Of a DNA stretch of 64,000 nt, positions 1 to 64,000 are shown piece after piece (within the stretch, counting starts at the first letter, position 1; every line of letters begins with the position of its first letter). This stretch comes from Ramlibacter henchirensis (GTDB lineage Bacteria > Pseudomonadota > Gammaproteobacteria > Burkholderiales > Burkholderiaceae_C). The notes below the pieces were generated by a model. That model made no database searches. It had not been told where the DNA came from and worked only from the letters and a program-made list of their open reading frames with translations. The stretch lies in contig NZ_SMLM01000002.1 of assembly GCF_004682015.1 (NCBI RefSeq), forward strand, positions 682,001-746,000. The letters are read 5' to 3'. The position numbers were made by a program, and so were the translations under genes.

Positions 1-443
1 ACGCGGCGCACGCGGTGCGGCTGGGTGTCGATGCGCTGGTGGTGTCGAACCACGGCGGCCGCCAGCTGGACGCCGCGCCTTCGCCGCTGGAAGTGCTGCC
101 CGCGATCCGCGCGGCCGTCGGCGACGACGTCGAGCTCATCCTGGACAGCGGCGTGCGCCGCGGCTCCGACATCGTGATCGCCCGCTGCCTCGGCGCGAAG
201 TTCTCGATCTTCGGCCGGCCCACGCTGTTCGGCGCGGCGGCCGCAGGGGCAGCGGGCATCGAGCGCGTGATCCGCATCGTCCGCAACGAGGTCGACATGG
301 TGCTGGCGCAGATCGGTTGTGCTTCCTTCGACCAGCTGCATCCGGGTTTCCTCTGGTCGCCCGGGACGCCGCACGCCACCCGCGCGGCGCCCGCACCGGA
401 AGTCCAACATGTGGAACAACGGGTGGCCGTTCCCTTTCCTTGA
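1..443 (+). CDS. FMN-dependent alpha-hydroxy acid dehydrogenase/oxidase, C-terminal part (5' end outside window)
   Basis: The frame is open from the left edge to TGA at 441-443, so only the last ~145 residues are present. They hold the end of the FMN TIM barrel of the LldD/glycolate oxidase family: SNHGGRQLD, which supplies the active-site His and Arg, then DSGVRRGSD, and LGAKFSIFGRP, which binds the FMN phosphate. The family oxidises 2-hydroxy acids such as lactate, glycolate or mandelate to 2-oxo acids. The tail after the last helix is unusually long and Pro/Ala rich. It lies 51 bases before a Bug gene on the same strand and may be the end of an operon feeding the dioxygenase and aldolase downstream. 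The substrate cannot be told from this fragment. Confidence 0.9.
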   Translation, partial: AAHAVRLGVDALVVSNHGGRQLDAAPSPLEVLPAIRAAVGDDVELILDSGVRRGSDIVIARCLGAKFSIFGRPTLFGAAAAGAAGIERVIRIVRNEVDMVLAQIGCASFDQLHPGFLWSPGTPHATRAAPAPEVQHVEQRVAVPFP

Positions 444-494
444 CGCACTCCCGTCGCTAACGTGTCCGGTTCCAGAAAGACAAGGAGACAAGAC

Positions 495-1469
495 GTGAAT
501 ACTTTCGGCAGAAGGTCCGTCCTCGCACTGCTCGCCGCCGCACCCGCCGCGCTGCTGGCCCCCGCCGCCCTGGCGCAATCGGACTATCCCAACCGGCCGG
601 TGAAGATCATCGTGGCCTACCCGGCGGGCCAGAGCACCGACATCGCCACGCGCTACTTCGCGCAGAAGCTGACGCAGGCGCTGGGCCAGAGCTTCGTGGT
701 GGAGAACCGGCCCGGCGCGTCCGGCAACATCGGCACCGCGGTGGCAGCCAGATCGGCGCCGGACGGCTACACGCTGATCATGGGCGCCTCCGGCACGCAT
801 GCGATGAACCCGGCGCTGTTCGAGAACCCGGGCTTCGATGCCGAGAAGGACTTCGACGCCATCATGCTCACGGCGCTGATTCCGTTCGCCATCTCCGCCG
901 GTCCCAAGGCCAACATCAACTCCCTCAGCGAGCTGATCGCACTGGCGCGCAAGACGCCCGGCAAGGTCGACACGGCCATCCCCAGCGTCACGGGGCAGCT
1001 CGTGCTGGAGATGCTCAAGCAGCGCGACGTGCCGCTGTTCGGCGTGAAGTTCAAGGGCTCGGCCGATGCGATGACCGCCACGCTCGGCGGGCATGTGTCG
1101 GTGCTCATCGACACCGTGGCGGCCACGCGCACCCAGCTGGGCAAGATCAACGTGCTGGCGGTGACCACGGCCCAGCCGATGGCGTCGATGCCCGGCGTGA
1201 AGACGGCCAGCGAGCAGGGCCTGGCCAACTTCAACATCGCCGCGTGGAATGCGCTGATGGCGCCCAAGGGCGTTCCGCCCGAGATCCAGGCGAAGCTGTC
1301 CGCCGAGATGCGCAAAATCCTGGACCTGCCCGAGACGCAGAAGGCCCTCTCGGACCTCGGCTTCGAGCGCGCGCCCGTGATGAACACGAACGAACTCAAT
1401 GCCTGGCTGCGGGAGGAGCGCCGCAGCTACGCGCAGACCATCAAGACCGCCCAGATGAAGCCCGAGTGA
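495..1469 (+). CDS. Bug/TctC family tripartite tricarboxylate transporter substrate-binding protein
   Basis: A periplasmic solute receptor of the Bug family, which typically binds small carboxylates. I chose the GTG at 495 because AAGGAG lies at 482-487; an in-frame GTG at 462 would put extra charged residues before the signal peptide. The N-terminus is a typical signal (residues 1-~25, cleavage after ALA-Q). Family landmarks follow: YPNRPVKIIV, PAGQSTD at the ligand loop, VVENRPGASGNIGT and DGYTL. The length of 324 residues is normal. No tctA/tctB membrane partners are nearby. It ends 8 bases before the TauD-type dioxygenase, which suggests co-transcription and a shared substrate. Confidence 0.9.
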   Translation: MNTFGRRSVLALLAAAPAALLAPAALAQSDYPNRPVKIIVAYPAGQSTDIATRYFAQKLTQALGQSFVVENRPGASGNIGTAVAARSAPDGYTLIMGASGTHAMNPALFENPGFDAEKDFDAIMLTALIPFAISAGPKANINSLSELIALARKTPGKVDTAIPSVTGQLVLEMLKQRDVPLFGVKFKGSADAMTATLGGHVSVLIDTVAATRTQLGKINVLAVTTAQPMASMPGVKTASEQGLANFNIAAWNALMAPKGVPPEIQAKLSAEMRKILDLPETQKALSDLGFERAPVMNTNELNAWLREERRSYAQTIKTAQMKPE

Positions 1470-1477
1470 GACACCCC

Positions 1478-2356
1478 ATGGCCAAGATCCGCACCACCCC
1501 GCTGCACAGCAATTTCGCCGTGCAGGTACACGCCCAGGTCATGGACCTGGTGGACGATCCCGACGCGATCGAGGAACTGAAAAGCCTCTGGCAGAAGTCG
1601 CCCGTGATGATCTTCCGCCGCCAGTCGCTGGAGGAATCGGAGCTGGTGCGCTTCACGGAGCACTTCGGCCGCTGCGAGACCACCGGCCGCAAGGACATCC
1701 AGTCGCCCTACCAGGAGCAGATCATCTACTTCAGCACGCTGAAGTACGCGGACGGCCGCTTCGTGGGCGGCTTCGCGGGCGGCGACGACGTGGACTGGCA
1801 CTCCGACCAGACCTACCAGGTGCGGCCCGCCACCGGCGCCATGCTGTTCGGCACCGAAGTCCCGCGCGACGGCGGCGACATCTACTGGGCCGACCAGTAC
1901 GGCGCGTGGGACCGCCTGCCCCGGGACGTGCAGCAGCTGATCGAGGGCAGGACCGGCGTCTACCGCTACGCCAAACGCTACGCGATGCTCAACGCGCTGG
2001 AGCTCAAGGACAAGGAAAAGGCCAACGCGATGCTCAGCCTGCCCGATGCGAAGCACAAGGTGGTGCTGACGCATCCGCGCACCGGCCGCAAGGCGCTGTA
2101 TGCGGACCCGACGACGCTGGTGGAGATCGAAGGCCTCTCCAAGGCGGAGAACGAGCGGGTGCTGCCGATCCTGTTCGAGACGGGCGGACATCCGTCGCTG
2201 GTGTACCGGCACAAGGTGCACAACGGCGACCTGTTGATGTGGGACAACGGCTGCACCATGCACCGCCGCGACGAGATGCGGCTGGACCAGCCGCGCCTGA
2301 TGAAGCGCACCACGTTCCGCCTGTCCGCCGCCGACTACTGCGTGCCGCAGCCATGA
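1478..2356 (+). CDS. TauD/TfdA family Fe(II)/2-oxoglutarate-dependent dioxygenase
   Basis: A 292-residue cytoplasmic dioxygenase. The HxD pair of the iron site is visible as WHSDQTY (His108, Asp110), and the distal histidine probably lies in NGCTMHRR (His262), followed by the 2-oxoglutarate-binding Arg region. Enzymes of this family hydroxylate a substrate next to a heteroatom or ether bond (taurine, 2,4-D, alkyl sulfates) while converting 2-oxoglutarate to succinate. The start ATG at 1478 follows the Bug gene by 8 bases, and the stop overlaps the next start as ATGA at 2353. It therefore forms a tight unit with a Bug receptor and a class II aldolase. The true substrate is unknown; taurine itself is not indicated because no TauABC genes are near. 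Confidence 0.9.
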   Translation: MAKIRTTPLHSNFAVQVHAQVMDLVDDPDAIEELKSLWQKSPVMIFRRQSLEESELVRFTEHFGRCETTGRKDIQSPYQEQIIYFSTLKYADGRFVGGFAGGDDVDWHSDQTYQVRPATGAMLFGTEVPRDGGDIYWADQYGAWDRLPRDVQQLIEGRTGVYRYAKRYAMLNALELKDKEKANAMLSLPDAKHKVVLTHPRTGRKALYADPTTLVEIEGLSKAENERVLPILFETGGHPSLVYRHKVHNGDLLMWDNGCTMHRRDEMRLDQPRLMKRTTFRLSAADYCVPQP

Positions 2357-3117
2357 AGCGCGACGCCGCGGTGCGCGACCTGGTCTCCGAGCAGGAGTGG
2401 CAGGCCCGCGTCGAGCTCGCGGCTTGCTACCGGCTCATGCCGCTCTACGGCATGAGCGACCTGATCTACAACCACATCACGTCGCGCGTACCGGGCACCG
2501 ACGACCGCATCCTGATCAACCCGTACGGCTGGCTGTACGAGGAGATCACGGCGTCCAGCCTCGTGACGATCGACCTGGCCGGCAACGTCGTCTTCAACCC
2601 GCACGACGACCACGGCATCAACGCGGCGGGCTACGTGATCCACAGCGCGGTGCACATGGCGCGGCACGACGTGGGCTGCGCCATGCACACGCACTCGCGC
2701 GCCGGCATGGCCGTCTCGGCGCTCAAGTGCGGGCTGCTGCCGCTGACGCAGACGGCGATGCGCTTCGCGGACATCGCCTACCACGACTACGAGGGGCCGG
2801 CCATCGACGAGGCCGAGCGCGAGCGGCTGGTGCGCGACCTCGGCGATGCGAGCGCCATGATCCTGCGCAACCACGGGCTGCTGGCCGTGGGCGCCGACGT
2901 GCCGCAGTGCTTCAACACCATGTACTGGCTGGAGATGGCCTGCCGCGCGCAGGTCAACGCGATGGCGTGCAACGCGGAACTGCTGATCCCGCCGAAAGAC
3001 GTCGTGGACAAGACCTGCCACCTCTACAAGCCGCACGTGCGGCGTCCGCACGGCCTGCTGGAGTGGCCGGCGATGCTTCGCACGCTCGACCGGCGCGATC
3101 CTTCCTACAAGCAGTGA
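2353..3117 (+). CDS. Class II aldolase/adducin family protein
   Basis: A 254-residue protein of the AraD/FucA fold. The zinc-binding pattern is present: MHTHSRAG (His112, His114) and a third histidine in RNHGLLAVG (His174). Members cleave or epimerise sugar phosphates and related hydroxy-carboxylates, and many Burkholderiales members next to Bug genes have unknown substrates. The ATG at 2353 overlaps the stop of the dioxygenase gene (ATGA), so translation is probably coupled. Lacking a diagnostic substrate-specificity loop that I can read, I cannot choose between aldolase, epimerase and decarboxylase activity. It faces the IclR gene convergently with a 29-base gap. Confidence 0.88.
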   Translation: MKRDAAVRDLVSEQEWQARVELAACYRLMPLYGMSDLIYNHITSRVPGTDDRILINPYGWLYEEITASSLVTIDLAGNVVFNPHDDHGINAAGYVIHSAVHMARHDVGCAMHTHSRAGMAVSALKCGLLPLTQTAMRFADIAYHDYEGPAIDEAERERLVRDLGDASAMILRNHGLLAVGADVPQCFNTMYWLEMACRAQVNAMACNAELLIPPKDVVDKTCHLYKPHVRRPHGLLEWPAMLRTLDRRDPSYKQ

Positions 3118-3146
3118 TCCGTTTCGTTCCCCATGCGGGATGACGG

Positions 3147-3899
3147 CTAAGCCTTCGTCCACTGCCTCGCGATGAACCCGCACGTGGCCAGCAGCAGCTG
3201 GGCGTGCTCCGTCACGTTGGCCTCCATCCGATGACGCGGGCCGGCGACGGCGACGGCCAGCGTTTCCGAGTGCACCGACAGGAAGGCGGAAACGGCCCAC
3301 ACGTCGGGCACGTTCTCGCCGCGCGTGAGGAAGTAGCCGCGGCGGCGGCTCTCCAGGATGTCGGCGATCAGCGCTTCCTGGTCGGTCAGCGTGGCGCCCG
3401 TGATCGCCGGCAGCGCGCGGCCCGACATTTGCGCGCGCAGCTCGGCCTCCTTGAGGCTGCCCAGGAGCGCCTTGCCGATGGCGCTGGAATGCAGCGGCTT
3501 GAACTCGCCCGGTTTGGCGGAGTACCGGATCGAGTGCGGGCTCTCCACCACCTGGAGATAGATCACCGCGTCGCCCTGCCGCTTGCCCAGGATCACCGTC
3601 TCTCGCGAGGCGTCGCGCAGCCGCTCCAGCATGGGCATGACGCGTTCGACGAACGGATCCTTCTCGTGGATCGAGCGCGCCAGGTCGAAGAAGCGTCGCG
3701 TCGGGTACAGCGCCCTCGGGCGCGTCAGCGAGTACAGGTAGCCGCGAGCGGTGAGCGTGCCCACGATCGCGTGGCAGCTGCTCTTGGGGATGCCCGTCAT
3801 CTCCGCCAGGTCCGTCAGCGACAACGGCTTCTGCACCTTGTCGAACGCTTCGAAGATGTCGAGCACACGCTCGACGGCGGTGACGGCGACGTTGCTCAT
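3147..3899 (-). CDS. IclR family transcriptional regulator
   Basis: A 250-residue regulator. Residues 1-~65 form the IclR winged helix-turn-helix (AVERVLDIFEAF, LTDLAEMTGIPKSSCHAIV, a wing with TRGY-like ARGYLY), and the remainder is the GAF-like effector domain (SAIGKALL, RRRGYF, AVSAFLS). IclR proteins usually respond to small organic acids or aromatic acids and bind palindromes near the genes they control. It is divergent from the B12 mutase operon, and the 122-base gap between them contains two palindromes (see the operator entries). It is the obvious candidate regulator of that operon and probably of itself. Confidence 0.92.
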   Translation of the reverse strand: MSNVAVTAVERVLDIFEAFDKVQKPLSLTDLAEMTGIPKSSCHAIVGTLTARGYLYSLTRPRALYPTRRFFDLARSIHEKDPFVERVMPMLERLRDASRETVILGKRQGDAVIYLQVVESPHSIRYSAKPGEFKPLHSSAIGKALLGSLKEAELRAQMSGRALPAITGATLTDQEALIADILESRRRGYFLTRGENVPDVWAVSAFLSVHSETLAVAVAGPRHRMEANVTEHAQLLLATCGFIARQWTKA

Positions 3900-3909
3900 C
3901 CTTGGCTTC

Positions 3910-3925
3910 GTTCAGCCCGCTGAAC
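3910..3925. promoter_or_regulatory. Candidate IclR operator, palindrome 1
   Basis: GTTCAG-CCCG-CTGAAC is a perfect 6+4+6 inverted repeat lying 11 bases upstream of the IclR start codon. Its GTTC/GAAC arms resemble those of the second palindrome 50 bases away. Binding here would block iclR itself. The assignment as operator is inference from position and symmetry. Confidence 0.5.
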
Positions 3926-3968
3926 AAATCTCCTCGTGCTTTGATCCGGAAGGGTTGCCCGATGCAAG

Positions 3969-3988
3969 TTGTTCGAAATGCCGAACAA
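3969..3988. promoter_or_regulatory. Candidate IclR operator, palindrome 2
   Basis: TTGTTCG-(6 bases)-CGAACAA is a perfect inverted repeat with 7-base arms, 34 bases upstream of the start of the crotonase-fold gene. The GTTCG/CGAAC arms agree with half-sites known for several IclR regulators such as the Pca/Pob type. It probably controls the operon that starts at 4022. Confidence 0.55.
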
Positions 3989-4021
3989 CAGTTCTTTTCA
4001 CCGAATCGCGGCGAATCTAGC

Positions 4022-4822
4022 ATGACCGCCATGCAAGCCTCCACGAAGCAAGGCAGCGGCGAGAACGTCCGCATCGACGAGCGCAGCGGCGCGGTCTGGA
4101 TCACCGTCGACCGCGCCCAGAAACACAACGCGCTCGCCCGCCCCGTTCTCAACGAGCTGGCCACCGCCGTGCGCAGCGCGGGCGCACGCGAGGACGTGCG
4201 CTACATCGTCGTCACCGGCGCGGGCGACAAGTACTTCGCGGCCGGCGGCGACCTGCGCGATCTCGCCAACGTGCGCGACGAAGCGGCCGTCATGGCGATG
4301 ATGGAAGAAGCCGCCGCGGCGCTCGACGCGATCCGGCACTGCCCCGTCCCGGTGATCGCGCTGCTCAACGGCGACGCGATCGGGGGCGGCGCCGAACTCG
4401 CACTGGCCTGCGACATGCGCCTGCAGTCCGCCCATGCGCGCATCGGCTACATCCAGGCCAAGCTGGCCATCACCTCGGCCTGGGGCGGCGGCCCCGACCT
4501 GTTCCAGCTCATCGGCCCGGCCCATGCGATGCGCATGATGAGCCGGTGCGAACTGGTGGGGGCCGAGCAGGCGCTCGCCTGGGGCCTGGCGGACGCCGTG
4601 ATCCGCGACGGTGCCGGAGGCGATGACCTCAAGGCCTTCCTCGAGCCGCTGGACGCCTGCGCGCCGCAGGTGCTGCGCGGCATCAAGGCCCAGGCCATCG
4701 CGGCGCGCCAGGGCGCGGGCTGGAAGGCGCACCGCGCCGTCGAACAGCAGCACCTGGTCCGCACCTGGCTGCACGACGACCACTGGGCCGCCTCCGAAAA
4801 GCTTTTGTCCAAAGGTTCCTGA
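4022..4822 (+). CDS. Crotonase-superfamily protein (enoyl-CoA hydratase/isomerase fold), possible acyl-CoA decarboxylase
   Basis: A 266-residue crotonase-fold protein. Oxyanion-hole segments are seen at FAAGGD (72-77) and IGGGAEL (120-126). Aligning to rat crotonase, Glu144 corresponds to Glu125 here, but the second catalytic glutamate (Glu164) is Gln145 in YIQAKLAI. A plain hydratase needs both, so a decarboxylase or other reaction is more likely; methylmalonyl- and ethylmalonyl-CoA decarboxylases of this family also lack that glutamate, and SAWGGG recalls them. It is the first gene of the mutase operon and ends one base before the mutase start. The start is uncertain: ATG 4022 or ATG 4031, neither with a clear ribosome binding site. 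Confidence 0.85.
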   Translation: MTAMQASTKQGSGENVRIDERSGAVWITVDRAQKHNALARPVLNELATAVRSAGAREDVRYIVVTGAGDKYFAAGGDLRDLANVRDEAAVMAMMEEAAAALDAIRHCPVPVIALLNGDAIGGGAELALACDMRLQSAHARIGYIQAKLAITSAWGGGPDLFQLIGPAHAMRMMSRCELVGAEQALAWGLADAVIRDGAGGDDLKAFLEPLDACAPQVLRGIKAQAIAARQGAGWKAHRAVEQQHLVRTWLHDDHWAASEKLLSKGS

Positions 4823-4823
4823 G

Positions 4824-6449
4824 ATGAACGCAAGAGACCCGAATCCGCCGGCCGAACTGGCCGAACCCGTGCTGGGGCCGGTGAGCCGCAGCGGCATTCC
4901 CGTGCCTACCGCCGTCGACGCGAGCGCCGTCAAGCCCGAGAACATCGGCAAGCCCGGCGAATACCCGTTCACGCGCGGCATCTTCCCCGACGGCTACCAG
5001 GGCCGGCTGTGGACCATCCGCCAGTACTCCGGCTTCGGCACCGCGGAGGAATCGAACGAGCGCTACAAGTTCCTGCTGCAGCAGGGCCAGACCGGCCTGT
5101 CGGTGGCGCTGGACCTGCCCACGCAGTGCGGCTTCGATCCCACCCACCCCATGGCCCGGCCGGAGATCGGCAAGGTCGGCGTGTCGCTGTCCAACCTGAG
5201 CGAGGCCGAGATCCTGTTCAAGGACCTGGACCTCTCGAAGATCTCGACCTCGTTCACGATCAACGGCACGGCCGCGATCATCTACGCGATGTACCTGGCC
5301 GTGGCCGACAAGCAGGGCGTTCCGCGCAGCAAGCTCACCGGCACGATCCAGAACGACATCCTCAAGGAGTACGTGGCGCGCGGCACCTGGATCTTCCCGG
5401 TGCGGCCGTCGATGCGCCTGATCGCCGACTCGATCCTGTACTCCAACGACGTCACGCCGCGCTTCAACCCGATCAGCATCGCGGGCGCGCACGTGCGCGA
5501 CGCGGGCGCGACCGCCGCCGAGGAGATGGCGTACACGCTGGCCAACGGGCTGGCGTACGTGGAGGAGTTGAAGCGCCGCGGCGGCGACGTCGAGAAGTTC
5601 GCCAAGCGGCTCTCGTTCTTCTTCTACGTGCACATGGACTTCTTCGACGAGATCGCGAAGTTCCGCGCCGGCCGGCGCCTGTGGGCGCGCTTCATGAAGG
5701 AGCGCTACGGCGCCAACGATCCGAAGGCGCAGCACTTCCGCTTCGGCGTGGTGTGCGGCGGCTCCTCGCTGGTCGCGCCGCAGCCGTACAACAACGTGGT
5801 GCGGGTCGCGGTGGAAACCATGGCGGCGGTGTTCGGCGGCGCGCAGTCGATCTTCACCTGCGCATTCGACGAAGCCTTCCAGATCCCCACCGAGTTCTCG
5901 GCGGAGCTGGCGGTGCGCACGCAGCAGATGATCGCCTTCGAATCGGGCATCGGGCGCACGGTCGACCCGCTGGGCGGCAGCTACTTCCTGGAGCAGCACA
6001 CCGATCGCATGGAGGAGGCCATCCTCAAGGTGATGAACGAGATCGACGCCTACGGCGGCGTGACCCCGGCCATCGAGGACGGCTGGATCCAGCTGCGCCT
6101 GGCCGAGCGCGGGCTGGAGCGCAAGCTGGACACCGACTCGGGCAAGAACGTGATCGTCGGCCAGAACCACTTCCGCAAGGAGGGCGAGCAGATCGGCGTC
6201 CGCGAGATCTTCAAGCTTGACCCGACCGTGGCGCAGCGGGCCCTGGAGAAGTTCCAGCGCGTGCTGGACACGCGCAGCCAGTCGGCGGTGGATGCGTCCC
6301 TCGCGAAGCTGGCAACCGCGGCCGCGAAGGACAGCGAGAACGTGATGCCTTACCTGGTGGACTGCTGCCATGCGTACGCGACGGTGGGCGAGATGGTCGC
6401 GTGCCTGAAGAAGGAATGGGGCGAATTCAAGGAGCCGGTGAACCTATGA
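4824..6449 (+). CDS. Methylmalonyl-CoA mutase family protein, large (catalytic) subunit without B12 domain
   Basis: A 541-residue acyl-CoA mutase TIM-barrel subunit. Typical segments are WTIRQYSGFGTAEESN, LSVALDLPTQ and DPLGGSYFLE. It lacks the C-terminal cobalamin domain of MutB; that domain is the next gene, a layout known from isobutyryl-CoA and 2-hydroxyisobutyryl-CoA mutases. The specificity positions, however, read Tyr68 (methylmalonyl-CoA mutase Tyr89; Phe in isobutyryl-, Ile in hydroxyisobutyryl-type) and Arg186 in YVARGT (mutase Arg207; Gln in the isobutyryl type). Ala95 replaces the Asp of hydroxyisobutyryl mutases. These residues predict a substrate with a second carboxylate, such as methylmalonyl-CoA/succinyl-CoA or a homologue. 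Stop and next start overlap (ATGA at 6446). Confidence 0.93.
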   Translation: MNARDPNPPAELAEPVLGPVSRSGIPVPTAVDASAVKPENIGKPGEYPFTRGIFPDGYQGRLWTIRQYSGFGTAEESNERYKFLLQQGQTGLSVALDLPTQCGFDPTHPMARPEIGKVGVSLSNLSEAEILFKDLDLSKISTSFTINGTAAIIYAMYLAVADKQGVPRSKLTGTIQNDILKEYVARGTWIFPVRPSMRLIADSILYSNDVTPRFNPISIAGAHVRDAGATAAEEMAYTLANGLAYVEELKRRGGDVEKFAKRLSFFFYVHMDFFDEIAKFRAGRRLWARFMKERYGANDPKAQHFRFGVVCGGSSLVAPQPYNNVVRVAVETMAAVFGGAQSIFTCAFDEAFQIPTEFSAELAVRTQQMIAFESGIGRTVDPLGGSYFLEQHTDRMEEAILKVMNEIDAYGGVTPAIEDGWIQLRLAERGLERKLDTDSGKNVIVGQNHFRKEGEQIGVREIFKLDPTVAQRALEKFQRVLDTRSQSAVDASLAKLATAAAKDSENVMPYLVDCCHAYATVGEMVACLKKEWGEFKEPVNL

Positions 6450-6862
6450 ACGATGTGAAGGAAGCCAGGCCTCTGGCGGGCAAGCGGATCCTGGTGGGCA
6501 AGCCGGGCCTGGATGGCCACGACATCGGCGCCAAGATCGTCGCGCTCACGCTGCGCGACGCCGGCGCCGAGGTGATCTACACAGGCCTGCGCCGCAGCCC
6601 CGCGCAGATCGCGCAGGTGGCTGTCGACGAGGGCGTGGACGCGGTCGGCCTCTCGATCCTCTCGGGCAGCCACAAGGAGCTGGTCGGCGACGTCATCTCC
6701 GAGCTGCGCGCGCACAAGGCGGGCGACGTGAAGGTGTTCGTCGGCGGCACGATCCCCGGCGAGGACCACGCCGCGCTGCGCGAACTGGGCGTGGCGGCCG
6801 TCTTCACCGCCGACATGCCGCTGGACAGGGTCGTCTCGCAACTGGCGGCGGAGCTGGCATGA
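6446..6862 (+). CDS. Cobalamin-binding small subunit of acyl-CoA mutase
   Basis: A 138-residue stand-alone B12-binding domain. It shows the DxHxxG signature as DGHDIG (23-28, His25 being the lower cobalt ligand), the nucleotide-loop serine segment GLSILSGSH and the glycine-rich VGGTIPGED. It is the partner of the large subunit encoded immediately upstream; together they make a heteromeric adenosylcobalamin mutase. It overlaps the previous stop and the next start by four bases each (ATGA at 6446 and at 6859), so the three products are likely made in fixed proportion. Confidence 0.95.
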   Translation: MNDVKEARPLAGKRILVGKPGLDGHDIGAKIVALTLRDAGAEVIYTGLRRSPAQIAQVAVDEGVDAVGLSILSGSHKELVGDVISELRAHKAGDVKVFVGGTIPGEDHAALRELGVAAVFTADMPLDRVVSQLAAELA

Positions 6863-7992
6863 AGGGCAACGGGCCGCTGGCCGGCATCCGCATCATCGAG
6901 GTCGGCCACATGCTGGCAGGACCTTACTGCGGGCTGCTGCTGGCCGACATGGGAGCCGAGCTGATCAAGGTGGAGCCGCCCGAAGGCGACATCGCACGCA
7001 AGGTCAGCCCGCATTTCATCGGCCCGCACAACGCCTACTTCGCGAGCCTGAACCGCAACAAGAAAAGCGTGGTGCTGGACCTGGCGAGCAGCGAGGGCCG
7101 CGCCCAGCTGCAATCGCTCGCGGCGACGTCCCATGCGCTGATCACCAACCTGCGGCCGTCGGCGATCAAGAAGCTCGGGCTCACCTACGCCAGCCTGAAG
7201 GAATGCAACCCGAAGATCGTTTGCGTTGCGCTCACCGGCTATGGCCTCGAAGGCCCCTACTCCGAGGCGCCGGCCTACGACTACGTGATCCAGGCATTGA
7301 CGGGCGTGATGGCATTGACGGGCGATCCGTCTTCGCCGCCGACCAAGGCGGGCTACTCGGCCGTCGACAACTCGGCGGGCATCATGGCCGCCATGGGCCT
7401 GCTGGCCAAGATCGTCGAAGGCCGCGGCGGCCAGGTCGACGTCGCCATGTACGACGTGATGATGTCGCAGCTGAACTACCTGGCGGGCGCGTCGCTCAAT
7501 GCGGGCGAGACGGTGGAGCGGCTGGCCAACTCCTCCCATCCGTACATGGTGCCGGCGCAGATCTTCCCGACGAAGGATGGCTGGCTGACGCTGTTCATCA
7601 CGCACGACAAGTTCTGGCAGAAGTTCTGCACCGAGATCGGCCGGCCCGAGTGGGCGAGCGATCCGGTGTTCGCCACCATGGCGGCGCGCCGCGAGAACCG
7701 CTCGCGCGTGCTGGCGGCCATCGGCGAAGTGCTGATGCAGGCCGGCGCCGCCGAATGGGTGCGACGCCTGGCGCCGCTGGGCATCGTGGTCTCCGAAGTG
7801 GGAACCCTGGCGCAGGCGCTCGAAGGCGACCTCGCGAAGTCGCGCGACCTGGTGGTCCCGCTGGGCGACGCGAAGTCGGGACTGCGCGCTGTGGGCGCGC
7901 CGGTGAAGTTCGACGGGTTCTCGCCCGGCTACGGGATGCCGCCGCTGCTGGACGAGCATCACCAGGAAGTGCTGGGGAAGGCGATCGCGTGA
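6859..7992 (+). CDS. CaiB/BaiF (class III) CoA-transferase
   Basis: A 377-residue family III CoA-transferase. The N-terminal Rossmann part has GIRIIEVGHMLAGPYC and LADMGAELIKVEPPEGD; the predicted catalytic aspartate is Asp141 in PAYDYVIQA. These enzymes move CoA between carboxylic acids, commonly from succinyl-CoA to a dicarboxylic or hydroxy acid. In this operon it is the only CoA-activating enzyme, so it probably makes the acyl-CoA substrate of the mutase. If succinyl-CoA is the donor and the mutase returns succinyl-CoA, the cycle would regenerate its own CoA donor (inference). It overlaps both neighbours. Confidence 0.93.
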   Translation: MKGNGPLAGIRIIEVGHMLAGPYCGLLLADMGAELIKVEPPEGDIARKVSPHFIGPHNAYFASLNRNKKSVVLDLASSEGRAQLQSLAATSHALITNLRPSAIKKLGLTYASLKECNPKIVCVALTGYGLEGPYSEAPAYDYVIQALTGVMALTGDPSSPPTKAGYSAVDNSAGIMAAMGLLAKIVEGRGGQVDVAMYDVMMSQLNYLAGASLNAGETVERLANSSHPYMVPAQIFPTKDGWLTLFITHDKFWQKFCTEIGRPEWASDPVFATMAARRENRSRVLAAIGEVLMQAGAAEWVRRLAPLGIVVSEVGTLAQALEGDLAKSRDLVVPLGDAKSGLRAVGAPVKFDGFSPGYGMPPLLDEHHQEVLGKAIA

Positions 7993-8894
7993 GCAAGCCG
8001 CCGCTGGACCGCCACGCCCTGGGCCGGCGCCTCTCCAAACTGGCGAACGCCAGCACGGCGGACCTGGTGCAGCTGCAGCGGCTGGAGCCCTGCGCGAATC
8101 CGGCCCGGCGCATCGGCCTGACGGGCCCGCCGGGCGCGGGCAAGAGCACGCTGGCGGGACACCTCGCGTTGCATCGCGGCCGAGACCGGCGGCTCGGAGT
8201 GCTCGCCGTGGACCCGAGCAGCCCCAAGTCCGGCGGCGCCATCCTGGGCGACCGCATCCGCATGGACGAACTGGCCGGCAGCTCCGAGATCTACATCCGC
8301 TCGATCGGATCGCGCTCCGCGAGCGACGGACTCTCGGACAACCTGCCCGAGATGCTGGACGTGATGGACGAGTTCGGCTTCGACGAGGTGCTGCTCGAAA
8401 CGGTGGGCGTGGGCCAGGCCGAGTACGCCGCGCGCGCGCAAGTGGACACGCTCGCGCTCGTGCTGCTGCCCGAAAGCGGCGACGTGGTGCAGGCGATGAA
8501 GGCCGGCATCATGGAGATGGCCGACATCTTCGTCGTCAACAAGTCCGACCTGCCCGCGGCGCAGAAGATGGCCACGGACATCCAGCGCATCAGCGCCCTT
8601 TCGCGCCGCCCCGAAGATGCGTGGCGGCCGCCCGTGCTGCTGGTGTCGTCGATGAAACCGGAGACCGTGTCAGCGCTGTCGGCGGCGATCGACCGGCACC
8701 AGGCCTGGCTGGCCGAGTCCGACAGGCGCGCGGCGCTGCTGCAGGCTCGCGCGCGCTATCGCCTGCGGCGGCTGATCGAGCGACGCGCGGCCGACGCGGT
8801 CGCATCGCTCGATGCGAAGACGCTCGAGGCGCCGCTGGAGCAGCAGCTCGAACAAGCCTTGCAGGAGATCCGCAGGCTCTCCACGACCCACTGA
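7989..8894 (+). CDS. meaB: MeaB/ArgK-type GTPase, mutase-associated chaperone
   Basis: A 301-residue G3E-family GTPase. Motifs in order: P-loop GPPGAGKST (46-54), the DPSSPKSGGAILGDRIRM block (75-92) typical of MeaB/ArgK, ETVGVGQ (137-143) and NKSD (184-187). MeaB proteins load adenosylcobalamin and protect or rescue B12 mutases, so its presence supports a functional mutase. The GTG start at 7989 overlaps the transferase stop (GTGA); an upstream continuation of the frame is only the shadow of the transferase gene. Confidence 0.95.
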   Translation: MSKPPLDRHALGRRLSKLANASTADLVQLQRLEPCANPARRIGLTGPPGAGKSTLAGHLALHRGRDRRLGVLAVDPSSPKSGGAILGDRIRMDELAGSSEIYIRSIGSRSASDGLSDNLPEMLDVMDEFGFDEVLLETVGVGQAEYAARAQVDTLALVLLPESGDVVQAMKAGIMEMADIFVVNKSDLPAAQKMATDIQRISALSRRPEDAWRPPVLLVSSMKPETVSALSAAIDRHQAWLAESDRRAALLQARARYRLRRLIERRAADAVASLDAKTLEAPLEQQLEQALQEIRRLSTTH

Positions 8895-8911
8895 CAACAG
8901 GAGACAAGACC

Positions 8912-9877
8912 ATGCTCAAGCAGATCCGCCGCTGGGCCGCGCTCTTCGCGCTGGCCTCCTTCGCGCTCGCCGGCCACGCGCAGGAGTTTCCCAACAAGCC
9001 GGTGAAGATCCTGGTGCCGCAGACGCCGGGTGGCGCTTCGGACTCGCTGGCGCGCATCGTGGCGCAGAAGCTGGCCGAGAAATGGGGCCAGCCCGTGGTC
9101 GTGGAGAACCGTGCCGGGGCCGGCGGCAACGTGGGCATGGAGGTCGTGGCCAATTCGCCGGCGGACGGCTACACGCTCCTCATGAGTTACGTGGGCACGC
9201 ACGCGATCAACGGCTCGCTCTACAAGAAGCTGCCCTTCGATCCGGAAAAGGACTTCGCGCCGGTCGCCACGCTCGCCACGCTTCCGTTCGTCGTGGTCGT
9301 CAAGTCGGATGCGCCGTTCAAGACCCTCCCGGAACTGGTCGCGGCGGCGAAGAAGAGCCAGCTCACCTACGGCTCCGCGGGCAACGGTTCGGTGAACCAC
9401 CTGCTGGGCGAGATGTTCAACGCGGCTGCGGGCGTGAAGCTGGTGCACGTGCCTTACCGCGGCGCGGCGCCCGCCATGCAGGACCTGATGGGCGGACAGA
9501 TCAACGTCGTGTTCACCAGCCTGCCCTCGGTTTCGGGCCACATCAAGCAGGGCACGCTGCATCCCATCGCGGTCACCAGCGCCAAACGCGCAGGCTCGTT
9601 CGCGAACATCCCGACCATCGCCGAATCCGGCTTCAAGGATTTCGACGTCAACCCCTGGTTCGGGCTGTTCGCGCCGGCCAAGGTGCCGCCGCAGGTGGTC
9701 CGCAAGATCAACGCCGACGTGAACGAAGTGCTCAAGTCAAAGGATGTGGTCGACAAGTTCTCCGCCCAGGGCGCCGAGCCCTACATCACCGACCCGCAGC
9801 AGTTCGCCGGCGTGCTCAAGGCGGATATCGCCAAATGGAGCCAGGTGGTCAAGGCGTCCGGCGCGTCCGTCGACTGA
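8912..9877 (+). CDS. Bug/TctC family substrate-binding protein of the mutase operon
   Basis: A 321-residue exported receptor: signal peptide at residues 1-~23 ending GHA-Q, then FPNKPVKILV, TPGGASD, VVENRAGAGGNVG and DGYTLL. GGAG at 8897-8902 precedes ATG 8912. It sits 17 bases after meaB and 9 bases before the RraA-like gene, inside the mutase operon, so it probably captures the carboxylate that the CoA-transferase activates. No TctAB membrane proteins are encoded here; the MFS carrier at the end of the operon may do the transport step. Confidence 0.9.
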   Translation: MLKQIRRWAALFALASFALAGHAQEFPNKPVKILVPQTPGGASDSLARIVAQKLAEKWGQPVVVENRAGAGGNVGMEVVANSPADGYTLLMSYVGTHAINGSLYKKLPFDPEKDFAPVATLATLPFVVVVKSDAPFKTLPELVAAAKKSQLTYGSAGNGSVNHLLGEMFNAAAGVKLVHVPYRGAAPAMQDLMGGQINVVFTSLPSVSGHIKQGTLHPIAVTSAKRAGSFANIPTIAESGFKDFDVNPWFGLFAPAKVPPQVVRKINADVNEVLKSKDVVDKFSAQGAEPYITDPQQFAGVLKADIAKWSQVVKASGASVD

Positions 9878-9886
9878 AGGCCCGAG

Positions 9887-10591
9887 ATGAGCCCCTCCAA
9901 GGTCTACCTGAAGGTCAACCGCGTGGCGGCCGAGATCGTGGCCCAGGCGCGCGAGGTCACCGTGGCCGACGTGCACGAAGCCATGGGCCCGCCCGGCCGC
10001 GCGGCGCTGATGTCGGCGCGGATGCGCCCGCTCAAGGATGGCCAGAAGATCGCCGGGCCGGCCGTCACGGCGTTCTGCTGGCCCGGCGACAACCTGATGA
10101 TGCACCGCGCGCTGTACCTCTCGCAGCCCGGCGACGTGCTGGTGGTCGTCTGCCAGGCCGAGCTGTCGGGCGCGCAATGGGGCGACCTCGCCACCCGCTA
10201 CGCGTTGCAGAAGGGCCTGGCCGGCGTCGTGGTCCAGGGCTGCGCGCGCGATGTCGACCAGGTGCGCGCGCTAGGCCTGCCGGTGTGGTCCACCCACATC
10301 TGGCCGATCCATCCCGACAAGTCGGGACACGGATTCGTGAACGCGCCGGTGGTGTGCGAAGGCGTGAACGTGCGACCGGGCGACCTGATCATCGCGGACG
10401 GCGACGGCGTCATCTGCGTGCCGCGCGGCGAGGCCTCGCGCGTCGTCTCCGCGGCGCAAGGGAAGATGCGCAAGGAAGACGAGGCCGCGGAGAAGGTGCG
10501 CGCCGGGGCTGCCGTGTGGGACCTGAGCGGCGCCGCCGAGATCTATGCGCGCATGCAGGTCGAAGAGATCGACGGCGCCTACGACGACTGA
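9887..10591 (+). CDS. RraA-like protein (HMG/CHA aldolase and oxaloacetate decarboxylase family)
   Basis: A 234-residue member of the RraA/dimethylmenaquinone methyltransferase-like family. The family core is seen as GAQWGD (95-100) and VVQGCARDVDQVR (115-127, Arg121-Asp122), with DGDGV near the end. Related enzymes cleave 4-hydroxy-4-methyl-2-oxoglutarate or decarboxylate oxaloacetate; many others are unassigned. Within a mutase/CoA-transferase operon a lyase or decarboxylase acting on a branched hydroxy-diacid is plausible but unproven. RNase E inhibition (true RraA) is unlikely given the context. The MFS gene begins directly after its stop. Confidence 0.85.
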   Translation: MSPSKVYLKVNRVAAEIVAQAREVTVADVHEAMGPPGRAALMSARMRPLKDGQKIAGPAVTAFCWPGDNLMMHRALYLSQPGDVLVVVCQAELSGAQWGDLATRYALQKGLAGVVVQGCARDVDQVRALGLPVWSTHIWPIHPDKSGHGFVNAPVVCEGVNVRPGDLIIADGDGVICVPRGEASRVVSAAQGKMRKEDEAAEKVRAGAAVWDLSGAAEIYARMQVEEIDGAYDD

Positions 10592-11797
10592 ATGACGCCG
10601 CGTCCCACCGGCGCCTGGACCGCGCTGGCCATCACGCTAGCCGTGCAGGCCCTGGTGTCGATGGCGGTCCTCACCGTCCCGGCGATGGCGCCGGCCATGG
10701 CGCAGTCGCTCGGCGTGTCGGCCACGCTGATCGGCGCGTACATCGCGGTCGTCTACAGCGGCGCCATGATCGCGAGCCTGATGGCCGGGCCGCTGGTTGT
10801 GCGCTTCGGCGCGATCCGCATCAGCCAGCTCGGGCTCGTGGTCTGCGCCGCGGGGCTCGCCCTGCTCGCGCTCACGCCCGCACTCCCCGCCGCGTTCATC
10901 GGCGCGTTCCTCATCGGCGTCGGCTACGGGCCCATCACGCCCGCCAGTTCGCACCTGCTGGCCAGGACCACCCCCGCCCATCGCGCGTCCCTGGTCTTTT
11001 CCATCAAGCAGTCCGGCGTGCCGCTGGGCGGCGTGATGGCGGGCGCGTTCGTTCCGGCCCTGCTCATCGCCGGCGGCACCGAAGCTGCCCTGCTGGCCGT
11101 GGCCGCAGGCAACCTGGTGTGCGCCCTCATCGCCGAACCGATGCGGCCGCCGCTCGATGCGGACCGGGAGCCGGGGCGCCCCCTGAGCTTCACGAGCCTG
11201 GTCGGGCCGTTGCGCCTGGTCGCGTCGCATGCGGACCTGGCGCGCCTGGCCTCGTATTCGTTCATCTTCTCCGCCGTGCAGATGTGCCTGGCCACGTACC
11301 TCGTGACCTACCTGCATTCGGCGCTGGGCTTTGGCCTGGTGGCGGCCGGCGCGGTCCTTTCGACGGCGCAGGTCGGCGGCGTCATCGGCCGGATCGTGTG
11401 GGGCTACATCGCGGACCGTTGGCTCGCTCCCCGCCTCATGCTGGCGGTGCTGGCCGGCCTGATGGCCCTGTGCTGCGGTGCCACCGCCGCCCTGCAGGCC
11501 GGCAGCCCCATGCCGCTGCTGCTCGCGCTGATGGTGGTGTTCGGTGCTTCGGCGACGGGCTGGAACGGCGTCTACCTCGCCGAAGTCGCCCGGCTCGCAC
11601 CGGCAGGCCATGCGAGCGCGGCCACGGGCGGCTCGCTCGCGGTGACGTTCCTGGGCGTGGTGCTCGGGCCGGTGCTGTTCGGCCTGTTGTCGGGCGCATT
11701 CGACAGCTACCGCGCCGGCTACCTCGCATTGGCGCTCCCCGCGGCCTGGTGCGGCTGGCAGCTGGTTCGCCACGCACGACGCGTCGTGACTGCCTGA
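10592..11797 (+). CDS. MFS transporter
   Basis: A 401-residue major facilitator with about 12 hydrophobic segments and a central hydrophilic loop near residues 185-205 (EPMRPPLDADREPGR). The loop-2/3 type motif is degenerate (AGPLVVRFGAIR). The ATG at 10592 abuts the previous stop with no spacer, so it is the last gene of the mutase operon. It could import the diacid that starts the pathway or export a product. It converges on the amidase gene with only 21 bases between and no obvious terminator. Confidence 0.88.
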   Translation: MTPRPTGAWTALAITLAVQALVSMAVLTVPAMAPAMAQSLGVSATLIGAYIAVVYSGAMIASLMAGPLVVRFGAIRISQLGLVVCAAGLALLALTPALPAAFIGAFLIGVGYGPITPASSHLLARTTPAHRASLVFSIKQSGVPLGGVMAGAFVPALLIAGGTEAALLAVAAGNLVCALIAEPMRPPLDADREPGRPLSFTSLVGPLRLVASHADLARLASYSFIFSAVQMCLATYLVTYLHSALGFGLVAAGAVLSTAQVGGVIGRIVWGYIADRWLAPRLMLAVLAGLMALCCGATAALQAGSPMPLLLALMVVFGASATGWNGVYLAEVARLAPAGHASAATGGSLAVTFLGVVLGPVLFGLLSGAFDSYRAGYLALALPAAWCGWQLVRHARRVVTA

Positions 11798-11818
11798 CCG
11801 CAGGTCTCACCGGCTGCG

Positions 11819-13351
11819 CTAGGCGCCCAGGATGGTTTCGAACCGCGCCGCAGCTGCCAGGAGCTGCGCGTCATCGCCGCACGTGCCGGCCAACTGCAAG
11901 CCGACGGGCAGGCCCAACTGGGTGCGGCCGCACGGAACGGTGATGGCGGGCATCCCGGTGAGGTTGAACGGCAGCGTGCAGCGCGTCAGTGCCGGATGGA
12001 TGGGAAAGGTGCCTGCGCCGATCTCCACCGTCGGACCCGGCTCGGGCGCGGGCGTGACGACCGCCGGCGTGATCAGGACATCGGCGCCCTTTTGCAACGG
12101 GGCGTGCAGCGACGAGCGCAGCGTGCCGCGCAACCGCTGCGCCTTGATGTAGTCCACCGCGCGAAGGAACTGGCCGGTCTCCAGCCGCACGCGGACCTCG
12201 TCGCCGAGACCTTCCGGACGGCGAAGCCCCCTGTCCATGTGGACCTGCGCGGCTTCGGCGCAGATGGTGAAGAACTGCAGGGTGGGCGCCAGTTCAACCG
12301 CGTCGACAGCGCCTGCGTCGATGGACACGCCCGCGCGTCGAAGCTTGTCGAGGGCGGCCTCGTAGATCTCCCGCACTTCCGGATCGATGGGATCCAGGAA
12401 GTAGTTCGACACGGCGAACGCCCGCAGGTCCGCGGCAGCCGGGCGCGCAAGCGCTCCTTCGGGCAGGCCCGCCATGATCTCGGTCAGCAGCACATGGTCC
12501 AGCGCCGACTTGGCGAAGGTGCCGACGTGGTCGAGCGACCATGCCAGCGGCAGCACGCCTTCCAGCGGGATCAGGCCGAAGCTGGACTTGAAGCCGGAGA
12601 TGCCGCACAGCGCTGCCGGCATGCGCACCGAGCCGGCCGTGTCGGTGCCCAATGCGATGTCGGCCATGCCGGTGGCCACGGCGACGGCCGATCCGCCGCT
12701 GGATCCGCCCGCAAGGCGCTCGCCACGTCCGGGATGCCGCACACGGCCATCGTGCGGGTTGTCGGTCGTCGCGCCGTAGGCCAGTTCGTGCATGGTCGTC
12801 ATGCCGACCACGATCGCATCCTCGCGTTGCAGCCGCTGCACGCATTCGGCGCTGGATGCGGGCCGTTGCACAGGAAGGGATCGGGTACCGAACGTCAGGG
12901 GCATGCCCGCGACTGCAAGGCAATCCTTCACCGCCACCAGCACGCCCGCCAGGCGGCCCACCCGCTCGCCGCGTGCGGCGCGATCCCGGAGCGCCCTGGC
13001 CTGCTCGATCGCGCCCATCGCATCGACATGGCGCATGGCGTTGAGCGCGGCGCCCGCGTCGGTCGCAGCCAGCGCCGCTTCGACGCGAGCGACGGGATCG
13101 GTCCGTCCGCGGCTCACATCCTGCGCCAACCGGTACAGGCTGCCTGAATGCGGCGCCGTGCCCGCCGGCAATGCACCTGCGGTGGCAGGCCCGATCGGCG
13201 GGCAGTCGTCGCCGGTGTCCGCGTTGGCCAGCCGCTGCAAATCCGGCAGCGCAGAGGCCAATCGTTGCGACCACAGCGGCGCGCGGTCCGCATGGGGCGT
13301 CCCGAAGACTGCTGCGGCCGCGTTAACGTAGGCCTCGATCTGATCTGTCAC
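11819..13351 (-). CDS. Amidase (amidase signature family)
   Basis: A 510-residue amidase-signature enzyme. The Ser-cisSer-Lys triad is visible: Lys142 in VAVKDCLAVAG, Ser217 in AGGSSGGSA and Ser241 in GTDTAGSVRMP (24 residues apart as in GatA). I chose GTG 13351 because GAGGGG lies 6 bases upstream; the frame continues upstream only as shadow of the binding-protein gene. It hydrolyses an amide or carbamate of unknown identity; GatA itself is not indicated because GatB/C are absent. It follows a nitrate/sulfonate-type binding protein gene in one (-) unit, so the bound ligand may be its substrate. Confidence 0.9.
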   Translation of the reverse strand: MTDQIEAYVNAAAAVFGTPHADRAPLWSQRLASALPDLQRLANADTGDDCPPIGPATAGALPAGTAPHSGSLYRLAQDVSRGRTDPVARVEAALAATDAGAALNAMRHVDAMGAIEQARALRDRAARGERVGRLAGVLVAVKDCLAVAGMPLTFGTRSLPVQRPASSAECVQRLQREDAIVVGMTTMHELAYGATTDNPHDGRVRHPGRGERLAGGSSGGSAVAVATGMADIALGTDTAGSVRMPAALCGISGFKSSFGLIPLEGVLPLAWSLDHVGTFAKSALDHVLLTEIMAGLPEGALARPAAADLRAFAVSNYFLDPIDPEVREIYEAALDKLRRAGVSIDAGAVDAVELAPTLQFFTICAEAAQVHMDRGLRRPEGLGDEVRVRLETGQFLRAVDYIKAQRLRGTLRSSLHAPLQKGADVLITPAVVTPAPEPGPTVEIGAGTFPIHPALTRCTLPFNLTGMPAITVPCGRTQLGLPVGLQLAGTCGDDAQLLAAAARFETILGA

Positions 13352-13380
13352 GGTCGGCCCCTCATGCCATCCCGTGCCGC

Positions 13381-14349
13381 TTACCTGGCCGCAACGTGCA
13401 GCAGGTCCTTCGACGCCAGCGGGCCAGTGAGCATGCCGTGCTTGCGCATCAGCGCCAGCGACGCATCCACGGACCTGGGATCCACCGTCTTCTTGAAAGG
13501 CGCGACGTGCAGCTTCTTGAGCCGATCCTCCGGCAGCTTCGTGAAGCTGGCGATCAGCTTGACCCATTCCGGCGAGCCGGCGTTGGAGTTCATCCAGTCG
13601 ATGCCCTTGTCCAGTCCGCGCACGAACGCGTCGATCGTCTTCGGGTTGGACTTGATGAAGGACTCCGTTGCGACGTACTGCGAGATCGACATGCCCTTCT
13701 GCACGCTGTGGAAGGGCCAGCCCACGAGTTCCAGCGCTCCGCTGTCGATGCCGGTGGACAGGAACGGGTCGACCAGCACGCCGGCATCGACCTGCCCGCC
13801 CTTGATCGCGTCCGTCATCTGGGGAAACGGCACCTCCACGTAGGTCACGCGGGACGGGTCACCTCCGGTGGCCTCGACCCAGGCGCGCGAATACAGCCAG
13901 ATGACGTTGGAACGGTTGTTCACCGCGACGCGCTTGCCCTCGAGGTCCTTGCCGGTCTTGAAGCCCTTGCCCCGGGCTGCCACCAGCGCCGTGCCCTCCG
14001 GCGGCGCATCCGGTGCGTTGGCTGCGGGCGCGATGATCTTGAACCCGAGACCCTGGGCCGCGCCCAGGGCCGTGGAGACGATGTTGCTGAAGGCCACCTG
14101 CACCTGGCCCGCCGCCAATGCAGGCAGCCCCACCGCGCCGCCGGCGGTCGGCGTCAGGTCGACCTCGAGCCCTTCCGCGGCGAAGAAGCCCTTCTGGATC
14201 GCCGCATGCAGCGCGGCCGTGTCGATGATGGGCACGACGCTGGCACGGATCTTCACCGGCGCCTGCGCCAGCGCGGCCAGCGGGCTGAGTCCGGCCACGG
14301 CGGCGGACGCGGCGACGCGATGGAACTGGCGGCGGGAAAGAAGGCTCAT
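13381..14349 (-). CDS. ABC transporter substrate-binding protein (SsuA/TauA/NMT1-like)
   Basis: A 322-residue periplasmic binding protein of the nitrate/sulfonate/taurine/thiamine-precursor type. The N-terminus has SRRQF followed by a hydrophobic stretch, resembling a twin-arginine signal, with cleavage near ALAQ. Mature landmarks include AIQKGFFAAEGLEVDL and GKRVAVNNRSN. GGAGA lies upstream of ATG 14349. No permease or ATPase gene is adjacent, so it must use a transporter encoded elsewhere. Downstream (29 bases) is the amidase, suggesting the ligand is an amide or nitrogen compound. Confidence 0.88.
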   Translation of the reverse strand: MSLLSRRQFHRVAASAAVAGLSPLAALAQAPVKIRASVVPIIDTAALHAAIQKGFFAAEGLEVDLTPTAGGAVGLPALAAGQVQVAFSNIVSTALGAAQGLGFKIIAPAANAPDAPPEGTALVAARGKGFKTGKDLEGKRVAVNNRSNVIWLYSRAWVEATGGDPSRVTYVEVPFPQMTDAIKGGQVDAGVLVDPFLSTGIDSGALELVGWPFHSVQKGMSISQYVATESFIKSNPKTIDAFVRGLDKGIDWMNSNAGSPEWVKLIASFTKLPEDRLKKLHVAPFKKTVDPRSVDASLALMRKHGMLTGPLASKDLLHVAAR

Positions 14350-14480
14350 GCAGGTCTCCGTGCTTTGGAACCGGGGCTGCGAGTGTTGCGGCCCCGAGCC
14401 TTCGAAGCCAGCGAAATTTGCGCGATGCGCAGAAAACGTAGCCCTTTGGAGCCAAGTTGGCCGTGGATCGCCTGAGCGCC

Positions 14481-15146
14481 TCAGATCGCGTAGATCACAC
14501 CCGCCGCACCCGCCACGACCAGGCTTCCCGCCCAGACGACGTCGAGGTTCAACCACGCCCGCCGCAGGAAACCAAGGCCCAGGTACCGGTAGACGGCCCA
14601 GGCGATGAGCAAGCCCGCCAGCAGCATCGCCACAGTATGCACGGTGGCCACCGCCAGCGCGGTGGCGACGTTCGACGACCCCAGCGCGCGAACGACGGTC
14701 GCATGGGCCGCGGCCGCCCTGCCATCGGCAGAGGACGGCTCGCAGAGCCCCAGCGTGAAGGGCAGCAGCATGAGCCCGGCGCCGTGCGCGGTCGCCATCC
14801 AGAACGACCACCAGGCCAGTTGCGTCGGGCGGATGCGCGCCAGCGCCCGCGGATGCCGCCGCTGCACGAGGCGGTAGATGCCGTAGAGCAGGACCAATGC
14901 GCCCGCGCCCAGCTGGATCGTGCGGCTCCAGGACACATAGCCCGCGAGCCAGGCGAACGGCACCAGCGCGACCGACATGGCTGCGAGGTGTCCGCCGCCC
15001 AGCGGCAGCAAGGTCGCGAAGACGGCGCGGTCCGCTTTCTCGGCAAGCCCGTTCGCGACCGCCAGCGGCCAACCCATCGCCGGGTTGAGGCCGTGGTAGA
15101 TGCCGAGCGCGACGACGGTGAGCCAGAGCGCCGCGGTGCTGCTCAA
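14481..15146 (-). CDS. Polytopic membrane protein linked to SBP56
   Basis: A 221-residue integral membrane protein with about six hydrophobic segments. Conserved-looking polar-in-membrane motifs are GIYHGLNPAMGW, LLPLGGGHLAAMS and MATAHGAGLMLLP; the His residues placed beside membrane segments suggest metal or cofactor handling. I chose TTG 15146 because it overlaps the SBP56 stop (TTGA), implying translational coupling; no strong ribosome site is seen. I do not recognise a named family with certainty. Its tie to SBP56 suggests a role in metal supply or in export/import of that enzyme's substrate. Confidence 0.7.
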   Translation of the reverse strand: MSSTAALWLTVVALGIYHGLNPAMGWPLAVANGLAEKADRAVFATLLPLGGGHLAAMSVALVPFAWLAGYVSWSRTIQLGAGALVLLYGIYRLVQRRHPRALARIRPTQLAWWSFWMATAHGAGLMLLPFTLGLCEPSSADGRAAAAHATVVRALGSSNVATALAVATVHTVAMLLAGLLIAWAVYRYLGLGFLRRAWLNLDVVWAGSLVVAGAAGVIYAI

Positions 15147-16546
15147 GCCGAGGGGTAGCAGAAGGAATCGGTGGAACAGTCGCCGCCCTGCAGGCGGACC
15201 TGGTGCGCGCCGTAGCCGTCGCCGAACTCGACGTAGAAGTCCGGGTCGAGTTCGAGCCCGCCCTGCGGCGTGGTCCTGCACATCACCTGCACGCCCGGGA
15301 TCCCGTCCGGATAGAACTGGCGGTCCCATGTGCTGTACAGGGAATTCGTGAAGAACACGCGGCGGCCGTCGCGGCTGATCTCGGTCATCTGCGGACCGCC
15401 GCCGAAGGCACGGCCATTGGGGTGCTTCTGGCGCCCGGCGATGCCGCCGAGGCGCACGCTTCCCGACAAGGTCGGCTTGAAGGGATCCGTGACGTCGTAC
15501 TGCCGCAGTTCGCCGGTGCCCCAGCAGGCCACGTACAGGAAACGGTCGTCCATCGACAGGTCGATGTCGCTGATGAGAGGCGGAACGGCCGCGAAGCCCT
15601 TGAGCAGGTCGGGCAGTTGCGAGGGGTCCGCCGGCTCGGGCGGCACGGTCGCGGTCTTGCGCGCGTGGAACTTCCCGCCTTCGCGCCACCAGGTCCAGAT
15701 CGACGCCTCCAGGTTGGTCGTGTCGACGACGACGCCGACGAAACCGTAGTCGCGGCTCGGGTCGTGCGCTGGCCGGATCTCCAGCACCATCTGGTGGTTG
15801 GCGCCCAGGTCGATCGTCTGCACGTGGCGACGGTCGCGCAGCTGCCAGAAATGCAGGCTGTGGCCGTACTTGTTGCCCAGCAGGTCCTCGGCGACGATGC
15901 CGTTTTCGAACTGCGGCGGCAGGGCCCACTCGCTCGACACCATGTAGTCGCGCGGCAGGTTCCACCAGAAGTCGTAGTGCAGCTGCTGCGGCCCGCGGTC
16001 GATCTCCCACCGGCCCAGCACCTCGAAGGTCTGGCAGTCCATGACGAAGATCCCCGGCGGGCCGAGCGTGCCGCTGGTTCCGCCGCCGCCGAGCGTGCTG
16101 ACGTAGATGCCTTCCGGGCCGCAGTGCACCGTGTGCGGACGTGAATACCCCGTCTTGCTGCGGATCTCATCCGGCTCGATCGTCTTGACCAGCCTGGGCT
16201 GCCGCGGGTCCGGCTCGGTGTCGAACACGTACATGCGCGACGAGCGCATGCCGGGCACGACCAGGTAGCGCCGCTTCACGAACGCATTGCACGAGAGAGG
16301 CGACAGGGCCGAGCTGCACGCGTTCCATCCGAAATGGTGGAGCTCGTCGCCGCGGTTCGGCAGTTCGACACGGTTCAGCACCGTTCCGTACGTGGCGGAA
16401 CGCTCGTCGACGTCGACCACCGCCAGCGCGTCGGGTCGCGAGCGGTCGGACGACAGCAGGGCCGTGTACGCGAGGTGTTCCGGTTCCGCCTGCATGGCAA
16501 GGCGGGGCGATGGATGGAAGGTCGGGTCCGGTCGCACGTTCTCCAT
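15143..16546 (-). CDS. SBP56 family protein (selenium-binding protein / methanethiol oxidase-like)
   Basis: A 467-residue seven-bladed propeller protein of the SBP56 family. Landmarks are HHFGWNACSS, SRPHTVHCGP, DDRFLYVACWG, GGPQMTEISRDGRRVF and the C-terminal HQVRLQGGDCSTDSF. Some bacterial members (MtoX) are copper-dependent methanethiol oxidases giving formaldehyde, H2S and peroxide; the metal-binding histidines appear kept. An excellent ribosome site (AAGGAGGTG) precedes ATG 16546. No signal peptide is seen, unlike periplasmic MtoX, so the location and the reaction may differ. The downstream membrane protein overlaps its stop codon. Confidence 0.9.
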   Translation of the reverse strand: MENVRPDPTFHPSPRLAMQAEPEHLAYTALLSSDRSRPDALAVVDVDERSATYGTVLNRVELPNRGDELHHFGWNACSSALSPLSCNAFVKRRYLVVPGMRSSRMYVFDTEPDPRQPRLVKTIEPDEIRSKTGYSRPHTVHCGPEGIYVSTLGGGGTSGTLGPPGIFVMDCQTFEVLGRWEIDRGPQQLHYDFWWNLPRDYMVSSEWALPPQFENGIVAEDLLGNKYGHSLHFWQLRDRRHVQTIDLGANHQMVLEIRPAHDPSRDYGFVGVVVDTTNLEASIWTWWREGGKFHARKTATVPPEPADPSQLPDLLKGFAAVPPLISDIDLSMDDRFLYVACWGTGELRQYDVTDPFKPTLSGSVRLGGIAGRQKHPNGRAFGGGPQMTEISRDGRRVFFTNSLYSTWDRQFYPDGIPGVQVMCRTTPQGGLELDPDFYVEFGDGYGAHQVRLQGGDCSTDSFCYPSA

Positions 16547-16679
16547 GGCGCACCTCCTTGCGTGGCGACGCGAACCGTAGTCCGCGAACCCCAGAAGTCA
16601 AGGCGCTCCGCTGGAGGGTCACCGGCATCGGCTGAGGTGGAGCCGGCGGGCGAGCGTGCTGATGACTACCATTCGAAGG

Positions 16680-17030
16680 ATGAGTGCCCAGGCCGATTTC
16701 GCAGCGTATTGCACGGAGCTGCTGGCGCCTGCCGGTGAAGTGCGCTGCAAGCGCATGTTCGGTGGGTACGGCCTGTATGTCGACGACGTGTTCGTCGCGA
16801 TCATCGCGGGCGACGCGCTGTACCTCAAGGCCGACGAACAGACCCGGCCTCGCTTCGAGGCGGCGGGCGGCCACCGGTTCGAGTACAGGCGGCAGGGAAA
16901 GCTGCAGGGCCTGGCATTCTGGACCGCGCCGGCCGAGGCGATGGATTCGCCGGCGCTCATGCGGCCTTGGGTGCAGCTCGCGCTGGATGCCGCGCTTCGC
17001 GCGCGCTGGGATCGTCGGCGGCGGCGTTGA
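16680..17030 (+). CDS. TfoX N-terminal domain family protein
   Basis: A 116-residue single-domain protein matching the TfoX/Sxy N-terminal domain: ADFAAYCTELLAPAG, KRMFGGYGLYVDDVFVAII, LYLKAD and LAFWTAPAE. The competence C-terminal domain is absent, as in many small beta-proteobacterial homologues of unknown role. ATG 16680 fits the usual family start (MSxxxxF); an upstream in-frame GTG at 16656 is less likely. Its 3' end overlaps the convergent aldehyde dehydrogenase gene by 74 bases, which is uncommon. Confidence 0.85.
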   Translation: MSAQADFAAYCTELLAPAGEVRCKRMFGGYGLYVDDVFVAIIAGDALYLKADEQTRPRFEAAGGHRFEYRRQGKLQGLAFWTAPAEAMDSPALMRPWVQLALDAALRARWDRRRRR

Positions 17031-18501
17031 GACGCTCCGCGGCGACGCCGTCCCAACTGAGGTACTTGATTTCGAGGAATTCCTCGATGCCGTACTGCGA
17101 GCCTTCGCGGCCCAGGCCGCTTTGCTTCACGCCGCCGAACGGCGCCACCTCATTGGAGATCAGGCCGCAGTTGATGCCGACCATCCCCGATTCCAGCGCT
17201 TCGGCAATACGCCAGATCCGGGAGTGATCGCGGCTGTACAGGTACGCCGCGAGCCCGAACTCTGTGTCGTTCGCCATCGCGACGACCTCGGCCTCGGTGT
17301 GGAAGCGGAACAGCGGCGCGACGGGACCGAAGGTCTCCTCGCAGGAAATCGCCATGCCCGGCTTCACATCGACCAGCACCGTGGGCTCGAAGAAGAAGCC
17401 GCCAAGCCTATGGCGCTTACCGCCGCAGATCACCCTGGCGCCGCCCCGCAGTGCGTTCTCCAGGTGGGATTCCACCTTCGCGACAGCCGCGTCGTCGATC
17501 AGTGGCCCCTGCTGAACGCCAGCTTCCAGGCCATCGCCGACCTTCAATTGCCGCACGCGCACCGCAAGCTTCTGCGCGAACGCGTCGTAGATGCCGTTCT
17601 GGACAAGTACCCGGTTCGCGCTGATGCAGGCTTGGCCGGTATTGCGGAATTTGCAGGCGATCAAGCCTTCGACGGCGGCATCGACGTCCGCATCGTCGAA
17701 CACAATGAAGGGAGCATTGCCGCCCAGCTCCATCGAGCACTTCTTGATGGTCGCCGCCGATTGCTGCAGCAGCGTGCGCCCCACCTCGGTGGACCCGGTG
17801 AACGTCAACTTTCGAACGAGCGCGTGCGAGGTGAGCACGCCGCCGAGCGCCCGCGTGTCGTTGCCGGTGAGCACGTTGAACACGCCCGCTGGCACGCCGG
17901 CGCGCAACGCCAGTTCGGCCAAGGCGAGCGCCGTCATCGGCGTCTGGGTAGCCGGCTTCACGACCATCGAGCAACCCGCGGCCAGGGCCGGGCCCGCCTT
18001 GCGGGTGATCATGGCCGCCGGGAAGTTCCAGGGGGTGATCGCGGCGCACACGCCGATGGGCTGCTTGAGGACGACGATCCGCTGCGTGCTCCGGGGTGCA
18101 GGGATCACGTCGCCGCGAACGCGCTTCGCCTCTTCCGCAAACCACTGCAGAAAGGACGCGGCGTAGTCGATCTCGCCACGCGCTTCGGCGAGAGGCTTGC
18201 CCTGCTCCAGCGTGATGAGCGTCGCCAGGTCATCGCGGTGTTCCAGCGTGAGCTGGTACCAGCGATGGAGGACTTCCGACCGCTCCTTCGCGGTCCGTGC
18301 GCGCCAGAGCCGAAAGGCCCGATCGGCGGCTTCGATGGCCGCCACAGCTTCCGCCTCGTGGCAGCGTGGCAGTTCGACCAGCTTCTCGCGGGTGGCCGGG
18401 TTGTGCAGGGCGTAGTGACCATGCGGCGTGGACGTCAACCACTGCCCGTCTATGCAGGCGCCGGTCCGCCACAGCGCGGCGTCCTTCAGGAGATGCTTCA
18501 T
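16957..18501 (-). CDS. NAD(P)-dependent aldehyde dehydrogenase, succinate-semialdehyde dehydrogenase-like (copy 1)
   Basis: A 514-residue aldehyde dehydrogenase close to GabD/glutarate-semialdehyde dehydrogenases. ITPWNFPAAMITRK holds Asn159; Glu258 is in MELGGN and the nucleophile Cys292 in NTGQACISANR. It lacks the second cysteine seen in E. coli GabD (TCVC). The C-terminus extends ~30 residues past the usual end, into the convergent TfoX gene. ATG 18501 is preferred; a GTG two codons upstream overlaps the permease stop. It is the last gene of a polyamine/amino-acid type ABC operon, which fits oxidation of a semialdehyde from that ligand. It aligns without gaps over the first 300 residues with the copy at 24213. 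Confidence 0.93.
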   Translation of the reverse strand: MKHLLKDAALWRTGACIDGQWLTSTPHGHYALHNPATREKLVELPRCHEAEAVAAIEAADRAFRLWRARTAKERSEVLHRWYQLTLEHRDDLATLITLEQGKPLAEARGEIDYAASFLQWFAEEAKRVRGDVIPAPRSTQRIVVLKQPIGVCAAITPWNFPAAMITRKAGPALAAGCSMVVKPATQTPMTALALAELALRAGVPAGVFNVLTGNDTRALGGVLTSHALVRKLTFTGSTEVGRTLLQQSAATIKKCSMELGGNAPFIVFDDADVDAAVEGLIACKFRNTGQACISANRVLVQNGIYDAFAQKLAVRVRQLKVGDGLEAGVQQGPLIDDAAVAKVESHLENALRGGARVICGGKRHRLGGFFFEPTVLVDVKPGMAISCEETFGPVAPLFRFHTEAEVVAMANDTEFGLAAYLYSRDHSRIWRIAEALESGMVGINCGLISNEVAPFGGVKQSGLGREGSQYGIEEFLEIKYLSWDGVAAERLNAAADDPSAREARHPARAAPKAA

Positions 18502-18503
18502 GC

Positions 18504-19376
18504 TCACTTGGCCTTGTACTGCTTGGTCAGGATGTAGGTGGCGAGGATGGACACCAGGAAGGTCACGGCGATCAGGATGAAGGCCATGGCGGCGCCGAAG
18601 GGCCAGTTCGATGCCACGGCGATCTGCTTGTAGAGCACGGGCGCCATCATCTTGAAACTGGGGCCACCGAGGAGGAATGGCGTGGCGTAGGCATTCATCG
18701 CGACGGTGAACACGAGGATCGCGCCAGCCGCGACGCCAGGCAGCGACAGGGGCAGCACGATCTTCAGGAATGCCACCGCGGGTGAGGCACCAAGGTTCTG
18801 CGCCGCGTCAGCCAACGTGAAGTCGATGCTCTCCAGCACGCCTTGCAGGGTGAGCACCATGAACGGCAGAAGCACACCCACCATGCCCAGATAGACCGCC
18901 AGCGGCGTGTACAGCAGCTCGATCGGCTGATCGATGACGCCGAGCGTCTGCAGCGAGACGTTGATGAAGCCTTGCCGCCCCAGCACCGCCATCCAGCCTG
19001 CGGCCCGCACCACGTTGCCGACGAGCAAGGGAAACAGCACCAGCACCACGAGCATGCTCTTCCAGCGGGAGCGGGTTCGCGCCAGGTGATAGGCCAGCGG
19101 AAAACCGAGCACCAGCGTCGTCAGTACGCAGAGTGTGGCAACACCGAAGGTAGTGGCGAGGACCGCCCGGTAATAGGGCTCGCTCGCGAAGCGGATGTAG
19201 TTCTCGAGCGTGAACGCCTCCGTCATCAGCTGCTGCGCGGTGAACCGGTTGAAGCTGTAGCGGAACAGCGTGACCAGCGGCACCACCAGCAGCAGCCCGA
19301 CCACAAGAAGCGCCGGGCCGAGGCCCAGCGCCCGGGTAGGCAGGCCGGCTGCGCTGCGGGGAAACGACAGGACCAA
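18504..19376 (-). CDS. ABC transporter permease (PotB-like)
   Basis: A 290-residue inner membrane permease with about six transmembrane segments and the coupling-loop EAA motif as DAAQNLGASPAVAFLKIVLP. The family imports polyamines, iron or related cations together with the PotD-like protein encoded 6 bases upstream. The start is doubtful: the TTG at 19376 lies only 2 bases after AAGGAG, so the real initiation site may be slightly further in. Its stop lies next to the aldehyde dehydrogenase start. Confidence 0.92.
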   Translation of the reverse strand: MVLSFPRSAAGLPTRALGLGPALLVVGLLLVVPLVTLFRYSFNRFTAQQLMTEAFTLENYIRFASEPYYRAVLATTFGVATLCVLTTLVLGFPLAYHLARTRSRWKSMLVVLVLFPLLVGNVVRAAGWMAVLGRQGFINVSLQTLGVIDQPIELLYTPLAVYLGMVGVLLPFMVLTLQGVLESIDFTLADAAQNLGASPAVAFLKIVLPLSLPGVAAGAILVFTVAMNAYATPFLLGGPSFKMMAPVLYKQIAVASNWPFGAAMAFILIAVTFLVSILATYILTKQYKAK

Positions 19377-19382
19377 GACTCC

Positions 19383-20405
19383 TTACCCCTTGAAGCGCTG
19401 GTTCCAAAAGTCCAGCATCTCGCTTGCCTTCGCCGCGTTGTGCGCGAAGTCGGGCTTCATGAAGCGCTCCCGTTCCTGGTCGGTGAAGCCGACCTTTGCC
19501 GCGACGTCGGGGGGCATGCCCGCATTCTTCGTGGTCGGCACCTGGCCCAGGCCGAGCGCCATCGAGCGCTGGATTTCCGGCAGCAGAGCCGCGCCGAGCA
19601 CCTGGTGCGCCTCGCGCGGAAAGCCGGAGTTGCGCGTGACGGCCATCTCGAAGTTCACCGGGTAGGCCCCCTCCTTCGGCATTCCGTAGCGGACCGGCAG
19701 GCCAGCCTCCATCCACTGGTAGGCACGGCCCTTCCACATGATGGCCGCATTGATTTCGCCACTCTTGAACGCATTGCCCACCGCCTCGTTCGAGGAGTAG
19801 ACGCGCATGCCCTGCTGCTTCAGTTTCATCAGCGCGTCGTAGCCAGGCGCGAAGTTGGAGGTGCTGCCGCCGTGGGCCACAGCGGCCATCGGGATCACCT
19901 TGTCGTAGGAGAGGTCGGCCAGGCCGACCTTGTATTCGGCGCGCCAGAGGTCGGCGATCGCCGTCGGCGCCTTCACCTTGTCGCTGTAGACCAGCACCAG
20001 GGCGCTGTACATCGTCGGCAGCGAATGCGGCTTGCGGAATTCCTCCAGCAGGTTGGCGTAGCCGGGTATCAGCGCGGGATCCAGCGGGCGCAGGGCATTG
20101 GCCTGGCTCATGAGGTAGACGTCTGAATCCACCAGGAACGTGATGTCCATCGCGTTCTGCGGCCGATTCAGCTGGGACAGCATCTTGGTCTTGCGGGCGG
20201 CGGGCGTGCCCACATCGAGCTTGACGTCGATGCTGTTGCCGTCCTTGACGGTCTTCACCATCTGCATCAGCAGCCGCTCGGTGTCGCCGCCCCACGTGCC
20301 AAGAACCACCGGGCCGCCGGCGGCGCGGCTCCACGGCGCCGCCACCGCGGCGCCGAAGCCCGCGGCAAACTGGAGGACCTGTCTTCTGGAGGGGGAGTGG
20401 ATCAT
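19383..20405 (-). CDS. ABC transporter substrate-binding protein (PotD-like)
   Basis: A 340-residue periplasmic binding protein. The N-terminus SRRQVLQ plus hydrophobic run looks like a twin-arginine signal, cleaved near SRAAG. GTWGG and the YDALMKLKQQGMRVYSS and EINAAIMWKGRAY segments are typical of spermidine/putrescine-like receptors. It lies between the ATPase and the first permease of a complete transporter. The ligand is probably an amine or amino-acid derivative, judged from the ornithine cyclodeaminase-like and semialdehyde dehydrogenase genes in the same operon. Confidence 0.9.
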   Translation of the reverse strand: MIHSPSRRQVLQFAAGFGAAVAAPWSRAAGGPVVLGTWGGDTERLLMQMVKTVKDGNSIDVKLDVGTPAARKTKMLSQLNRPQNAMDITFLVDSDVYLMSQANALRPLDPALIPGYANLLEEFRKPHSLPTMYSALVLVYSDKVKAPTAIADLWRAEYKVGLADLSYDKVIPMAAVAHGGSTSNFAPGYDALMKLKQQGMRVYSSNEAVGNAFKSGEINAAIMWKGRAYQWMEAGLPVRYGMPKEGAYPVNFEMAVTRNSGFPREAHQVLGAALLPEIQRSMALGLGQVPTTKNAGMPPDVAAKVGFTDQERERFMKPDFAHNAAKASEMLDFWNQRFKG

Positions 20406-20428
20406 CGCAATACCTCGTGGTGGGTGGG

Positions 20429-21499
20429 TCAGTGTTCGGGGAGCAGACGCACGCTTTCCGGCGCCCAGCCGATGCGGCAGTTGCCGGTCGCGTCGAAAAC
20501 GGGGTTCGTCTCGTCGATTCCGCTCGGCGCGCTCACGGAGAGCTCGAGCCCGGAAGGCAGCTGCACCACGTGCTCGGTGCTGGCGCCCTGGTAAGTGCGC
20601 GAACGCCGAACGGCGGTGAACGTGTTGCGCACCTGTGCCGAGCGTTCGCCAATGACGATGTTCTCAGGGCGAAGGCAGAGGATGGCCCGCTCACCGGCCG
20701 ACCAGCCGGAGGTGTCGCACGCAATCGAGATCCCGGCGTCGGACTGGAACTCCCTGTCGCCAGCGATGCGGCCCCCGAGCAGGTTGGCGCGGCCGAGGAA
20801 GTTGGCCACGAACGCATTGGCGGGCTTGCTGTACACCTCTGCGGGCGAGCCGACCTGCGCAACCTTGCCTTCGCTCAGGATCACCAGCCGGTCGGCCAGC
20901 GCAAGTGCCTCGGCCTGGTCGTGGGTGACGAATACCGTCGTGAGTCCGAGCGATTGCTGCAGGGTGCGCATCTCGAGGCCCACGCTCTGGCGCAGCTTGG
21001 CATCGAGGTTGGAAAGCGGCTCGTCCAGCAGGAAGACGTCGGGCCGCACGATCAGGGCGCGCGCCACCGCCACCCGCTGCTGCTGCCCGCCCGACAGTTC
21101 TCGTGGGTACCGTTGCGCAAGGTGCTCCAGTTGCACGAGTCGCAACGCTTCCACCGAACGCCTGTCGATCTCCGCCGGATCCGCGCGGCGCATGCGCAGG
21201 CCGAACCCGACGTTCTGCGCCACCGTCATGTGGGGAAAGAGCGCATAGCTCTGGAACACCATCGCGGTGTTCCGCTTGTGCGGCGGCGCCCGCGTCACGT
21301 CGCGGCCGTCCACCAGGATGCGACCTGACGTGGGCTCCACGAAACCAGCGATCATTCGCAGGATCGTCGTCTTGCCGCATCCGCTCGGGCCGAGCAAGGC
21401 GACGAATTCCGACTGGCCCACTTCCAGCGACACCTTGTCGACTGCGGCGGGCGCGGCGCCATAGCGCTTTTCGAGCGACTGCAAGCTCAATGTGCTCAT
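20429..21499 (-). CDS. ABC transporter ATP-binding protein (PotA-like)
   Basis: A 356-residue ATPase: Walker A GPSGCGKTT (37-45), Q-loop FQSYALFPH, signature LSGGQQQR (135-142), Walker B VFLLDEP with Glu160, H-loop THDQ, and a C-terminal TOBE-type domain of about 110 residues. It energises the two permeases. ATG 21499 overlaps the upstream permease stop by one base (TGATG), indicating coupled translation. Confidence 0.95.
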   Translation of the reverse strand: MSTLSLQSLEKRYGAAPAAVDKVSLEVGQSEFVALLGPSGCGKTTILRMIAGFVEPTSGRILVDGRDVTRAPPHKRNTAMVFQSYALFPHMTVAQNVGFGLRMRRADPAEIDRRSVEALRLVQLEHLAQRYPRELSGGQQQRVAVARALIVRPDVFLLDEPLSNLDAKLRQSVGLEMRTLQQSLGLTTVFVTHDQAEALALADRLVILSEGKVAQVGSPAEVYSKPANAFVANFLGRANLLGGRIAGDREFQSDAGISIACDTSGWSAGERAILCLRPENIVIGERSAQVRNTFTAVRRSRTYQGASTEHVVQLPSGLELSVSAPSGIDETNPVFDATGNCRIGWAPESVRLLPEH

Positions 21500-22305
21500 C
21501 ACACCACCCTGCTCAATTTGACGTACTTGTCGGTGATCACCAGCAGCGTGGCGATCAGCACCACCTGCAACGTGCTGGCCGCGGCGACGGTGGGATCCAT
21601 GTTGAATTCCAGGTACTGCATCAGCGCGATCGGGAAGGTGCTCGCCCCGGGGCCCACGAGAAACAGCGATATCTCGAGGTTCTCGAAGGAAATGATGAAG
21701 CTGAACAGCACCGCGGCGATCATTCCGGCGCGCAGCTGGGGCAGCGTCACCATGAAGAAGGTGCGCAACGGGGATGCGCCGAGGTTCATCGCAGCTTCCT
21801 CGAGCGAGCGATCCAGCCCGGTCAGGTTCGCGGAGATCAGCCGCACAGACCAGGGCAGCGTCAGCAGCGTGTGCGCCAGCGTGAGACCACCGAGCCCCTG
21901 CGACAGGTCCAGGCCCGTGTGGTCGGCCATGGACAGGAAGAACAGGTACAGCGCGATGCCCAGCACGATATTCGGCACCATCAGAGGGGATACCAGCAGG
22001 GTTTGCAGGAATTGCGTGCCCGGCAACCGGCTGCGCTGGAGCACGAGGCTCGCGGCGGTGCCGATGATCACCCCCGCGCATGCGGCCATGAGGGCCACCT
22101 TCGCACTTGTCACCAGCCCGGACACGAAGGCTTCGCGCTTCAGCGCAGCTTCGAACCAGCGCACCGTGTACCCCGGCGGCGGGAAGGTGAGGAAGGTGCT
22201 GTCGTAGAACGCAGACCAGGCCACGAACACCACCGGGAGCAGCATCAATCCCATGACGGTGACGTTCACCGTCCCCAGCACCATGCGCCCGATCCGCGGC
22301 TTCAT
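21499..22305 (-). CDS. ABC transporter permease (PotC-like)
   Basis: A 268-residue membrane protein with about six hydrophobic segments and the EAA loop EEAAMNLGASPLRTFFMVTLP. It is the second permease of the transporter. Its start overlaps the GntR stop (ATGA at 22302-22305) and its stop overlaps the ATPase start, so regulator and transporter are translated as one unit. Confidence 0.93.
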   Translation of the reverse strand: MKPRIGRMVLGTVNVTVMGLMLLPVVFVAWSAFYDSTFLTFPPPGYTVRWFEAALKREAFVSGLVTSAKVALMAACAGVIIGTAASLVLQRSRLPGTQFLQTLLVSPLMVPNIVLGIALYLFFLSMADHTGLDLSQGLGGLTLAHTLLTLPWSVRLISANLTGLDRSLEEAAMNLGASPLRTFFMVTLPQLRAGMIAAVLFSFIISFENLEISLFLVGPGASTFPIALMQYLEFNMDPTVAAASTLQVVLIATLLVITDKYVKLSRVV

Positions 22306-23003
22306 TTCGCCAGCGCTCCCGCGGGCACTGCCTCGTTGGCCTTGCGCTGGGCTGCCTGCTCCCTCTGCCGGATCACGTCTTCGCAGACGCGGTCGATATG
22401 GCGGCCCAGCAGTCGCTCCGCTTCGTCGATGCGGCCGTCCAGCACCGCGCGCGTGATCGCCAGGTGCTCCTGCCGCGCCGACTCCAGCGTCGAGGTCTGC
22501 AGCAGCGGCTGACGTACCACGTAGAGGAAGTCAGTCAGCGTGGAGAGGAACTGCTCCAGCCAGCTGTTCCTTGCCCGCTCCAGGAAGAAGCCGTGGAACG
22601 CCCGGTCTGCATCCATGAAGCCGCCAGGCGCGGTGAGCTCGGCCCGTTCCAGCAACTGATGGATCCGCGTCAGTTGCTCCATGTCCTTGGCGCTGAGCCG
22701 CTGGCACGCCTCGCGCAGCGCAAGGCACTCCAGGGCACGCCGGACCTGGAAGCAGGCGCGGATGTCGACAGTTGTCGGTTCGATCACCCGCGCACCGCGC
22801 CTGCCTTCCAGCTCCACGAGGCCGTCACCGTTCAGGAGACGAAGCGCCTCGCGCACCGGCGTGGCGCTGACGCCCAGCGTCTCCGACACCGCTTGTTCGC
22901 TCAGGTGCTCCCCTTGCTTGATCTGCCCGGAAATGATCTGCTGCCGCATCCAGGTGTAGACCTGGTCGCTCAGCGTGTTCTTGGCGATCTCCGGTTTGGG
23001 CAT
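22302..23003 (-). CDS. GntR family regulator (FadR/FCD type)
   Basis: A 233-residue regulator. The N-terminal winged helix reads LSDQVYTWMRQQIISGQIK and LSEQAVSETLGVSATPVREALRLL; the C-terminal all-helical FCD domain follows with ADRAFHGFFLE and HLAITRAVLDG segments that hold the metal/effector histidines. ATG 23003 has GGAG 8 bases upstream; the longer frame is inside the spacer. Being the second gene of the operon, it probably autoregulates the whole unit from the promoter near 24030-24060. Confidence 0.92.
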   Translation of the reverse strand: MPKPEIAKNTLSDQVYTWMRQQIISGQIKQGEHLSEQAVSETLGVSATPVREALRLLNGDGLVELEGRRGARVIEPTTVDIRACFQVRRALECLALREACQRLSAKDMEQLTRIHQLLERAELTAPGGFMDADRAFHGFFLERARNSWLEQFLSTLTDFLYVVRQPLLQTSTLESARQEHLAITRAVLDGRIDEAERLLGRHIDRVCEDVIRQREQAAQRKANEAVPAGALAK

Positions 23004-23016
23004 CGCAGTGCTCCGC

Positions 23017-24018
23017 TCAGACCTTGATGCGGGACGGATCGCCGCCACCGAGCACCACCACGGGCTGCTCGATCGGCAGGTGCACCCCGACGGACTGCCG
23101 CTTTGCGAGCTGGTAAACGCGCGCGGCCGCGGCCACGTCCCACAGGCCGATACCGTGCGACTTGAACACCGTGATCGCGTCAGCGCTCGTACGCTTCGGC
23201 GTGTCGCTGGCGACGACCTGACTCAGTTCGAGCACGTCCTGCCACTTGAGCTTGCCTTCCTTGACGGCAAGCACGAACTCAGCCGCTTCCGCCTTGGACT
23301 GCTCGACGTCGTCGACGGCGAGCACGTCGGCGCGCTCCAGGACGCGGCTGTCGGCTTCACGGCAGGTGATCTTCATGGCGCCCACCAGGTTCACGTGGGT
23401 GCCGGCGCGCAACCAGTCGCCGAAGAGCACGGGCTCCATGCTCGACGTGATCGTCGTCACGATGTCGGCTTCGCGAACGGCATCGCGCGCGGTGGGCGCG
23501 GGTTCCACCGGGATCCCCAGCTTGCGCGTCATCTTTTCGCAGAACGCGACGACGTTGGCGGGCGTCCGGCTCCACGCGTAGACCCGCTCGATCGGGCGGG
23601 CGGCGCAGACGGCTTCCAGCTGTGTCGGCGCGTGGTGCCCGGTGCCCAGGATCGCAGCGACCTTGCTGTTCGCACGGCTCATGTACTTTGTCGCGATCGC
23701 GGTCGCGGCGCCGGTGCGGATGCGACTGATGTTCTCGGACTCCATCAGCGACTGCAGTTCACCGGTCTCCGCAAACAGCATCAACCAGAACCGGGCGCCT
23801 TCCGGACCGACGGTGTACGTCTTGAATCCCATGCTGCCGATGCTGGGGATCGCAGCAGGCAGGACCGAGACGGAGCCCTTGCCGCCCTTGACGATGGTGC
23901 GCGGTTTGTTGAACGCCAACCCGAGACCCTGCTCCCTGATGGGCTGCTCCAGCGCGTCGATGGCCTCTTTCAGCGACAACAGCTCGTCAACCTGCTTCTC
24001 GTTCAAAAACAACGCCAT
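23017..24018 (-). CDS. Ornithine cyclodeaminase / mu-crystallin family protein (copy 1)
   Basis: A 333-residue NAD(P)-dependent enzyme of the OCD/mu-crystallin family. It has RTGAATAIATKYMSR, the dinucleotide-binding AAILGTGHHA and DIVTTITSS. Members are ornithine cyclodeaminases, alanine dehydrogenases or imine (pyrroline/piperideine-2-carboxylate) reductases. The Rossmann motif GTGHHA is a variant of GxGxxA. It is the first gene of the ABC/aldehyde dehydrogenase operon. Reduction of a cyclic imine formed from the imported compound is a reasonable guess, not shown. Confidence 0.9.
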   Translation of the reverse strand: MALFLNEKQVDELLSLKEAIDALEQPIREQGLGLAFNKPRTIVKGGKGSVSVLPAAIPSIGSMGFKTYTVGPEGARFWLMLFAETGELQSLMESENISRIRTGAATAIATKYMSRANSKVAAILGTGHHAPTQLEAVCAARPIERVYAWSRTPANVVAFCEKMTRKLGIPVEPAPTARDAVREADIVTTITSSMEPVLFGDWLRAGTHVNLVGAMKITCREADSRVLERADVLAVDDVEQSKAEAAEFVLAVKEGKLKWQDVLELSQVVASDTPKRTSADAITVFKSHGIGLWDVAAAARVYQLAKRQSVGVHLPIEQPVVVLGGGDPSRIKV

Positions 24019-24044
24019 GCTCTCTCCTTGTCTATTTTCAATAT

Positions 24045-24052
24045 TCTATAGA
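24045..24052. promoter_or_regulatory. AT-rich promoter region with TCTATAGA palindrome
   Basis: The 26 bases before the first gene of the (-) operon contain a short AT-rich patch, rare here, centred on the perfect palindrome TCTATAGA and flanked by TATTTTCAATAT and GACTATTG. GntR proteins often bind such AT-rich dyads over the promoter, and the GntR gene is in this operon. The rest of the 194-base gap (24019-24212) shows nothing else. Confidence 0.4.
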
Positions 24053-24212
24053 CTATTGCGCGGCGGTCAAGCGAAAAGTTCGGCGGGTCAAGTGCGGCTC
24101 GCAATCCGCCGGTGTCGCTGGGGCGCGGAAGGGTTCGGCGAACGTGGGCCGCTTTTGTTGAGCCCCGGACCTTCACGCTCCCATCCAGCCAGGGGGTGAC
24201 GGCGTTCTCGAG

Positions 24213-25688
24213 CTAACTGAACGCCGGAGCGAGGCCATCCCAGCAGAGATACTTCGTCTCGAGGAACTCCTCGATGCCGTAGTGAGAGCCTTCGCGTCCC
24301 AACCCGCTCTGCTTCACGCCGCCGAATGGGGCAACTTCGTTGGAGATCAGTCCGCAGTTGATGCCGATCATCCCGGACTCGATGGCAGAAGACGCGCGCC
24401 AGATGCGCGCGGCGTCGCGGCTGTACAAGTAGGCAGCGAGACCAAACTCCGTCGCGTTGGCGACCGCGAAGGCATCCTCGTCGCGCTCGAACCGGAACAG
24501 GGGCGCTACGGGCCCGAAGGTTTCCTCCCGGGCCACCGCCATGTGCGTGGTGGCGCCGGCGATCACCGTGGGCTCGAAGAACCGGCCACCCAAGGCGTGG
24601 CGCTTGCCGCCGTGCAGCACAGTGGCCCCTGCGGCCCTGGCATCGGCGATGTGCTGCTCCACCTTGGCGACCGCCGCGTCGTCGACGAGCGGCCCCAGCT
24701 GCACGCCCGGTTCGAGGCCGTTGCCGACGCGCAGCTTCGCCACTCGCTCCACGAGCTTGGCGGCGAAGACGTCGTAGACGCCCGCCTGGACCAGCACGCG
24801 ATTGGCACTGATGCAGGCCTGCCCGGTGTTGCGGAACTTGGCGGCCACCACGCCGTCGGCGGCTGCGTCCAGGTCCGCATCGTCGAAGATGATGAAGGGC
24901 GCATTGCCCCCCAGCTCCATGGAACACTTCTTGATCGTTGCTGCGGCCTGGGCCAGCAGCACGCGGCCCACTTCGGTGGACCCGGTGAAGGTGATCTTGC
25001 GCACCAGCGGATGCGTCGTGAGCTGGTTGCCGATCGCGCGTGTGTCGTTGCCCGTCACGACGTTGAAGACGCCGGGGGGCACGCCCGCTCGACGGGCGAG
25101 TTCCGCCAGTGCCAGCGCGGTCAGCGGCGTCTGGCTCGCAGGCTTCACCACCATGCTGCAACCCGCCGCCAGTGCCGGGCCTGCCTTGCGCGTGATCATG
25201 GCCGCAGGGAAGTTCCAGGGCGTGATGGCGGCGCAGACACCGATCGGCTCCTTCAGCACCACGATGCGCGCCGTGTCGCGCGGAGCGGGAATGACGTCGC
25301 CGCGCACGCGCTTGGCTTCCTCCGCGAACCATTGCACGAAGGAAGCCGCATAGTCGATCTCCACCTTTGCTTCGGCCACCGGCTTGCCCTCTTCCAGCGT
25401 GATCACCGTCGCCAGATCGTCGCGATGCTGGATCATCAGTTCGTACCAGCGCTGCAGCACCTGGGAACGGTGCTTGGCCGTGGTCTGGCGCCAAACCAGG
25501 AAAGCCTTGTGCGCGACCTCGATCGCGTTCGCGGTTTCAGCTTCCTTGAAGCGCGGCAGGTCGACAAGGTGCGTATCGTCGGCCGGATTGCGGAGGGTGT
25601 ATGTGCCGTGCGGCGAGGCTGAAATCCACTCTCCGCCAACGAACGCGGCGGCGCGGAACAGCTCGGGATCGCTGAGGAGGTGTTTCAT
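24213..25688 (-). CDS. NAD(P)-dependent aldehyde dehydrogenase, succinate-semialdehyde dehydrogenase-like (copy 2)
   Basis: A 491-residue aldehyde dehydrogenase with Asn159 (TPWNFPAAM), Glu258 (MELGGN) and Cys292 (NTGQACISANR). Starting at ATG 25688 gives the same MKHLL start and gap-free numbering as copy 1 at 16957, so I prefer it; an ATG at 25712 overlaps the previous stop (TGATG) and could also be used. Unlike copy 1 it ends at the normal family length. It is last in a DHDPS-like/Bug/cyclodeaminase-like operon; DHDPS-fold lyases followed by 2-oxoglutarate-semialdehyde dehydrogenases are a known pairing in sugar-acid and hydroxyproline breakdown. Confidence 0.92.
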   Translation of the reverse strand: MKHLLSDPELFRAAAFVGGEWISASPHGTYTLRNPADDTHLVDLPRFKEAETANAIEVAHKAFLVWRQTTAKHRSQVLQRWYELMIQHRDDLATVITLEEGKPVAEAKVEIDYAASFVQWFAEEAKRVRGDVIPAPRDTARIVVLKEPIGVCAAITPWNFPAAMITRKAGPALAAGCSMVVKPASQTPLTALALAELARRAGVPPGVFNVVTGNDTRAIGNQLTTHPLVRKITFTGSTEVGRVLLAQAAATIKKCSMELGGNAPFIIFDDADLDAAADGVVAAKFRNTGQACISANRVLVQAGVYDVFAAKLVERVAKLRVGNGLEPGVQLGPLVDDAAVAKVEQHIADARAAGATVLHGGKRHALGGRFFEPTVIAGATTHMAVAREETFGPVAPLFRFERDEDAFAVANATEFGLAAYLYSRDAARIWRASSAIESGMIGINCGLISNEVAPFGGVKQSGLGREGSHYGIEEFLETKYLCWDGLAPAFS

Positions 25689-25711
25689 CGTGTGCGCGAC
25701 CACGTGCTGCA

Positions 25712-26746
25712 TCAGCCGATGCGCTTCGGTTCAAACCAGATAGGGAGAGGCTCGGCCGATCCGGCGGACCGGGCGAGGTCGAGGATCATTCCCGCGACGA
25801 CCACGTCCTGCAGGCCGGAGCCCACCGACTTGTACATGGCGAGCCCGCCGGCGCGGCCCACCTTGCCGGACATCAGGTCGTTGAGGCTGAAGCACTTCGC
25901 GCCGGGGTCCACACCGTCTTGCCGCGCGGCAAGCATGTCGCCGGATTCCTCCAGCACTTCCTCGACGTTGTCGCAGACGATGAGGCCCGCGCGCGCCACC
26001 ACACTGCTGTCGACTTCCCGTTGGTCGGGGAGGGTCGATCCGATCGACACGACGGTAGCGTGGGCTTTCAGCCATGCACCCTGCAGGATCGGCTTTTCCC
26101 CGTAGGAACGCGCTGCCGCCAGCGCGATGTCGGCTCCGCCGACTGCCTCGGCGGGAGAATCGACCGCGCGCACGTTGACTCCCAACTGTGTTCGCATCTC
26201 CTGCGCAAACGCGGCGCGCTTGGCCGGCGTCGGGCTGTAGACCGTGATCTCGTTGAGCTCGCGCACCGAGGCAATCGCCAGCGTGTGCATGCGGGCCTCA
26301 AGGCCGCTGCCCAGCACTGCAAGGCGGGCAGCTCCCGGCGGTGCCATCCGGTCCAGGGCGGCCGCGGACGTCGCCGCAGTGCGATAGGCGGTGACCAGAT
26401 TCCCGTCCAGGATCGCAGCGAGCGATCCTGTCGTGGCGTCGAAGAGGACGACCACGTATTCGAGCTGCCGACCAGCAGGCCCGAACGCCATGCCCATCAA
26501 CTTGGCGCCGTAGTAACGCGATCCCGGCGGCACTGCGGTCATCGTCCGAAGCGAAGCGCGCTCCGCCTGCCCTGCGGCGATCGTGCGCCGGGGAACGGCA
26601 AGGGGCCCTTGCGTGCGTGCGTAGGTCTCCTGCAGGGCCCGGATCGCGGGCAGCCACTGGAAGACGGCGGCCGCCGTTTCGCAAGAGACGAACCGGGGCG
26701 CGTCGGCTGCGGATGTCGTGGGCGGATTCAGGTGTGAGGAGCTCAT
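25712..26746 (-). CDS. Ornithine cyclodeaminase / mu-crystallin family protein (copy 2)
   Basis: A 344-residue OCD/mu-crystallin family protein with GNLVTAYRTAATSAAALD, the Rossmann segment LAVLGSGLEARMH and SIGSTLPDQREVD. It is only distantly like copy 1 at 23017. The start overlaps the stop of the upstream Bug gene (ATGA at 26743). In the company of a DHDPS-like lyase and an aldehyde dehydrogenase, a role as imine reductase in an amino-acid or hydroxyproline-type pathway is possible; cyclodeaminase activity cannot be claimed from sequence alone. Confidence 0.88.
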   Translation of the reverse strand: MSSSHLNPPTTSAADAPRFVSCETAAAVFQWLPAIRALQETYARTQGPLAVPRRTIAAGQAERASLRTMTAVPPGSRYYGAKLMGMAFGPAGRQLEYVVVLFDATTGSLAAILDGNLVTAYRTAATSAAALDRMAPPGAARLAVLGSGLEARMHTLAIASVRELNEITVYSPTPAKRAAFAQEMRTQLGVNVRAVDSPAEAVGGADIALAAARSYGEKPILQGAWLKAHATVVSIGSTLPDQREVDSSVVARAGLIVCDNVEEVLEESGDMLAARQDGVDPGAKCFSLNDLMSGKVGRAGGLAMYKSVGSGLQDVVVAGMILDLARSAGSAEPLPIWFEPKRIG

Positions 26747-27693
26747 TCGAATTTCAGCCTGGCTTCGTTGATGACGCGTCGGTAAAGGTCGGTGTCGTGG
26801 CGCACCTGATCGGTCAGTGCAGTCGGTGGCCCGGACGTGGGGACCATCCCGAGTTCCCGGAAACGCGCTTTCAGCCCGTCGTTCTGCAAAGCGACACTCA
26901 GCGCCTGGTTCAGGCGGTCGATCACGGGCTGCGGCGTGCCCAGAGGTGCGAACAGGCCCAGCCAGGAGTTCGTCTCCATGCCTTTCAGGCCCGCCTCGGC
27001 GACGGTGGGGATGTCGGGCATGCGCGGGTCCCGCTGTGTGCCCGAAACGGCAAGGATCTTCACCTTTCCGGTCCTGGCGAGCTCGAACGCGGTCGCGTCG
27101 AAAGTCAGGTCTACCCGACCCGCCGCGACCTCGAGAAGCGCGGCGGACGTCGACCGATAAGGAATGTGGACGAGGTGAGTGCGGGTCAGGGACTTGAAAA
27201 GTTCGCCGCCCAGGTGCGCGCCACTGCCCGGCCCGGCGCTGCCATAACTCAGCTTGCCTGGATTCTTCCTGGCGTACTCGACGAACTCGCGCAGCGTTTT
27301 CACCGGCAGCGACGCGTTGACGACGATCGCGATCGGGTACACGGATGCGATGCCAACCGGTGCGGCCGCCGTGAGCGCGTCGTACTTCACCGACGGATCC
27401 ACCAGCGGAAGGATGCTGTAGGCGATGTTGGTGAGCAGCACCGTGTTGCCATCCGGCTTCGCTGCGAAAACGGCGGATGTCCCGATCCGGGTCCCTCCCC
27501 CGGGCCGGTTCTCCACGATCACCGGTTGCCCCAAGACATTCCCGAGTTGTTCGCAGATGACGCGGGCTCCGATGTCGGTGATGCCGCCCGCCGCATAGGG
27601 CACGACCACGCGCAGCACGTCGGCGGCGCGCGTGGAGGAAAGCAGGAAGCAGCCTACGCCGCCAAGAAATGCACGACGAGCGAGAAGTGTCAT
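26743..27693 (-). CDS. Bug/TctC family substrate-binding protein
   Basis: A 316-residue exported receptor. The signal region begins with LLARRAFLGG, compatible with a twin-arginine or Sec signal, cleaved near STRAAD. Mature motifs are VVVPYAAGGITD, VIVENRPGGGTRIGT and PDGNTVLL. It lies 28 bases after the DHDPS-like gene and overlaps the cyclodeaminase-like gene, so it likely delivers the substrate of that operon. Confidence 0.9.
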   Translation of the reverse strand: MTLLARRAFLGGVGCFLLSSTRAADVLRVVVPYAAGGITDIGARVICEQLGNVLGQPVIVENRPGGGTRIGTSAVFAAKPDGNTVLLTNIAYSILPLVDPSVKYDALTAAAPVGIASVYPIAIVVNASLPVKTLREFVEYARKNPGKLSYGSAGPGSGAHLGGELFKSLTRTHLVHIPYRSTSAALLEVAAGRVDLTFDATAFELARTGKVKILAVSGTQRDPRMPDIPTVAEAGLKGMETNSWLGLFAPLGTPQPVIDRLNQALSVALQNDGLKARFRELGMVPTSGPPTALTDQVRHDTDLYRRVINEARLKFE

Positions 27694-27721
27694 GCTGTTG
27701 ACTCCGGTTCCCGTGCGGCGA

Positions 27722-28741
27722 TCAGCAGGGATGACGCCCGACCATGAACGCCTGATCCGGATCGGTGGTCACGGGAAGCTCGGATGCCACCAGCCCCTGC
27801 CGAAGCATCTTCATGAAGCGATCGGGAATGCGCATGGCCGGCGCACGCAGCGGACCGCCGTTGAAGCCGGCCAGCCAGTCCTGGTACTTCCACATGGTGC
27901 GGTTCAGGACGTTGGTGCCGGCGATGTAGGCCTGCGTGGCCGCCCCGTTGGCACCGCGTGCCGGATTGACCTTCCAGTACATCTGCATGGCCTTCTCCCA
28001 CTCCCCCTTGCGGGCGAGTTCGAAGGCACGCGGGTAGTAGTGGCTCATCCACTGCGTGTTGCTGGTGCCGGAGAACTGCATCTTCATCACGCTCATGAGC
28101 GGGATGGCGTCGCCTTCGATGGGGCAGCTGATGACCACTTCGTCCCGGAAGTGGTGGTACATCTCGCAGATGCCGGCCGGAAGCGGGAAGCCCTGCTCGG
28201 ACTTGATCGCGACGATGTTCGGGCAGGCGTCGAGCAGCCGCCGCACGAGCGGCACCGGCATGCCCGCGGGGTGAATGCGCTCGAAGCCCCACGCGGGCAG
28301 CGGGAAGAGCATCACCGCCAGGTTGGTTGCATCACAGAGCTGCTTCGTGTAGTCATACACCTGCTGCTCCGTCGTCGGCCAGAACTGCGCGGGGTACGAC
28401 AGCAGGACCATGGTGGCGCCGGCCGCTTCCGCCAGCTTCACCGCCTCGATGTTCTCCGCCAGCGTGTTGAAGGCGGCGTGGAAGAAGAGGCCGAATCCCG
28501 CGCCGGCGGTGTCGGCCGCCCACGCGGTGAACTGCGCGTTCTCCTCGGGCGTGATCGCCACTTCCGCGCACAAAAGCGTGTGCTTGAATCCGAGCTCCTT
28601 GGCCATCGCCACGTCATGGCGGATGCCGCGCTCGTTCAACCGCTTGAGGTCGGCCGAGTAGCTGGGGATCGTCACGGCCGAGCAGCCGATCAGGTTTTCA
28701 CGGGCCCAGGCCCGGGCATCTGCGCGCTTGTAAGGAAGCAT
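27722..28741 (-). CDS. Divergent dihydrodipicolinate synthase (DapA/NAL) family lyase
   Basis: A 339-residue TIM-barrel lyase. The Schiff-base lysine is Lys180 in NIVAIKSEQG. Other family landmarks are altered: the GTTGE substrate-carboxylate loop reads LLCAE (56-60), and the usual catalytic tyrosine in YNxPxRT is replaced in LFPLPAWGF (Phe146). It therefore keeps imine chemistry but should bind a different substrate from pyruvate-type aldolases. The operon (Bug, cyclodeaminase-like, aldehyde dehydrogenase) suggests a dehydratase or deaminase that yields a semialdehyde. It is the first gene of the unit; the start ATG 28741 has GGAAG just upstream. Confidence 0.87.
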   Translation of the reverse strand: MLPYKRADARAWARENLIGCSAVTIPSYSADLKRLNERGIRHDVAMAKELGFKHTLLCAEVAITPEENAQFTAWAADTAGAGFGLFFHAAFNTLAENIEAVKLAEAAGATMVLLSYPAQFWPTTEQQVYDYTKQLCDATNLAVMLFPLPAWGFERIHPAGMPVPLVRRLLDACPNIVAIKSEQGFPLPAGICEMYHHFRDEVVISCPIEGDAIPLMSVMKMQFSGTSNTQWMSHYYPRAFELARKGEWEKAMQMYWKVNPARGANGAATQAYIAGTNVLNRTMWKYQDWLAGFNGGPLRAPAMRIPDRFMKMLRQGLVASELPVTTDPDQAFMVGRHPC

Positions 28742-28838
28742 GGTGGTATGGAGTCTCTGGTGAAGGGCGCCGCATGCAGGCAGCCGCGGCGGGGACCGGG
28801 AACACTGTAGGTTTCCCGCCCTGACGCAGCGAGAGGGC

Positions 28839-28862
28839 GAGCGCGATAGCAGCTATGCGCTC
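28839..28862. terminator. Hairpin at the 3' end of the LysR gene
   Basis: GAGCGC-G-ATAGC-A-GCTAT-GCGCTC forms an 11-base-pair stem with one bulge and a one-base centre, overlapping the LysR stop codon. A smaller hairpin CGCCCT/AGGGCG (28817-28839) adjoins it on the downstream side of that gene. There is no T tract, so intrinsic termination is uncertain; it may still separate lysR from the DHDPS-like operon. Confidence 0.4.
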
Positions 28863-29790
28863 AGGCGAAACCGCGAGTTGTGCCATCGCCTTGCGCAAGG
28901 ATGGCGGGTGCGATGGAAAGCAGGAGCGCGCGGATCTCGCGCGTCGCCAGCGTGTGCGGCCGATGGCGTGCGACGGCGAGCACGATGGCTCGCGCAAGCA
29001 CCGGCTCCACGATCTTCACCGCGACGAGCCGGTTGCGGTCGTACGCAGCGATGGACTCGGCGGTGATCGCATAACCGGCGGCGGACGCCGCGATCTCATG
29101 CTGCAAGCGGATGGAATTCGCCTCCGCCGCAATCCGCAGGCTCAGCCCGTGCTTGCGCGCGAGCAGAGCCAGGCGCTCGCGCAACGGGTGAGGTTCGCCG
29201 GGGAGAACCAGCGGCAGGCCCCCGACTTCCTCGAAGCGGATCTCATGGCGACGTGCCAGCGGGTCGCTGCTTGCCACAACGAGGCACAGCGCCCCCTCCA
29301 CCAGCACCGGTTCATCGGGTGCGGCCTGGCCGCCGTCGCGCAGCAGCAGCGAGAGATCGAGGCGACCCTGATCCAGCAACTCCTGCAACTGCGAACTTGA
29401 ACCCTCCGTCAGGTGCAGCCGCACGCGCGGATATTCCTTCAGTACACGCTGGTACAGGGCTCCCGCGAGCGCGGGCACGGTAGATGGCAGGAGTCCGAGG
29501 CGTACGTCGCCCACGGGCACTCCGCGGCTCGCGCGCATCTCGTCGGCAAGGCTCTGCGTCTCGGCGATCAGCTGCTTGATGCGGGGATACAGCTGCTGCC
29601 CGAGTTCCGTCAGGACAACGCCGCGGCCCGTCCGGCGAAACAGGGGGGAGCCCACGTCACCTTCGATGAGCGAGATGTGCCTGCTGACGACCGACTGCGG
29701 CACATCCGCGGCGAGGGCTGCACGCGAGATGGAACCCAACTCCGCCACTTTGACGAAGTGGTGCCAGCCGGCGTCGATGATGGGCTTCAC
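28861..29790 (-). CDS. LysR family transcriptional regulator
   Basis: A 309-residue LysR protein. The N-terminal helix-turn-helix is HHFVKVAELGSISRAALA plus PQSVVSRHISLIEGDVG (residues ~8-45); the effector domain follows with LGLLPSTVPALAGALY and GGLPLVLPGE. I chose GTG 29790, which begins VKPIIDAG; no clear ribosome site is visible. It follows the FAD monooxygenase on the same strand by 41 bases. LysR genes more often face their targets, so whether it controls this operon or itself is open. Confidence 0.9.
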   Translation of the reverse strand: MKPIIDAGWHHFVKVAELGSISRAALAADVPQSVVSRHISLIEGDVGSPLFRRTGRGVVLTELGQQLYPRIKQLIAETQSLADEMRASRGVPVGDVRLGLLPSTVPALAGALYQRVLKEYPRVRLHLTEGSSSQLQELLDQGRLDLSLLLRDGGQAAPDEPVLVEGALCLVVASSDPLARRHEIRFEEVGGLPLVLPGEPHPLRERLALLARKHGLSLRIAAEANSIRLQHEIAASAAGYAITAESIAAYDRNRLVAVKIVEPVLARAIVLAVARHRPHTLATREIRALLLSIAPAILAQGDGTTRGFA

Positions 29791-29831
29791 GGGCGCGATT
29801 GTGGCCCCATGAAGCCGCGAGACACCCACGC

Positions 29832-30944
29832 CTACATGGGCTGGCCCAGGTACTGGTAAGTCTGCAGCAGGAGTGCGGCGGACCGCTGCGGGTTGGACAC
29901 CTCTTCCTGCTCGTACTTGCACAGCTGCAGCGACGCGTCCCATATCGTCTTCACCCGCTCGAAGCGCCGCTTCGAGTAGGCCGCCAGTGCGTCCTGCACA
30001 CTGGCCTGCTCCTTCACGCAGCGCGCGAGCACCACGGCATCTTCGATCGCCATGCCGCCGCCGGATGTCATCTGCGGCGTGGGTGAATGCGCGGAATCGC
30101 CCAGGAGCACGACGCGCCCGCGATGCCACGGTGCCGGCACGAGCGTGATGTCGAACGGACGCACCAGCACCTGCTGCGGCCTCGTGACCTGCGCCAGTGC
30201 ATCCTGGACGACCGGCGCGGAAAAGGCGGATAGCCGCTCGCGCACGAGGATGTGCAATTGGTCGTCCGGCCAATGCAGGTGCTGGGCACTGTTTTCCAGG
30301 AAGAACAGGTAGCAGGTTTCCTTCGAGGTCGGCAGCGCGCCGACGACGCGCTTTCCGTCGGGAGATCGATAGAGGCAGAAGCCGTCGACCTCCGGGGGGC
30401 GAGGCGCATTGAAGCGCCATGCACTCTGCCCGGCGAACCAGACCCGGTGCTCCGGGCCGAAGAACTGCTCGCGCAGCTTCGAGTAGGCACCGTCTGCGGC
30501 GACGACCAGGTCGTAGGCCGCCTCACGTCCGTCCGAAAAGGTGACTTCCACCCGATCGCCCCGGTCCGTGACGGCGCTCGCCGAGAGGCCGCGTTCCATC
30601 TTCGCTCCAGCCTGGCTCGCCGCGGTCTCGAGGATTCGCGCAAGCTCCGGACGACGAATCCCGATGCCGGGCGGAGTCGGGTTCGACATGAGCGGCCGCC
30701 CCGTCGCGTCATACTGCTTGAACACCTCGAACCGCAGGCCGCTGTCGAGGCAGGGCTCAGCCAGGCCGATCTCGGACAACGCGCGCATCGTGTTGTGCAG
30801 CAGGCAGATTCCCGAGCCCACGGTGGAGCGGACCGGCTGGATGTCGATGCAATGCGTTTCCAGGCCGGCCTTGGCAAGCGTGTAGGCCGCAGTCGCACCG
30901 CCGATGCCGCTGCCCACCACGAGCACCCGGTTCACTCTGGTCAT
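29832..30944 (-). CDS. FAD-dependent aromatic monooxygenase
   Basis: A 370-residue class A flavoprotein hydroxylase. VVGSGIGGATAA (9-20) binds ADP, LVVAADGAYSKLR is the DG motif, and RVVLLGDSAHSPTPQ is the GD motif that binds the ribityl chain. Such enzymes hydroxylate phenolic or heteroaromatic acids with NAD(P)H. It shares an operon with an extradiol-type dioxygenase, a Rieske ferredoxin and an MFS carrier, which together look like an aromatic hydroxylation and ring-cleavage pathway. Confidence 0.9.
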   Translation of the reverse strand: MTRVNRVLVVGSGIGGATAAYTLAKAGLETHCIDIQPVRSTVGSGICLLHNTMRALSEIGLAEPCLDSGLRFEVFKQYDATGRPLMSNPTPPGIGIRRPELARILETAASQAGAKMERGLSASAVTDRGDRVEVTFSDGREAAYDLVVAADGAYSKLREQFFGPEHRVWFAGQSAWRFNAPRPPEVDGFCLYRSPDGKRVVGALPTSKETCYLFFLENSAQHLHWPDDQLHILVRERLSAFSAPVVQDALAQVTRPQQVLVRPFDITLVPAPWHRGRVVLLGDSAHSPTPQMTSGGGMAIEDAVVLARCVKEQASVQDALAAYSKRRFERVKTIWDASLQLCKYEQEEVSNPQRSAALLLQTYQYLGQPM

Positions 30945-30982
30945 GATTCGTCTCCTTTTCCGTCACTCTTTGCCTGGTGTAC

Positions 30983-32140
30983 TCACGCCGCCTTTGCGCC
31001 GATGGGTACGGGCCGGCCGCGCAGCTGCAGGTAGAAGCAGAACGCCACCACGTCGATGGCCAGGGCTGCCCAGCCGATGGCGCCGTATCCGAAGAACTTG
31101 ACCAGCGTGCCGCCGAGGATGGGTCCGACCGCCGCGCCGATCATCATCATGGCGGGCGTCGCCGAGACGGCTCTCCCGGACGGATCCAGCCTGGCCAGCA
31201 GGCCGAAGGTGAAGATGTGCGTGAAGATCACCGCGGACACGAAGACCGCGCCGGCCGCCGCATAGGCGGGGAACGCCGTGCTCGACACGAGCGCAAGGGC
31301 CAAGGCGGCCTGGGCCGTTGCGCCGGCGAGCACCACGTTGCGAGCGTCGAGCCGGTGCTGCAGGAAAGCCGCGATGGCACCGGGAGCAAGGTTCACCACG
31401 CCGACCACGATCAGCAGGATGTGGAGGTCGGGCGCGGTGAACCCGCGGTCGGCCCCCATGCGCTCCAGGAAGCTGAACACCATCGCCTGGGTGACGTTCA
31501 TCAGGCTGATGCCCGCCATGGCGCACCACGCTGCTTTCGGCAAAGGCCCCGCGGCGGGAGCTCGCACGTGAGGCTCGGTCGGTGCCCGCCGGGCGTTCGG
31601 AAACGCCAGCGCCGTGATCACGCACGCCACCAGCATGATTGCGCCGAAGACTGCGAAGAGTCCGGGACCGCCGACGGCGGCAATGACCTGGGGCGCCGCC
31701 ACCATGTACGCGATGCCGAAAACACCGATCGCGACTTGCATGAAGCCGAAAAGCCGGTGCGGGTTGCTCGTGAGGGCAACGGTGCCGTGCGTGATGCTCA
31801 GCCCGACTCCGGTCGCCAGGCCGCCCAGCGCATGAAGCAGCGCGAGCGTTCCGAACTGGTCGGTCCGCGTGCACGCGACGAAGGCAGCACACGCTGCGGC
31901 GTAAGCCATGGGAACGATCCAGCGTCCCTGCAGGCGGTGGAATCGCGGCGCGAGCACGAGGCTGGCCGTCACCGCGCCGAGAAGGAACAGCGTGGCAAGT
32001 GCGCCCGCCTGCTGTGGGTCGAAGCCGAAGCGCGCGATCAGCGTACCCACCCAGACAGGCAGTGCGACGATGTCCACCATCCCGGCGCAGTGCGCCGCCA
32101 TGAGGGCGATCCGCGAGCGCAGGTTCTCCGTCGAAGTCAT
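30983..32140 (-). CDS. MFS transporter
   Basis: A 385-residue major facilitator with about 12 transmembrane segments and a middle loop around residues 185-200 (NARRAPTEPHVRAP). A strong AAGGAGAC site precedes ATG 32140. Located between the Rieske ferredoxin and the FAD monooxygenase, it probably imports the aromatic substrate. The canonical MFS loop motif is weak, so the subfamily cannot be named. Confidence 0.88.
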   Translation of the reverse strand: MTSTENLRSRIALMAAHCAGMVDIVALPVWVGTLIARFGFDPQQAGALATLFLLGAVTASLVLAPRFHRLQGRWIVPMAYAAACAAFVACTRTDQFGTLALLHALGGLATGVGLSITHGTVALTSNPHRLFGFMQVAIGVFGIAYMVAAPQVIAAVGGPGLFAVFGAIMLVACVITALAFPNARRAPTEPHVRAPAAGPLPKAAWCAMAGISLMNVTQAMVFSFLERMGADRGFTAPDLHILLIVVGVVNLAPGAIAAFLQHRLDARNVVLAGATAQAALALALVSSTAFPAYAAAGAVFVSAVIFTHIFTFGLLARLDPSGRAVSATPAMMMIGAAVGPILGGTLVKFFGYGAIGWAALAIDVVAFCFYLQLRGRPVPIGAKAA

Positions 32141-32166
32141 TGCAGTCTCCTTGACAAAAGCTGTCG

Positions 32167-32517
32167 TCAGTTGGAAGCGTTCGGGAAAATCGCCCAGAGG
32201 GCGCCGCGCGGGTCGCGCTCGACCGGCACGGGGGTCAGCGCCTGCCCGAGACAGGGCCCGCTCGTGCAGACCCCCGTGTCGATGTTGAAAACCGCGCCGT
32301 GCCCGTAGCAGACGATGGACTGGCGGTCCGCGCTCAAGTAAGCGTCCTTGCGCCAGGCCAGCGGCGCACCGGGCACGTGCGGGCAGGAGTCCAGCCATCC
32401 TTCGACGCGGTCGCCGCGACGGACAACGAACATCCGGTGGCCGGAAACGGCTGCGGGTTCAAACCCGCGCGCCGACCCGTCCGGGAGGTCGTCAGCGCTG
32501 CAGAGGTAGGTTCGCAC
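32167..32517 (-). CDS. Rieske-type [2Fe-2S] ferredoxin
   Basis: A 116-residue single-domain Rieske protein. The cluster ligands are Cys45-x-His47 (SCPHV) and Cys70-x2-His73 (CYGHG), separated by 22 residues, somewhat longer than usual. Stand-alone Rieske ferredoxins shuttle electrons to oxygenases, or help keep extradiol dioxygenases reduced (a role known for the unrelated XylT-type ferredoxins). I chose GTG 32517, ten bases after the dioxygenase stop; longer readings run inside that gene. No ferredoxin reductase is in this operon; the reductase at 35862 is the nearest. Confidence 0.85.
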   Translation of the reverse strand: MRTYLCSADDLPDGSARGFEPAAVSGHRMFVVRRGDRVEGWLDSCPHVPGAPLAWRKDAYLSADRQSIVCYGHGAVFNIDTGVCTSGPCLGQALTPVPVERDPRGALWAIFPNASN

Positions 32518-32527
32518 TTGCGCGTCT

Positions 32528-33475
32528 TCAATGCGCTTCGCCCGCAGGAGGCGGACCACCCGGAGCCCACTTCTCGCGGTGCTGGAACAGGAAGATCTGG
32601 GATTCATCCACCTGCATCGGCGCCTCGCGAGCCACCCAGCTGTCGTCGTGCAGGTCCATGTCCGCGTCGTATTCCACCCGGCATCCCACCGGGCTGTTGA
32701 AGTACCAGAACCAGTTGGATCCGAACTTGTGCCGTCCCGGGCCCCAGAAGGACTGGTAGCCCTTTGCGGCGAACCGGTAGCCGCACTGCAGCACGGCGGT
32801 CGGCCCCGAGACGTGGAAGGTGAAGTGCTCCACGCCCTTCATGAAGGGGGGCGTCTGGATCAGGAACAGGGTGTGGTGGTCCAGCGTTCCGGCGGGCCGC
32901 AGGAAGGACCCTGCGCCGGTGAACCGGTCGGTACAGCGGAAGCCGAGCCGGTCCATGTAGAACTTGGACGCCCGCTCTTGATCGGGCACGAAGTACACGA
33001 CATGCGAAAGCGTCAGCGGCCGGAACTCCGCGTTCGCACTCGCCCCCAGCATGTTGGGTCCGCGCCCGGGTTTGTTGCCGGGCGTGTTGACGGCTTCGCC
33101 AGGCACATCGATCTTGCGCCGCACCGAAACCTGGAACCCGAGAACGAAGCCCATGTCGTCGCACGCTTCGATCGAGCCGTCGGGCAGCCGCTTGACCTCG
33201 CGGTCGCGGCCGAGCTCGACCGCGATGGCGTCGAGCGTCCGACGGTCCGCGACGCCGTAGATCGTCTTGCGCAGCATCGTGCCGGTTTCCATCGGGGGCG
33301 GCAGTGAAGGATCGTCCCGCCGCGCGATCACGATGGACGTGCCGTCGACGGCCTCGAAGCGCCCACCCGTTTCGCTGACGCCCACCGGCGCCAGCCCGAA
33401 ATCGGTGAAGTACTGGACGCAGGCGGGGACATCGTCCACACCGAAGACCAGGGAGTCAGGCCCCAGGATGTTCAT
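32528..33475 (-). CDS. VOC family extradiol ring-cleavage dioxygenase
   Basis: A 315-residue two-domain vicinal-oxygen-chelate protein like catechol 2,3-dioxygenases. The C-terminal domain carries the likely Fe(II) ligands His158 (LSHVVYF), His217 (VEHFTFHV) and Glu268 (GCRVEYDAD). The N-terminal domain (1-~115) has lost these. It should open a catechol-like ring made by the FAD monooxygenase of the same operon. It is the first gene, with the promoter in the 208-base gap (33476-33683) shared with the divergent Bug gene. Confidence 0.9.
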   Translation of the reverse strand: MNILGPDSLVFGVDDVPACVQYFTDFGLAPVGVSETGGRFEAVDGTSIVIARRDDPSLPPPMETGTMLRKTIYGVADRRTLDAIAVELGRDREVKRLPDGSIEACDDMGFVLGFQVSVRRKIDVPGEAVNTPGNKPGRGPNMLGASANAEFRPLTLSHVVYFVPDQERASKFYMDRLGFRCTDRFTGAGSFLRPAGTLDHHTLFLIQTPPFMKGVEHFTFHVSGPTAVLQCGYRFAAKGYQSFWGPGRHKFGSNWFWYFNSPVGCRVEYDADMDLHDDSWVAREAPMQVDESQIFLFQHREKWAPGGPPPAGEAH

Positions 33476-33504
33476 GCTCGCTCCTTCGCGAGAGTCAAAC
33501 GCGC

Positions 33505-33528
33505 CGATATACTATACGCTCCGTCTCG
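33505..33528. promoter_or_regulatory. AT-rich divergent promoter region
   Basis: In the gap between the VOC dioxygenase (-) and the Bug gene (+) lies CGATATACTATACG followed by CGTCTCG. TATAGT/TATACT fits a -10 element on either strand, and the CGTCTCG word recurs at the TetR-type sites near 43500 and 43614. No good -35 was found. The rest of the gap shows no clear element. Confidence 0.35.
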
Positions 33529-33683
33529 TTTCTCTTTTAGGTGGAAACCCTTGATGACCTGGCGGGCCGCCTGCCGCGAGCAGCAGGGGTAATCCCGATC
33601 TATCCAGAACGGCGCGTATTTGTATTCTGGGGAGATCACCTTCTGTGCGCTGCGCGGCAGCGCTATCCCTACGGAGACCGACC

Positions 33684-34661
33684 ATGGAAATCTCGAGAAG
33701 ACAGGCGCTGGGCGCCGGCGCGGGCATGCTGATGACCGCCGTTGCCGGCAAAGCCCTGGCGCAGGACTATCCCAACAAGCCAGTGCGCATCATCGTCGCG
33801 AACCCGCCCGGATCAGGACTCGACGCGGATACGCGCTTCTGGGCCGCCGGACTGACGGCCGCACTCGGGCAGTCGGTGTTCGTCGAAAACCGACCGGGCG
33901 GCGCGACGACGATCGGCACGGCGCTCGCCGCCAAGGCGTCTCCCGATGGCTACACGTTGCTGATGGGCATCCCCAGTTCGCTGTGCTACATGTCGGAGCT
34001 CTACACGAAGCTGCCGTACAAGCCCACCGACTTCGACCCGATCAGTCAACTCACCACCTTGCGAGCCACGGTCGTCGCACACCCCAGCCTGCCGGCTTCC
34101 ACCGCCTCCGAGTTGGTCGCGCTGGCCAAGTCCAAGCCCGGGGCCATCAACGCAGGAACAGTCGGAGTCGGCACCTTCCAGCACCTGCTTGGTGAATGGT
34201 TCGGTGCGCTCACCGGGACGACCTACAAATTCGTCCCCTACAACACCACCAGCCCTTACGCGGCGCTCCTCGCCGGCGAAACACAAGTCCAGTTCGACGC
34301 CCTCGCGGCTTCCATGAGCAATGTCCGCGCGGGCAAGCTGAAGGCGCTCGCCGTCACGGGCAAGACCCGCCATCCGCTCCTGCCGAACGTTCCGACGTTC
34401 GAGGAGCTCGGCATCAGGGACTATGACGCCTCGACCTGGTTCGGGCTTCTTGCTCCCGCGGGCACGCCGAAACCGGTGCTCGACAAGCTGGCTTCCGCGT
34501 GCGCGACCGTCGCCCGGAAGCCCGAGGTCGCGCAGCGATACCACGAGTACGGTGGCGAGCCGGTCGGCAGCACGCCGGCCGAGTTCGCCGCCTACATCCG
34601 CGCCGAACGCGACAAGTGGATTCCAGTGGTCAAGCGCTCCGGGATCAAACTCGAGCTCTGA
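33684..34661 (+). CDS. Bug/TctC family substrate-binding protein
   Basis: A 325-residue exported receptor: MEISRRQALGAG resembles a twin-arginine signal, cleaved near ALAQ; then YPNKPVRIIVANPPGSGLD, VFVENRPGGATTIGT and DGYTLLMG. GGAGA precedes ATG 33684. It is followed after 115 bases by a Rieske oxygenase gene with its own likely promoter, so the two may be separately transcribed. An aromatic carboxylate is a possible ligand. Confidence 0.9.
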   Translation: MEISRRQALGAGAGMLMTAVAGKALAQDYPNKPVRIIVANPPGSGLDADTRFWAAGLTAALGQSVFVENRPGGATTIGTALAAKASPDGYTLLMGIPSSLCYMSELYTKLPYKPTDFDPISQLTTLRATVVAHPSLPASTASELVALAKSKPGAINAGTVGVGTFQHLLGEWFGALTGTTYKFVPYNTTSPYAALLAGETQVQFDALAASMSNVRAGKLKALAVTGKTRHPLLPNVPTFEELGIRDYDASTWFGLLAPAGTPKPVLDKLASACATVARKPEVAQRYHEYGGEPVGSTPAEFAAYIRAERDKWIPVVKRSGIKLEL

Positions 34662-34702
34662 AGCTCGCCGCGAGGGCTTGCGCCACGAGACGCCGATGGC
34701 GC

Positions 34703-34731
34703 TTGACTGATTACGAGTCGTGTCGTATCGT
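34703..34731 (+). promoter_or_regulatory. Sigma70-type promoter for the Rieske oxygenase operon
   Basis: TTGACT (34703-34708), a 17-base spacer and TATCGT (34726-34731) lie 46 bases upstream of the oxygenase start. The spacer and -10 overlap TCGTGTCGTATCG, similar to the TetR-type operator words at 43500-43617, so the same regulator could act here (inference). Confidence 0.5.
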
Positions 34732-34776
34732 TATCCGGAACGCCGCCCTTCACGGCGGGGCATTTCGGAGAAACGC

Positions 34777-35859
34777 ATGTTCATCAAGAACACCTGGTAC
34801 GTCATCGCCTGGGACAAGGAAGTGACGGGCGACGGCCTCTTCTCGCGCACCGTCATCGGCGTGCCGGTCCTCATGTACCGGACGGAGGACGGCAAGCTGG
34901 TCGCCATGGAAGACCGCTGCTGCCACCGCGGGGCGCCGCTCTCGATCGGCAAGCGCGACGGCGACTGCGTGCGCTGCATGTATCACGGCCTGAAATTCGA
35001 CGCGACCGGCCAATGCGTGGAGGCCCCGGCGCAGCCCCGGATCCCGCCGCAGGCGAAGGTGCGAACCTTCCCCGTGGTGCAGCAGCATCGATGGATCTGG
35101 ATCTGGATGGGCGATCCCGCGAAGGCGGACGCCGGCCTGATCCCGCAGACACCGTGGCTGGACCACCCGGACTGGCGCAGCCTGGACGGGTACATCCACT
35201 ACGACGTCAACTACCTGCTGATCTGCGACAACCTGCTGGATTTCTCGCACCTGCCGTTCGTCCACCCCACCACGCTGGGGGGCGGCACTGACTACGCTTC
35301 CTTTCCTCCCAAGGTGGAACGGCTGGACAACGGCGTGCGCGTCACACGTTGGGCGCTCGATACCGAGCCCCCTGCTTTCGTCAAGGCGGTCAGAAAGGAA
35401 TGGGTCGGCAAGAAGGTGGACCGCTGGAACATCTACAACTTCACGCTTCCTGCCGTCCTGATCATGGACTCGGGAAATGCGCCTGCGGGAACGGGCGCGC
35501 CAGAGGGCCGCCGCGTCGATGCGGTGGAATTCAGGGGCTGCCAGGCGATCACGCCCGAGACCGGGAACTCCACTCACTACTTTTTCGCGCAGCCCCACAA
35601 CTTCTCGATCGACAACCCGGAAGTGACCAAGTCCATCCATCAGAACATCGTGAAGGCCTTCGAGGAGGACCGCGCGATCATCACGGCGCAGCAGAAGAAT
35701 CTCGCCATCGATCCCGAATTCAAGATGGTGCCGTTCGCGATGGATGCCGCGCTGTCGCAGTTCCGATGGGCGGTTACGCGGCGATTGGAGCAGGAGGCCG
35801 CTGAAGCCGCAGCGGCCCGCGTGCCGCAACCCGTCACTCTGCACCGCGAGCCCATCTGA
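34777..35859 (+). CDS. Rieske non-heme iron oxygenase, alpha subunit (VanA/phthalate dioxygenase-like)
   Basis: A 360-residue ring-hydroxylating or O-demethylating oxygenase. The Rieske cluster ligands are Cys48, His50, Cys67 and His70 (CCHRGAP, CMYHG). The mononuclear iron site is in NLLDFSHLPFVH (Asp155 bridge, His158, His163). GGAG precedes ATG 34777; an upstream in-frame GTG at 34720 lies in the promoter. It pairs with the reductase gene 2 bases downstream to form a two-component system. Substrates of the group include vanillate, phthalate and other methoxy- or carboxy-aromatics; which one cannot be read here. Confidence 0.93.
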   Translation: MFIKNTWYVIAWDKEVTGDGLFSRTVIGVPVLMYRTEDGKLVAMEDRCCHRGAPLSIGKRDGDCVRCMYHGLKFDATGQCVEAPAQPRIPPQAKVRTFPVVQQHRWIWIWMGDPAKADAGLIPQTPWLDHPDWRSLDGYIHYDVNYLLICDNLLDFSHLPFVHPTTLGGGTDYASFPPKVERLDNGVRVTRWALDTEPPAFVKAVRKEWVGKKVDRWNIYNFTLPAVLIMDSGNAPAGTGAPEGRRVDAVEFRGCQAITPETGNSTHYFFAQPHNFSIDNPEVTKSIHQNIVKAFEEDRAIITAQQKNLAIDPEFKMVPFAMDAALSQFRWAVTRRLEQEAAEAAAARVPQPVTLHREPI

Positions 35860-35861
35860 GC

Positions 35862-36812
35862 ATGCGCGACGTGGTGGTATCCCGCCTCACGCACGAGGCA
35901 GAGGGTGTGATCGGGTGCGAGCTCCGTGCCGCGGATGGCGCTGCGCTTCCGGCATTTGCGGCTGGCGCGCACGTGGACGTCCACCTGCCGGGTGGCTTGT
36001 GCCGGCAGTATTCGCTGACCAACGGGCCGGCGAGATCGGACCTCTACAGCCTGGGCATCGGACTGGCCCAGAACTCGCGCGGCGGCTCCAGGCACGTGCA
36101 CGAACAACTTCGAGTGGGCGACCGCCTCCAGGTCAGCCCTCCGCGTTCCCTCTTCGGGCTGACTCCGCATGCGGCGGAACACGTCTTCATCGCGGGCGGC
36201 ATCGGCATCACGCCGATCCTGAGCATGATCGAGGCCAGCGAGATCGCGGGCCAGAACTGGCGCCTGCTGTATTGCGTCCGCTCGCGCGCCAGAGCGGCCT
36301 ACCTGTGGCGACTCGCGCCCCATCACGGCCGAGTGCACCTGCACGTCGATGAGGAACGGGACGCGCTGCCGGACATCCAGGGCTTCCTGAAATCCCTCGA
36401 CCCGGGCGCGCACGTGTACTGCTGCGGGCCCACTCCGCTGATGGACGCGGTTGGGCGACATGCGGCAGCTGCTGGCCTGTCCCCGCTGGCGGTCCACTTC
36501 GAGCGTTTCTCGGCGGATGGCGCACCGGCAGATGCCGCAGCCGATGGCGCCTTCCGCGTGACGCTCCGCCGCCAGGGCCGCAGTTACATGGTGCCGGCGG
36601 GCCGCTCGATCCTCCAGACGCTGGAAGACAACGGCATCGCGCTGCCCTGCTCCTGCCGCGAGGGCCTGTGCCGCACGTGCGAAACGCCCTTGCTCGCGGG
36701 CAGGGCCGATCACCGCGACTTCGTGCTGAGCGACGAAGAACGTGCGGCAAACAGCTCGATCATCCCTTGTGTCTCGCGCGCGCTCGACGGGGAACTGGTC
36801 CTGGACCTCTGA
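35862..36812 (+). CDS. Phthalate dioxygenase reductase-like oxidoreductase (VanB/PDR family)
   Basis: A 316-residue electron-transfer protein. From the N-terminus: flavin domain with RQYSLTN, NAD domain with AGGIGITPILSM and YCCGPTPLMD, and a C-terminal plant-type [2Fe-2S] domain with Cys265, Cys270, Cys273 and Cys303. It passes electrons from NAD(P)H to the oxygenase encoded just upstream. Could also serve the isolated Rieske ferredoxin at 32167, which has no reductase of its own. Confidence 0.94.
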   Translation: MRDVVVSRLTHEAEGVIGCELRAADGAALPAFAAGAHVDVHLPGGLCRQYSLTNGPARSDLYSLGIGLAQNSRGGSRHVHEQLRVGDRLQVSPPRSLFGLTPHAAEHVFIAGGIGITPILSMIEASEIAGQNWRLLYCVRSRARAAYLWRLAPHHGRVHLHVDEERDALPDIQGFLKSLDPGAHVYCCGPTPLMDAVGRHAAAAGLSPLAVHFERFSADGAPADAAADGAFRVTLRRQGRSYMVPAGRSILQTLEDNGIALPCSCREGLCRTCETPLLAGRADHRDFVLSDEERAANSSIIPCVSRALDGELVLDL

Positions 36813-36839
36813 GCGCGTACCACGCCCCGCTATCTTTTC

Positions 36840-37130
36840 TTGCCCACCCTCATGAACAAAGCTTTCGCGTCCCAAGCCGCCGGTACACGAGCCTTCATCG
36901 CCGACCTCTGGTCCTCCGTAAAGCACGGCGTCGATGCCGGCAAGGACCTGAACGCCATCTACGAGGAGGCCTACGGGCGGCTGCGCCCCAAGTACGGGCA
37001 CTGGGTGATCTTCGACCACTGCATGCCCTTCGACGTGACCCGCTGCTACGACGAGGCGACGCGCTACCCCGACCCGCGCATCTGGACGGCCGAGCGCGAT
37101 CGCGAGATGTGGGAAACGCTCGAAGGCTGA
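36840..37130 (+). pseudogene. C-terminal remnant of an MBL-fold metallo-hydrolase
   Basis: About 92-96 residues (TTG 36840 or ATG 36852) that match, in my judgement, only the last third of larger MBL-fold hydrolases: KYGHWVIFDHCMPFDV and DPRIWTAERDREMWETLEG. The HxHxDH metal centre and the whole N-terminal domain are missing, and the upstream 27 bases leave no room for them. No ribosome site is seen. It is most simply the relic of a gene that once stood next to the FAD monooxygenase. A functional stand-alone domain cannot be excluded. Confidence 0.6.
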
Positions 37131-37152
37131 GGGCATTCAGGCACGGAGCACG

Positions 37153-38823
37153 ATGAACACGCTCGATTTCCAGAAAACCGCGTTCGAGTACCGCCGCACG
37201 GCCGACCAGTCCGCGCCGCGCCCGCCCCGACATCCGGTCGTCGTGGTCGGCGCCGGGCCCGTGGGGCTTTCGCTTGCGACAGACCTCGCCCAGCAGGGCA
37301 TACCGGTCGTGCTGCTCGACAACGACGATCGGCTGTCCAGCGGCTCCCGAGCGATCTGTTTCGCCAAGCGGACGCTCGAGATCTTCGATCGGCTCGGCTG
37401 CGGTCAGCGGATGGTGGACAAGGGCGTGTCCTGGAGCGTCGGCAAGGTCTTCCTGGGCGACGAAATGGTTTACCGCTTCGACTTGCTGCCCGAGCCGGGC
37501 CACGAGCGGCCGGCCTTCATCAATCTCCAGCAGTACTACGTCGAGGGTTTTCTCATCGAGCGCACCCGGGAGCTGCCGCTGATCGACTTGCGTTGGAAGA
37601 ACGCAGTCACCGGCCTGGTGCAGCATCCCGATCACACCGAATTGACGGTCGAGACGCCTGATGGCGTCTACACCATCGAGGCGCAATACGTTGCCGCTTG
37701 CGACGGAGCGCGGTCCCTGCTGAGGCGCCTCTGCGGGCAGGAAAGCCACGGCCACACATTCCGCGACCGCTTCCTCATCGCGGACGTGAAGATGAAGGCG
37801 GATTTCCCTGCGGAGCGCTGGTTCTGGTTCGATCCGCCCTTCCATCCGAACCAGAGCGTGCTGCTGCACAAGCAGCCCGACGACGTCTGGCGCATCGACT
37901 TCCAGCTCGGCTGGGACGCGGACCCGGATGCGGAAAAGCAGCCGGCGAACATCCTGCCGCGGGTGCGCGCGCTGCTGGCACATACGGCGATGAAGGATGC
38001 CGAATTCGAGCTGGAGTGGGCCAGCGTGTACACCTTTTCGTGCCTGCGAATGGACAGCTTCTGCCATGGTCGCGTGTTCTTCGCCGGCGACTCTGCCCAC
38101 GGCGTGTCACCCTTCGGCGCCCGCGGTGCCAACTCCGGCATCCAGGACGCGGAGAACCTCGCGTGGAAGCTGGCCTGTGTCCTTCGAGGCAAGGCCGGGC
38201 CGCGTTTGCTGACCAGCTACGACACCGAACGGATCCAGGCGGCGGACGAAAACATCCTGAACTCCACCCGCGCTACCGACTTCATCACCCCCAAGAGCGA
38301 GATCAGCCGCCTCTTCCGCGATGCGACGCTGCTGCTGGCCCGCGAACACGCATTCGCCCGCGGACTCGTCAACAGCGGCCGCCTGTCCGTTCCGTGCACG
38401 CTTGACGCGTCGGAGCTGAACACGCCGGATCTGGACTCGTTCGAGGGCAGCATGCGGCCCGGTGCCGCCGCTGCCGACGCACCCGTTGGGGTCGAAGGCC
38501 GACCGGGCTGGCTGCTGCGCCAGCTCGAGTCCGGCGCTTTCACGCTGCTCGTGTTCGACGCGCCTGATGCCGACTCACTGGTGCGCGCGGCGCGCTTCGC
38601 CTGCGAAGGCCTCGCCCGCTTGCAAGTGCTCCTGGTCGGTGAGCGGGAAGTGCCGGGCGCACGTATGTTGGGCGACACCCAGGGTCTTGCGGCGCTCCGC
38701 TTTGATGCTCGGCCCGGCACCGCCTATCTGCTGCGGCCCGACCAGCATGTGTGCGCCCGCTGGCGGTCCCCCACGCCCGATGCCATCGGCTCTGCCATGC
38801 GACGCGCGCTGGGACACCCCTGA
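37153..38823 (+). CDS. FAD-dependent aromatic monooxygenase (MhpA/PheA-like)
   Basis: A 556-residue class A flavin hydroxylase. VVGAGPVGLSLA (31-42) binds FAD, AACDGARSLLR is the DG motif, and VFFAGDSAHGVSPFGARGAN is the GD/active-site block. The C-terminal ~150 residues form a thioredoxin-like domain typical of phenol hydroxylase and MhpA relatives. It probably hydroxylates the product of the Rieske oxygenase. A DUF2783 gene follows after 16 bases, a frequent companion of this enzyme type. Confidence 0.92.
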   Translation: MNTLDFQKTAFEYRRTADQSAPRPPRHPVVVVGAGPVGLSLATDLAQQGIPVVLLDNDDRLSSGSRAICFAKRTLEIFDRLGCGQRMVDKGVSWSVGKVFLGDEMVYRFDLLPEPGHERPAFINLQQYYVEGFLIERTRELPLIDLRWKNAVTGLVQHPDHTELTVETPDGVYTIEAQYVAACDGARSLLRRLCGQESHGHTFRDRFLIADVKMKADFPAERWFWFDPPFHPNQSVLLHKQPDDVWRIDFQLGWDADPDAEKQPANILPRVRALLAHTAMKDAEFELEWASVYTFSCLRMDSFCHGRVFFAGDSAHGVSPFGARGANSGIQDAENLAWKLACVLRGKAGPRLLTSYDTERIQAADENILNSTRATDFITPKSEISRLFRDATLLLAREHAFARGLVNSGRLSVPCTLDASELNTPDLDSFEGSMRPGAAAADAPVGVEGRPGWLLRQLESGAFTLLVFDAPDADSLVRAARFACEGLARLQVLLVGEREVPGARMLGDTQGLAALRFDARPGTAYLLRPDQHVCARWRSPTPDAIGSAMRRALGHP

Positions 38824-38839
38824 GACAAAGGCAAACACG

Positions 38840-39073
38840 ATGGTCGCTCGACTCGTTACGGATCCGCAGCTGGAATCGCCGGACGATTTCTACCAGGCCC
38901 TCATCGACGCACATCGCGGCCTGAGCACGGCGGAGAGCCACGCCCTCAACGCAAGGCTGGTGCTGCTGCTTGCCAACCAGGTCGGATCGCTGGCAGTGCT
39001 GCAGCAGGCGCTGGACGCCGCGCGCCGGTGCGGCGAGCATGGCGGCCACGAAGCCGCGCGGACCGACGACTGA
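38840..39073 (+). CDS. DUF2783 family small protein
   Basis: A 77-residue acidic-to-neutral protein with the DUF2783 core SPDDFYQALIDAHRGLS and SHALNARLVLLLANQVG. Function unknown. It sits directly behind the FAD monooxygenase, where this family is usually found, suggesting an accessory or stability role for that enzyme. The ATG at 38840 was chosen because the longer frame runs inside the monooxygenase gene. Confidence 0.8.
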   Translation: MVARLVTDPQLESPDDFYQALIDAHRGLSTAESHALNARLVLLLANQVGSLAVLQQALDAARRCGEHGGHEAARTDD

Positions 39074-39090
39074 CGAACCACCGCAAGGAT

Positions 39091-39942
39091 ATGAATACTC
39101 TGCGACTCCTCTGGTTCGTTCCGGCCCCTGTGGCCGTCATCGCAGACGCGTTCGAGTTGACGCGAGGCATCACCGTGCGGGCCGAACGCAACCCCTCTTC
39201 AGACGCCCAATTCGACGCACTGGCGTCGGGCAAGGTGGATGCGGTCGTGACCGCCATGGACAACGTGATGGACTGGAACCTGCGACCAGGACCACGGGAC
39301 CTGCGCCTGGTCGGACAACTGGAACGTACGACGCCTCTCACCCTGGTCGGGCAGAAAAACGCAGCGAACATCGCGCAGCTGCGCGGCGCGAGGATCCTCG
39401 TCGACTCGCCACGCAACGGCTTCATCGTGGCGCTGCGCGCGATGCTTGCCGAGGCTGGCCTCCAGCCGGCTGACTACGCGTTGGAGCCAGTTGGTGGCGT
39501 GAAGGAGCGCTTCAACGCGTTGCTGGCGGGGCTTGGCGATGCCACGCTGCTTGGGCCGCCGTTCGATGCCATGGCACTGCAGGCAGGCCTGAGCCGGATG
39601 GCGAGCGTGCAGGAGTGGTATCCGGCTTTTCCGGGACAAGGTCTCGTTGTCAGTGCCGCGGCCATCGAGCGGCTGCGCCCCGCTCTTTCCGCCTGGCTTC
39701 GCGGCCTGGAGGCTGCGCGGCAGCGCATGGCCGCCAATCCGGAAGCCGGACGGCAAGCTCTGGAGCTCGCCGGCTTCCCGGCTTCCGCGGTGGATGCGAT
39801 GGTCCGCAGTGCCCCAGCCTCGCTGCGGCCGGACCGTGCGGGCGTGGAACTGCTCATCGAGCAGCGCCGCACGGCTGGCCTGCCCGGGGGCGACACGACC
39901 TATGAAGAGCTGGTCGATTCGTCGCTGCTGCCCGACGGCTGA
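39091..39942 (+). CDS. NMT1/SsuA-like substrate-binding-fold protein without signal peptide
   Basis: A 283-residue protein with the fold signature of ABC nitrate/sulfonate receptors: SGKVDAVVTAMDN, LRGARILVDSPRNG and NALLAGLGDATLLGPPFDAMA. AAGGAT precedes ATG 39091, and the N-terminus MNTLRLLWFVPAPV has no basic region plus cleavage site, so export is doubtful. It may be a cytoplasmic sensor or binding protein, or the start is mis-set by nature of a lost signal. Related proteins without signals include THI5-like enzymes. It converges on the TetR gene after 19 bases. Confidence 0.75.
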   Translation: MNTLRLLWFVPAPVAVIADAFELTRGITVRAERNPSSDAQFDALASGKVDAVVTAMDNVMDWNLRPGPRDLRLVGQLERTTPLTLVGQKNAANIAQLRGARILVDSPRNGFIVALRAMLAEAGLQPADYALEPVGGVKERFNALLAGLGDATLLGPPFDAMALQAGLSRMASVQEWYPAFPGQGLVVSAAAIERLRPALSAWLRGLEAARQRMAANPEAGRQALELAGFPASAVDAMVRSAPASLRPDRAGVELLIEQRRTAGLPGGDTTYEELVDSSLLPDG

Positions 39943-39961
39943 GGCCGTTGGGCTCGAAGGC

Positions 39962-40726
39962 TCAGGCGGTCTTGCGCCGCTTGGACGGCGCCGCGACGCC
40001 TTCGTCGATGGGTGCCAGGACCTGCATCATCGCCTCGCAGTGCGCATCGGCGAATTTCCTGTCCAGCGGCAGGTGCCGCATGAACAGCCGGAAGTAGATC
40101 GGGGCGTACAGGATGTCCATCTGCAGTTCCGTGTCCATGTCGGTGCGGAACTCCCCTCGCCGCCTCGCATCCTCGACAACTTCCCGGACGACGGCGCGCC
40201 GCCCGTACCAGAACCGCTCGCGGAATTCGCGCAGCACGTCCGGGTCGCCCTGGCCCTCGGCCATGATCTGCGCAACGATCCTGCCCGACCAGCCGCTGTA
40301 CTCCTCGACGAGCAGGTGGATGTGCCGGGTGAGTGCATCGCGCGGGCTGCCCCCTTTCGGCATGGGGGTGTGGCTCACGTGCGTATGCAGAAACGCCTCG
40401 ATGACCACGGCAGCCTTCGAGTTCCACCACCTGTAGATGGTGGCCTTGCCCACGCCTGCCTCGCGCGCGATCGACTCGATCGAAATCTGCTGCAGCGGCG
40501 TGCTTTCCAGCAACTTCAACGTGGCGGCCAGGATGGCGACCCGCGATGCGTCGCTGCGCACTCGCCCCGGCGAACGCGGGCGCAGCGCGGCAGCGCCCGC
40601 TGCGGCCGCGGTGCTGGTTGAAGCCGACCGCGCGGGGGAGCGGCCACCAGCTTTGGCTGGCGCTTGTTGGGAGGGGTTTTTTTTGGTCGGCAAAGGGTTT
40701 TCGGACGGCTGTTTCGGCGACCCCAT
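39962..40726 (-). CDS. TetR family transcriptional regulator
   Basis: A 254-residue TetR protein. After a ~60-residue basic, Ala/Pro-rich, probably disordered N-terminal arm comes the DNA-binding domain (LESTPLQQISIESIAREAG, VGKATIYRWWNSKAAV), then the ligand domain. ATG 40726 begins MGSPKQP. The arm contains an A8 tract (T8 on the + strand at 40677-40684). It is the last gene of the FAH/FAH/cupin operon and likely acts at the palindrome 43604-43617 in the divergent promoter. Confidence 0.9.
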   Translation of the reverse strand: MGSPKQPSENPLPTKKNPSQQAPAKAGGRSPARSASTSTAAAAGAAALRPRSPGRVRSDASRVAILAATLKLLESTPLQQISIESIAREAGVGKATIYRWWNSKAAVVIEAFLHTHVSHTPMPKGGSPRDALTRHIHLLVEEYSGWSGRIVAQIMAEGQGDPDVLREFRERFWYGRRAVVREVVEDARRRGEFRTDMDTELQMDILYAPIYFRLFMRHLPLDRKFADAHCEAMMQVLAPIDEGVAAPSKRRKTA

Positions 40727-40820
40727 TATCCGAGACTTGGCGTTCCAGAATGGCCGTGTGCAGAGCAAGTGCGCCCGCCGGCGTTGCGTGGACGCTTCGC
40801 CATGAGCCGCCCCGGACGCC

Positions 40821-41387
40821 TCACAGCCTCGCCCCGGGCTCGACATCCAGCAGCACGAAGGCCATGCGGCAGGGCTTGCCGGAGCGATTCGACCAGCTGT
40901 GATTGGTTGCGCGCTGGATCAGGATGTCGCCGGCGCGCATGAGCGTCTCGCCCTCGTCCATGAGTGCGTGGATTTCCCCCTCGAGGACGATCGCGTAGTC
41001 GATGGACTGCGTCTTGTGGAACCAGAAATGTCGGGCACTGCCCTCGTCCCGCACGCCGTGGTCGTCGAGAAACCGCGCCAGTTGCTTCTGGTCGTAGCTG
41101 TCGTCGGGCGGGAAGTCCACCACTCGCAAAAGGGAGCCGCCCTTGGAGTGGAAGCCGAACTCTTTCCCGGCCGGAGCCGGGTCGGGCCCGGGCGCAGCCG
41201 CCTCGCCTGTCACCCAGATCACCTGGGCGGGCGGCGAGCCGGGGTCCGTCGTGTGGTTCGGCGCGGGCCCATCCAGCACGAAAATGGATCTGCCCTGCGC
41301 GTTCTCGCCCGTGACGATGCGCCGTACCGGCCGCGGGCCGGGCCCCGTCCTGGCTTTTTCTGCATGGATGCTTGCTTCAGAGTTCAC
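40821..41387 (-). CDS. Cupin domain protein
   Basis: A 188-residue protein with one C-terminal cupin barrel: HFWFHKTQSIDYAIVLEGE (cupin motif 1 region) and LMRAGDILIQRATNHSWSN (motif 2, with the final His). The first ~70 residues are of unknown role. Similar single cupins near aromatic operons act as enzymes or as ligand sensors. It is too short to be a gentisate dioxygenase. GTG 41387 is the start. Confidence 0.85.
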   Translation of the reverse strand: MNSEASIHAEKARTGPGPRPVRRIVTGENAQGRSIFVLDGPAPNHTTDPGSPPAQVIWVTGEAAAPGPDPAPAGKEFGFHSKGGSLLRVVDFPPDDSYDQKQLARFLDDHGVRDEGSARHFWFHKTQSIDYAIVLEGEIHALMDEGETLMRAGDILIQRATNHSWSNRSGKPCRMAFVLLDVEPGARL

Positions 41388-41445
41388 GCCAGGATCCCTT
41401 TCCGATGGAGATGATTCGCGTCGATTCGCAATTGGTTGGCGAGCG

Positions 41446-42459
41446 TCACGCAGCGCTGCTGTCGGACCGCGGCGTCCTCACGCAGGCATTGCGCTGCCGG
41501 CCGAGTCCCTCGATCTCCGCTTCCATGACATCGCCGTCCCGCAGGAACCGGTTGTAGTGGGTTCCATTGCCCGCGGGAGAGCCGGTCGCAATGAGGTCGC
41601 CGGGCCAGAGCTGCACATGGGAGGTGATGTACTCGATCTGCCGCGCCACGTCGAACAGCATGTCGCCCGTGGACTCGTCCTGCATCGTCTGGCCGTTCAG
41701 CTTGAGGGTGATCCGCAGGCTTTGCGGGTCCCTTACGAAACACGCGGGAACGAGCGCGGGACCGAACGGCATGAAGCTCGGCGGGGACTTCGACCTCAGC
41801 CAGTCCGTGCCCAGCATCTTGTAGTCCGTGCGGGCGATCAGGTCGCGCGCCGAAACGTCGTTCACGATCGAGTAGCCGGCAACATAGTCGAGCGCCTCTT
41901 CACGGCGCACGTTGCGGGCGGGCCGACCGATGACGACCGCGAGCTCCAGTTCCCAATCCGGTTTTTCCGTCGTAGCGGGAAGCAGGACGGGATCAAAGGG
42001 GCCCGTGATGGAGGAAGGCAGCTTCGGGAACGCGTAAGGTTCCCCGTGAGCGGCCCGTTCGTCCATCATGTCCTCGGCCCACTTTCGCAGTGCCCCGCCT
42101 TGCAGGCCTTGCGGCCCGACGCCCATGTCCAGCGTGAGGTCGACCACGTGCTTGCGGTAGTTGGCCCCGGTGCACAGCACCTGGCGAGGCAGGTCCACAG
42201 GCGGATGCACCCGCAGCCGTGACATGTGTATCGCACCGGCCTGCTGCGCCGCGAGGGGCTCCGCCATCTCGCGAAGAACCGCCAGATTGCGATCCCAGTC
42301 CTGCAGCAGGTCCAGGACCGATGCCTCCTTCGACCAGCGTGCACCGGATCTGACAGCGTCCGCATGAACCGAGCGCAACGCAAACGCGTATTCGCCCACG
42401 CACAACGCGGCGAATCGGCCGCCGTCGTCCTGCGAGAAGGTGCCCAGCGAAAATTTCAT
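41446..42459 (-). CDS. Fumarylacetoacetate hydrolase (FAH) family protein, copy 1
   Basis: A 337-residue FAH-family enzyme. The metal ligands are expected at Glu170 and Glu172 (DWELELAVVIGR) and Asp201 (VNDVSARDL); GDLIATGSPAG closes the site. Family members hydrolyse C-C bonds in 2,4-dioxo acids or decarboxylate/hydrate meta-cleavage products. It lies 6 bases after another FAH-family gene, so the pair may form a heteromer or do successive steps of ring-cleavage product breakdown. Confidence 0.9.
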   Translation of the reverse strand: MKFSLGTFSQDDGGRFAALCVGEYAFALRSVHADAVRSGARWSKEASVLDLLQDWDRNLAVLREMAEPLAAQQAGAIHMSRLRVHPPVDLPRQVLCTGANYRKHVVDLTLDMGVGPQGLQGGALRKWAEDMMDERAAHGEPYAFPKLPSSITGPFDPVLLPATTEKPDWELELAVVIGRPARNVRREEALDYVAGYSIVNDVSARDLIARTDYKMLGTDWLRSKSPPSFMPFGPALVPACFVRDPQSLRITLKLNGQTMQDESTGDMLFDVARQIEYITSHVQLWPGDLIATGSPAGNGTHYNRFLRDGDVMEAEIEGLGRQRNACVRTPRSDSSAA

Positions 42460-42465
42460 TGCGAT

Positions 42466-43464
42466 CTACATGAACGGCTTGCGGGCGGTCGGCCACCAGG
42501 TGCCCTGCTGCCGCTGGCCCATGCGGTTACGCAGAACCCCGACACCTGAGACCTCCAGCTCGACGACATCGCCCGGGTTGAGGCTGCGCCCAAGTTCCAG
42601 CGCCGAACCGTTGCCCATGGTCCCCGAACCGATCACGTCGCCGGGCTGCACGTGATCGCCCAGCGAGACGTAGGCGATCAGCTCGTCGATGCTCCAGAGC
42701 ATCTCCGACGTGTCGCCTTCGCCCCAGGTCTCCCCGTTCACCCGCACCGCCATGCGGATGCGGTCCAGGCGGGAGAACTCGTCGATGGTCGTGATCCACG
42801 GCCCGATGCCGTAAGCGAAGTCCTTGCTCTTGGTCGGCCCCATGCCGATCGCGAACTCGTTGGCCTGCAGGTCCCGGGCCGAGAAGTCATTGAAGATCGT
42901 GACGCCGAACAGATGCGAGCGGGCGGTTTCGGGAGTGATGTCGTGGGCCGTGCGCCCGATGACCCAGCCGATCTCCAGTTCGTAATCCATCTTTTCGGCC
43001 CGGGCCGGCCACGGCACCTCGGCCTCATGCCCGATGACGGTCCAGGGCGAACCCTTGAAGTAGCCAGGGACCTGCAGGAGCGCAGGCGCCGGCGTGAGCT
43101 TCATCCGCTCGTGGAACTGACGGATGTGCTTCACGAAGGTGAGGCCGTCGCGCACGATGGACGGGTCGCAGGCGGCAGCCCATTGCAGTCCTTCGAAGGG
43201 GCACGAAGCATCGTCGCCGTAGCGAGTCGCCGCCTCGTTCGCAGTCTCGAGGAACTGCTCGCCAAGTGCGATGGCCGCCGACATGCTTTCGGGGAACACC
43301 GCCGAGGCGAACCGCAGGGCCGCTTCGCGGCTGGCGCCGCGCGCCTGCTGCCGAAGAACTTCGGCAGCCCGTAGATCAACCACGCGGGATTGCTCCGGGA
43401 GCACCATGCAGATGCGATGAACCGGGCCGTCGAGGCCCTGGACGAGAAATCTTCCGAGTTTCAC
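42466..43464 (-). CDS. Fumarylacetoacetate hydrolase (FAH) family protein, copy 2
   Basis: A 332-residue FAH-family enzyme with Glu162/Glu164 (DYELEIGWVIGR) and Asp193 (IFNDFSARDL) as probable metal ligands and GDVIGSGTMGNG at the end of the fold. It differs from copy 1 in the substrate region (ANEFAIGMGPTKSKDF), so the two are not recent duplicates. It is the first gene of the (-) operon and starts with GTG 43464 beside the operator-like dyad at 43503-43517. Confidence 0.9.
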   Translation of the reverse strand: MKLGRFLVQGLDGPVHRICMVLPEQSRVVDLRAAEVLRQQARGASREAALRFASAVFPESMSAAIALGEQFLETANEAATRYGDDASCPFEGLQWAAACDPSIVRDGLTFVKHIRQFHERMKLTPAPALLQVPGYFKGSPWTVIGHEAEVPWPARAEKMDYELEIGWVIGRTAHDITPETARSHLFGVTIFNDFSARDLQANEFAIGMGPTKSKDFAYGIGPWITTIDEFSRLDRIRMAVRVNGETWGEGDTSEMLWSIDELIAYVSLGDHVQPGDVIGSGTMGNGSALELGRSLNPGDVVELEVSGVGVLRNRMGQRQQGTWWPTARKPFM

Positions 43465-43502
43465 AGCGACTCCGGGGGAAAGGATATTTCGATACTAGTC
43501 GT

Positions 43503-43517
43503 CTCGATTCTATCGAG
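43503..43517. promoter_or_regulatory. Dyad CTCGAT-TCT-ATCGAG near the FAH operon start
   Basis: A perfect 6+3+6 inverted repeat 39 bases upstream of the FAH copy 2 start and inside the divergent control region. It is preceded by GATACTAGTCGT, related to the palindrome 43604-43617. It is a candidate regulator site for leftward transcription. Confidence 0.45.
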
Positions 43518-43569
43518 CTTTTGGTGTTTTCCCTAGCCCCTCCCACTCCTGAGCATGCAGCTGAAAGGA

Positions 43570-43598
43570 TTGACGTGAGGCCGCGGCGCCCCTATTAT
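43570..43598 (+). promoter_or_regulatory. Strong sigma70 promoter for BKACE/thioesterase
   Basis: TTGACG (43570-43575), exactly 17 bases, then TATTAT (43593-43598): five of six consensus bases in each box, unusual for this GC-rich window. Transcription would begin near 43605, inside the palindrome that follows. Confidence 0.65.
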
Positions 43599-43603
43599 GC
43601 ATC

Positions 43604-43617
43604 ACGATACGTATCGT
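43604..43617. promoter_or_regulatory. Palindromic operator, probably for TetR
   Basis: ACGATACGTATCGT is a perfect 14-base palindrome placed at the expected transcription start of the promoter at 43570-43598. A repressor bound here would block initiation. The TetR protein encoded at 39962-40726 in the facing operon is the likely binder. Confidence 0.65.
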
Positions 43618-43683
43618 CTCGCAATCAGGACGGCGCTGCGCTGCTGCTTCAGCCGATCGCCTTCCACCACTCGCATCCAGACC

Positions 43684-44568
43684 ATGAGCAAGCGCCCTCC
43701 CGTCATCATTTCCTGTGCCCTGACCGGCGCGGGCGACACCCGATCCAGGAATCCGGCGGTCCCGGCCTCGCCGCGCGAGATCGCCGACCAGGCTGTCGAT
43801 GCCGCCCGCGCAGGGGCTTCGGTCGTCCACATCCATGTGCGTGATCCCGAAACGGGCAAGTCATCCACGAAGTTCGCCTATTACGAGGAGGTCGTGCAAC
43901 GCATCCGCGCCTCCGACTGCAACGTGCTGATCAATCTCACCACCGGCCCCGGCACGATGATGACCGTGCCCACCGATGCTCCGTTCCGTGTGGCATCGAT
44001 TCCGGACGCCGAACTCATGACGCCGCGCGAGCGGGTCGCCCACGTGGTCAGGTTGAAGCCCGATATCTGCAGTCTCGACGTCGCGACGATGAACTTTGGC
44101 GAAGCCGCTTTCGTGAATCCGGCCAATCATCTGCGCGAGATGGCGACGGACATCCGCGCGGCGGGCGTCACCATGGAGCTCGAGGTCTTCGACTTCGGCC
44201 ATGCCCGACTGGCCAGCCACCTCATTGCAACCGGCGCCATCCCGACCACAGCGTACTTCCAGCTTTGCATGTCCGTGCCTTGGGGCGCGCCGGGAACGCC
44301 AACCGTGGTCGCCGAGATGCAGCGCCTGCTGCCGGCCGGCGCGCGCTGGAGCGCCTTCGGCATCGGCCCGGACCAGTTCCCGATGGTGGCCATCGCAGCC
44401 ATCCTGGGGGGTCACGTGAGAGTCGGTCTGGAAGACAACCTGTATGTCGCGCCGGGAAAGCTCGCCCGTGACAACGCGGACCTCGTGGCCAAGGCTGCCA
44501 GGATCATTCAGGACCTCGGGTACGAAGTCGCGACGGCCGACCAGGCGCGCGCCACCCTGCTGGCTTGA
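43684..44568 (+). CDS. BKACE family beta-keto acid cleavage enzyme
   Basis: A 294-residue TIM-barrel zinc enzyme of the 3-keto-5-aminohexanoate cleavage (BKACE, former DUF849) family. Zinc ligands appear in VVHIHVRDP (His49, His51), with VGLEDNLYV later. The family condenses a beta-keto acid with acetyl-CoA to give acetoacetate and a CoA ester. ATG 43684 is preferred over an upstream in-frame start that lies in the operator. A thioesterase gene follows after 18 bases and could release the acid from the CoA ester. Confidence 0.92.
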   Translation: MSKRPPVIISCALTGAGDTRSRNPAVPASPREIADQAVDAARAGASVVHIHVRDPETGKSSTKFAYYEEVVQRIRASDCNVLINLTTGPGTMMTVPTDAPFRVASIPDAELMTPRERVAHVVRLKPDICSLDVATMNFGEAAFVNPANHLREMATDIRAAGVTMELEVFDFGHARLASHLIATGAIPTTAYFQLCMSVPWGAPGTPTVVAEMQRLLPAGARWSAFGIGPDQFPMVAIAAILGGHVRVGLEDNLYVAPGKLARDNADLVAKAARIIQDLGYEVATADQARATLLA

Positions 44569-44586
44569 CGCGTGAGGGAACTGGAG

Positions 44587-45051
44587 ATGTCGGAATCCTT
44601 GCTTGACGACAATCCCACGCGAGCGTACGTGGCCGAGGCGGTGTCTGCCGGCCGCCGGAACGTGCCGCTGGAAGTCAACCCGGCTCTGGCCAGCCTCTCG
44701 GCTCTCCTGGTGGAGGCGCGCGATGGCGAGCTCGTGATCCGGTTTACCGCACCCCAGAGCGCGACGCAGGGCAACGGCGTGGTCGGCGGCGGGACCTTGG
44801 CGAGCATGCTGGACCTCGCAATGGCGATGGCCGTGCTTTCACGCCTGAAGCCTGGCTACACGTGCGCGACGATCAGCCTGGCCGTGAACATGCAGAGTGC
44901 CGGGCAGCAAGGTCACTTCCTTGCCGTGGCAGGGGTCGACAGGGTTGGTCGGCAGATCGCGTTCGCACACGCCAAGCTTTACGACCCGGAGCGCTCCCGG
45001 ACCATCGCGAACGCGACGTCGTCCCTCGCCGTCATTCCCGTTCGTGGATGA
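44587..45051 (+). CDS. PaaI-type hotdog-fold thioesterase
   Basis: A 154-residue hotdog protein. QGNGVVGGGTLASMLDLAMAM corresponds to the PaaI active-site helix (with the usual HGG changed to VGG), and the second half has TISLAVNMQSAG. The missing histidine is seen in some PaaI relatives. ATG 44587 has GAGG about 9 bases upstream; GTG 44572 is an alternative. It likely hydrolyses the acyl-CoA made by BKACE. Confidence 0.85.
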   Translation: MSESLLDDNPTRAYVAEAVSAGRRNVPLEVNPALASLSALLVEARDGELVIRFTAPQSATQGNGVVGGGTLASMLDLAMAMAVLSRLKPGYTCATISLAVNMQSAGQQGHFLAVAGVDRVGRQIAFAHAKLYDPERSRTIANATSSLAVIPVRG

Positions 45052-45147
45052 CGTTGTCCGACCGCGCCGCCGCACCGGGGGATCGATGCGAATCCGGTGG
45101 AATACGAGTACGTGAAGCTGTAGGCCCTGTTGCTACAGTAGCGGTCG

Positions 45148-47178
45148 ATGCATCGACTTTCGGCCGCCCTCCTGATCGCACTCGCGCTGGGAGGGCCTGC
45201 CCGGGCGCAAACGCAGGACCGGCCGCCGTTGCCGGAGCTGCTGCAGCGGGCGGGCGCCGCCAACAGCCGCGGCACCCCCGACCTGACGGGGCTCGACGCC
45301 TCCCCGACACGCGACCAGCAGCTGCCGCTCTTTCGGGCGGTGATGGCCGCGCCGCTGGATGCGCCGTACCGTGCCGGCGTGCTGGGAGATTCCTTCCGAA
45401 GCGCGGCCGGATCACCGCATGAACTGATCGGCCTGGCAGGGGCGCTCTCGGGCGCGCGGCTGCGCCGTCCGGTCGATTCCGGAATGGCCGCCATCGAAGC
45501 GCGGCTGCGCGCGGCGCCCGACCCGCTCGCGGCCGGCCTTGCGTGGATGGCTTCGACGAAAGTCGGCGCCGGCTGGGTGCCGGTGCTGCCCGATCACGCG
45601 CAACTGCCCAACCCCTTGCGCTACGAACTCGCGCGAGTTCTCGCCGCCCTGTCGCAGTCGCACCAATTCCTGCAACGCGCGTTCGAGCGCTTTCCTCCCG
45701 GTGTGACGCCGCAGTTGCTGCGCCGGCAGGCGCTGGAGGGCCGGCTCTCCCTGTTCGAGACACCGGACTATCGGCAGCTGCTCCCGCTTGTGGAGCGCGA
45801 AGCCGTCCTCGCGGGCATGCTCGATCTGGTTGGCGCCGTCGAACGCCTGCAAGCTTTCGTGAAGAACGAAGCGGCGCTGCCTTCGGTTGCGTGGTCGCTG
45901 CAGACGCCTTTCGGCTGGATCGTCGTCGACACCACCGGCCGCCACAACCGCCACCAGCTGAAGGATGCATTGCTGGTGCTGGATGTCGGCGGCGACGACG
46001 ACTACGAGTTCCTGGCGCAGGGCGACACGCACACGATCAGCGTGCTCCTGGACCATCGCGGCAACGACAGGTATAGGGCGGCGGCACCGGGCGCAGACCC
46101 GTCGAGCGCGACGCTCGGCTACGGCCTCCTCTGGGATACCGAAGGCGACGACCGCTACCAGGGAACCCAGCAAGCGCAGGCTTCCGCGCTCTTCGGCGCG
46201 GCGTTGCTGGTCGATGGCGGCGGCAGCAACCGCTTCGTGGCGAGCAGCCATTCGCAGGCCCACGGGATCGGCGGCCTTGCGGTGCTGGTCAGCGCCGGCG
46301 GCAACGACGAGTTCAGCGCGCAAACCTACTCGCAGGCGACCGGCGGCCCGCGGGGCGTCGCGGTGCTGGTCGACACCGGCGGCAACGATCGCTACACGCT
46401 GGGCAACGTGCCGCTGGTGCGGCCTTCTCCGCAGCTGCCGGACCGCAACACGTCGATGGGGCAAGGCGCCGGCTACGGGATGCGCGGGGATTTCTTCGAC
46501 GGCCGCTCCACCGCCGGAGGGATCGGCATGCTGCTGGATCTGGCCGGGAACGATCGCTATGACGCGCAGGTCTTCGCGCAGGGCGTCGGCTACCACGAGG
46601 GCCTGGGCATGCTGCTGGACGACGGCGGCAACGACCGCTTCGAATCGGCCTGGTACGCGATGGGCGCAGGGGTCCACTACGCCGCGGGGATCTTCCTCGA
46701 GCGCGGCGCCGGGAGAGACGTCTACCGCTCGACCCACGAGATCGCGCTGGGCTCCGCGAACGACCTGTCGGTCGGCGTGTTCGTGGACGAGGGCGGGGAC
46801 GACGAGTACACCGTCGGCCAGCTGAGCCTGGGGGTTGCGCACGCCAACAGCACCGGCCTCTTTGTCGACGGCGCGGGGAATGATCGCTACACCATCATGT
46901 CGGCAACATGCCGCGCGCTTGGAGCCGCGTACCTGCACGAGTGGGGCAACCCGCGCGAGTCCTTGCCGAACCTCGGGCTCTTCCTCGATCTCGGCGGTGT
47001 CGACAGCTACCCGACGCATTGCGTGCGCGCGGCGAACAACCAACTCTGGGCTGGCCCGCGCGCGTGGCCGCTGCTCGATCTGCGCAGCGAGGCAGCGGCG
47101 GGAGTCGACGGTGAATGGCCGCTTCCGTTCGCGCTGCGCCTGCTGACGCGGCCGGCGGCTCCTGCAGCCCCCCAATGA
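45148..47178 (+). CDS. Exported GGND(R/D)Y-repeat protein of unknown function
   Basis: A 676-residue protein not assigned to a family. Residues 1-~21 are a signal peptide (LLIALALGGPARA-Q). Residues ~22-270 are largely helical and unrecognised. From ~275 to ~622 come twelve units of the form hhhhDxGGNDRYxx (for example VLVDTGGNDRY, MLLDLAGNDRY, FVDEGGDDEY), spaced by about 20-50 residues. The Asp/Asn/Gly-rich turns recall calcium-binding beta-roll or beta-solenoid turns such as RTX, but the consensus differs. No membrane anchor or sorting signal is visible. A CTGTAG/CTACAG dyad lies at 45118-45138 just before the start. It stands alone between two operons. Confidence 0.85.
   Translation: MHRLSAALLIALALGGPARAQTQDRPPLPELLQRAGAANSRGTPDLTGLDASPTRDQQLPLFRAVMAAPLDAPYRAGVLGDSFRSAAGSPHELIGLAGALSGARLRRPVDSGMAAIEARLRAAPDPLAAGLAWMASTKVGAGWVPVLPDHAQLPNPLRYELARVLAALSQSHQFLQRAFERFPPGVTPQLLRRQALEGRLSLFETPDYRQLLPLVEREAVLAGMLDLVGAVERLQAFVKNEAALPSVAWSLQTPFGWIVVDTTGRHNRHQLKDALLVLDVGGDDDYEFLAQGDTHTISVLLDHRGNDRYRAAAPGADPSSATLGYGLLWDTEGDDRYQGTQQAQASALFGAALLVDGGGSNRFVASSHSQAHGIGGLAVLVSAGGNDEFSAQTYSQATGGPRGVAVLVDTGGNDRYTLGNVPLVRPSPQLPDRNTSMGQGAGYGMRGDFFDGRSTAGGIGMLLDLAGNDRYDAQVFAQGVGYHEGLGMLLDDGGNDRFESAWYAMGAGVHYAAGIFLERGAGRDVYRSTHEIALGSANDLSVGVFVDEGGDDEYTVGQLSLGVAHANSTGLFVDGAGNDRYTIMSATCRALGAAYLHEWGNPRESLPNLGLFLDLGGVDSYPTHCVRAANNQLWAGPRAWPLLDLRSEAAAGVDGEWPLPFALRLLTRPAAPAAPQ
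45970..47014 (+). repeat. Region encoding twelve GGND(R/D)Y-type protein repeats
   Basis: The coding sequence repeats a block that translates to hydrophobic-hydrophobic-Asp-x-Gly-Gly-Asn-Asp-Arg-Tyr. At the DNA level, the words GGCGGCAACGA and GGGAACGATCGCTA recur. Units diverge in the intervals, so this is an old protein repeat rather than a fresh tandem duplication. Confidence 0.8.
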
Positions 47179-47390
47179 GCACAGCTTCGGAGAGCGAGGC
47201 GGTAGGAAGCAACCCACAAGCGCTGTGGACAACCATGTGGGAAAGCAGATCCTGCCGCGAGAGAAAGGCCCGTGCATGGCGGCCCTCCGATGGATTGCTT
47301 ATTTCGCAGGCACCACTCGGGTTTGCCTGTTTTAGCGTTGATGCACGCCCATAGGCTCGGGCAGCCGTGGGACCGACGCACGGGACCAGG

Positions 47391-48104
47391 CTAGGTCCGC
47401 GGCGCTGTCTTCCCCCGCAGCACTTGGACGAGTTCGTCCGTTGGCAGTACGTCCGCGTACTTGCTCGCCATGTCGAACAGGTTGACGGCATGCGAGGTCT
47501 GCGAGCGGTCGTAGACGGCATCCTGCGGCACCACCACCTTGAAGTTCAGCGCACAGGCGTCGACGACGGTCGCTCGCACGCAGCCACTGGTCGTGCATCC
47601 CGTGACGACCACGGTGTCGACGCCGAGCCCCACCAGATAACTCGTGAGCGCGGTGCCATGGAAGGCGCTGGCCTGGAACTTCGGGATGGTGATCTCCTCG
47701 GGCCGCGGGCTCACCTCCGCGACGAAGTCGTAGCCGCGGCGTGGTACGTCCATCACCCCGGGAACCTTGGTTTCGAACTGCCCCCGGTTGTACGCGGACT
47801 TGGGCGCGACATGGGGATAGAGCACCGGAGCGCCCAGATCACGGAAAACCTCGAGAAGGCGCGCGATATGCGGTACGGCGCGCCAGCCGTACTCACCGCA
47901 GCTCGTGGGCATCTTGTCAATGGCCTCCCGGATAGGCAGCGGCTTCTCCCCCATGGAGCGGTACTGCACGTCGATGACGAGCAGCGCGGGCCAGCGGCCG
48001 ATTCCACTGGGGGTGCCCCAGCCTGCCAGGCGGTAGATCTCGAGTTCTTCCTCGGGGATGATGCCGTCCCATGGCCGGGCGCGGCGTTCGGCGGCGGAGG
48101 TCAT
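47391..48104 (-). CDS. nicF: Isochorismatase-family amidohydrolase, probable maleamate amidase
   Basis: A 237-residue cysteine hydrolase. The Asp-Lys-Cys triad is Asp45 (LVIDVQ), Lys142 (IPKFQASAF) and Cys175 (TTSGCVRATVVDA). NicF converts maleamate to maleate and ammonia. The name rests on family plus operon: its start overlaps the NicC-like stop (ATGA at 48101), and nicX and nicD are in the same transcription unit. The ~35-residue N-terminal extension is longer than minimal isochorismatases. It is the last gene of the nine-gene operon; no strong terminator follows, only a 5-base CCGTG/CACGG stem at 47365-47383. Confidence 0.82.
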   Translation of the reverse strand: MTSAAERRARPWDGIIPEEELEIYRLAGWGTPSGIGRWPALLVIDVQYRSMGEKPLPIREAIDKMPTSCGEYGWRAVPHIARLLEVFRDLGAPVLYPHVAPKSAYNRGQFETKVPGVMDVPRRGYDFVAEVSPRPEEITIPKFQASAFHGTALTSYLVGLGVDTVVVTGCTTSGCVRATVVDACALNFKVVVPQDAVYDRSQTSHAVNLFDMASKYADVLPTDELVQVLRGKTAPRT

Positions 48105-49318
48105 CGGATTTCCACCGTGGTTGCATCGTAGGCGAGGAGCCAGTCATAGCGAGCGCGCACCGCCTCCTCGGACCATTGACTTTGGATATACGGCCAGGCC
48201 GTCTCGCTGCGCGCGAGCTCCGGGTTGTGGAAGATCGGAAGCATCTCGAGGGACTTGGCCTTGGTGCGGTTGGCGCGCTCGATGCGCGCCGCGTCGTAGC
48301 GCTTCAGCGCGCCCTCCACGTCGCCAGGCGTGCTCTCCAGGGAGCGCGCGAGCACGTAGGCGTCTTCGAACGTCAGGTTCACGCCCATTCCGAGGTAAGG
48401 CGTCATCGAGTGGCAGGCATCGCCCACGAGCGTGACGCGGCCCTTGGACCAGCGGTCGAGCGGGTCCCGCACGAAGATGCCCCAGCGGAAAAGGTTCTCG
48501 GAGTGGATGAAGAGGTCCAGGATGTCCTGGTGCCAACCTTCGAAGTCCTTCAGCGCGTCGGCGAGCTCGCCGCGCTCGGACCACGATTCGGTTTGCCAGG
48601 TCTCGCTGTCCACCTGGCCCGAGAAGCTGACGAACTCTTCGCCGTTGCGCTGGACGGGATAGGTCGTCACATGCGCGGTCGGGCCCACCCAGGTCGACGC
48701 GAGCGGCCGGCGGTGCTGGGGCTTGAGCTTTTCCATGGGCGCGAGACCGCGCCAGGCGTTCGCGCCGGTGTAGCGTGCGGGCGCGGGCCCGAAGATCGAC
48801 TGGCGGATGCGGGAGTGCGCGCCATCGCATCCCACCACGACATCACCTTCGACCGCTGTTCCGTCCTCGAGCAGGAGACGGGCGCGACCGCTCACGTTCT
48901 CCACGCCGACGGACCGGACGCCAAAATGCACGGCGCCCGGCTTGAGCTTCACGACGGCGTCATGGAGGACGCGCTGCAGTTCCGCCCGGAGCACCTGGAT
49001 CAGCGTATGGTCCGCCTTCGAGTCCGAATTGCGCGTGTAGACGGAATGTTCCTCGCCGGTCTTCCAGAACCGCACCACGCGGTCCTGCGGCGGGAGGTTG
49101 ATCGCCTCGATGACCCTCTTCAGCCCCAATGCGTCGAGCACGCGCGCGCCGTTGGCCGAGATCCACAGGCCCGCGCCCACCTCGCGCAGTTCGGGTGCCT
49201 GCTCATACACGTCGACATCGAATCCTTTTTGCAGCAAGGCCGCCGCGAGCGTCAGGCCGCCCATGCCGGCGCCGGCGATGAGAACGTGCGGCCTGCCTTT
49301 CCCTTGCGAATTACTCAT
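48101..49318 (-). CDS. FAD-dependent monooxygenase, NicC-like (6-hydroxynicotinate 3-monooxygenase)
   Basis: A 405-residue class A flavin monooxygenase: IAGAGMGGLTLA (14-25), VVVGCDGAHSRIR and VTLVGDACHSMTPYLGMG. Salicylate hydroxylase and NicC share this architecture. NicC hydroxylates and decarboxylates 6-hydroxynicotinate to 2,5-dihydroxypyridine, the substrate of NicX encoded in the same operon, so the NicC role is the best fit. Both ends overlap neighbours by four bases. Sequence alone does not rule out another hydroxy-heteroaromatic acid. Confidence 0.85.
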   Translation of the reverse strand: MSNSQGKGRPHVLIAGAGMGGLTLAAALLQKGFDVDVYEQAPELREVGAGLWISANGARVLDALGLKRVIEAINLPPQDRVVRFWKTGEEHSVYTRNSDSKADHTLIQVLRAELQRVLHDAVVKLKPGAVHFGVRSVGVENVSGRARLLLEDGTAVEGDVVVGCDGAHSRIRQSIFGPAPARYTGANAWRGLAPMEKLKPQHRRPLASTWVGPTAHVTTYPVQRNGEEFVSFSGQVDSETWQTESWSERGELADALKDFEGWHQDILDLFIHSENLFRWGIFVRDPLDRWSKGRVTLVGDACHSMTPYLGMGVNLTFEDAYVLARSLESTPGDVEGALKRYDAARIERANRTKAKSLEMLPIFHNPELARSETAWPYIQSQWSEEAVRARYDWLLAYDATTVEIR

Positions 49319-49827
49319 TGGGTCTCCGTTTGGTATCTGGATGGGTTTTGCACAAGATCGAGGATGGCCTCGAGGATCTTGACGTAGCCGGTGCAGCGGC
49401 AGATGTTGCCGCGCAGGTAGTGGCGGATGGTCTCTTCCGACGGATGCGGGTCCAGCTCGAGCAACGACTTGACCGCGAGGATCATCCCCGGGGTACAGAA
49501 GCCGCACTGAAGCGCACCGTGGGCGATGAAGGCGCGCTGGACAGGGTCGAGCTTTCCTGCCTTCGCGACACCTTCGATGGTGGTGATGCTGCGCTCGTGG
49601 ACGTCGGCGCAGAGCGTGCTGCAGCTCGACGCCGGAAGGCCATCGACGAGCACGGTGCAGGCTCCGCACACCTGGACGTCGCAGGAGCGCTTGGTCCCCT
49701 TCAGGCGCAGCCGGTCGCGCAGCACGTCGATCAGGAGCTCGCTGGGCTCGATCTCGACCGACGCCTCGCTGCCGTTGAGGGTCATGTCCACTCGCATGAG
49801 AGGGAACTCGCGAATGTCTTGAGTCAT
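49315..49827 (-). CDS. Molybdenum hydroxylase small subunit, two [2Fe-2S] clusters (CoxS-like)
   Basis: A 170-residue iron-sulfur subunit of the xanthine dehydrogenase family. The N-terminal cluster is bound by CDVQVCGACTVLVDG plus an upstream/downstream Cys, the C-terminal one by GALQCGFCTPGM and NICRCTGY. It passes electrons from the molybdopterin centre to FAD. The start overlaps the FAD-subunit stop (ATGA at 49824), and the stop overlaps the NicC-like start. Confidence 0.95.
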   Translation of the reverse strand: MTQDIREFPLMRVDMTLNGSEASVEIEPSELLIDVLRDRLRLKGTKRSCDVQVCGACTVLVDGLPASSCSTLCADVHERSITTIEGVAKAGKLDPVQRAFIAHGALQCGFCTPGMILAVKSLLELDPHPSEETIRHYLRGNICRCTGYVKILEAILDLVQNPSRYQTETQ

Positions 49828-50687
49828 GGCAGGCACGCTTCGAGCGCGCGTTGCGCGAGGACGGAGACGAGGTGGCGCTTGTAGTCGGCGCCGCCGTGGA
49901 GATCGTCGTGGGCGTCGATCCGCGCCGCGTCGGCGGCGACAGGGTCCCGCAGGTTCTGCCAGACCGAATCGCCTGGCAGGTCGGGCGCAAGCCGGTCCGC
50001 AGCCTCCTCGGCCTGCGCCAGTCGCAGCGGCGCGGCGGCGATCGCGCCGGCCCAGAGGCTCAGGCGTTGCGGGTTGTCGGTCGACCACACCGCGGCCACC
50101 CCGACCGCGGGGCGCTCCGCATGGCCGAAGCACCGGTACGCCGATCGCGTGCCGGACGACTGCGGCGCCACCTCGATCGACACGAGGATCTCGTCGTCCT
50201 CGCGCGCCGTCGAGAACTCGCCCAAGTGGAAGTCGCGAAGAGGCACTTCCCGCTCACCGCTGGGTCCTACGAGCACCACCCATGCATCGAGCGCACAGAG
50301 CATCGTGGGCGCATCGGCGTGCGGCTCGCCAAAGCACAGCACGCCGCCGATCGTGCCGGCGACGCGCACGCGGATGTTGGCCACCTGCTCGCTCAGTTCC
50401 GCATAGCCGGGCAGCAACTCGCGCACGACCGGATCGTTGGCGATCCGGTGGTGCGTGCACAGGGCGCCGATCGACAGCGTGCCGTCGGAACGCACGCGGA
50501 TGTGGCGCAGCTCGGGCAGTTGCTTGATGTCGATCACGTGCTCGTATCGAAGGACACGCGCCTTCAAGGCGACGAGCAGCTCGGTGCCACCGGCGTGGAA
50601 AGTTGCGGCGGGTCCATGGCGAGCTTTGAGCTCCAGTGCCTCTTGCAGGCTGGTCGGCCGGTGCAGGATGAATCGCGCCGGGCGCAT
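49824..50687 (-). CDS. Molybdenum hydroxylase FAD-binding subunit (CoxM-like)
   Basis: A 287-residue subunit of the xanthine dehydrogenase family. FAD-binding segments are HAGGTELLVALKARV and NIRVRVAGTIGGVLCFGEP. The C-terminal CO-dehydrogenase-flavoprotein domain follows. Its presence means electrons leave through flavin, unlike the NicB cytochrome route known from Pseudomonas putida nicotinate hydroxylase. The ATG overlaps the CoxG-like stop by one base (TGATG). Confidence 0.93.
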   Translation of the reverse strand: MRPARFILHRPTSLQEALELKARHGPAATFHAGGTELLVALKARVLRYEHVIDIKQLPELRHIRVRSDGTLSIGALCTHHRIANDPVVRELLPGYAELSEQVANIRVRVAGTIGGVLCFGEPHADAPTMLCALDAWVVLVGPSGEREVPLRDFHLGEFSTAREDDEILVSIEVAPQSSGTRSAYRCFGHAERPAVGVAAVWSTDNPQRLSLWAGAIAAAPLRLAQAEEAADRLAPDLPGDSVWQNLRDPVAADAARIDAHDDLHGGADYKRHLVSVLAQRALEACLP

Positions 50688-51487
50688 CAGTCCTGTCTCC
50701 GGTCCAGGCCAGCGGCCACGCCGAGCATCGGGGCCACGAGCCACCACCAGGGGGACTGGCCGAACGCTACGGCACCATGCGCGACCGCGATGGCGACTGC
50801 GCAACTGATGCCGACGCGCGGCCACACGAACACGAGTTCGGTGCGGCGCCGGCTGGTTGACGCTTGCGGTTGCACAGGCTGCGCCGCGTACGGCTGCGCT
50901 TGTTGAGCCTCCACCCGCGACGTGACCGCGGCTGCGGGCGCGCTCACGGCTGCAGCCAGCGGCACCACGCTCGGCGAGGCCTGCGCCGGCGCCGCGTTGG
51001 AGCCGGGAGCCGCAGTCTTCGCAACGCCCACCCCGGCAAGCTCCGCCCGCAGCCGCCGCTCGAATTCCGCGAACAGCTCCTCCGACCGCTTCTTGACGAT
51101 CGGATAGCCGAGCGAAGCGAGCCGCCCCGCCACCTGCATGCTGGCATCCACGCCAAGCTTGCACTCCGTGTTCGTCGTGCTGCGCTGCTCTTCCAGCTCG
51201 ACGTCCATGCGGACGTCGATGGTGGTGCCCGTGAACTTGTCGCTGCCCGCTGCCCTGAGCACGACCTGCCGCTCTACGGTGTGCGACTCGATCACGATTC
51301 GCGAGGGAACCTCGAGCTTGAACGGCCCGATCTTCTGCCTCATCACGGCCGAGTATTCCCTGAGCGGTTCGACCTCCACGACGTTCTCGCAGCCCGGGAT
51401 GAGCGCGGCAACCCGCTGCACGTCGAAGAAGATCTTCCAAAGCTCCGAAGCCGTGGCCGGCAGGGTCGCGTCGATTCTGAAATCCAT
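50687..51487 (-). CDS. CoxG/SRPBCC family protein with C-terminal membrane segment
   Basis: A 266-residue protein. Residues 1-~150 form the SRPBCC domain of CoxG (LPATASELWKIFFD, VAALIPGCENV, FTGTTIDVRMDVELEE). An Ala/Pro/Gln-rich linker (~155-215) leads to a hydrophobic C-terminus (GISCAVAIAVAHGAVAF and WWWLVAPMLGVAAG) that should sit in the inner membrane. In CO dehydrogenase CoxG anchors the enzyme to the membrane; here it may anchor the pyridine hydroxylase near the quinone pool. It lies between the large and FAD subunit genes. Confidence 0.88.
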   Translation of the reverse strand: MDFRIDATLPATASELWKIFFDVQRVAALIPGCENVVEVEPLREYSAVMRQKIGPFKLEVPSRIVIESHTVERQVVLRAAGSDKFTGTTIDVRMDVELEEQRSTTNTECKLGVDASMQVAGRLASLGYPIVKKRSEELFAEFERRLRAELAGVGVAKTAAPGSNAAPAQASPSVVPLAAAVSAPAAAVTSRVEAQQAQPYAAQPVQPQASTSRRRTELVFVWPRVGISCAVAIAVAHGAVAFGQSPWWWLVAPMLGVAAGLDRRQD

Positions 51488-51490
51488 GGG

Positions 51491-53806
51491 CTAGTTCTTG
51501 TCGGTTGTTCTTTCGCGCCCGGCCCTGGCGGCCTCGAGGGCGCGCCACACGCGCTCGGGCGTGAGCGGCAGTTCCTTGATGCGGATGCCCCAGCCCTGGA
51601 ACAGCGCGTTCGCGACCGCGGGGGCCACGGGCAGGATCGCGCCCTCGCCCCCGCCGCGCGCACCGAACGGACCCGGTCCGTCGCCGCTTTCGATCAGCGT
51701 AGTTCCGACGTGCAGGGGCACGTCTTCCATGTTGGGAACCTTGTAGTCGAACAGCGTGCCGTTCACGACCTGGCCGTCCTCGTAGATGTACTCCTCCGAA
51801 AGCGTGTGGCCGAGGCCCATCACCATGGCGCCCTCGTCCTGCCCTTCGGCGGCCTTGCGGTTCATGACGTATCCGAGGTCCGCGGCGCCGCCGACACGCA
51901 GCACGCGGATCGCCCCCGTCCCCTCGTCCAGTGCGATCTCGCAGGCATTCGCGCCCGTTTCCCAGAAGAGCGGTGCGAGCTTGAACGCGCCGTCCTTCGT
52001 GTTCGCGTTCACCCGCCCGACCCCCAGGAACTCCCCGGCCGCCATGCCGTTGAAGCGGCGCAGCAGTTCCATGAACGAGATCGAGCCGTCCGGTCCCTCG
52101 ATCCGGCCTTCCTCGATGCGGTAGTCCTCGGGGGCGCCACCGAGCACCTCGGCGGCGGTGTCGGCGACCTGCCGGATCACGTCTTCGCAGGCCATCTGGA
52201 CGGCGAGCCCGATGATCACCGTGGACCGGCTCGCGCCCGTGCCCCAGTCGTAGGGGGCCTGCAGGGTGTCGGGCTCCGCCACGGCGATCATCCGCAGGGG
52301 CTGGCGCAGCACCTTCTCCGCAATGATGCGCAGCACGCCGCGGCTCCCCTGCCCGATTTCGACCGTGTTCGCCGAGACGTTCACCGACCCGTCCGCGCGC
52401 AGCCGCACGATCGCGCCACCGATCGGCATGATCCCCGGGTCGCTCGCGCCGACTGCGACGCCGCGACCGCGGCGGCCTGCGTGCTTCGCCTCGGGCAGGC
52501 TATCGAGGGAGCGCATCGCCTCGCGCAGCGAGCGGCGCATGTCCACATCCATCGGGCGCAGGTCCGGTTTGACGGTCTGCCCCTTGTCGGCCATGTTCAG
52601 CAACCGGAACTCCACCGGATCGCGCCCGAGCGCCGCCGCGATGATGTCCATCTGCGATTCCGTGGCCCACACCGCCTGCGGCCCGCCGATCGAGCGGAAG
52701 GCGGCGCCGGGGACCGTGTTGGTGTAGACGCCGACGGCTTCCAGCTTCAGGTTGGGAATGTGGTACGGGCCGATCGCGCGGATTGCAGCCTTGACGGCGA
52801 TCGACGGACCGGTGTCCGCGTAGGCGCCGCCGTTGAGCACGGCGCGCACCGACTTCGCGACGATGCGCCCCTGCGCGTTCACTGCCGTCTTGAGCGTGAG
52901 TTCAGCGTCGAGGCGCCGGCAGGTGAGCATCGATTCGGGGATCGAAAGGCAGACGCGCACGGGCGCGCGCGCCTTCCACGACAGCGACGCCACCAGCGGG
53001 TCGATCTTGACCGAGGCTTTGCCGCCGAAGCCGCCGCCCACGTAGGGCGAGTGCACTCGCACGCAGGCGAGCGGGACACCCAGGATCTCGGAACACACGC
53101 GCTGGATCGCGGTCGGCGTCTGGCCGCCGCTCCAGATCTCCAGCGAGTTCGGCTTCCAATGCGCGACGCAGACGTGCGGCTCCATCGCGTAATGGAAGAC
53201 CATGGGGAACGTGAAGGTGTCCTCGAACACGCGCACGTCGCCCGCGAACACTTCCTCGACGGTTCCGCTTTCGTAGTTCCACTGCTGGAACTGATTGGTT
53301 CCCGGAACGGGTGCGCATTCGCCGCGGAAGTAGTAGTCCTTGAGCTTGTCCATGTCTTGATGAACAAGCGGAGCGCCCTCGGCCAGCGCCTCCCTGGCGG
53401 TCGTGACGTAAGGCAGGGTCTCGTAATCGACGACGATCGCTTCGAGCGCCTCCTCGGCGGTGCGTTCATCCATCGCAGCCACGGCCGCGACCGGGTCACC
53501 GACGTATCGCACCTTCTCGAGCGCAATCACCGGACGGTCCCGCAGAGACAGGCCCCAGCGGGTCGTGGAGCCGGGCAGGTGCTTCAGGTCCTCACCTGTC
53601 AGCACGGCGACGACGCCCGGCATCGCGAGCGCCGCGCTCGCGTCGATCCTGCGGATGCGCGCGTGCGGGACCGTGCTGCGCAGGATCTTCCCGTGCAGCA
53701 TGCCGGGAACCTCGATGTCGCTCGCGAAGGTGGCGGTGCCCGTCACCTTCTGGACGTAGTCGGCCCTCGGCTCCTTGTGGAGCGGCAGATGCGTCGGCGA
53801 ATGCAT
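51491..53806 (-). CDS. Molybdenum hydroxylase large (molybdopterin-binding) subunit, probable nicotinate hydroxylase
   Basis: A 771-residue xanthine dehydrogenase-family catalytic subunit. VHSPYVGGGFGGK and GAAFRSIGGPQAVW line the cofactor site, and the base-catalyst glutamate is Glu721 in GARGGGEGA. The AYRCSFR loop with the Cu-binding cysteine of CO dehydrogenase is absent, so it is a hydroxylase and not CO dehydrogenase. Together with the S and M subunits and CoxG it should hydroxylate a pyridine carboxylate, most simply nicotinate to 6-hydroxynicotinate. It lies 19 bases after the Bug gene. Confidence 0.92.
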   Translation of the reverse strand: MHSPTHLPLHKEPRADYVQKVTGTATFASDIEVPGMLHGKILRSTVPHARIRRIDASAALAMPGVVAVLTGEDLKHLPGSTTRWGLSLRDRPVIALEKVRYVGDPVAAVAAMDERTAEEALEAIVVDYETLPYVTTAREALAEGAPLVHQDMDKLKDYYFRGECAPVPGTNQFQQWNYESGTVEEVFAGDVRVFEDTFTFPMVFHYAMEPHVCVAHWKPNSLEIWSGGQTPTAIQRVCSEILGVPLACVRVHSPYVGGGFGGKASVKIDPLVASLSWKARAPVRVCLSIPESMLTCRRLDAELTLKTAVNAQGRIVAKSVRAVLNGGAYADTGPSIAVKAAIRAIGPYHIPNLKLEAVGVYTNTVPGAAFRSIGGPQAVWATESQMDIIAAALGRDPVEFRLLNMADKGQTVKPDLRPMDVDMRRSLREAMRSLDSLPEAKHAGRRGRGVAVGASDPGIMPIGGAIVRLRADGSVNVSANTVEIGQGSRGVLRIIAEKVLRQPLRMIAVAEPDTLQAPYDWGTGASRSTVIIGLAVQMACEDVIRQVADTAAEVLGGAPEDYRIEEGRIEGPDGSISFMELLRRFNGMAAGEFLGVGRVNANTKDGAFKLAPLFWETGANACEIALDEGTGAIRVLRVGGAADLGYVMNRKAAEGQDEGAMVMGLGHTLSEEYIYEDGQVVNGTLFDYKVPNMEDVPLHVGTTLIESGDGPGPFGARGGGEGAILPVAPAVANALFQGWGIRIKELPLTPERVWRALEAARAGRERTTDKN

Positions 53807-53825
53807 GCGCGGAACCGGACGACCT

Positions 53826-54791
53826 TCAGTCTTCGAGCGAGATCTTCGAGCGCGCGATCACGTCCTTCCACATGGCCGTCTCGGCCGCCTGGCGCTTCGC
53901 GACCTCGTCCGGCGTGCTGGCGGTCGGCTCCACGCCGACAGCGTGCAGGCGCTCCTTGACCTCCGTGGAGGCCATCGTCTTGGCGATCTGCGGGACCAGC
54001 TTGTCGAGCGCCGCCTTGGGGGTACCCGCCGGCGCGTAGACGGCGAACCAGGTGACCGCCTCGAAGCCGGGCAGCACGGTCTCGGCGAGCGTCGGCACGG
54101 CGGGCAGGGCCTGCGAGCGCTTCGCGGTGGTGACAGCGAGTGCCTTCAGCTTTCCGGACTTGATGTGCGTGAGCACGGCAGGGCCCTGCTCGATGGCCAT
54201 GACAGTGCGGCCGGCGATCAGGTCGATCACCATCGGACCGCTGCCCTTGTACTGGACCGGGAACACGTCGACGCCCGCGCGCTGCTTGAACAGTTCCATG
54301 AAGACGTGCTGCGAGGTGCCCTTGCCGGCCGAGGCATAGCCGAACTTGCCCGGGTTGGCCTTGAGGTAGGCGACCAGTTCCTGGACCGTGTTGACCGGCA
54401 GGTCCGCGGGAACGACGACGTACGAGGGATTGAAGCCGAGCAGCGAGACCGGCTGGATGTTCTGGTACACGTTCTTCATGCGGTCGCTCAGCAGCGGCAG
54501 CACGGAAAACATGGACGAAGCGCCGATCAGCAGCGTGTGGCCGTCAGCGGGCTGGCGGGACGCGTGTTCCGCACCGATCATGCCGGAGGCACCTGCCCGG
54601 TTTTCCACCACCGTCGCCTGGCCGAGCTCGGCCAGGCCGTTCGCCAGGGAGCGCGCATAGAGGTCCGTCGCTCCGCCCGGGGGGTACGGAGCGACGATCG
54701 AAATCTGCTTGCTCGGGAAACCCTGTGCCTGCACCGCGGCAGCCAGGCAGAGGGCGGAGAGGGCGGACAACAAGTTCTTCCAGATACGCAT
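53826..54791 (-). CDS. Bug/TctC family substrate-binding protein of the nic operon
   Basis: A 321-residue exported receptor. AAGGAG lies 8 bases before ATG 54791; a longer frame starts inside the spacer. The signal peptide ends near AVQA-Q, followed by FPSKQISIVAPYPPGGATD, VVENRAGASGMIG and DGHTLL. It is the third gene of the nine-gene operon, so nicotinate or a related pyridine carboxylate is the likely ligand. Confidence 0.9.
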   Translation of the reverse strand: MRIWKNLLSALSALCLAAAVQAQGFPSKQISIVAPYPPGGATDLYARSLANGLAELGQATVVENRAGASGMIGAEHASRQPADGHTLLIGASSMFSVLPLLSDRMKNVYQNIQPVSLLGFNPSYVVVPADLPVNTVQELVAYLKANPGKFGYASAGKGTSQHVFMELFKQRAGVDVFPVQYKGSGPMVIDLIAGRTVMAIEQGPAVLTHIKSGKLKALAVTTAKRSQALPAVPTLAETVLPGFEAVTWFAVYAPAGTPKAALDKLVPQIAKTMASTEVKERLHAVGVEPTASTPDEVAKRQAAETAMWKDVIARSKISLED

Positions 54792-54839
54792 GCATCTAAC
54801 TCCTTGGGTTGAACTAACTCGGCTACGCACGAAACGCCG

Positions 54840-55883
54840 TCAGGCTGTCGCCTCCACCCGCATCCCGGGGTGGATCACGTCGCCATCGCTCAGGATCTGC
54901 ACATCGTCGAGCCACAGGCTGCAGCGGCGCATCGGCAAATCCAGGTGGCAGGCCGTGTCATTCGTTCCGCCGAGTTCGAGATTGGGCCCGAGCGAGAACA
55001 GCACATTGCCGTAGAACGACAGCGCGTTCATGACGTGCTCGCTCGGCAACTGGCGAGACACCGAAAACTGGTACCACCGCGCCTTTTCGTTGAGTCCCCA
55101 GCCGATGTGCGAGACGGCATACGCGCGGGGATCGTGAAAGCTGTCGATGTAGCTCTTGATCAGCTGCGCGTCCATCCCCTGCCCCGAGATGTCGACGACC
55201 ATGCCCTTTTCGATGCGCAGCGTCACGGGCGTCTGCACGTACTGCTTGAAGGCGCAGAGGATGTCGCCCGGCTGCAGCACGACGTGGCCATCGACTCCGC
55301 CGTCGTTTCCCTGCGTGAACGCAAAGCCGGACGGAAAGTGGTCCCAGCGACCCGGCTCGAAGGTATAGCCGTATTCGGAGATCACCGGATACTGGCCAAG
55401 CTGGTAGACGATGTCGGTGCCGGCATCGGACGTGAAGCGCAGCTGCCGTGCCTGCTCGAGCAGGCCCTTGGCGAGTTCGACGCGCCGGCGCAGGTCCTCC
55501 GTCGGGAACATCTGCTTGAGCACGTGGAAGGGCTCCATCACTCGCAGGACGCGCACGCCTGCGGCCTGGATCTCGGCCTGCTCGCGCGAGAAAAGGAGGC
55601 CGACCATGTCGATCACCATGCTCGCCGACTTCAGCGTACGAAGCGCGAGCTCATTGCCGACGAGCGGATGGCGCCCTTGCACCCCGACCGCGTTTCGCTG
55701 CCCCCGTCGGACATTGAGGTTGAACGTGGTGGCGCCCAGCTGGCCCGCGGCCGCCATGAACGCATGGGCGTTCTCGGCCCACTCGTCGTCCGCCGTGAGG
55801 ACCACGACGGTTTCGCCCTGCCTGACCCCGCACAGCGTCAGCTCGCGAGTGAACAGGTCCAGCACTTCCGCATCCAGCTTCAC
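54840..55883 (-). CDS. nicX: 2,5-dihydroxypyridine 5,6-dioxygenase
   Basis: A 347-residue non-heme iron dioxygenase of the NicX family, which has an M29-aminopeptidase-like fold. The iron ligands correspond to His259 (SHIGWGLN), His313 and Asp315 (TACHLDLP); spacing matches NicX of Pseudomonas putida within one residue. It opens 2,5-dihydroxypyridine to N-formylmaleamate. GTG 55883 overlaps the nicD stop (GTGA). The family resemblance and the adjacent nicD make this the firmest assignment in the operon. Confidence 0.92.
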   Translation of the reverse strand: MKLDAEVLDLFTRELTLCGVRQGETVVVLTADDEWAENAHAFMAAAGQLGATTFNLNVRRGQRNAVGVQGRHPLVGNELALRTLKSASMVIDMVGLLFSREQAEIQAAGVRVLRVMEPFHVLKQMFPTEDLRRRVELAKGLLEQARQLRFTSDAGTDIVYQLGQYPVISEYGYTFEPGRWDHFPSGFAFTQGNDGGVDGHVVLQPGDILCAFKQYVQTPVTLRIEKGMVVDISGQGMDAQLIKSYIDSFHDPRAYAVSHIGWGLNEKARWYQFSVSRQLPSEHVMNALSFYGNVLFSLGPNLELGGTNDTACHLDLPMRRCSLWLDDVQILSDGDVIHPGMRVEATA

Positions 55884-56707
55884 TGGTCGATCCTTTCAAA
55901 GGCCTGATCGTGACGGCGCAGGACCGTGGCCAGCGCCCGCTGGAACGCGCCGAAGTCCTCCGCCTGCATCTGGTGGCCGACGCCCGGAATGCGAACCACA
56001 TCCAGATCGCGGCGCAGCCGCCGCATCTCAGCGACGTCGTCCTCCGAAACCACCCCGCCCTCGCCTGCGCAGATCAGCGACGCCGGCACTTGCGCTCTTG
56101 CGAGATCCCCGAACATGTCCTGGCCGTGGAAATCCTCGTACGCCGCGAGCACCGCACGCTCGTCGCACGTGGACAACCATTCGGCACGCAGCCGCTGGAG
56201 TTGTTCAGGCCACTTCGTACCGGCGCCCGAACCGATTGCCGCCGCCGCTTCGCCCCGGTGCGCTGCGCGCAAGAGGCTGAGCGTTCGCTCGGCGGGGATG
56301 GGATAGTCCCTGCGGCCCGGCCCGCTCGTAGGAGGGTCCAACAGCACGAGCGATCGGTAGAGTTCGGCCGTGCGTGCGGCCGCCCGCACGGCGATCCGGG
56401 CGCCCATGGAATGGCCGACGACGACCGCGGGCCCCAGCTTCATCTCGCGGACGAAAGCAGAGAGGTCCTGGGCGCACGCGTCGAGCCCATATCCGAGATG
56501 CGCTCCCGCCTCGGACAGTCCACGTCCGCGGACGTCGAGCACGAAGCACTCGCTGCACGCCGCGAGCCATTCGCCGACGTGCGCCCAGAGCATGGCCGGG
56601 CTCACGATTCCCGGGACGATCACCAGTCGCGGGCCCCGCTTCCCGAAATGCAGGTAGTGCTGCCGGATGCCATTCGCGCGGATGTGGCCGCCGCGGGGGA
56701 GTTCCAT
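55880..56707 (-). CDS. nicD: N-formylmaleamate deformylase
   Basis: A 275-residue alpha/beta hydrolase with strong family resemblance to NicD: RANGIRQHYLHFG, FVLDVRGRGLSEAG, VVGHSMGARIAVRAA and LLDPPTSGPGRR. The triad is Ser100, Asp124 and His245, nearly the same numbers as P. putida NicD. It removes formate from N-formylmaleamate. ATG 56707 was chosen because the homologous region begins there; upstream codons fall in the promoter region. It is the first gene of the nine-gene operon. Confidence 0.92.
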   Translation of the reverse strand: MELPRGGHIRANGIRQHYLHFGKRGPRLVIVPGIVSPAMLWAHVGEWLAACSECFVLDVRGRGLSEAGAHLGYGLDACAQDLSAFVREMKLGPAVVVGHSMGARIAVRAAARTAELYRSLVLLDPPTSGPGRRDYPIPAERTLSLLRAAHRGEAAAAIGSGAGTKWPEQLQRLRAEWLSTCDERAVLAAYEDFHGQDMFGDLARAQVPASLICAGEGGVVSEDDVAEMRRLRRDLDVVRIPGVGHQMQAEDFGAFQRALATVLRRHDQAFERIDQ

Positions 56708-56764
56708 AAAGTCGCGTTTCTGAATATCGGTCTGTCGACAGGGCTGGATTCTGTAGCAGGAAAG

Positions 56765-56876
56765 GCGCATGCGCAAGCGCTTTTTTCGCTGGAGGCGCGC
56801 GCCTTGTATACCCTCGGAAACCCGCTACAGGCCAGCTAAGCTCATCAGACTCGAAGCTGTTCGCGCGTGCTGTACA
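56765..56876. promoter_or_regulatory. Divergent control region of nic operon and GntR gene
   Basis: The 178-base gap 56708-56885 holds several dyads: GCGCATGCGC (56765-56774), AAGCGCTT (56775-56782), GTATAC within TTGTATACC (56804-56812) and TGTACA (56871-56876), the last repeated as TGTAT at 56884. The TGTA-containing words are of the kind bound by FadR/VanR-type GntR proteins. No convincing -35/-10 pair could be placed. Confidence 0.4.
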
Positions 56877-56885
56877 CTCCCCTGT

Positions 56886-57650
56886 ATGCAGACGCCCAGT
56901 GCAGGCACGATGGCGACGGCCAAGTCGATCCCCAAACCCGTTGAACGGCCTAACTCCGGCCCGGCGGCCTCCAACTCCGACAACATCGGCCTGGCGGTCT
57001 ATGAAAAACTGCGGGTGAAGGCCATCGGCCACGACTTCCTCCCCGGTGAGCGCCTGAACGAGGTGGAACTCGCCAGGGAGTTCGGCGTCTCCCGCACGCC
57101 GCTGCGCGAAGCGCTCAATCGGCTCACCACGGAAGGGTTCCTGCGCTCCATCCCGGGCAAGGGCTTCTTCTTCCGCGAGCTCGACCCCAAGGAGATCTTC
57201 GACCTGTATGAGCTGAGGGCGGCCATCGAGGTCGCGGCCGTGCGACTTGCCGTCCAGCGTGCGTCTACCGAGGACGTGAACGCGCTTGCAAAGATGGTGG
57301 AAGACGCCTCGGCACAGGAGGATTGCGAAGTCTCCGACCTGATCGCGGCGGACGAGGCGTTCCACTCGCGGCTCATCGCTCTTGCGGGCAACTCGGAGAT
57401 GTCACGAGTCGTCCTCAACATCAATGCGCGCATCCAGTTCGTGCGCTGGATCAACGTCGACAAGCTCTCCAAACGCGCAACGCACAAGGATCATCGGGCA
57501 GTCATCCAGGCGCTGCGGCAGCGCGACGCCGAGGCATGCGCCGGCCTGCTGCAGAAACACATCAGCCGCAGGCTCGACGAGATCATCGAGGCGACACACC
57601 GGCGCATAGCGCAGATCTACACCGAACGCGCGAGCCTCATGCGCAGCTGA
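56886..57650 (+). CDS. GntR family regulator (FCD type), probable regulator of the nic operon
   Basis: A 254-residue regulator. A ~34-residue polar arm precedes the winged helix (LAVYEKLRVKAIGHDFLPG, LNEVELAREFGVSRTPLREA); the FCD effector domain follows with DLYELRAAIEVAA, ADEAFHSRLIALAGN and DHRAVIQALRQRD. Start is ATG 56886 or ATG 56910; neither has a strong ribosome site. Known nicotinate operons use the MarR-type NicR, so a GntR protein here would be a regulatory replacement. It faces nicD divergently. Confidence 0.9.
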   Translation: MQTPSAGTMATAKSIPKPVERPNSGPAASNSDNIGLAVYEKLRVKAIGHDFLPGERLNEVELAREFGVSRTPLREALNRLTTEGFLRSIPGKGFFFRELDPKEIFDLYELRAAIEVAAVRLAVQRASTEDVNALAKMVEDASAQEDCEVSDLIAADEAFHSRLIALAGNSEMSRVVLNINARIQFVRWINVDKLSKRATHKDHRAVIQALRQRDAEACAGLLQKHISRRLDEIIEATHRRIAQIYTERASLMRS

Positions 57651-57676
57651 GTGCGAGACCTGGGGCGGCCCGGGCT

Positions 57677-58474
57677 CTATCCGCGCCGCTTGAGGAAATC
57701 CCGCAGCATCTCCACGCAGTCCAGCGCGTACCCATCGCAGATGTTGTGCGCGCCGGTGTCGATGTACTTCACCTCCGAATCCTTGATCCGGCGGTGCATC
57801 TCCTCGTACGCGTCCGCATGGCCGATCCGCTCCTTGCCGGCGGCGACGATCAGGGTGGGCGCCTGGATGCGGGAGACCTCGTCCATGAAGTCGTGCGTCG
57901 TCATGTGGGTCACGAATCGGGCGATGAAGGCCGGATCGTTGGAGCCCGCCTGCTCGATGAACCACCTCACCAGCGCGGGGTCGGCGTTCCCGTCGAAGCG
58001 CTCGTCGATCGTGTCGGCCAGGAACTTCTTCAGCCCGACCTGCTGGATCTTGGGGATCCAGGTGGGCGCGTGGCTCTGCTTGAGGCCCGGCGTCGAGCCG
58101 AACAGCGCCAGCGTCTTCACCCGCTCCGGATGGTGGATCGCAAGCTGCTGGGAAACGTAGCCGCCCGCGGAGTTGCCCACGATATGCGCCCGCTCGGCGC
58201 CCACCCGGTCCAGCACGGCCAGCGCGTCGCCCACCAGCTGGGACAGCGAGAACTCCATGTCGGCCGCAGGGATCTGCGAACGGCCGTGGCCGCGCAGGTC
58301 GAGGCGCACGACACGCCAGTCGCGCGCGAGCCTCGGAACCCACTGGAACCAGCGCTGTGCATTGCCCATGGCCGCATGCAGGAGCAGCAGCGTGTCCGGC
58401 TTGCGCCAGGGGTCGGTGAAGTCGTCGACGTAGTAAGCCAGTTTCAGGCCGTCGCGGGTGATGAAGTCGTTCAT
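57677..58474 (-). CDS. Alpha/beta hydrolase (enol-lactonase/C-C hydrolase-like)
   Basis: A 265-residue alpha/beta hydrolase. The nucleophile elbow is GNSAGG (Ser in HIVGNSAGGYV), an acid is in TLIVAAGKERIGHAD, and the His is in IDTGAHNICDGY. 3-oxoadipate enol-lactonase and meta-cleavage hydrolases look alike. The start overlaps the amidase stop (ATGA at 58471), so it is the last gene of a four-gene operon. Substrate unknown. Confidence 0.87.
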   Translation of the reverse strand: MNDFITRDGLKLAYYVDDFTDPWRKPDTLLLLHAAMGNAQRWFQWVPRLARDWRVVRLDLRGHGRSQIPAADMEFSLSQLVGDALAVLDRVGAERAHIVGNSAGGYVSQQLAIHHPERVKTLALFGSTPGLKQSHAPTWIPKIQQVGLKKFLADTIDERFDGNADPALVRWFIEQAGSNDPAFIARFVTHMTTHDFMDEVSRIQAPTLIVAAGKERIGHADAYEEMHRRIKDSEVKYIDTGAHNICDGYALDCVEMLRDFLKRRG

Positions 58475-59970
58475 GATTTACTGTCCATGGCGAAGGGGAA
58501 ATTTATCGTCGGAGGCTTCCAACGACGATGGGTCGGCGGCACGCGGCCCGACCAGGGGGCGAGCTGCTCCAGTTGAGCCGAGATCGCCAGCAGGAGGTCC
58601 TCGCGCCCGAAGCGCCCGATGAGCTGGGTCGCCACCGGCAGCGAAGCTTCGGTCCACGACAGCGGCAGGCAAGCGGCCGGCAGGCCCGCGGCGTTGATGA
58701 CCGCCAGGAAGGGCGTGTACCGCGCGACGTTCCTGCGGAAGTCGGCGAACGACGGGCCGCGCATCGACAGCTCGCCGAGGCAGGCCGGCAGGCGTGCCAG
58801 CGCCGGAGTGAGCACGAGGTCGAAGCCGCCTTCCGCCATGAAGCCCTCCAGCACGCGGCCGAGGGCGTGGAAATGCGAGATGCACTCGACGTAGCGCGTC
58901 GCCGTCAAGCGTTTGCCGCGCTCGTAGCCCTCCATCATCGCGGGCTCCAGGTCGCCGGGCTGCAGCGACCGCCCGAGCGCGTTCAGGCGCGCGTCCGACG
59001 ACACCGCGATGTTGGTCGCCATGACGTCGATCAGCGCCTCGATGAAGCCGTCGTAGTCCACGCCCTGCGGCAGCGGCGTGTTCATCGTTTCGTGGCCGAG
59101 CTCGCGGCACAGGCGGGCCGCGTGGTCCACCGCGGCTTGCGGCACGCCATCGATCGGCAGTGCGTTCCAGCCTTCCCGCCAGACGGCGATGCGCAGGCGC
59201 TTGCCCGGCCCTTTGCGCACCGCGTCGAGATAACTCCCCGGGTCGCCGGGCGCGGCGTACGGCGCGCCCGTCTCCCGCCCGGCGACGGCATCCAGCACCG
59301 CCGCGGAGTCGCGGACGGATCGCGTCAGAACGCCTTGCGACGACAGGCCGCCCCAGCCTTCACCACGCAGGGGCCCTTCCGGCAGCAGTCCACGCGAGGC
59401 CTTCAGGCCATACACCCCGCAGCACGCTGCCGGGATGCGGATCGAACCGCCGCCGTCCGTGCCATGCGCGATGGGCACGATGCGGGTTGCCACCGCGGCG
59501 GCCGAACCGCCGCTCGAACCGCCTGCGGAGCGCTCCGGATCCCAGGGATTGCGCGTCGGCCCGCCGTTCGCCGCCGCTTCGGTGGTGGGCGCCATGCACA
59601 ATTCCGGCACGGCCGTTCGCGCGAACGGGATCAGCCCGGCCTGCTCGAACCGGTCCACCAGGGTCGCATTGCGCGGGTGCTCCGTGCCGCGAAAGAGCCT
59701 GGAGCCGAGCGTCGTGGGGAAACGCGTGGCCGCGATGCCGGAATCCTTCAGCAGGAACGGAATGCCGCCGAAGACGCCGCGCGGCTGCCAGCGTTGCGCG
59801 AGCTGCAGCGACTCCTCGAAGCGCTCCTGCACCAGGAGGTTGAGGCCGGCCGCGCGTTGCTTCGCCAGGGAGACCGCAGCGGCCATCAGTTCCGCGCTGC
59901 TCACCTCGCCGCCGGCCAGCAGCGCGGCGAGGCCCAGGCCATCGTGCCGCATGTACTCGTCTTCACTCAT
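58471..59970 (-). CDS. Amidase (amidase signature family)
   Basis: A 499-residue amidase-signature enzyme with Lys75 (PFLLKDSG), Ser152 (SAGGSSGGSA) and Ser176 (GTDGGGSIRIP), the normal 24-residue spacing. ATG 59970 (MSEDEY) was chosen over a TTG further upstream. It follows a Bug gene by 48 bases and precedes a hydrolase. It is not closely similar to the amidase at 11819. GatA function is unlikely in this catabolic context. Confidence 0.9.
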   Translation of the reverse strand: MSEDEYMRHDGLGLAALLAGGEVSSAELMAAAVSLAKQRAAGLNLLVQERFEESLQLAQRWQPRGVFGGIPFLLKDSGIAATRFPTTLGSRLFRGTEHPRNATLVDRFEQAGLIPFARTAVPELCMAPTTEAAANGGPTRNPWDPERSAGGSSGGSAAAVATRIVPIAHGTDGGGSIRIPAACCGVYGLKASRGLLPEGPLRGEGWGGLSSQGVLTRSVRDSAAVLDAVAGRETGAPYAAPGDPGSYLDAVRKGPGKRLRIAVWREGWNALPIDGVPQAAVDHAARLCRELGHETMNTPLPQGVDYDGFIEALIDVMATNIAVSSDARLNALGRSLQPGDLEPAMMEGYERGKRLTATRYVECISHFHALGRVLEGFMAEGGFDLVLTPALARLPACLGELSMRGPSFADFRRNVARYTPFLAVINAAGLPAACLPLSWTEASLPVATQLIGRFGREDLLLAISAQLEQLAPWSGRVPPTHRRWKPPTINFPFAMDSKS

Positions 59971-60018
59971 GCAGCTTCCCAAGGCGGCATCCCAACCCAA
60001 GCGGCCGCGTGGCCGTGC

Positions 60019-60993
60019 TCATTCCACCTGGATCCGGGCGGCGTTGATCACGTCGGCCCAGGCCTGCACCATCGAGCGCATCTGCTGCGTGTGCTGGGCC
60101 GGCGTGTTGGCGATCGGGATGTAGCCGAGGCCGGCCAGCTTGTCCGCGTTGGCCGGGTCCTTCAAGGCACGGGCGAAATGCCCGCTGACCAGGTCGGCCA
60201 ACTGGCTCGGCACGCCGGCCGGAGCGTAAACGCCCCAGTACGAGTCGGCCTCCACCTTCAGGCCGTGTTCGGCGAACGTCGGGACGTTGGGCATGGCCGG
60301 ATTGCGGCTGTTCCCCGTGAGCGCGATCGCACGCAGCCGGCCGGACTCGACGTGCTGCCGCGCGGTGCTGATGCCTCCGAACATCATGTGCACCTGTCCG
60401 GCCAGCAGGTCGTTCATCGCCTGGCTGGTGCCCTTGTACGGAACGTGCTGGATGTCGACCTTCGCCGCGATCTTGAGCAGCTCACCCGCGAGGTGCGGCG
60501 CGGTGCCGGAGCCGCCGGAGCCGTAGTTCAGCGCTCCCGGCTTCGCGCGGGCGAGCGCGAGCAGCTCGGGCAGGCTGGCAGCCCCCAGGCTCGGATGGGC
60601 GATCAGGATCACCGGAGCCGTGGCCATCATGGTCACGCCCTGCAGGCTCTTGAGCGTGTCGAACGGCATGCGCGCCTTGAACAACCCCGGATTGACCAGC
60701 AGCGCCGAGTCCGTGGCGAGCAGGGTGTAGCCGTCCGGCGGCGCCTTGGCCACGATCTCGGTGCCGATCATCGTGGACGCGCCAGGCTTGTTGTCGATGA
60801 CCAGTTGCTGGCCGAGCGAAGCGCCCACCTGGGGAGCGATGGCGCGGACCAGGTTGTCGGTGCCGCCGCCCGGCGCGTAGGGGATCACGATCCTGATCGG
60901 ACGTTCCGGGAACTTCTGCGCCCGTGCGGAAAGCGCGGCGAGTGCCAGCGACGCGGCGAAAGCGCGGCGGGTCAGCAACGATGACGAGGCCAT
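60019..60993 (-). CDS. Bug/TctC family substrate-binding protein
   Basis: A 324-residue exported receptor with AAGGAAG before ATG 60993, a signal peptide ending near LSARAQ, then FPERPIRIVIPYAPGGGTD, VIDNKPGASTMIGT and DGYTLLATD. It sits between the MmgE/PrpD gene (11-base gap) and the amidase gene, so the ligand may be a (tri)carboxylate or amide processed by those enzymes. Confidence 0.9.
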   Translation of the reverse strand: MASSSLLTRRAFAASLALAALSARAQKFPERPIRIVIPYAPGGGTDNLVRAIAPQVGASLGQQLVIDNKPGASTMIGTEIVAKAPPDGYTLLATDSALLVNPGLFKARMPFDTLKSLQGVTMMATAPVILIAHPSLGAASLPELLALARAKPGALNYGSGGSGTAPHLAGELLKIAAKVDIQHVPYKGTSQAMNDLLAGQVHMMFGGISTARQHVESGRLRAIALTGNSRNPAMPNVPTFAEHGLKVEADSYWGVYAPAGVPSQLADLVSGHFARALKDPANADKLAGLGYIPIANTPAQHTQQMRSMVQAWADVINAARIQVE

Positions 60994-61004
60994 GGGGCTT
61001 CCTT

Positions 61005-62372
61005 TCAGTCGAATTTCCACAGACCGGACAGGCTGTCGAGCGTTTCCAGCCCGTCGATGCGCTCGACCAGCTGCTGGACCCGGGCCGGCGGCAGCGGGCG
61101 GACGCCGGCGGCGAAACACGCCTGCGCCTTCTTCAGCACTGCCTCGGCGTCGAGCGGCTGCACGGGCGTGCCCGGGATGGCATCGATGCGGACGCGGCGC
61201 TCCGCGCTGTCTGCCAGGCGCACCTCGACGGTGGCCGGGGTGAACTTGCCGGTGGCCGAAGCATCCGTGACCACTTCGATCCGGCGCGCGAGCGCAAGAA
61301 CCTCGGGATCCATCACCGCCCCCGGATCGATGTGGGCCAGCCGGAAGTCGCCGCGCAGCAGCACGCTCGCCACCGAGTACCGGACGCTGAACTGCGCGGC
61401 GCCCTGGGGATTCGCCTCGGGCGTGAAGGCACCTCCGACGAGCCGGGCGGAGAACGGCGTCAGCGTCACGGTGCAGGAACGCACCTGCGCCGCGGTGAGC
61501 GGAAGGTCCCGCGCGATCTCCTGCGCGGCCAGGATGGCGGCATGGTTGCAGAAGCAGCTCGGGTAGTTCTTGATCGTGAGCCCGGTGAAGCGCCAGTCGC
61601 GGCCGAGGCCGGACAGTGCCTTGTCGGCGTCGAATCCGGTGTACAGCGCCTCCACCCCGGCCCGCCCGCCGAACAGCTGCCTGGGGGCGGTGATCCCGCA
61701 TTGCGCCAGCAGCGCGGCCTCGACGCCGTCGCGCGCGGCGAACGCGGTTTGCAGCCGCTTGGTGAAGCTGCCTTCGACCAGTGCCTGCTGGCTGCCCGCG
61801 GCGCGGCTCAAGGCCACCCCAGCGGCGGTGCGCACCCCGTCGACACCGAGCCCGAGCAGCCGCGCGGACGCCGCCGCGGCGGCGATCACGCCGAGCACCG
61901 AGCTGTAGAACCATCCGGGGTGGGACTGCACGGCGAGCCCCAGCCGCACCGCCATCTCGCTGCCGGCGACATGGGCCGCGATGAATTCCCGCCCGCCGAA
62001 GCCGCCGCGTTCCGCCAGTGCCAGGAGGGCGGGCACCATCACGATGTCGGGGTGGATGGTCGCCTCGTCGTGCACGGAGTCGAAGTCCAGGGCGGAAGCG
62101 AGCAGGCCGTTTGCGAACGCCGCTGAAGCCGCGGGGAGACGGACCTCATCCGTCCACAGCGAGGCCTCGCGCGCCCCGCCCTGGCCGGCGAGCATCTCCA
62201 ACACCGGGGCGACGCCCGTCGCGGCCGAACCGGCCCACGCCACGGCCAGCGTATCGAGCAGGGTCCGCTTCGCGCACGCCACCGCTTGCGCGGGGATGTC
62301 TTCGATCCTCAGCCCCGCGACCCAGGCCGGCAGCGTCTCGTCGAGGCGGTGGGCAGCGCTCATGGGATCCAT
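61005..62372 (-). CDS. MmgE/PrpD family protein
   Basis: A 455-residue member of the 2-methylcitrate dehydratase/cis-aconitate decarboxylase/iminodisuccinate epimerase family. Landmarks: TLLDTLAVAWAG, NGLLASALDFDSVHDEATIH (active-site region with Asp/His), and TIKNYPSCFCNHAAI. Start: ATG 62372 with GGAGAG 9 bases upstream; GTG 62390 and ATG 62363 are alternatives. It is the first gene of the four-gene operon and is divergent from the Crp/Fnr gene. The co-encoded amidase and Bug protein argue against a housekeeping methylcitrate cycle role. Confidence 0.88.
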   Translation of the reverse strand: MDPMSAAHRLDETLPAWVAGLRIEDIPAQAVACAKRTLLDTLAVAWAGSAATGVAPVLEMLAGQGGAREASLWTDEVRLPAASAAFANGLLASALDFDSVHDEATIHPDIVMVPALLALAERGGFGGREFIAAHVAGSEMAVRLGLAVQSHPGWFYSSVLGVIAAAAASARLLGLGVDGVRTAAGVALSRAAGSQQALVEGSFTKRLQTAFAARDGVEAALLAQCGITAPRQLFGGRAGVEALYTGFDADKALSGLGRDWRFTGLTIKNYPSCFCNHAAILAAQEIARDLPLTAAQVRSCTVTLTPFSARLVGGAFTPEANPQGAAQFSVRYSVASVLLRGDFRLAHIDPGAVMDPEVLALARRIEVVTDASATGKFTPATVEVRLADSAERRVRIDAIPGTPVQPLDAEAVLKKAQACFAAGVRPLPPARVQQLVERIDGLETLDSLSGLWKFD

Positions 62373-62490
62373 GTCCAGTGGTCTCTCCACGGCCGGCTGG
62401 TGAGCTCATCGGGGGAGAAACTCATCGTCCGATATCCTAGCGACGCGATCCGGCGCAGACTGTGTTCCGGGCTACATTTCGCGACCTCAT

Positions 62491-63198
62491 ATGACGGCCA
62501 ACGCCCCGGAGCGGGACATCCTCGAAATCTTGCGCCGCAACAAGTGGCTCGCCCAACTGCCCGCCGATGCAACGGCTGAACTCGCCGCCGGAGCACGCCG
62601 GCGCCGCCTGGCCGACGGCGAATTGATCGCCGGACGCGGCAAGCAGCCCGAAGGCCTGGCACTGGTGGTGAGCGGGGCGATCCGCAGCAGCAACTTCTCC
62701 GCGGAAGGCCGCGAGATCGCCTTCTCGCTCGTGAAGCCGGGCGGTCTCTGGGGCCTTGTCGCCGTCCTGGACGGCGCGGGCGCCGTGCACGAGACGCGCG
62801 TCAGCGGACCGACGGAGCTGATCGTCTTTCCCACCCGGCTGGTGCGCGACATGCTGGATCGGGACCCTGCCCTCTACAAGCCGGTGACGCAGATGCTCTG
62901 CTACCGGCTGCGCAAGGCGTACAGCGCGGTGGACGACCTGGCGCTCGCCACGCTGCGCCAGCGCCTGGCACGCCAGCTCTGCACCCTCGCCACCGAGCTT
63001 CCCGCGGAGAAGCGGCACATCTCGGTGACGCAGGACGAACTCGCCAACCTGGTCGGCGCCACGCGTCCCAGCGTCAACCGCGAGCTCGCGGTGCTGGAGC
63101 GCGAGGGACTGGTCGAGCGCCAGTACGGCGGCGTGACGGTGCTCGATTACGAGCACCTGCACGAACTCTGCGCCACGCAACGCATCTTCGAGCTCTGA
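62491..63198 (+). CDS. Crp/Fnr family transcriptional regulator
   Basis: A 235-residue regulator. Residues ~20-120 form the cyclic-nucleotide-binding fold (ADGELIAGRGKQPEGLALVVSG) without the full cAMP phosphate-binding RxxE/S pattern of Crp and without the Fnr cysteine cluster. The C-terminal helix-turn-helix is VTQDELANLVGATRPSVNREL. Signal unknown. It diverges from the MmgE operon across a 118-base gap and may control it. A GGCCC/GGGCC stem (63200-63220) lies after its stop and may serve as a terminator for it and the convergent Bug gene. Confidence 0.88.
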   Translation: MTANAPERDILEILRRNKWLAQLPADATAELAAGARRRRLADGELIAGRGKQPEGLALVVSGAIRSSNFSAEGREIAFSLVKPGGLWGLVAVLDGAGAVHETRVSGPTELIVFPTRLVRDMLDRDPALYKPVTQMLCYRLRKAYSAVDDLALATLRQRLARQLCTLATELPAEKRHISVTQDELANLVGATRPSVNRELAVLEREGLVERQYGGVTVLDYEHLHELCATQRIFEL

Positions 63199-63199
63199 C

Positions 63200-63220
63200 G
63201 GCCCGCTTTACGCTTGGGCC
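63200..63220. terminator. Weak hairpin between convergent genes
   Basis: GGCCC - 11 bases - GGGCC lies in the 38-base gap between the Crp/Fnr gene (+) and the Bug gene (-). The stem is short and no T tract follows, so termination is only a possibility. Confidence 0.25.
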
Positions 63221-63236
63221 TCGCCCTCGATGCGGG

Positions 63237-64000
63237 CTATTCGGCCCGGATGTTGAAGTCCTTCACCAGCTTGCTGAACTTGGCCACGTCGCGGCGGATG
63301 AGGGCGGTGAACTCCTCGGGGGTCTGCGTCCACGGGTCCGATCCGCCGGCGACGATCTGCTGTTGCATCTCCGGCGTGGCGACCACCTTGACGATCGTCT
63401 CGTTGAGTTTCTGCACGATCTCCCTGGGAGTGCCGGCCGGCGCGAGGATGCCGTACCAGCTCACCAGCTCATAACCCGGGATGCCCGCTTCCGCCATCGT
63501 CGGGACGTCCGGAAGCGATGCGGCACGCTTGGTGCCGGTGACGCCGATCGCGCGCAGCTTGCCCGCCTTCACGTGTTCGATCAGGCCGGTGACCGTGGAG
63601 GCGTACATGTCGATCTGGCCGCCCAGGAGGTCGTTGATGGCGGGCGCGTCGCCCTTGTAGGGCACGTTCATGAGCTTCACGTCCGCCATCGCCTTCATCA
63701 GTTCGATCGTCATCAGCGGGGTGCCGATGCCCGACGTACCGTAGGTCAGCTTCTCCGGGTTCGCCTTCGCGAAGGCGAGCAGCTCCTTGAGATTGCGCGC
63801 CGGCAGCGAGGGCCGCACGACCAGCAGGTTCTGCGACGACACGATGGTGGTGACCGGTGCGAAATCCGTCAGCACGTTGAACGGGAGCTTGCTGAACGCC
63901 GGGCCGATCGTGATGTTGGCGGTTCCCATCAGCAGCGTGTAGCCGTCGGCCGGCGCCTTGGCCACGTAATCGAAACCGATGTTGCCGGAAGCACCGGACC
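63237..64000 (-). CDS. Bug/TctC family substrate-binding protein, 5' end outside window
   Basis: The frame is open to the right edge, so the signal peptide and the first ~70 residues are missing. What remains has GNIGFDYVAKAPADGYTLLMG, SLPARNLKELLAFAKANPEKLTYG and the usual C-terminal lobe (LVSWYGILAPAGTPREIVQKLN). This is the seventh Bug receptor of the window. Its operon partners lie beyond the edge. Confidence 0.9.
   Translation of the reverse strand, partial: SGASGNIGFDYVAKAPADGYTLLMGTANITIGPAFSKLPFNVLTDFAPVTTIVSSQNLLVVRPSLPARNLKELLAFAKANPEKLTYGTSGIGTPLMTIELMKAMADVKLMNVPYKGDAPAINDLLGGQIDMYASTVTGLIEHVKAGKLRAIGVTGTKRAASLPDVPTMAEAGIPGYELVSWYGILAPAGTPREIVQKLNETIVKVVATPEMQQQIVAGGSDPWTQTPEEFTALIRRDVAKFSKLVKDFNIRAE

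Follow-up and report, generated by a model that had tools for sequence, protein, structure and literature searches.

Few specificities of B12-dependent acyl-CoA mutases are known, and their substrates are difficult to guess. A stretch of 64,000 nucleotides from Ramlibacter henchirensis (contig NZ_SMLM01000002.1), the whole of which is called the window here, carries a split mutase of this kind among eight forward-strand genes at 4022-11797, and the question raised by this locus is which compound the genes serve. Our comparisons describe a recurring operon which appears, from its sequence, to degrade a branched diacid via a B12 mutase with a rebuilt pocket. A clade with fixed and distinct pocket residues, lying in a conserved minimal operon, represents a defined target for substrate finding.

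Gene content and recurrence of the operon

The initial annotation had described an eight-gene operon beneath a divergent IclR gene, and all of these genes, with the domains named for them, are present (Pfam; Table 1). The accompanying remark that most junctions overlap by 4 bases was overstated: such overlaps occur at three of the seven (6446-6449, 6859-6862 and 7989-7992), the RraA-like and MFS genes abut (10591/10592), and the remaining gaps are 1, 17 and 9 bp. A single transcription unit for the eight genes is credible on this layout. As had been claimed, neither an epimerase nor a propionyl-CoA carboxylase gene lies within the operon; Pfam likewise gave no hydantoinase, molybdenum hydroxylase or acyl-CoA dehydrogenase there. 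The RraA-like protein marginally reached its NCBIfam model (NF006731, 4-carboxy-4-hydroxy-2-oxoadipate aldolase/oxaloacetate decarboxylase), scoring 179.6 with a cut-off of 179. Three further genes of the methylmalonyl-CoA mutase (MCM) family lie outside the operon in the same genome; one (L081) has ordinary MCM residues and another (L080) is ECM-like.

Table 1. Coordinates of the operon, its control region and the neighbouring accessory module within the window.
Feature	Position	Strand	Assignment and remarks
FMN hydroxyacid dehydrogenase (end)	15-443		Pfam/NCBIfam; neighbouring accessory module
Bug receptor	462-1469		Pfam/NCBIfam; neighbouring accessory module
TauD-type Fe/2OG oxygenase	1466-2356	+	Pfam, NCBIfam; neighbouring accessory module
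Class II aldolase	2353-3117		Pfam/NCBIfam; neighbouring accessory module
IclR-family regulator	3147-3899	-	Pfam IclR_C and HTH_IclR; divergent from operon
Operator-like palindrome 1	3908-3927		TCGTTC-N8-GAACAA, 1 mismatch
Operator-like palindrome 2	3969-3988		TTGTTC-N8-GAACAA, exact; starts 61 bp after palindrome 1
Crotonase-fold enzyme, proposed substituted-malonyl-CoA decarboxylase	4022-4822	+	Pfam ECH_1
B12 mutase large subunit	4824-6449	+	Pfam MM_CoA_mutase (PF01642); TIGR00641 above cut-off
B12-binding small subunit	6446-6862	+	Pfam B12-binding (PF02310); TIGR00640 above cut-off
Class III CoA-transferase	6859-7992	+	Pfam CoA_transf_3
MeaB-type GTPase chaperone	7989-8894	+	Pfam MeaB; TIGR00750 slightly below cut-off
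Bug/TctC solute receptor	8912-9877	+	Pfam TctC
RraA-like protein, accessory	9887-10591	+	Pfam RraA-like; NF006731
MFS carrier, accessory	10592-11797	+	Pfam MFS_1

A core of IclR, crotonase, split B12 mutase, class III CoA-transferase and MeaB recurs in alpha-, beta- and gammaproteobacteria at 60 loci; these occupy 60 distinct contigs of related sequence (two from one strain), a recurrence that places the operon beyond chance. Around the 60 mutase genes, tblastn with identity cut-offs of our own choosing found the small subunit at 60 loci, the crotonase and MeaB at 57 each, the transferase at 56 and IclR at 47, some contigs stopping short of the IclR position; counts of absence are upper bounds, as many contigs end near the operon. 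Close relatives of the Bug/TctC receptor occur at 27 loci. RraA (8/60) and MFS (9/60) are accessories outside the core, so that of the eight-gene set first described the core recurs and these two do not belong to it. Left out of the count were L037 (on a contig shared with L076), L061 and L065 (partial mutases), L066 (48%) and short duplicate fragments. Genes at unannotated loci were called by an ORF script that can miss genes, as it did the crotonase and MeaB of the window, and several neighbouring genes were identified by eye. The class III transferase was not found at four of the 60 loci (L046, L076, L077 and L090). L090 has a class I-type CoA-transferase, the class used by the sbm operon of Escherichia coli, approximately 6 kb away on the opposite strand, and also an AMP-forming ligase that could be its CoA-activating enzyme. 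No title or abstract among the literature matches listed assigned a pathway to this gene set, in a search that mostly left out subscription journals, and a search by residue names listed nothing relevant.

The mutase pocket and its partner enzymes

With numbering verified on 1req, the mutase retains Tyr89, Gln197, Arg207, His244 and Glu370 in all 60 orthologs, and Ala116 is equally constant and MCM-like; all six residues are held in common with MCM. Tyr89 and Arg207 are the pair that binds the free carboxylate of the substrate in MCM, and because both are kept the substrate is likely to be a dicarboxylyl-CoA. This fits the succession of dicarboxylate-type uptake, CoA-transferase, B12 mutase and possible decarboxylase originally read from the gene set. 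Seven other pocket positions are replaced: Phe117, Tyr243, His328, Gln330, Thr331 and His364 by Leu, Ala, Gly, Val, Cys and Phe respectively in 60/60 orthologs; Asn366 has become Cys in 57 orthologs and Ala in the other 3. The residues lost are common to all 41 MCM, HCM and ICM references, and the seven positions are among only 15 columns that separate the window clade from those references. The ECM-like L080 was excluded from the references and two other ECM-like rows grouped apart. Nor did this comparison draw on the HCM-like rows L101-L104 and L141, in which the reference residues are conserved, on the ECM-like or outlying rows L135-L137, or on fragments of G271.

ECM-like mutases differ from MCM at 117, 243 and 366 but not at 328, 330, 331 and 364; two iaa-like mutases (L127 and L138) are also rebuilt at 328, 330, 331, 364 and 366. 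Since seven pocket positions are replaced, five of which are also rebuilt in iaa-type mutases, the substrate should be bulkier than methylmalonyl- or succinyl-CoA. Summed side-chain volume changes, which ignore the backbone and neighbouring residues, are -202 cubic Å for the window clade against -168 and -196 cubic Å for the iaa-like mutases, with five other subfamilies ranging from -323 to -25 cubic Å. The iaa-type comparison indicates which pocket positions set specificity, an aid both to the annotation of 'methylmalonyl-CoA mutase' genes and to enzyme engineering. The small subunit keeps the motif KPGLDGHDIG, of DxHxxG type, and the split mutase, with its barrel and B12 domains, has the defining features of the AdoCbl acyl-CoA mutase superfamily. 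In a tree of 42 chosen rows, including 13 of the 60 members of the window clade, that clade has support of 100/100 and joins the iaa-like and other unassigned split mutases (93/87); the HCM rows form a separate clade there (99/98) and in a second tree of 53 rows with 29 of the 60 members (100/98). Six other pocket types, the iaa-like included, occur among the split mutases compared.

The crotonase retains the first hydratase Glu in 54/54 sequences and has Gln at the second position in 53 and His in one; it thus lacks the second of the two catalytic Glu of enoyl-CoA hydratase (Glu144 and Glu164). Over an alignment of 170 aa it shares only 22% identity with ScpB, with Gly at the His of ScpB (AGHD), and around WGG it presumably resembles the ethylmalonyl-CoA decarboxylase ECHDC1. 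A GGGAEFTT motif is given in PMC6717113. The CoA-transferase belongs to class III by its CoA_transf_3 family and an aligned Asp; its nearest PDB chain is YfdE, with which its APAYD motif aligns, and the Asp of this motif is presumably catalytic. Among NCBIfam models it comes nearest to those for succinate-glutarate and succinyl-CoA:mesaconate transferases, without reaching the cut-off of any.

A proposed pathway and its alternatives

We give an even chance to the core being a catabolic cassette, analogous to sbm, for a bulky 2-substituted succinate, ending in decarboxylation by the crotonase; here the substrate, the direction, the crotonase reaction and the CoA donor are what we infer. The diacid would be imported by Bug, TRAP or ABC systems, or made from a precursor by the accessory modules, and the class III CoA-transferase would pass CoA to it from succinyl-CoA or the product acyl-CoA. 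MeaB would maintain the split AdoCbl mutase in its active state, the mutase would move the CoA-thioester group to the adjacent carbon, and the crotonase-fold enzyme would decarboxylate the resulting substituted malonyl-CoA to an acyl-CoA for beta-oxidation, pulling an unfavourable mutase equilibrium. By analogy with sbm, a self-priming CoA cycle is possible with product acyl-CoA or succinyl-CoA as donor. Methylsuccinate and 2,2-dimethylsuccinate (giving butyryl-CoA or isovaleryl-CoA) are possible substrates, and look small for the pocket. Methylmalonate, itaconate/mesaconate, 2-hydroxyisobutyrate and pantoate were also considered, with no support for any.

The sbm (scp) operon comprises the mutase scpA, argK/MeaB, the crotonase-family methylmalonyl-CoA decarboxylase scpB and the CoA-transferase scpC, and the operon of the window has genes of the corresponding families, with the decarboxylase role of its crotonase predicted. 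It differs in its split mutase (42% identical to ScpA) with a rebuilt pocket, its class III rather than class I transferase, and its additional uptake genes and IclR. To make propionate from glucose through sbm an epimerase must be added (PMC5512728), and we count the lack of an epimerase in the window core against the analogy, along with the low identity of the crotonase to ScpB and the four loci with no class III transferase. A further parallel is offered by ActD and MatB, proposed hexylmalonyl-/2-pentylsuccinyl-CoA mutases (PMC5719088); rearrangement of a bulky alkyl-succinyl/malonyl-CoA is proposed in both cases, although ActD/MatB are biosynthetic, actinobacterial and proposed to run in the opposite direction.

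The window pathway itself may run in reverse, a substituted malonate being activated with succinyl-CoA as donor and converted by the mutase to a substituted succinyl-CoA, with another role for the crotonase. The MCM equilibrium favours the succinyl form, models of succinyl-CoA-dependent enzymes give the transferase its highest scores (short of the cut-offs), and the accessory oxygenase, SDR and ALDH could convert a methyl to a malonate-type carboxyl group; but this direction, which we consider rather improbable, leaves the crotonase without a clear job, and a pocket so different from that of MCM makes succinyl-CoA itself an unlikely product. Given the seven replacements in every ortholog, we find no support for the earlier idea of a mutase that regenerates succinyl-CoA from a substituted malonate. 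A smaller chance attaches to an iaa-type pathway, in which an arylsuccinyl-CoA would be the substrate and the crotonase would stand in for the oxidative decarboxylase IaaF. In indoleacetate degradation IaaGH acts on phenylsuccinyl-/benzylmalonyl-CoA, with IaaL as CoA-transferase (PMC8360864). Both systems pair a split mutase with a class III transferase, and judged on L127 and L138 both keep Tyr89/Arg207, have the 328-331/364/366 stretch rebuilt with a similar gain in volume, and group together in the tree; Cys366 is common to both, whereas the residues at 117, 243, 328, 330, 331 and 364 differ, the mutases are 43% identical and the CoA-transferases only 26-28%. Membership of an iaa operon was rejected: besides the hydantoinase-type enzyme and IaaF-type dehydrogenase, the ligase and ring-opening genes of iaa are missing, as is a molybdenum hydroxylase.

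Far less probable is an HCM-type pathway for 2-hydroxyisobutyrate or another monocarboxylate. HCM (4r3u) is the best PDB match of the mutase and likewise has split subunits and a MeaB partner, yet its Ile, Asp and Gln at 89, 116 and 207 are absent from the window clade, its rows form their own clade, and the HCM-type operons examined carry an AMP-forming ligase. Ordinary methylmalonate or propionate metabolism by a diverged MCM is similarly remote: the family annotation and retained Tyr89/Arg207 would suit it, but all seven positions above are changed and the genome already has an ordinary MCM (L081), which upholds the original view that this is not ordinary propionate metabolism. Returning to the catabolic cassette, we judge the prospects evenly balanced that it constitutes an undescribed pathway for a bulky branched dicarboxylate, its operon lying within a split-mutase radiation that keeps the carboxylate clamp and uses positions 117, 243, 328-331 and 364-366 as a specificity code. 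If true, this radiation would represent several new dicarboxylyl-CoA rearrangements.

A probable operator and neighbouring modules

At least two palindromes of the kind in Table 1 occur in 32 of 37 divergent intergenic regions (L061 left out), and palindrome 2 is the sole exact match found in its own genome. The pair is probably the IclR operator, through which IclR would regulate the operon. Allowing up to one mismatch, the motif was found at 12 places in this genome against 5 for a reversed-pattern control, and hence no wider regulon is claimed.

Neighbouring 2OG oxygenase, P450, SDR and ALDH genes would fit conversion of an alkyl group to a carboxylate, and TauD adjoins the core in 8/60 loci. 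By plain counts over the 60 loci, 12 carry an SBP/IPNS-like oxygenase/ALDH/SDR module and 8 the TauD module, with no locus having both; TauD2 occurs in five, once alongside the SBP/IPNS-like oxygenase/ALDH/SDR module.

Gene organisation and distribution of the operon

The window (C2:682001-746000 of a 4.79 Mb genome) contains the eight genes that the initial annotation had proposed as a B12-mutase operon for an undescribed branched-dicarboxylate pathway, and gene and domain analysis bore out all eight together with the divergent IclR gene. The operon is real and conserved. The upstream set on the operon strand, in which the FMN enzyme is named after a relative in locus L042, stops before IclR; its TauD adjoins the core again in 8/60 loci.

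Features of the window, junctions to the next gene, and occurrence among 60 distinct loci (mutase identity at least 68%)
Feature	Position	Strand	Junction to next gene	Loci (of 60)
FMN hydroxyacid dehydrogenase end, second Bug receptor, TauD-type oxygenase, class II aldolase	15-3117	+		
IclR	3147-3899	-		47
Operon	4022-11797	+		
Crotonase		+	gap 1	57
Mutase large subunit		+	overlap 4 bases	
Mutase small subunit		+	overlap 4 bases	60
Class III CoA-transferase		+	overlap 4 bases	56
MeaB		+	gap 17	57
Bug receptor		+	gap 9	27
RraA-like protein (accessory)		+	abutting	8
MFS carrier (accessory)		+		9
Amidase family	11819-13297	-		
Neighbour set including SBP56	~13381-19376	-		
NMT1-like receptor	in 13381-14280	-		
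SBP56 family	15143-16546	-		
Aldehyde dehydrogenase	16957-18507	-		
ABC permease	18504-19376	-		

Other accessory genes encode an SBP, an IPNS-like 2OG oxygenase, ALDH and SDR (12 loci each), TauD and the second Bug (8 each), hydroxyacid dehydrogenase and TAXI-TRAP (6 each), a second TauD type (5), flavin monooxygenase (4) and class II aldolase (3). The transferase is missing from L046, L076 and L077, with no clear substitute among their neighbours by eye, and from L090, where a class I-type CoA-transferase (top NCBIfam model butyryl-CoA:acetate CoA-transferase, below cut-off) lies ~6 kb off on the opposite strand with SDR and ALDH. Downstream, L090 also encodes an acyl-CoA ligase and a P450.

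The closest named mutase ortholog is that of Ramlibacter sp. Leaf400 (96%). A scan of genome contigs gave 54 loci, all but one of them at 69-96% identity and the remaining one at 48%; plasmid matches (71.5-87.6%) came from Diaphorobacter, Paraburkholderia, Marinobacter and Sulfitobacter, and in a large protein set the best 120 of 8,000 scored proteins were 88-94% identical. Counting its own genome, the clade is patchy at a frequency of ~1%, occurring in 3/300 genomes of the order sample, 3/369 of the class, 3/200 of the family and 4/398 of the phylum; the third order-sample genome, G271, has fragments of 67 and 77%, found at a looser cut-off only. The two other genomes of its own genus in the family sample lack the clade, and the G271 fragment aside, the contig, plasmid and genome-sample searches returned no mutase between 69% and 50%. 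In Ramlibacter terrae H242 (L059) the mutase and some neighbours align only in pieces that are shorter or less similar, which may reflect frameshifts or errors of assembly; other relatives are intact.

The mutase pocket and related split mutases

The top PDB match of the mutase is 2-hydroxyisobutyryl-CoA mutase (HCM, 4r3u), with methylmalonyl-CoA mutase (MCM) next. In P. shermanii MCM numbering, verified on 1req, Tyr89, Ala116, Gln197, Arg207, His244 and Glu370 are unchanged in 60/60 orthologs. All 60 also share the substitutions Phe117 to Leu, Tyr243 to Ala, His328 to Gly, Gln330 to Val, Thr331 to Cys and His364 to Phe. At position 366, Asn gives way to Cys in 57 orthologs and to Ala in three. 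Reference mutases keep 328, 330, 331 and 364 in 24/24 and 117, 243 and 366 in 23/24, the one exception being ECM-like. Against 41 references, a set with that exception omitted and other rows added, only 15 alignment columns separate the clade, seven of them these pocket positions (117/243/328/330/331/364/366).

A looser search found further split mutases in the order. In two loci, L127 and L138, such a mutase sits with a class III transferase, an acyl-CoA dehydrogenase, hydantoinase A and B, and a CoA ligase truncated by the end of the stretch. Pfam covered six proteins of L138 and three of L127, and the L127 hydantoinases and ligase were identified by eye. This set fits the iaa operon, of which we take hydantoinase to be part. 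Their mutases have Ile, Ala or Gly, Gly, Ala and Cys at 328/330/331/364/366, with 117 and 243 unaltered. In the iaa operon, IaaB is the ligase, IaaL the transferase, IaaGH the mutase and IaaF the dehydrogenase (PMC8360864). Five more groups (L128; L129; L130 and L132; L131 and L134; L133) show other combinations at the seven positions, where neither they nor the iaa-like rows have alignment gaps; all five keep Arg207, Gln197, His244 and Glu370, and all but L128 (Asn) keep Tyr89. Neighbours of L128-L134 differ, mostly by eye, and include MmgE/PrpD pairs, AMP ligases, Asp/Glu-racemase-like proteins and Bug receptors.

In a 42-row ML tree the window clade (100/100), the five groups and the iaa-like mutases fell together with moderate support (93/87); MCM, HCM, ECM-like and IcmF mutases lay outside this grouping. 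The five groups formed no supported clade among themselves in this tree (48/2), and L128, L129 and L133 had long branches. The window clade was again 100/100 in a 53-row tree without the iaa-like and five-group mutases. Summed over the seven positions with assumed side-chain volumes, the window clade differs from MCM by -202 cubic A, the iaa-like mutases by -168 and -196, and the others by -323 to -25; these sums roughly hint that the substrate's substituent may be aryl-sized. A Shinella plasmid (L074) carries another cassette, of aminotransferase, B12 subunit, MeaB, HCM-related mutase (Val/Asp/Gln), crotonase and AMP ligase.

Accompanying enzymes and the probable route

The crotonase has the first hydratase Glu in 54/54 sequences and Gln at the second position in 53/54 (His in one), with a conserved Trp before GG in 51/54. 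Since the first Glu is kept and the second replaced, a canonical hydratase is unlikely. ScpB of the E. coli sbm operon has Glu and Pro at the two positions. Chiefly by analogy with scpA-argK-scpB-scpC, we infer that the crotonase may be a decarboxylase. No NCBIfam model reached its cut-off for the crotonase among the best 25 of 71, nor did any of the transferase's seven. By a narrow margin, the RraA-like protein did attain the cut-off for 4-carboxy-4-hydroxy-2-oxoadipate aldolase/oxaloacetate decarboxylase. The transferase is 41% identical to that of L128 and 34% to that of L129 and 26-28% to the iaa-like transferases. The literature searched held no assigned pathway for this operon, which most likely serves an sbm-like route for a putative bulky substituted succinate.

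A candidate operator and neighbouring genes

The IclR-crotonase intergenic region contains two copies of TTGTTC-N8-GAACAA, one with a mismatch; the exact palindrome occurs once in its own genome. In 37 divergent intergenics (the window and 36 loci), allowing at most 3 mismatches of 12, at least one site was found in 37/37 and at least two in 32/37, spaced 59-61 bp apart in 32/48 cases. These sites number 85 in all, against an average of 3.6 and at most 9 when the sequences were resampled 200 times under a Markov model, an excess that is not independent proof because the motif was derived from the same intergenics and the sequences are related. The IclR protein probably binds these paired palindromes as its operator. 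Operator-like palindromes with one mismatch also lie directly before a second CoA-transferase/TauD2 pair (L018, 6067) and a DctP-type TRAP receptor gene (L057, 11730), a hint of co-regulation.

The amidase-family gene lies directly 3' of the operon on the opposite strand. The SBP56 family gene, which may encode a methanethiol oxidase, shares its strand with the receptor, dehydrogenase and permease genes listed. Diaphorobacter sp. HDW4B carries, some 9-10 kb upstream of its core genes, another mutase of ECM-like type (L070, 1-2193), accompanied by MeaB and a Liv-type ABC transporter.
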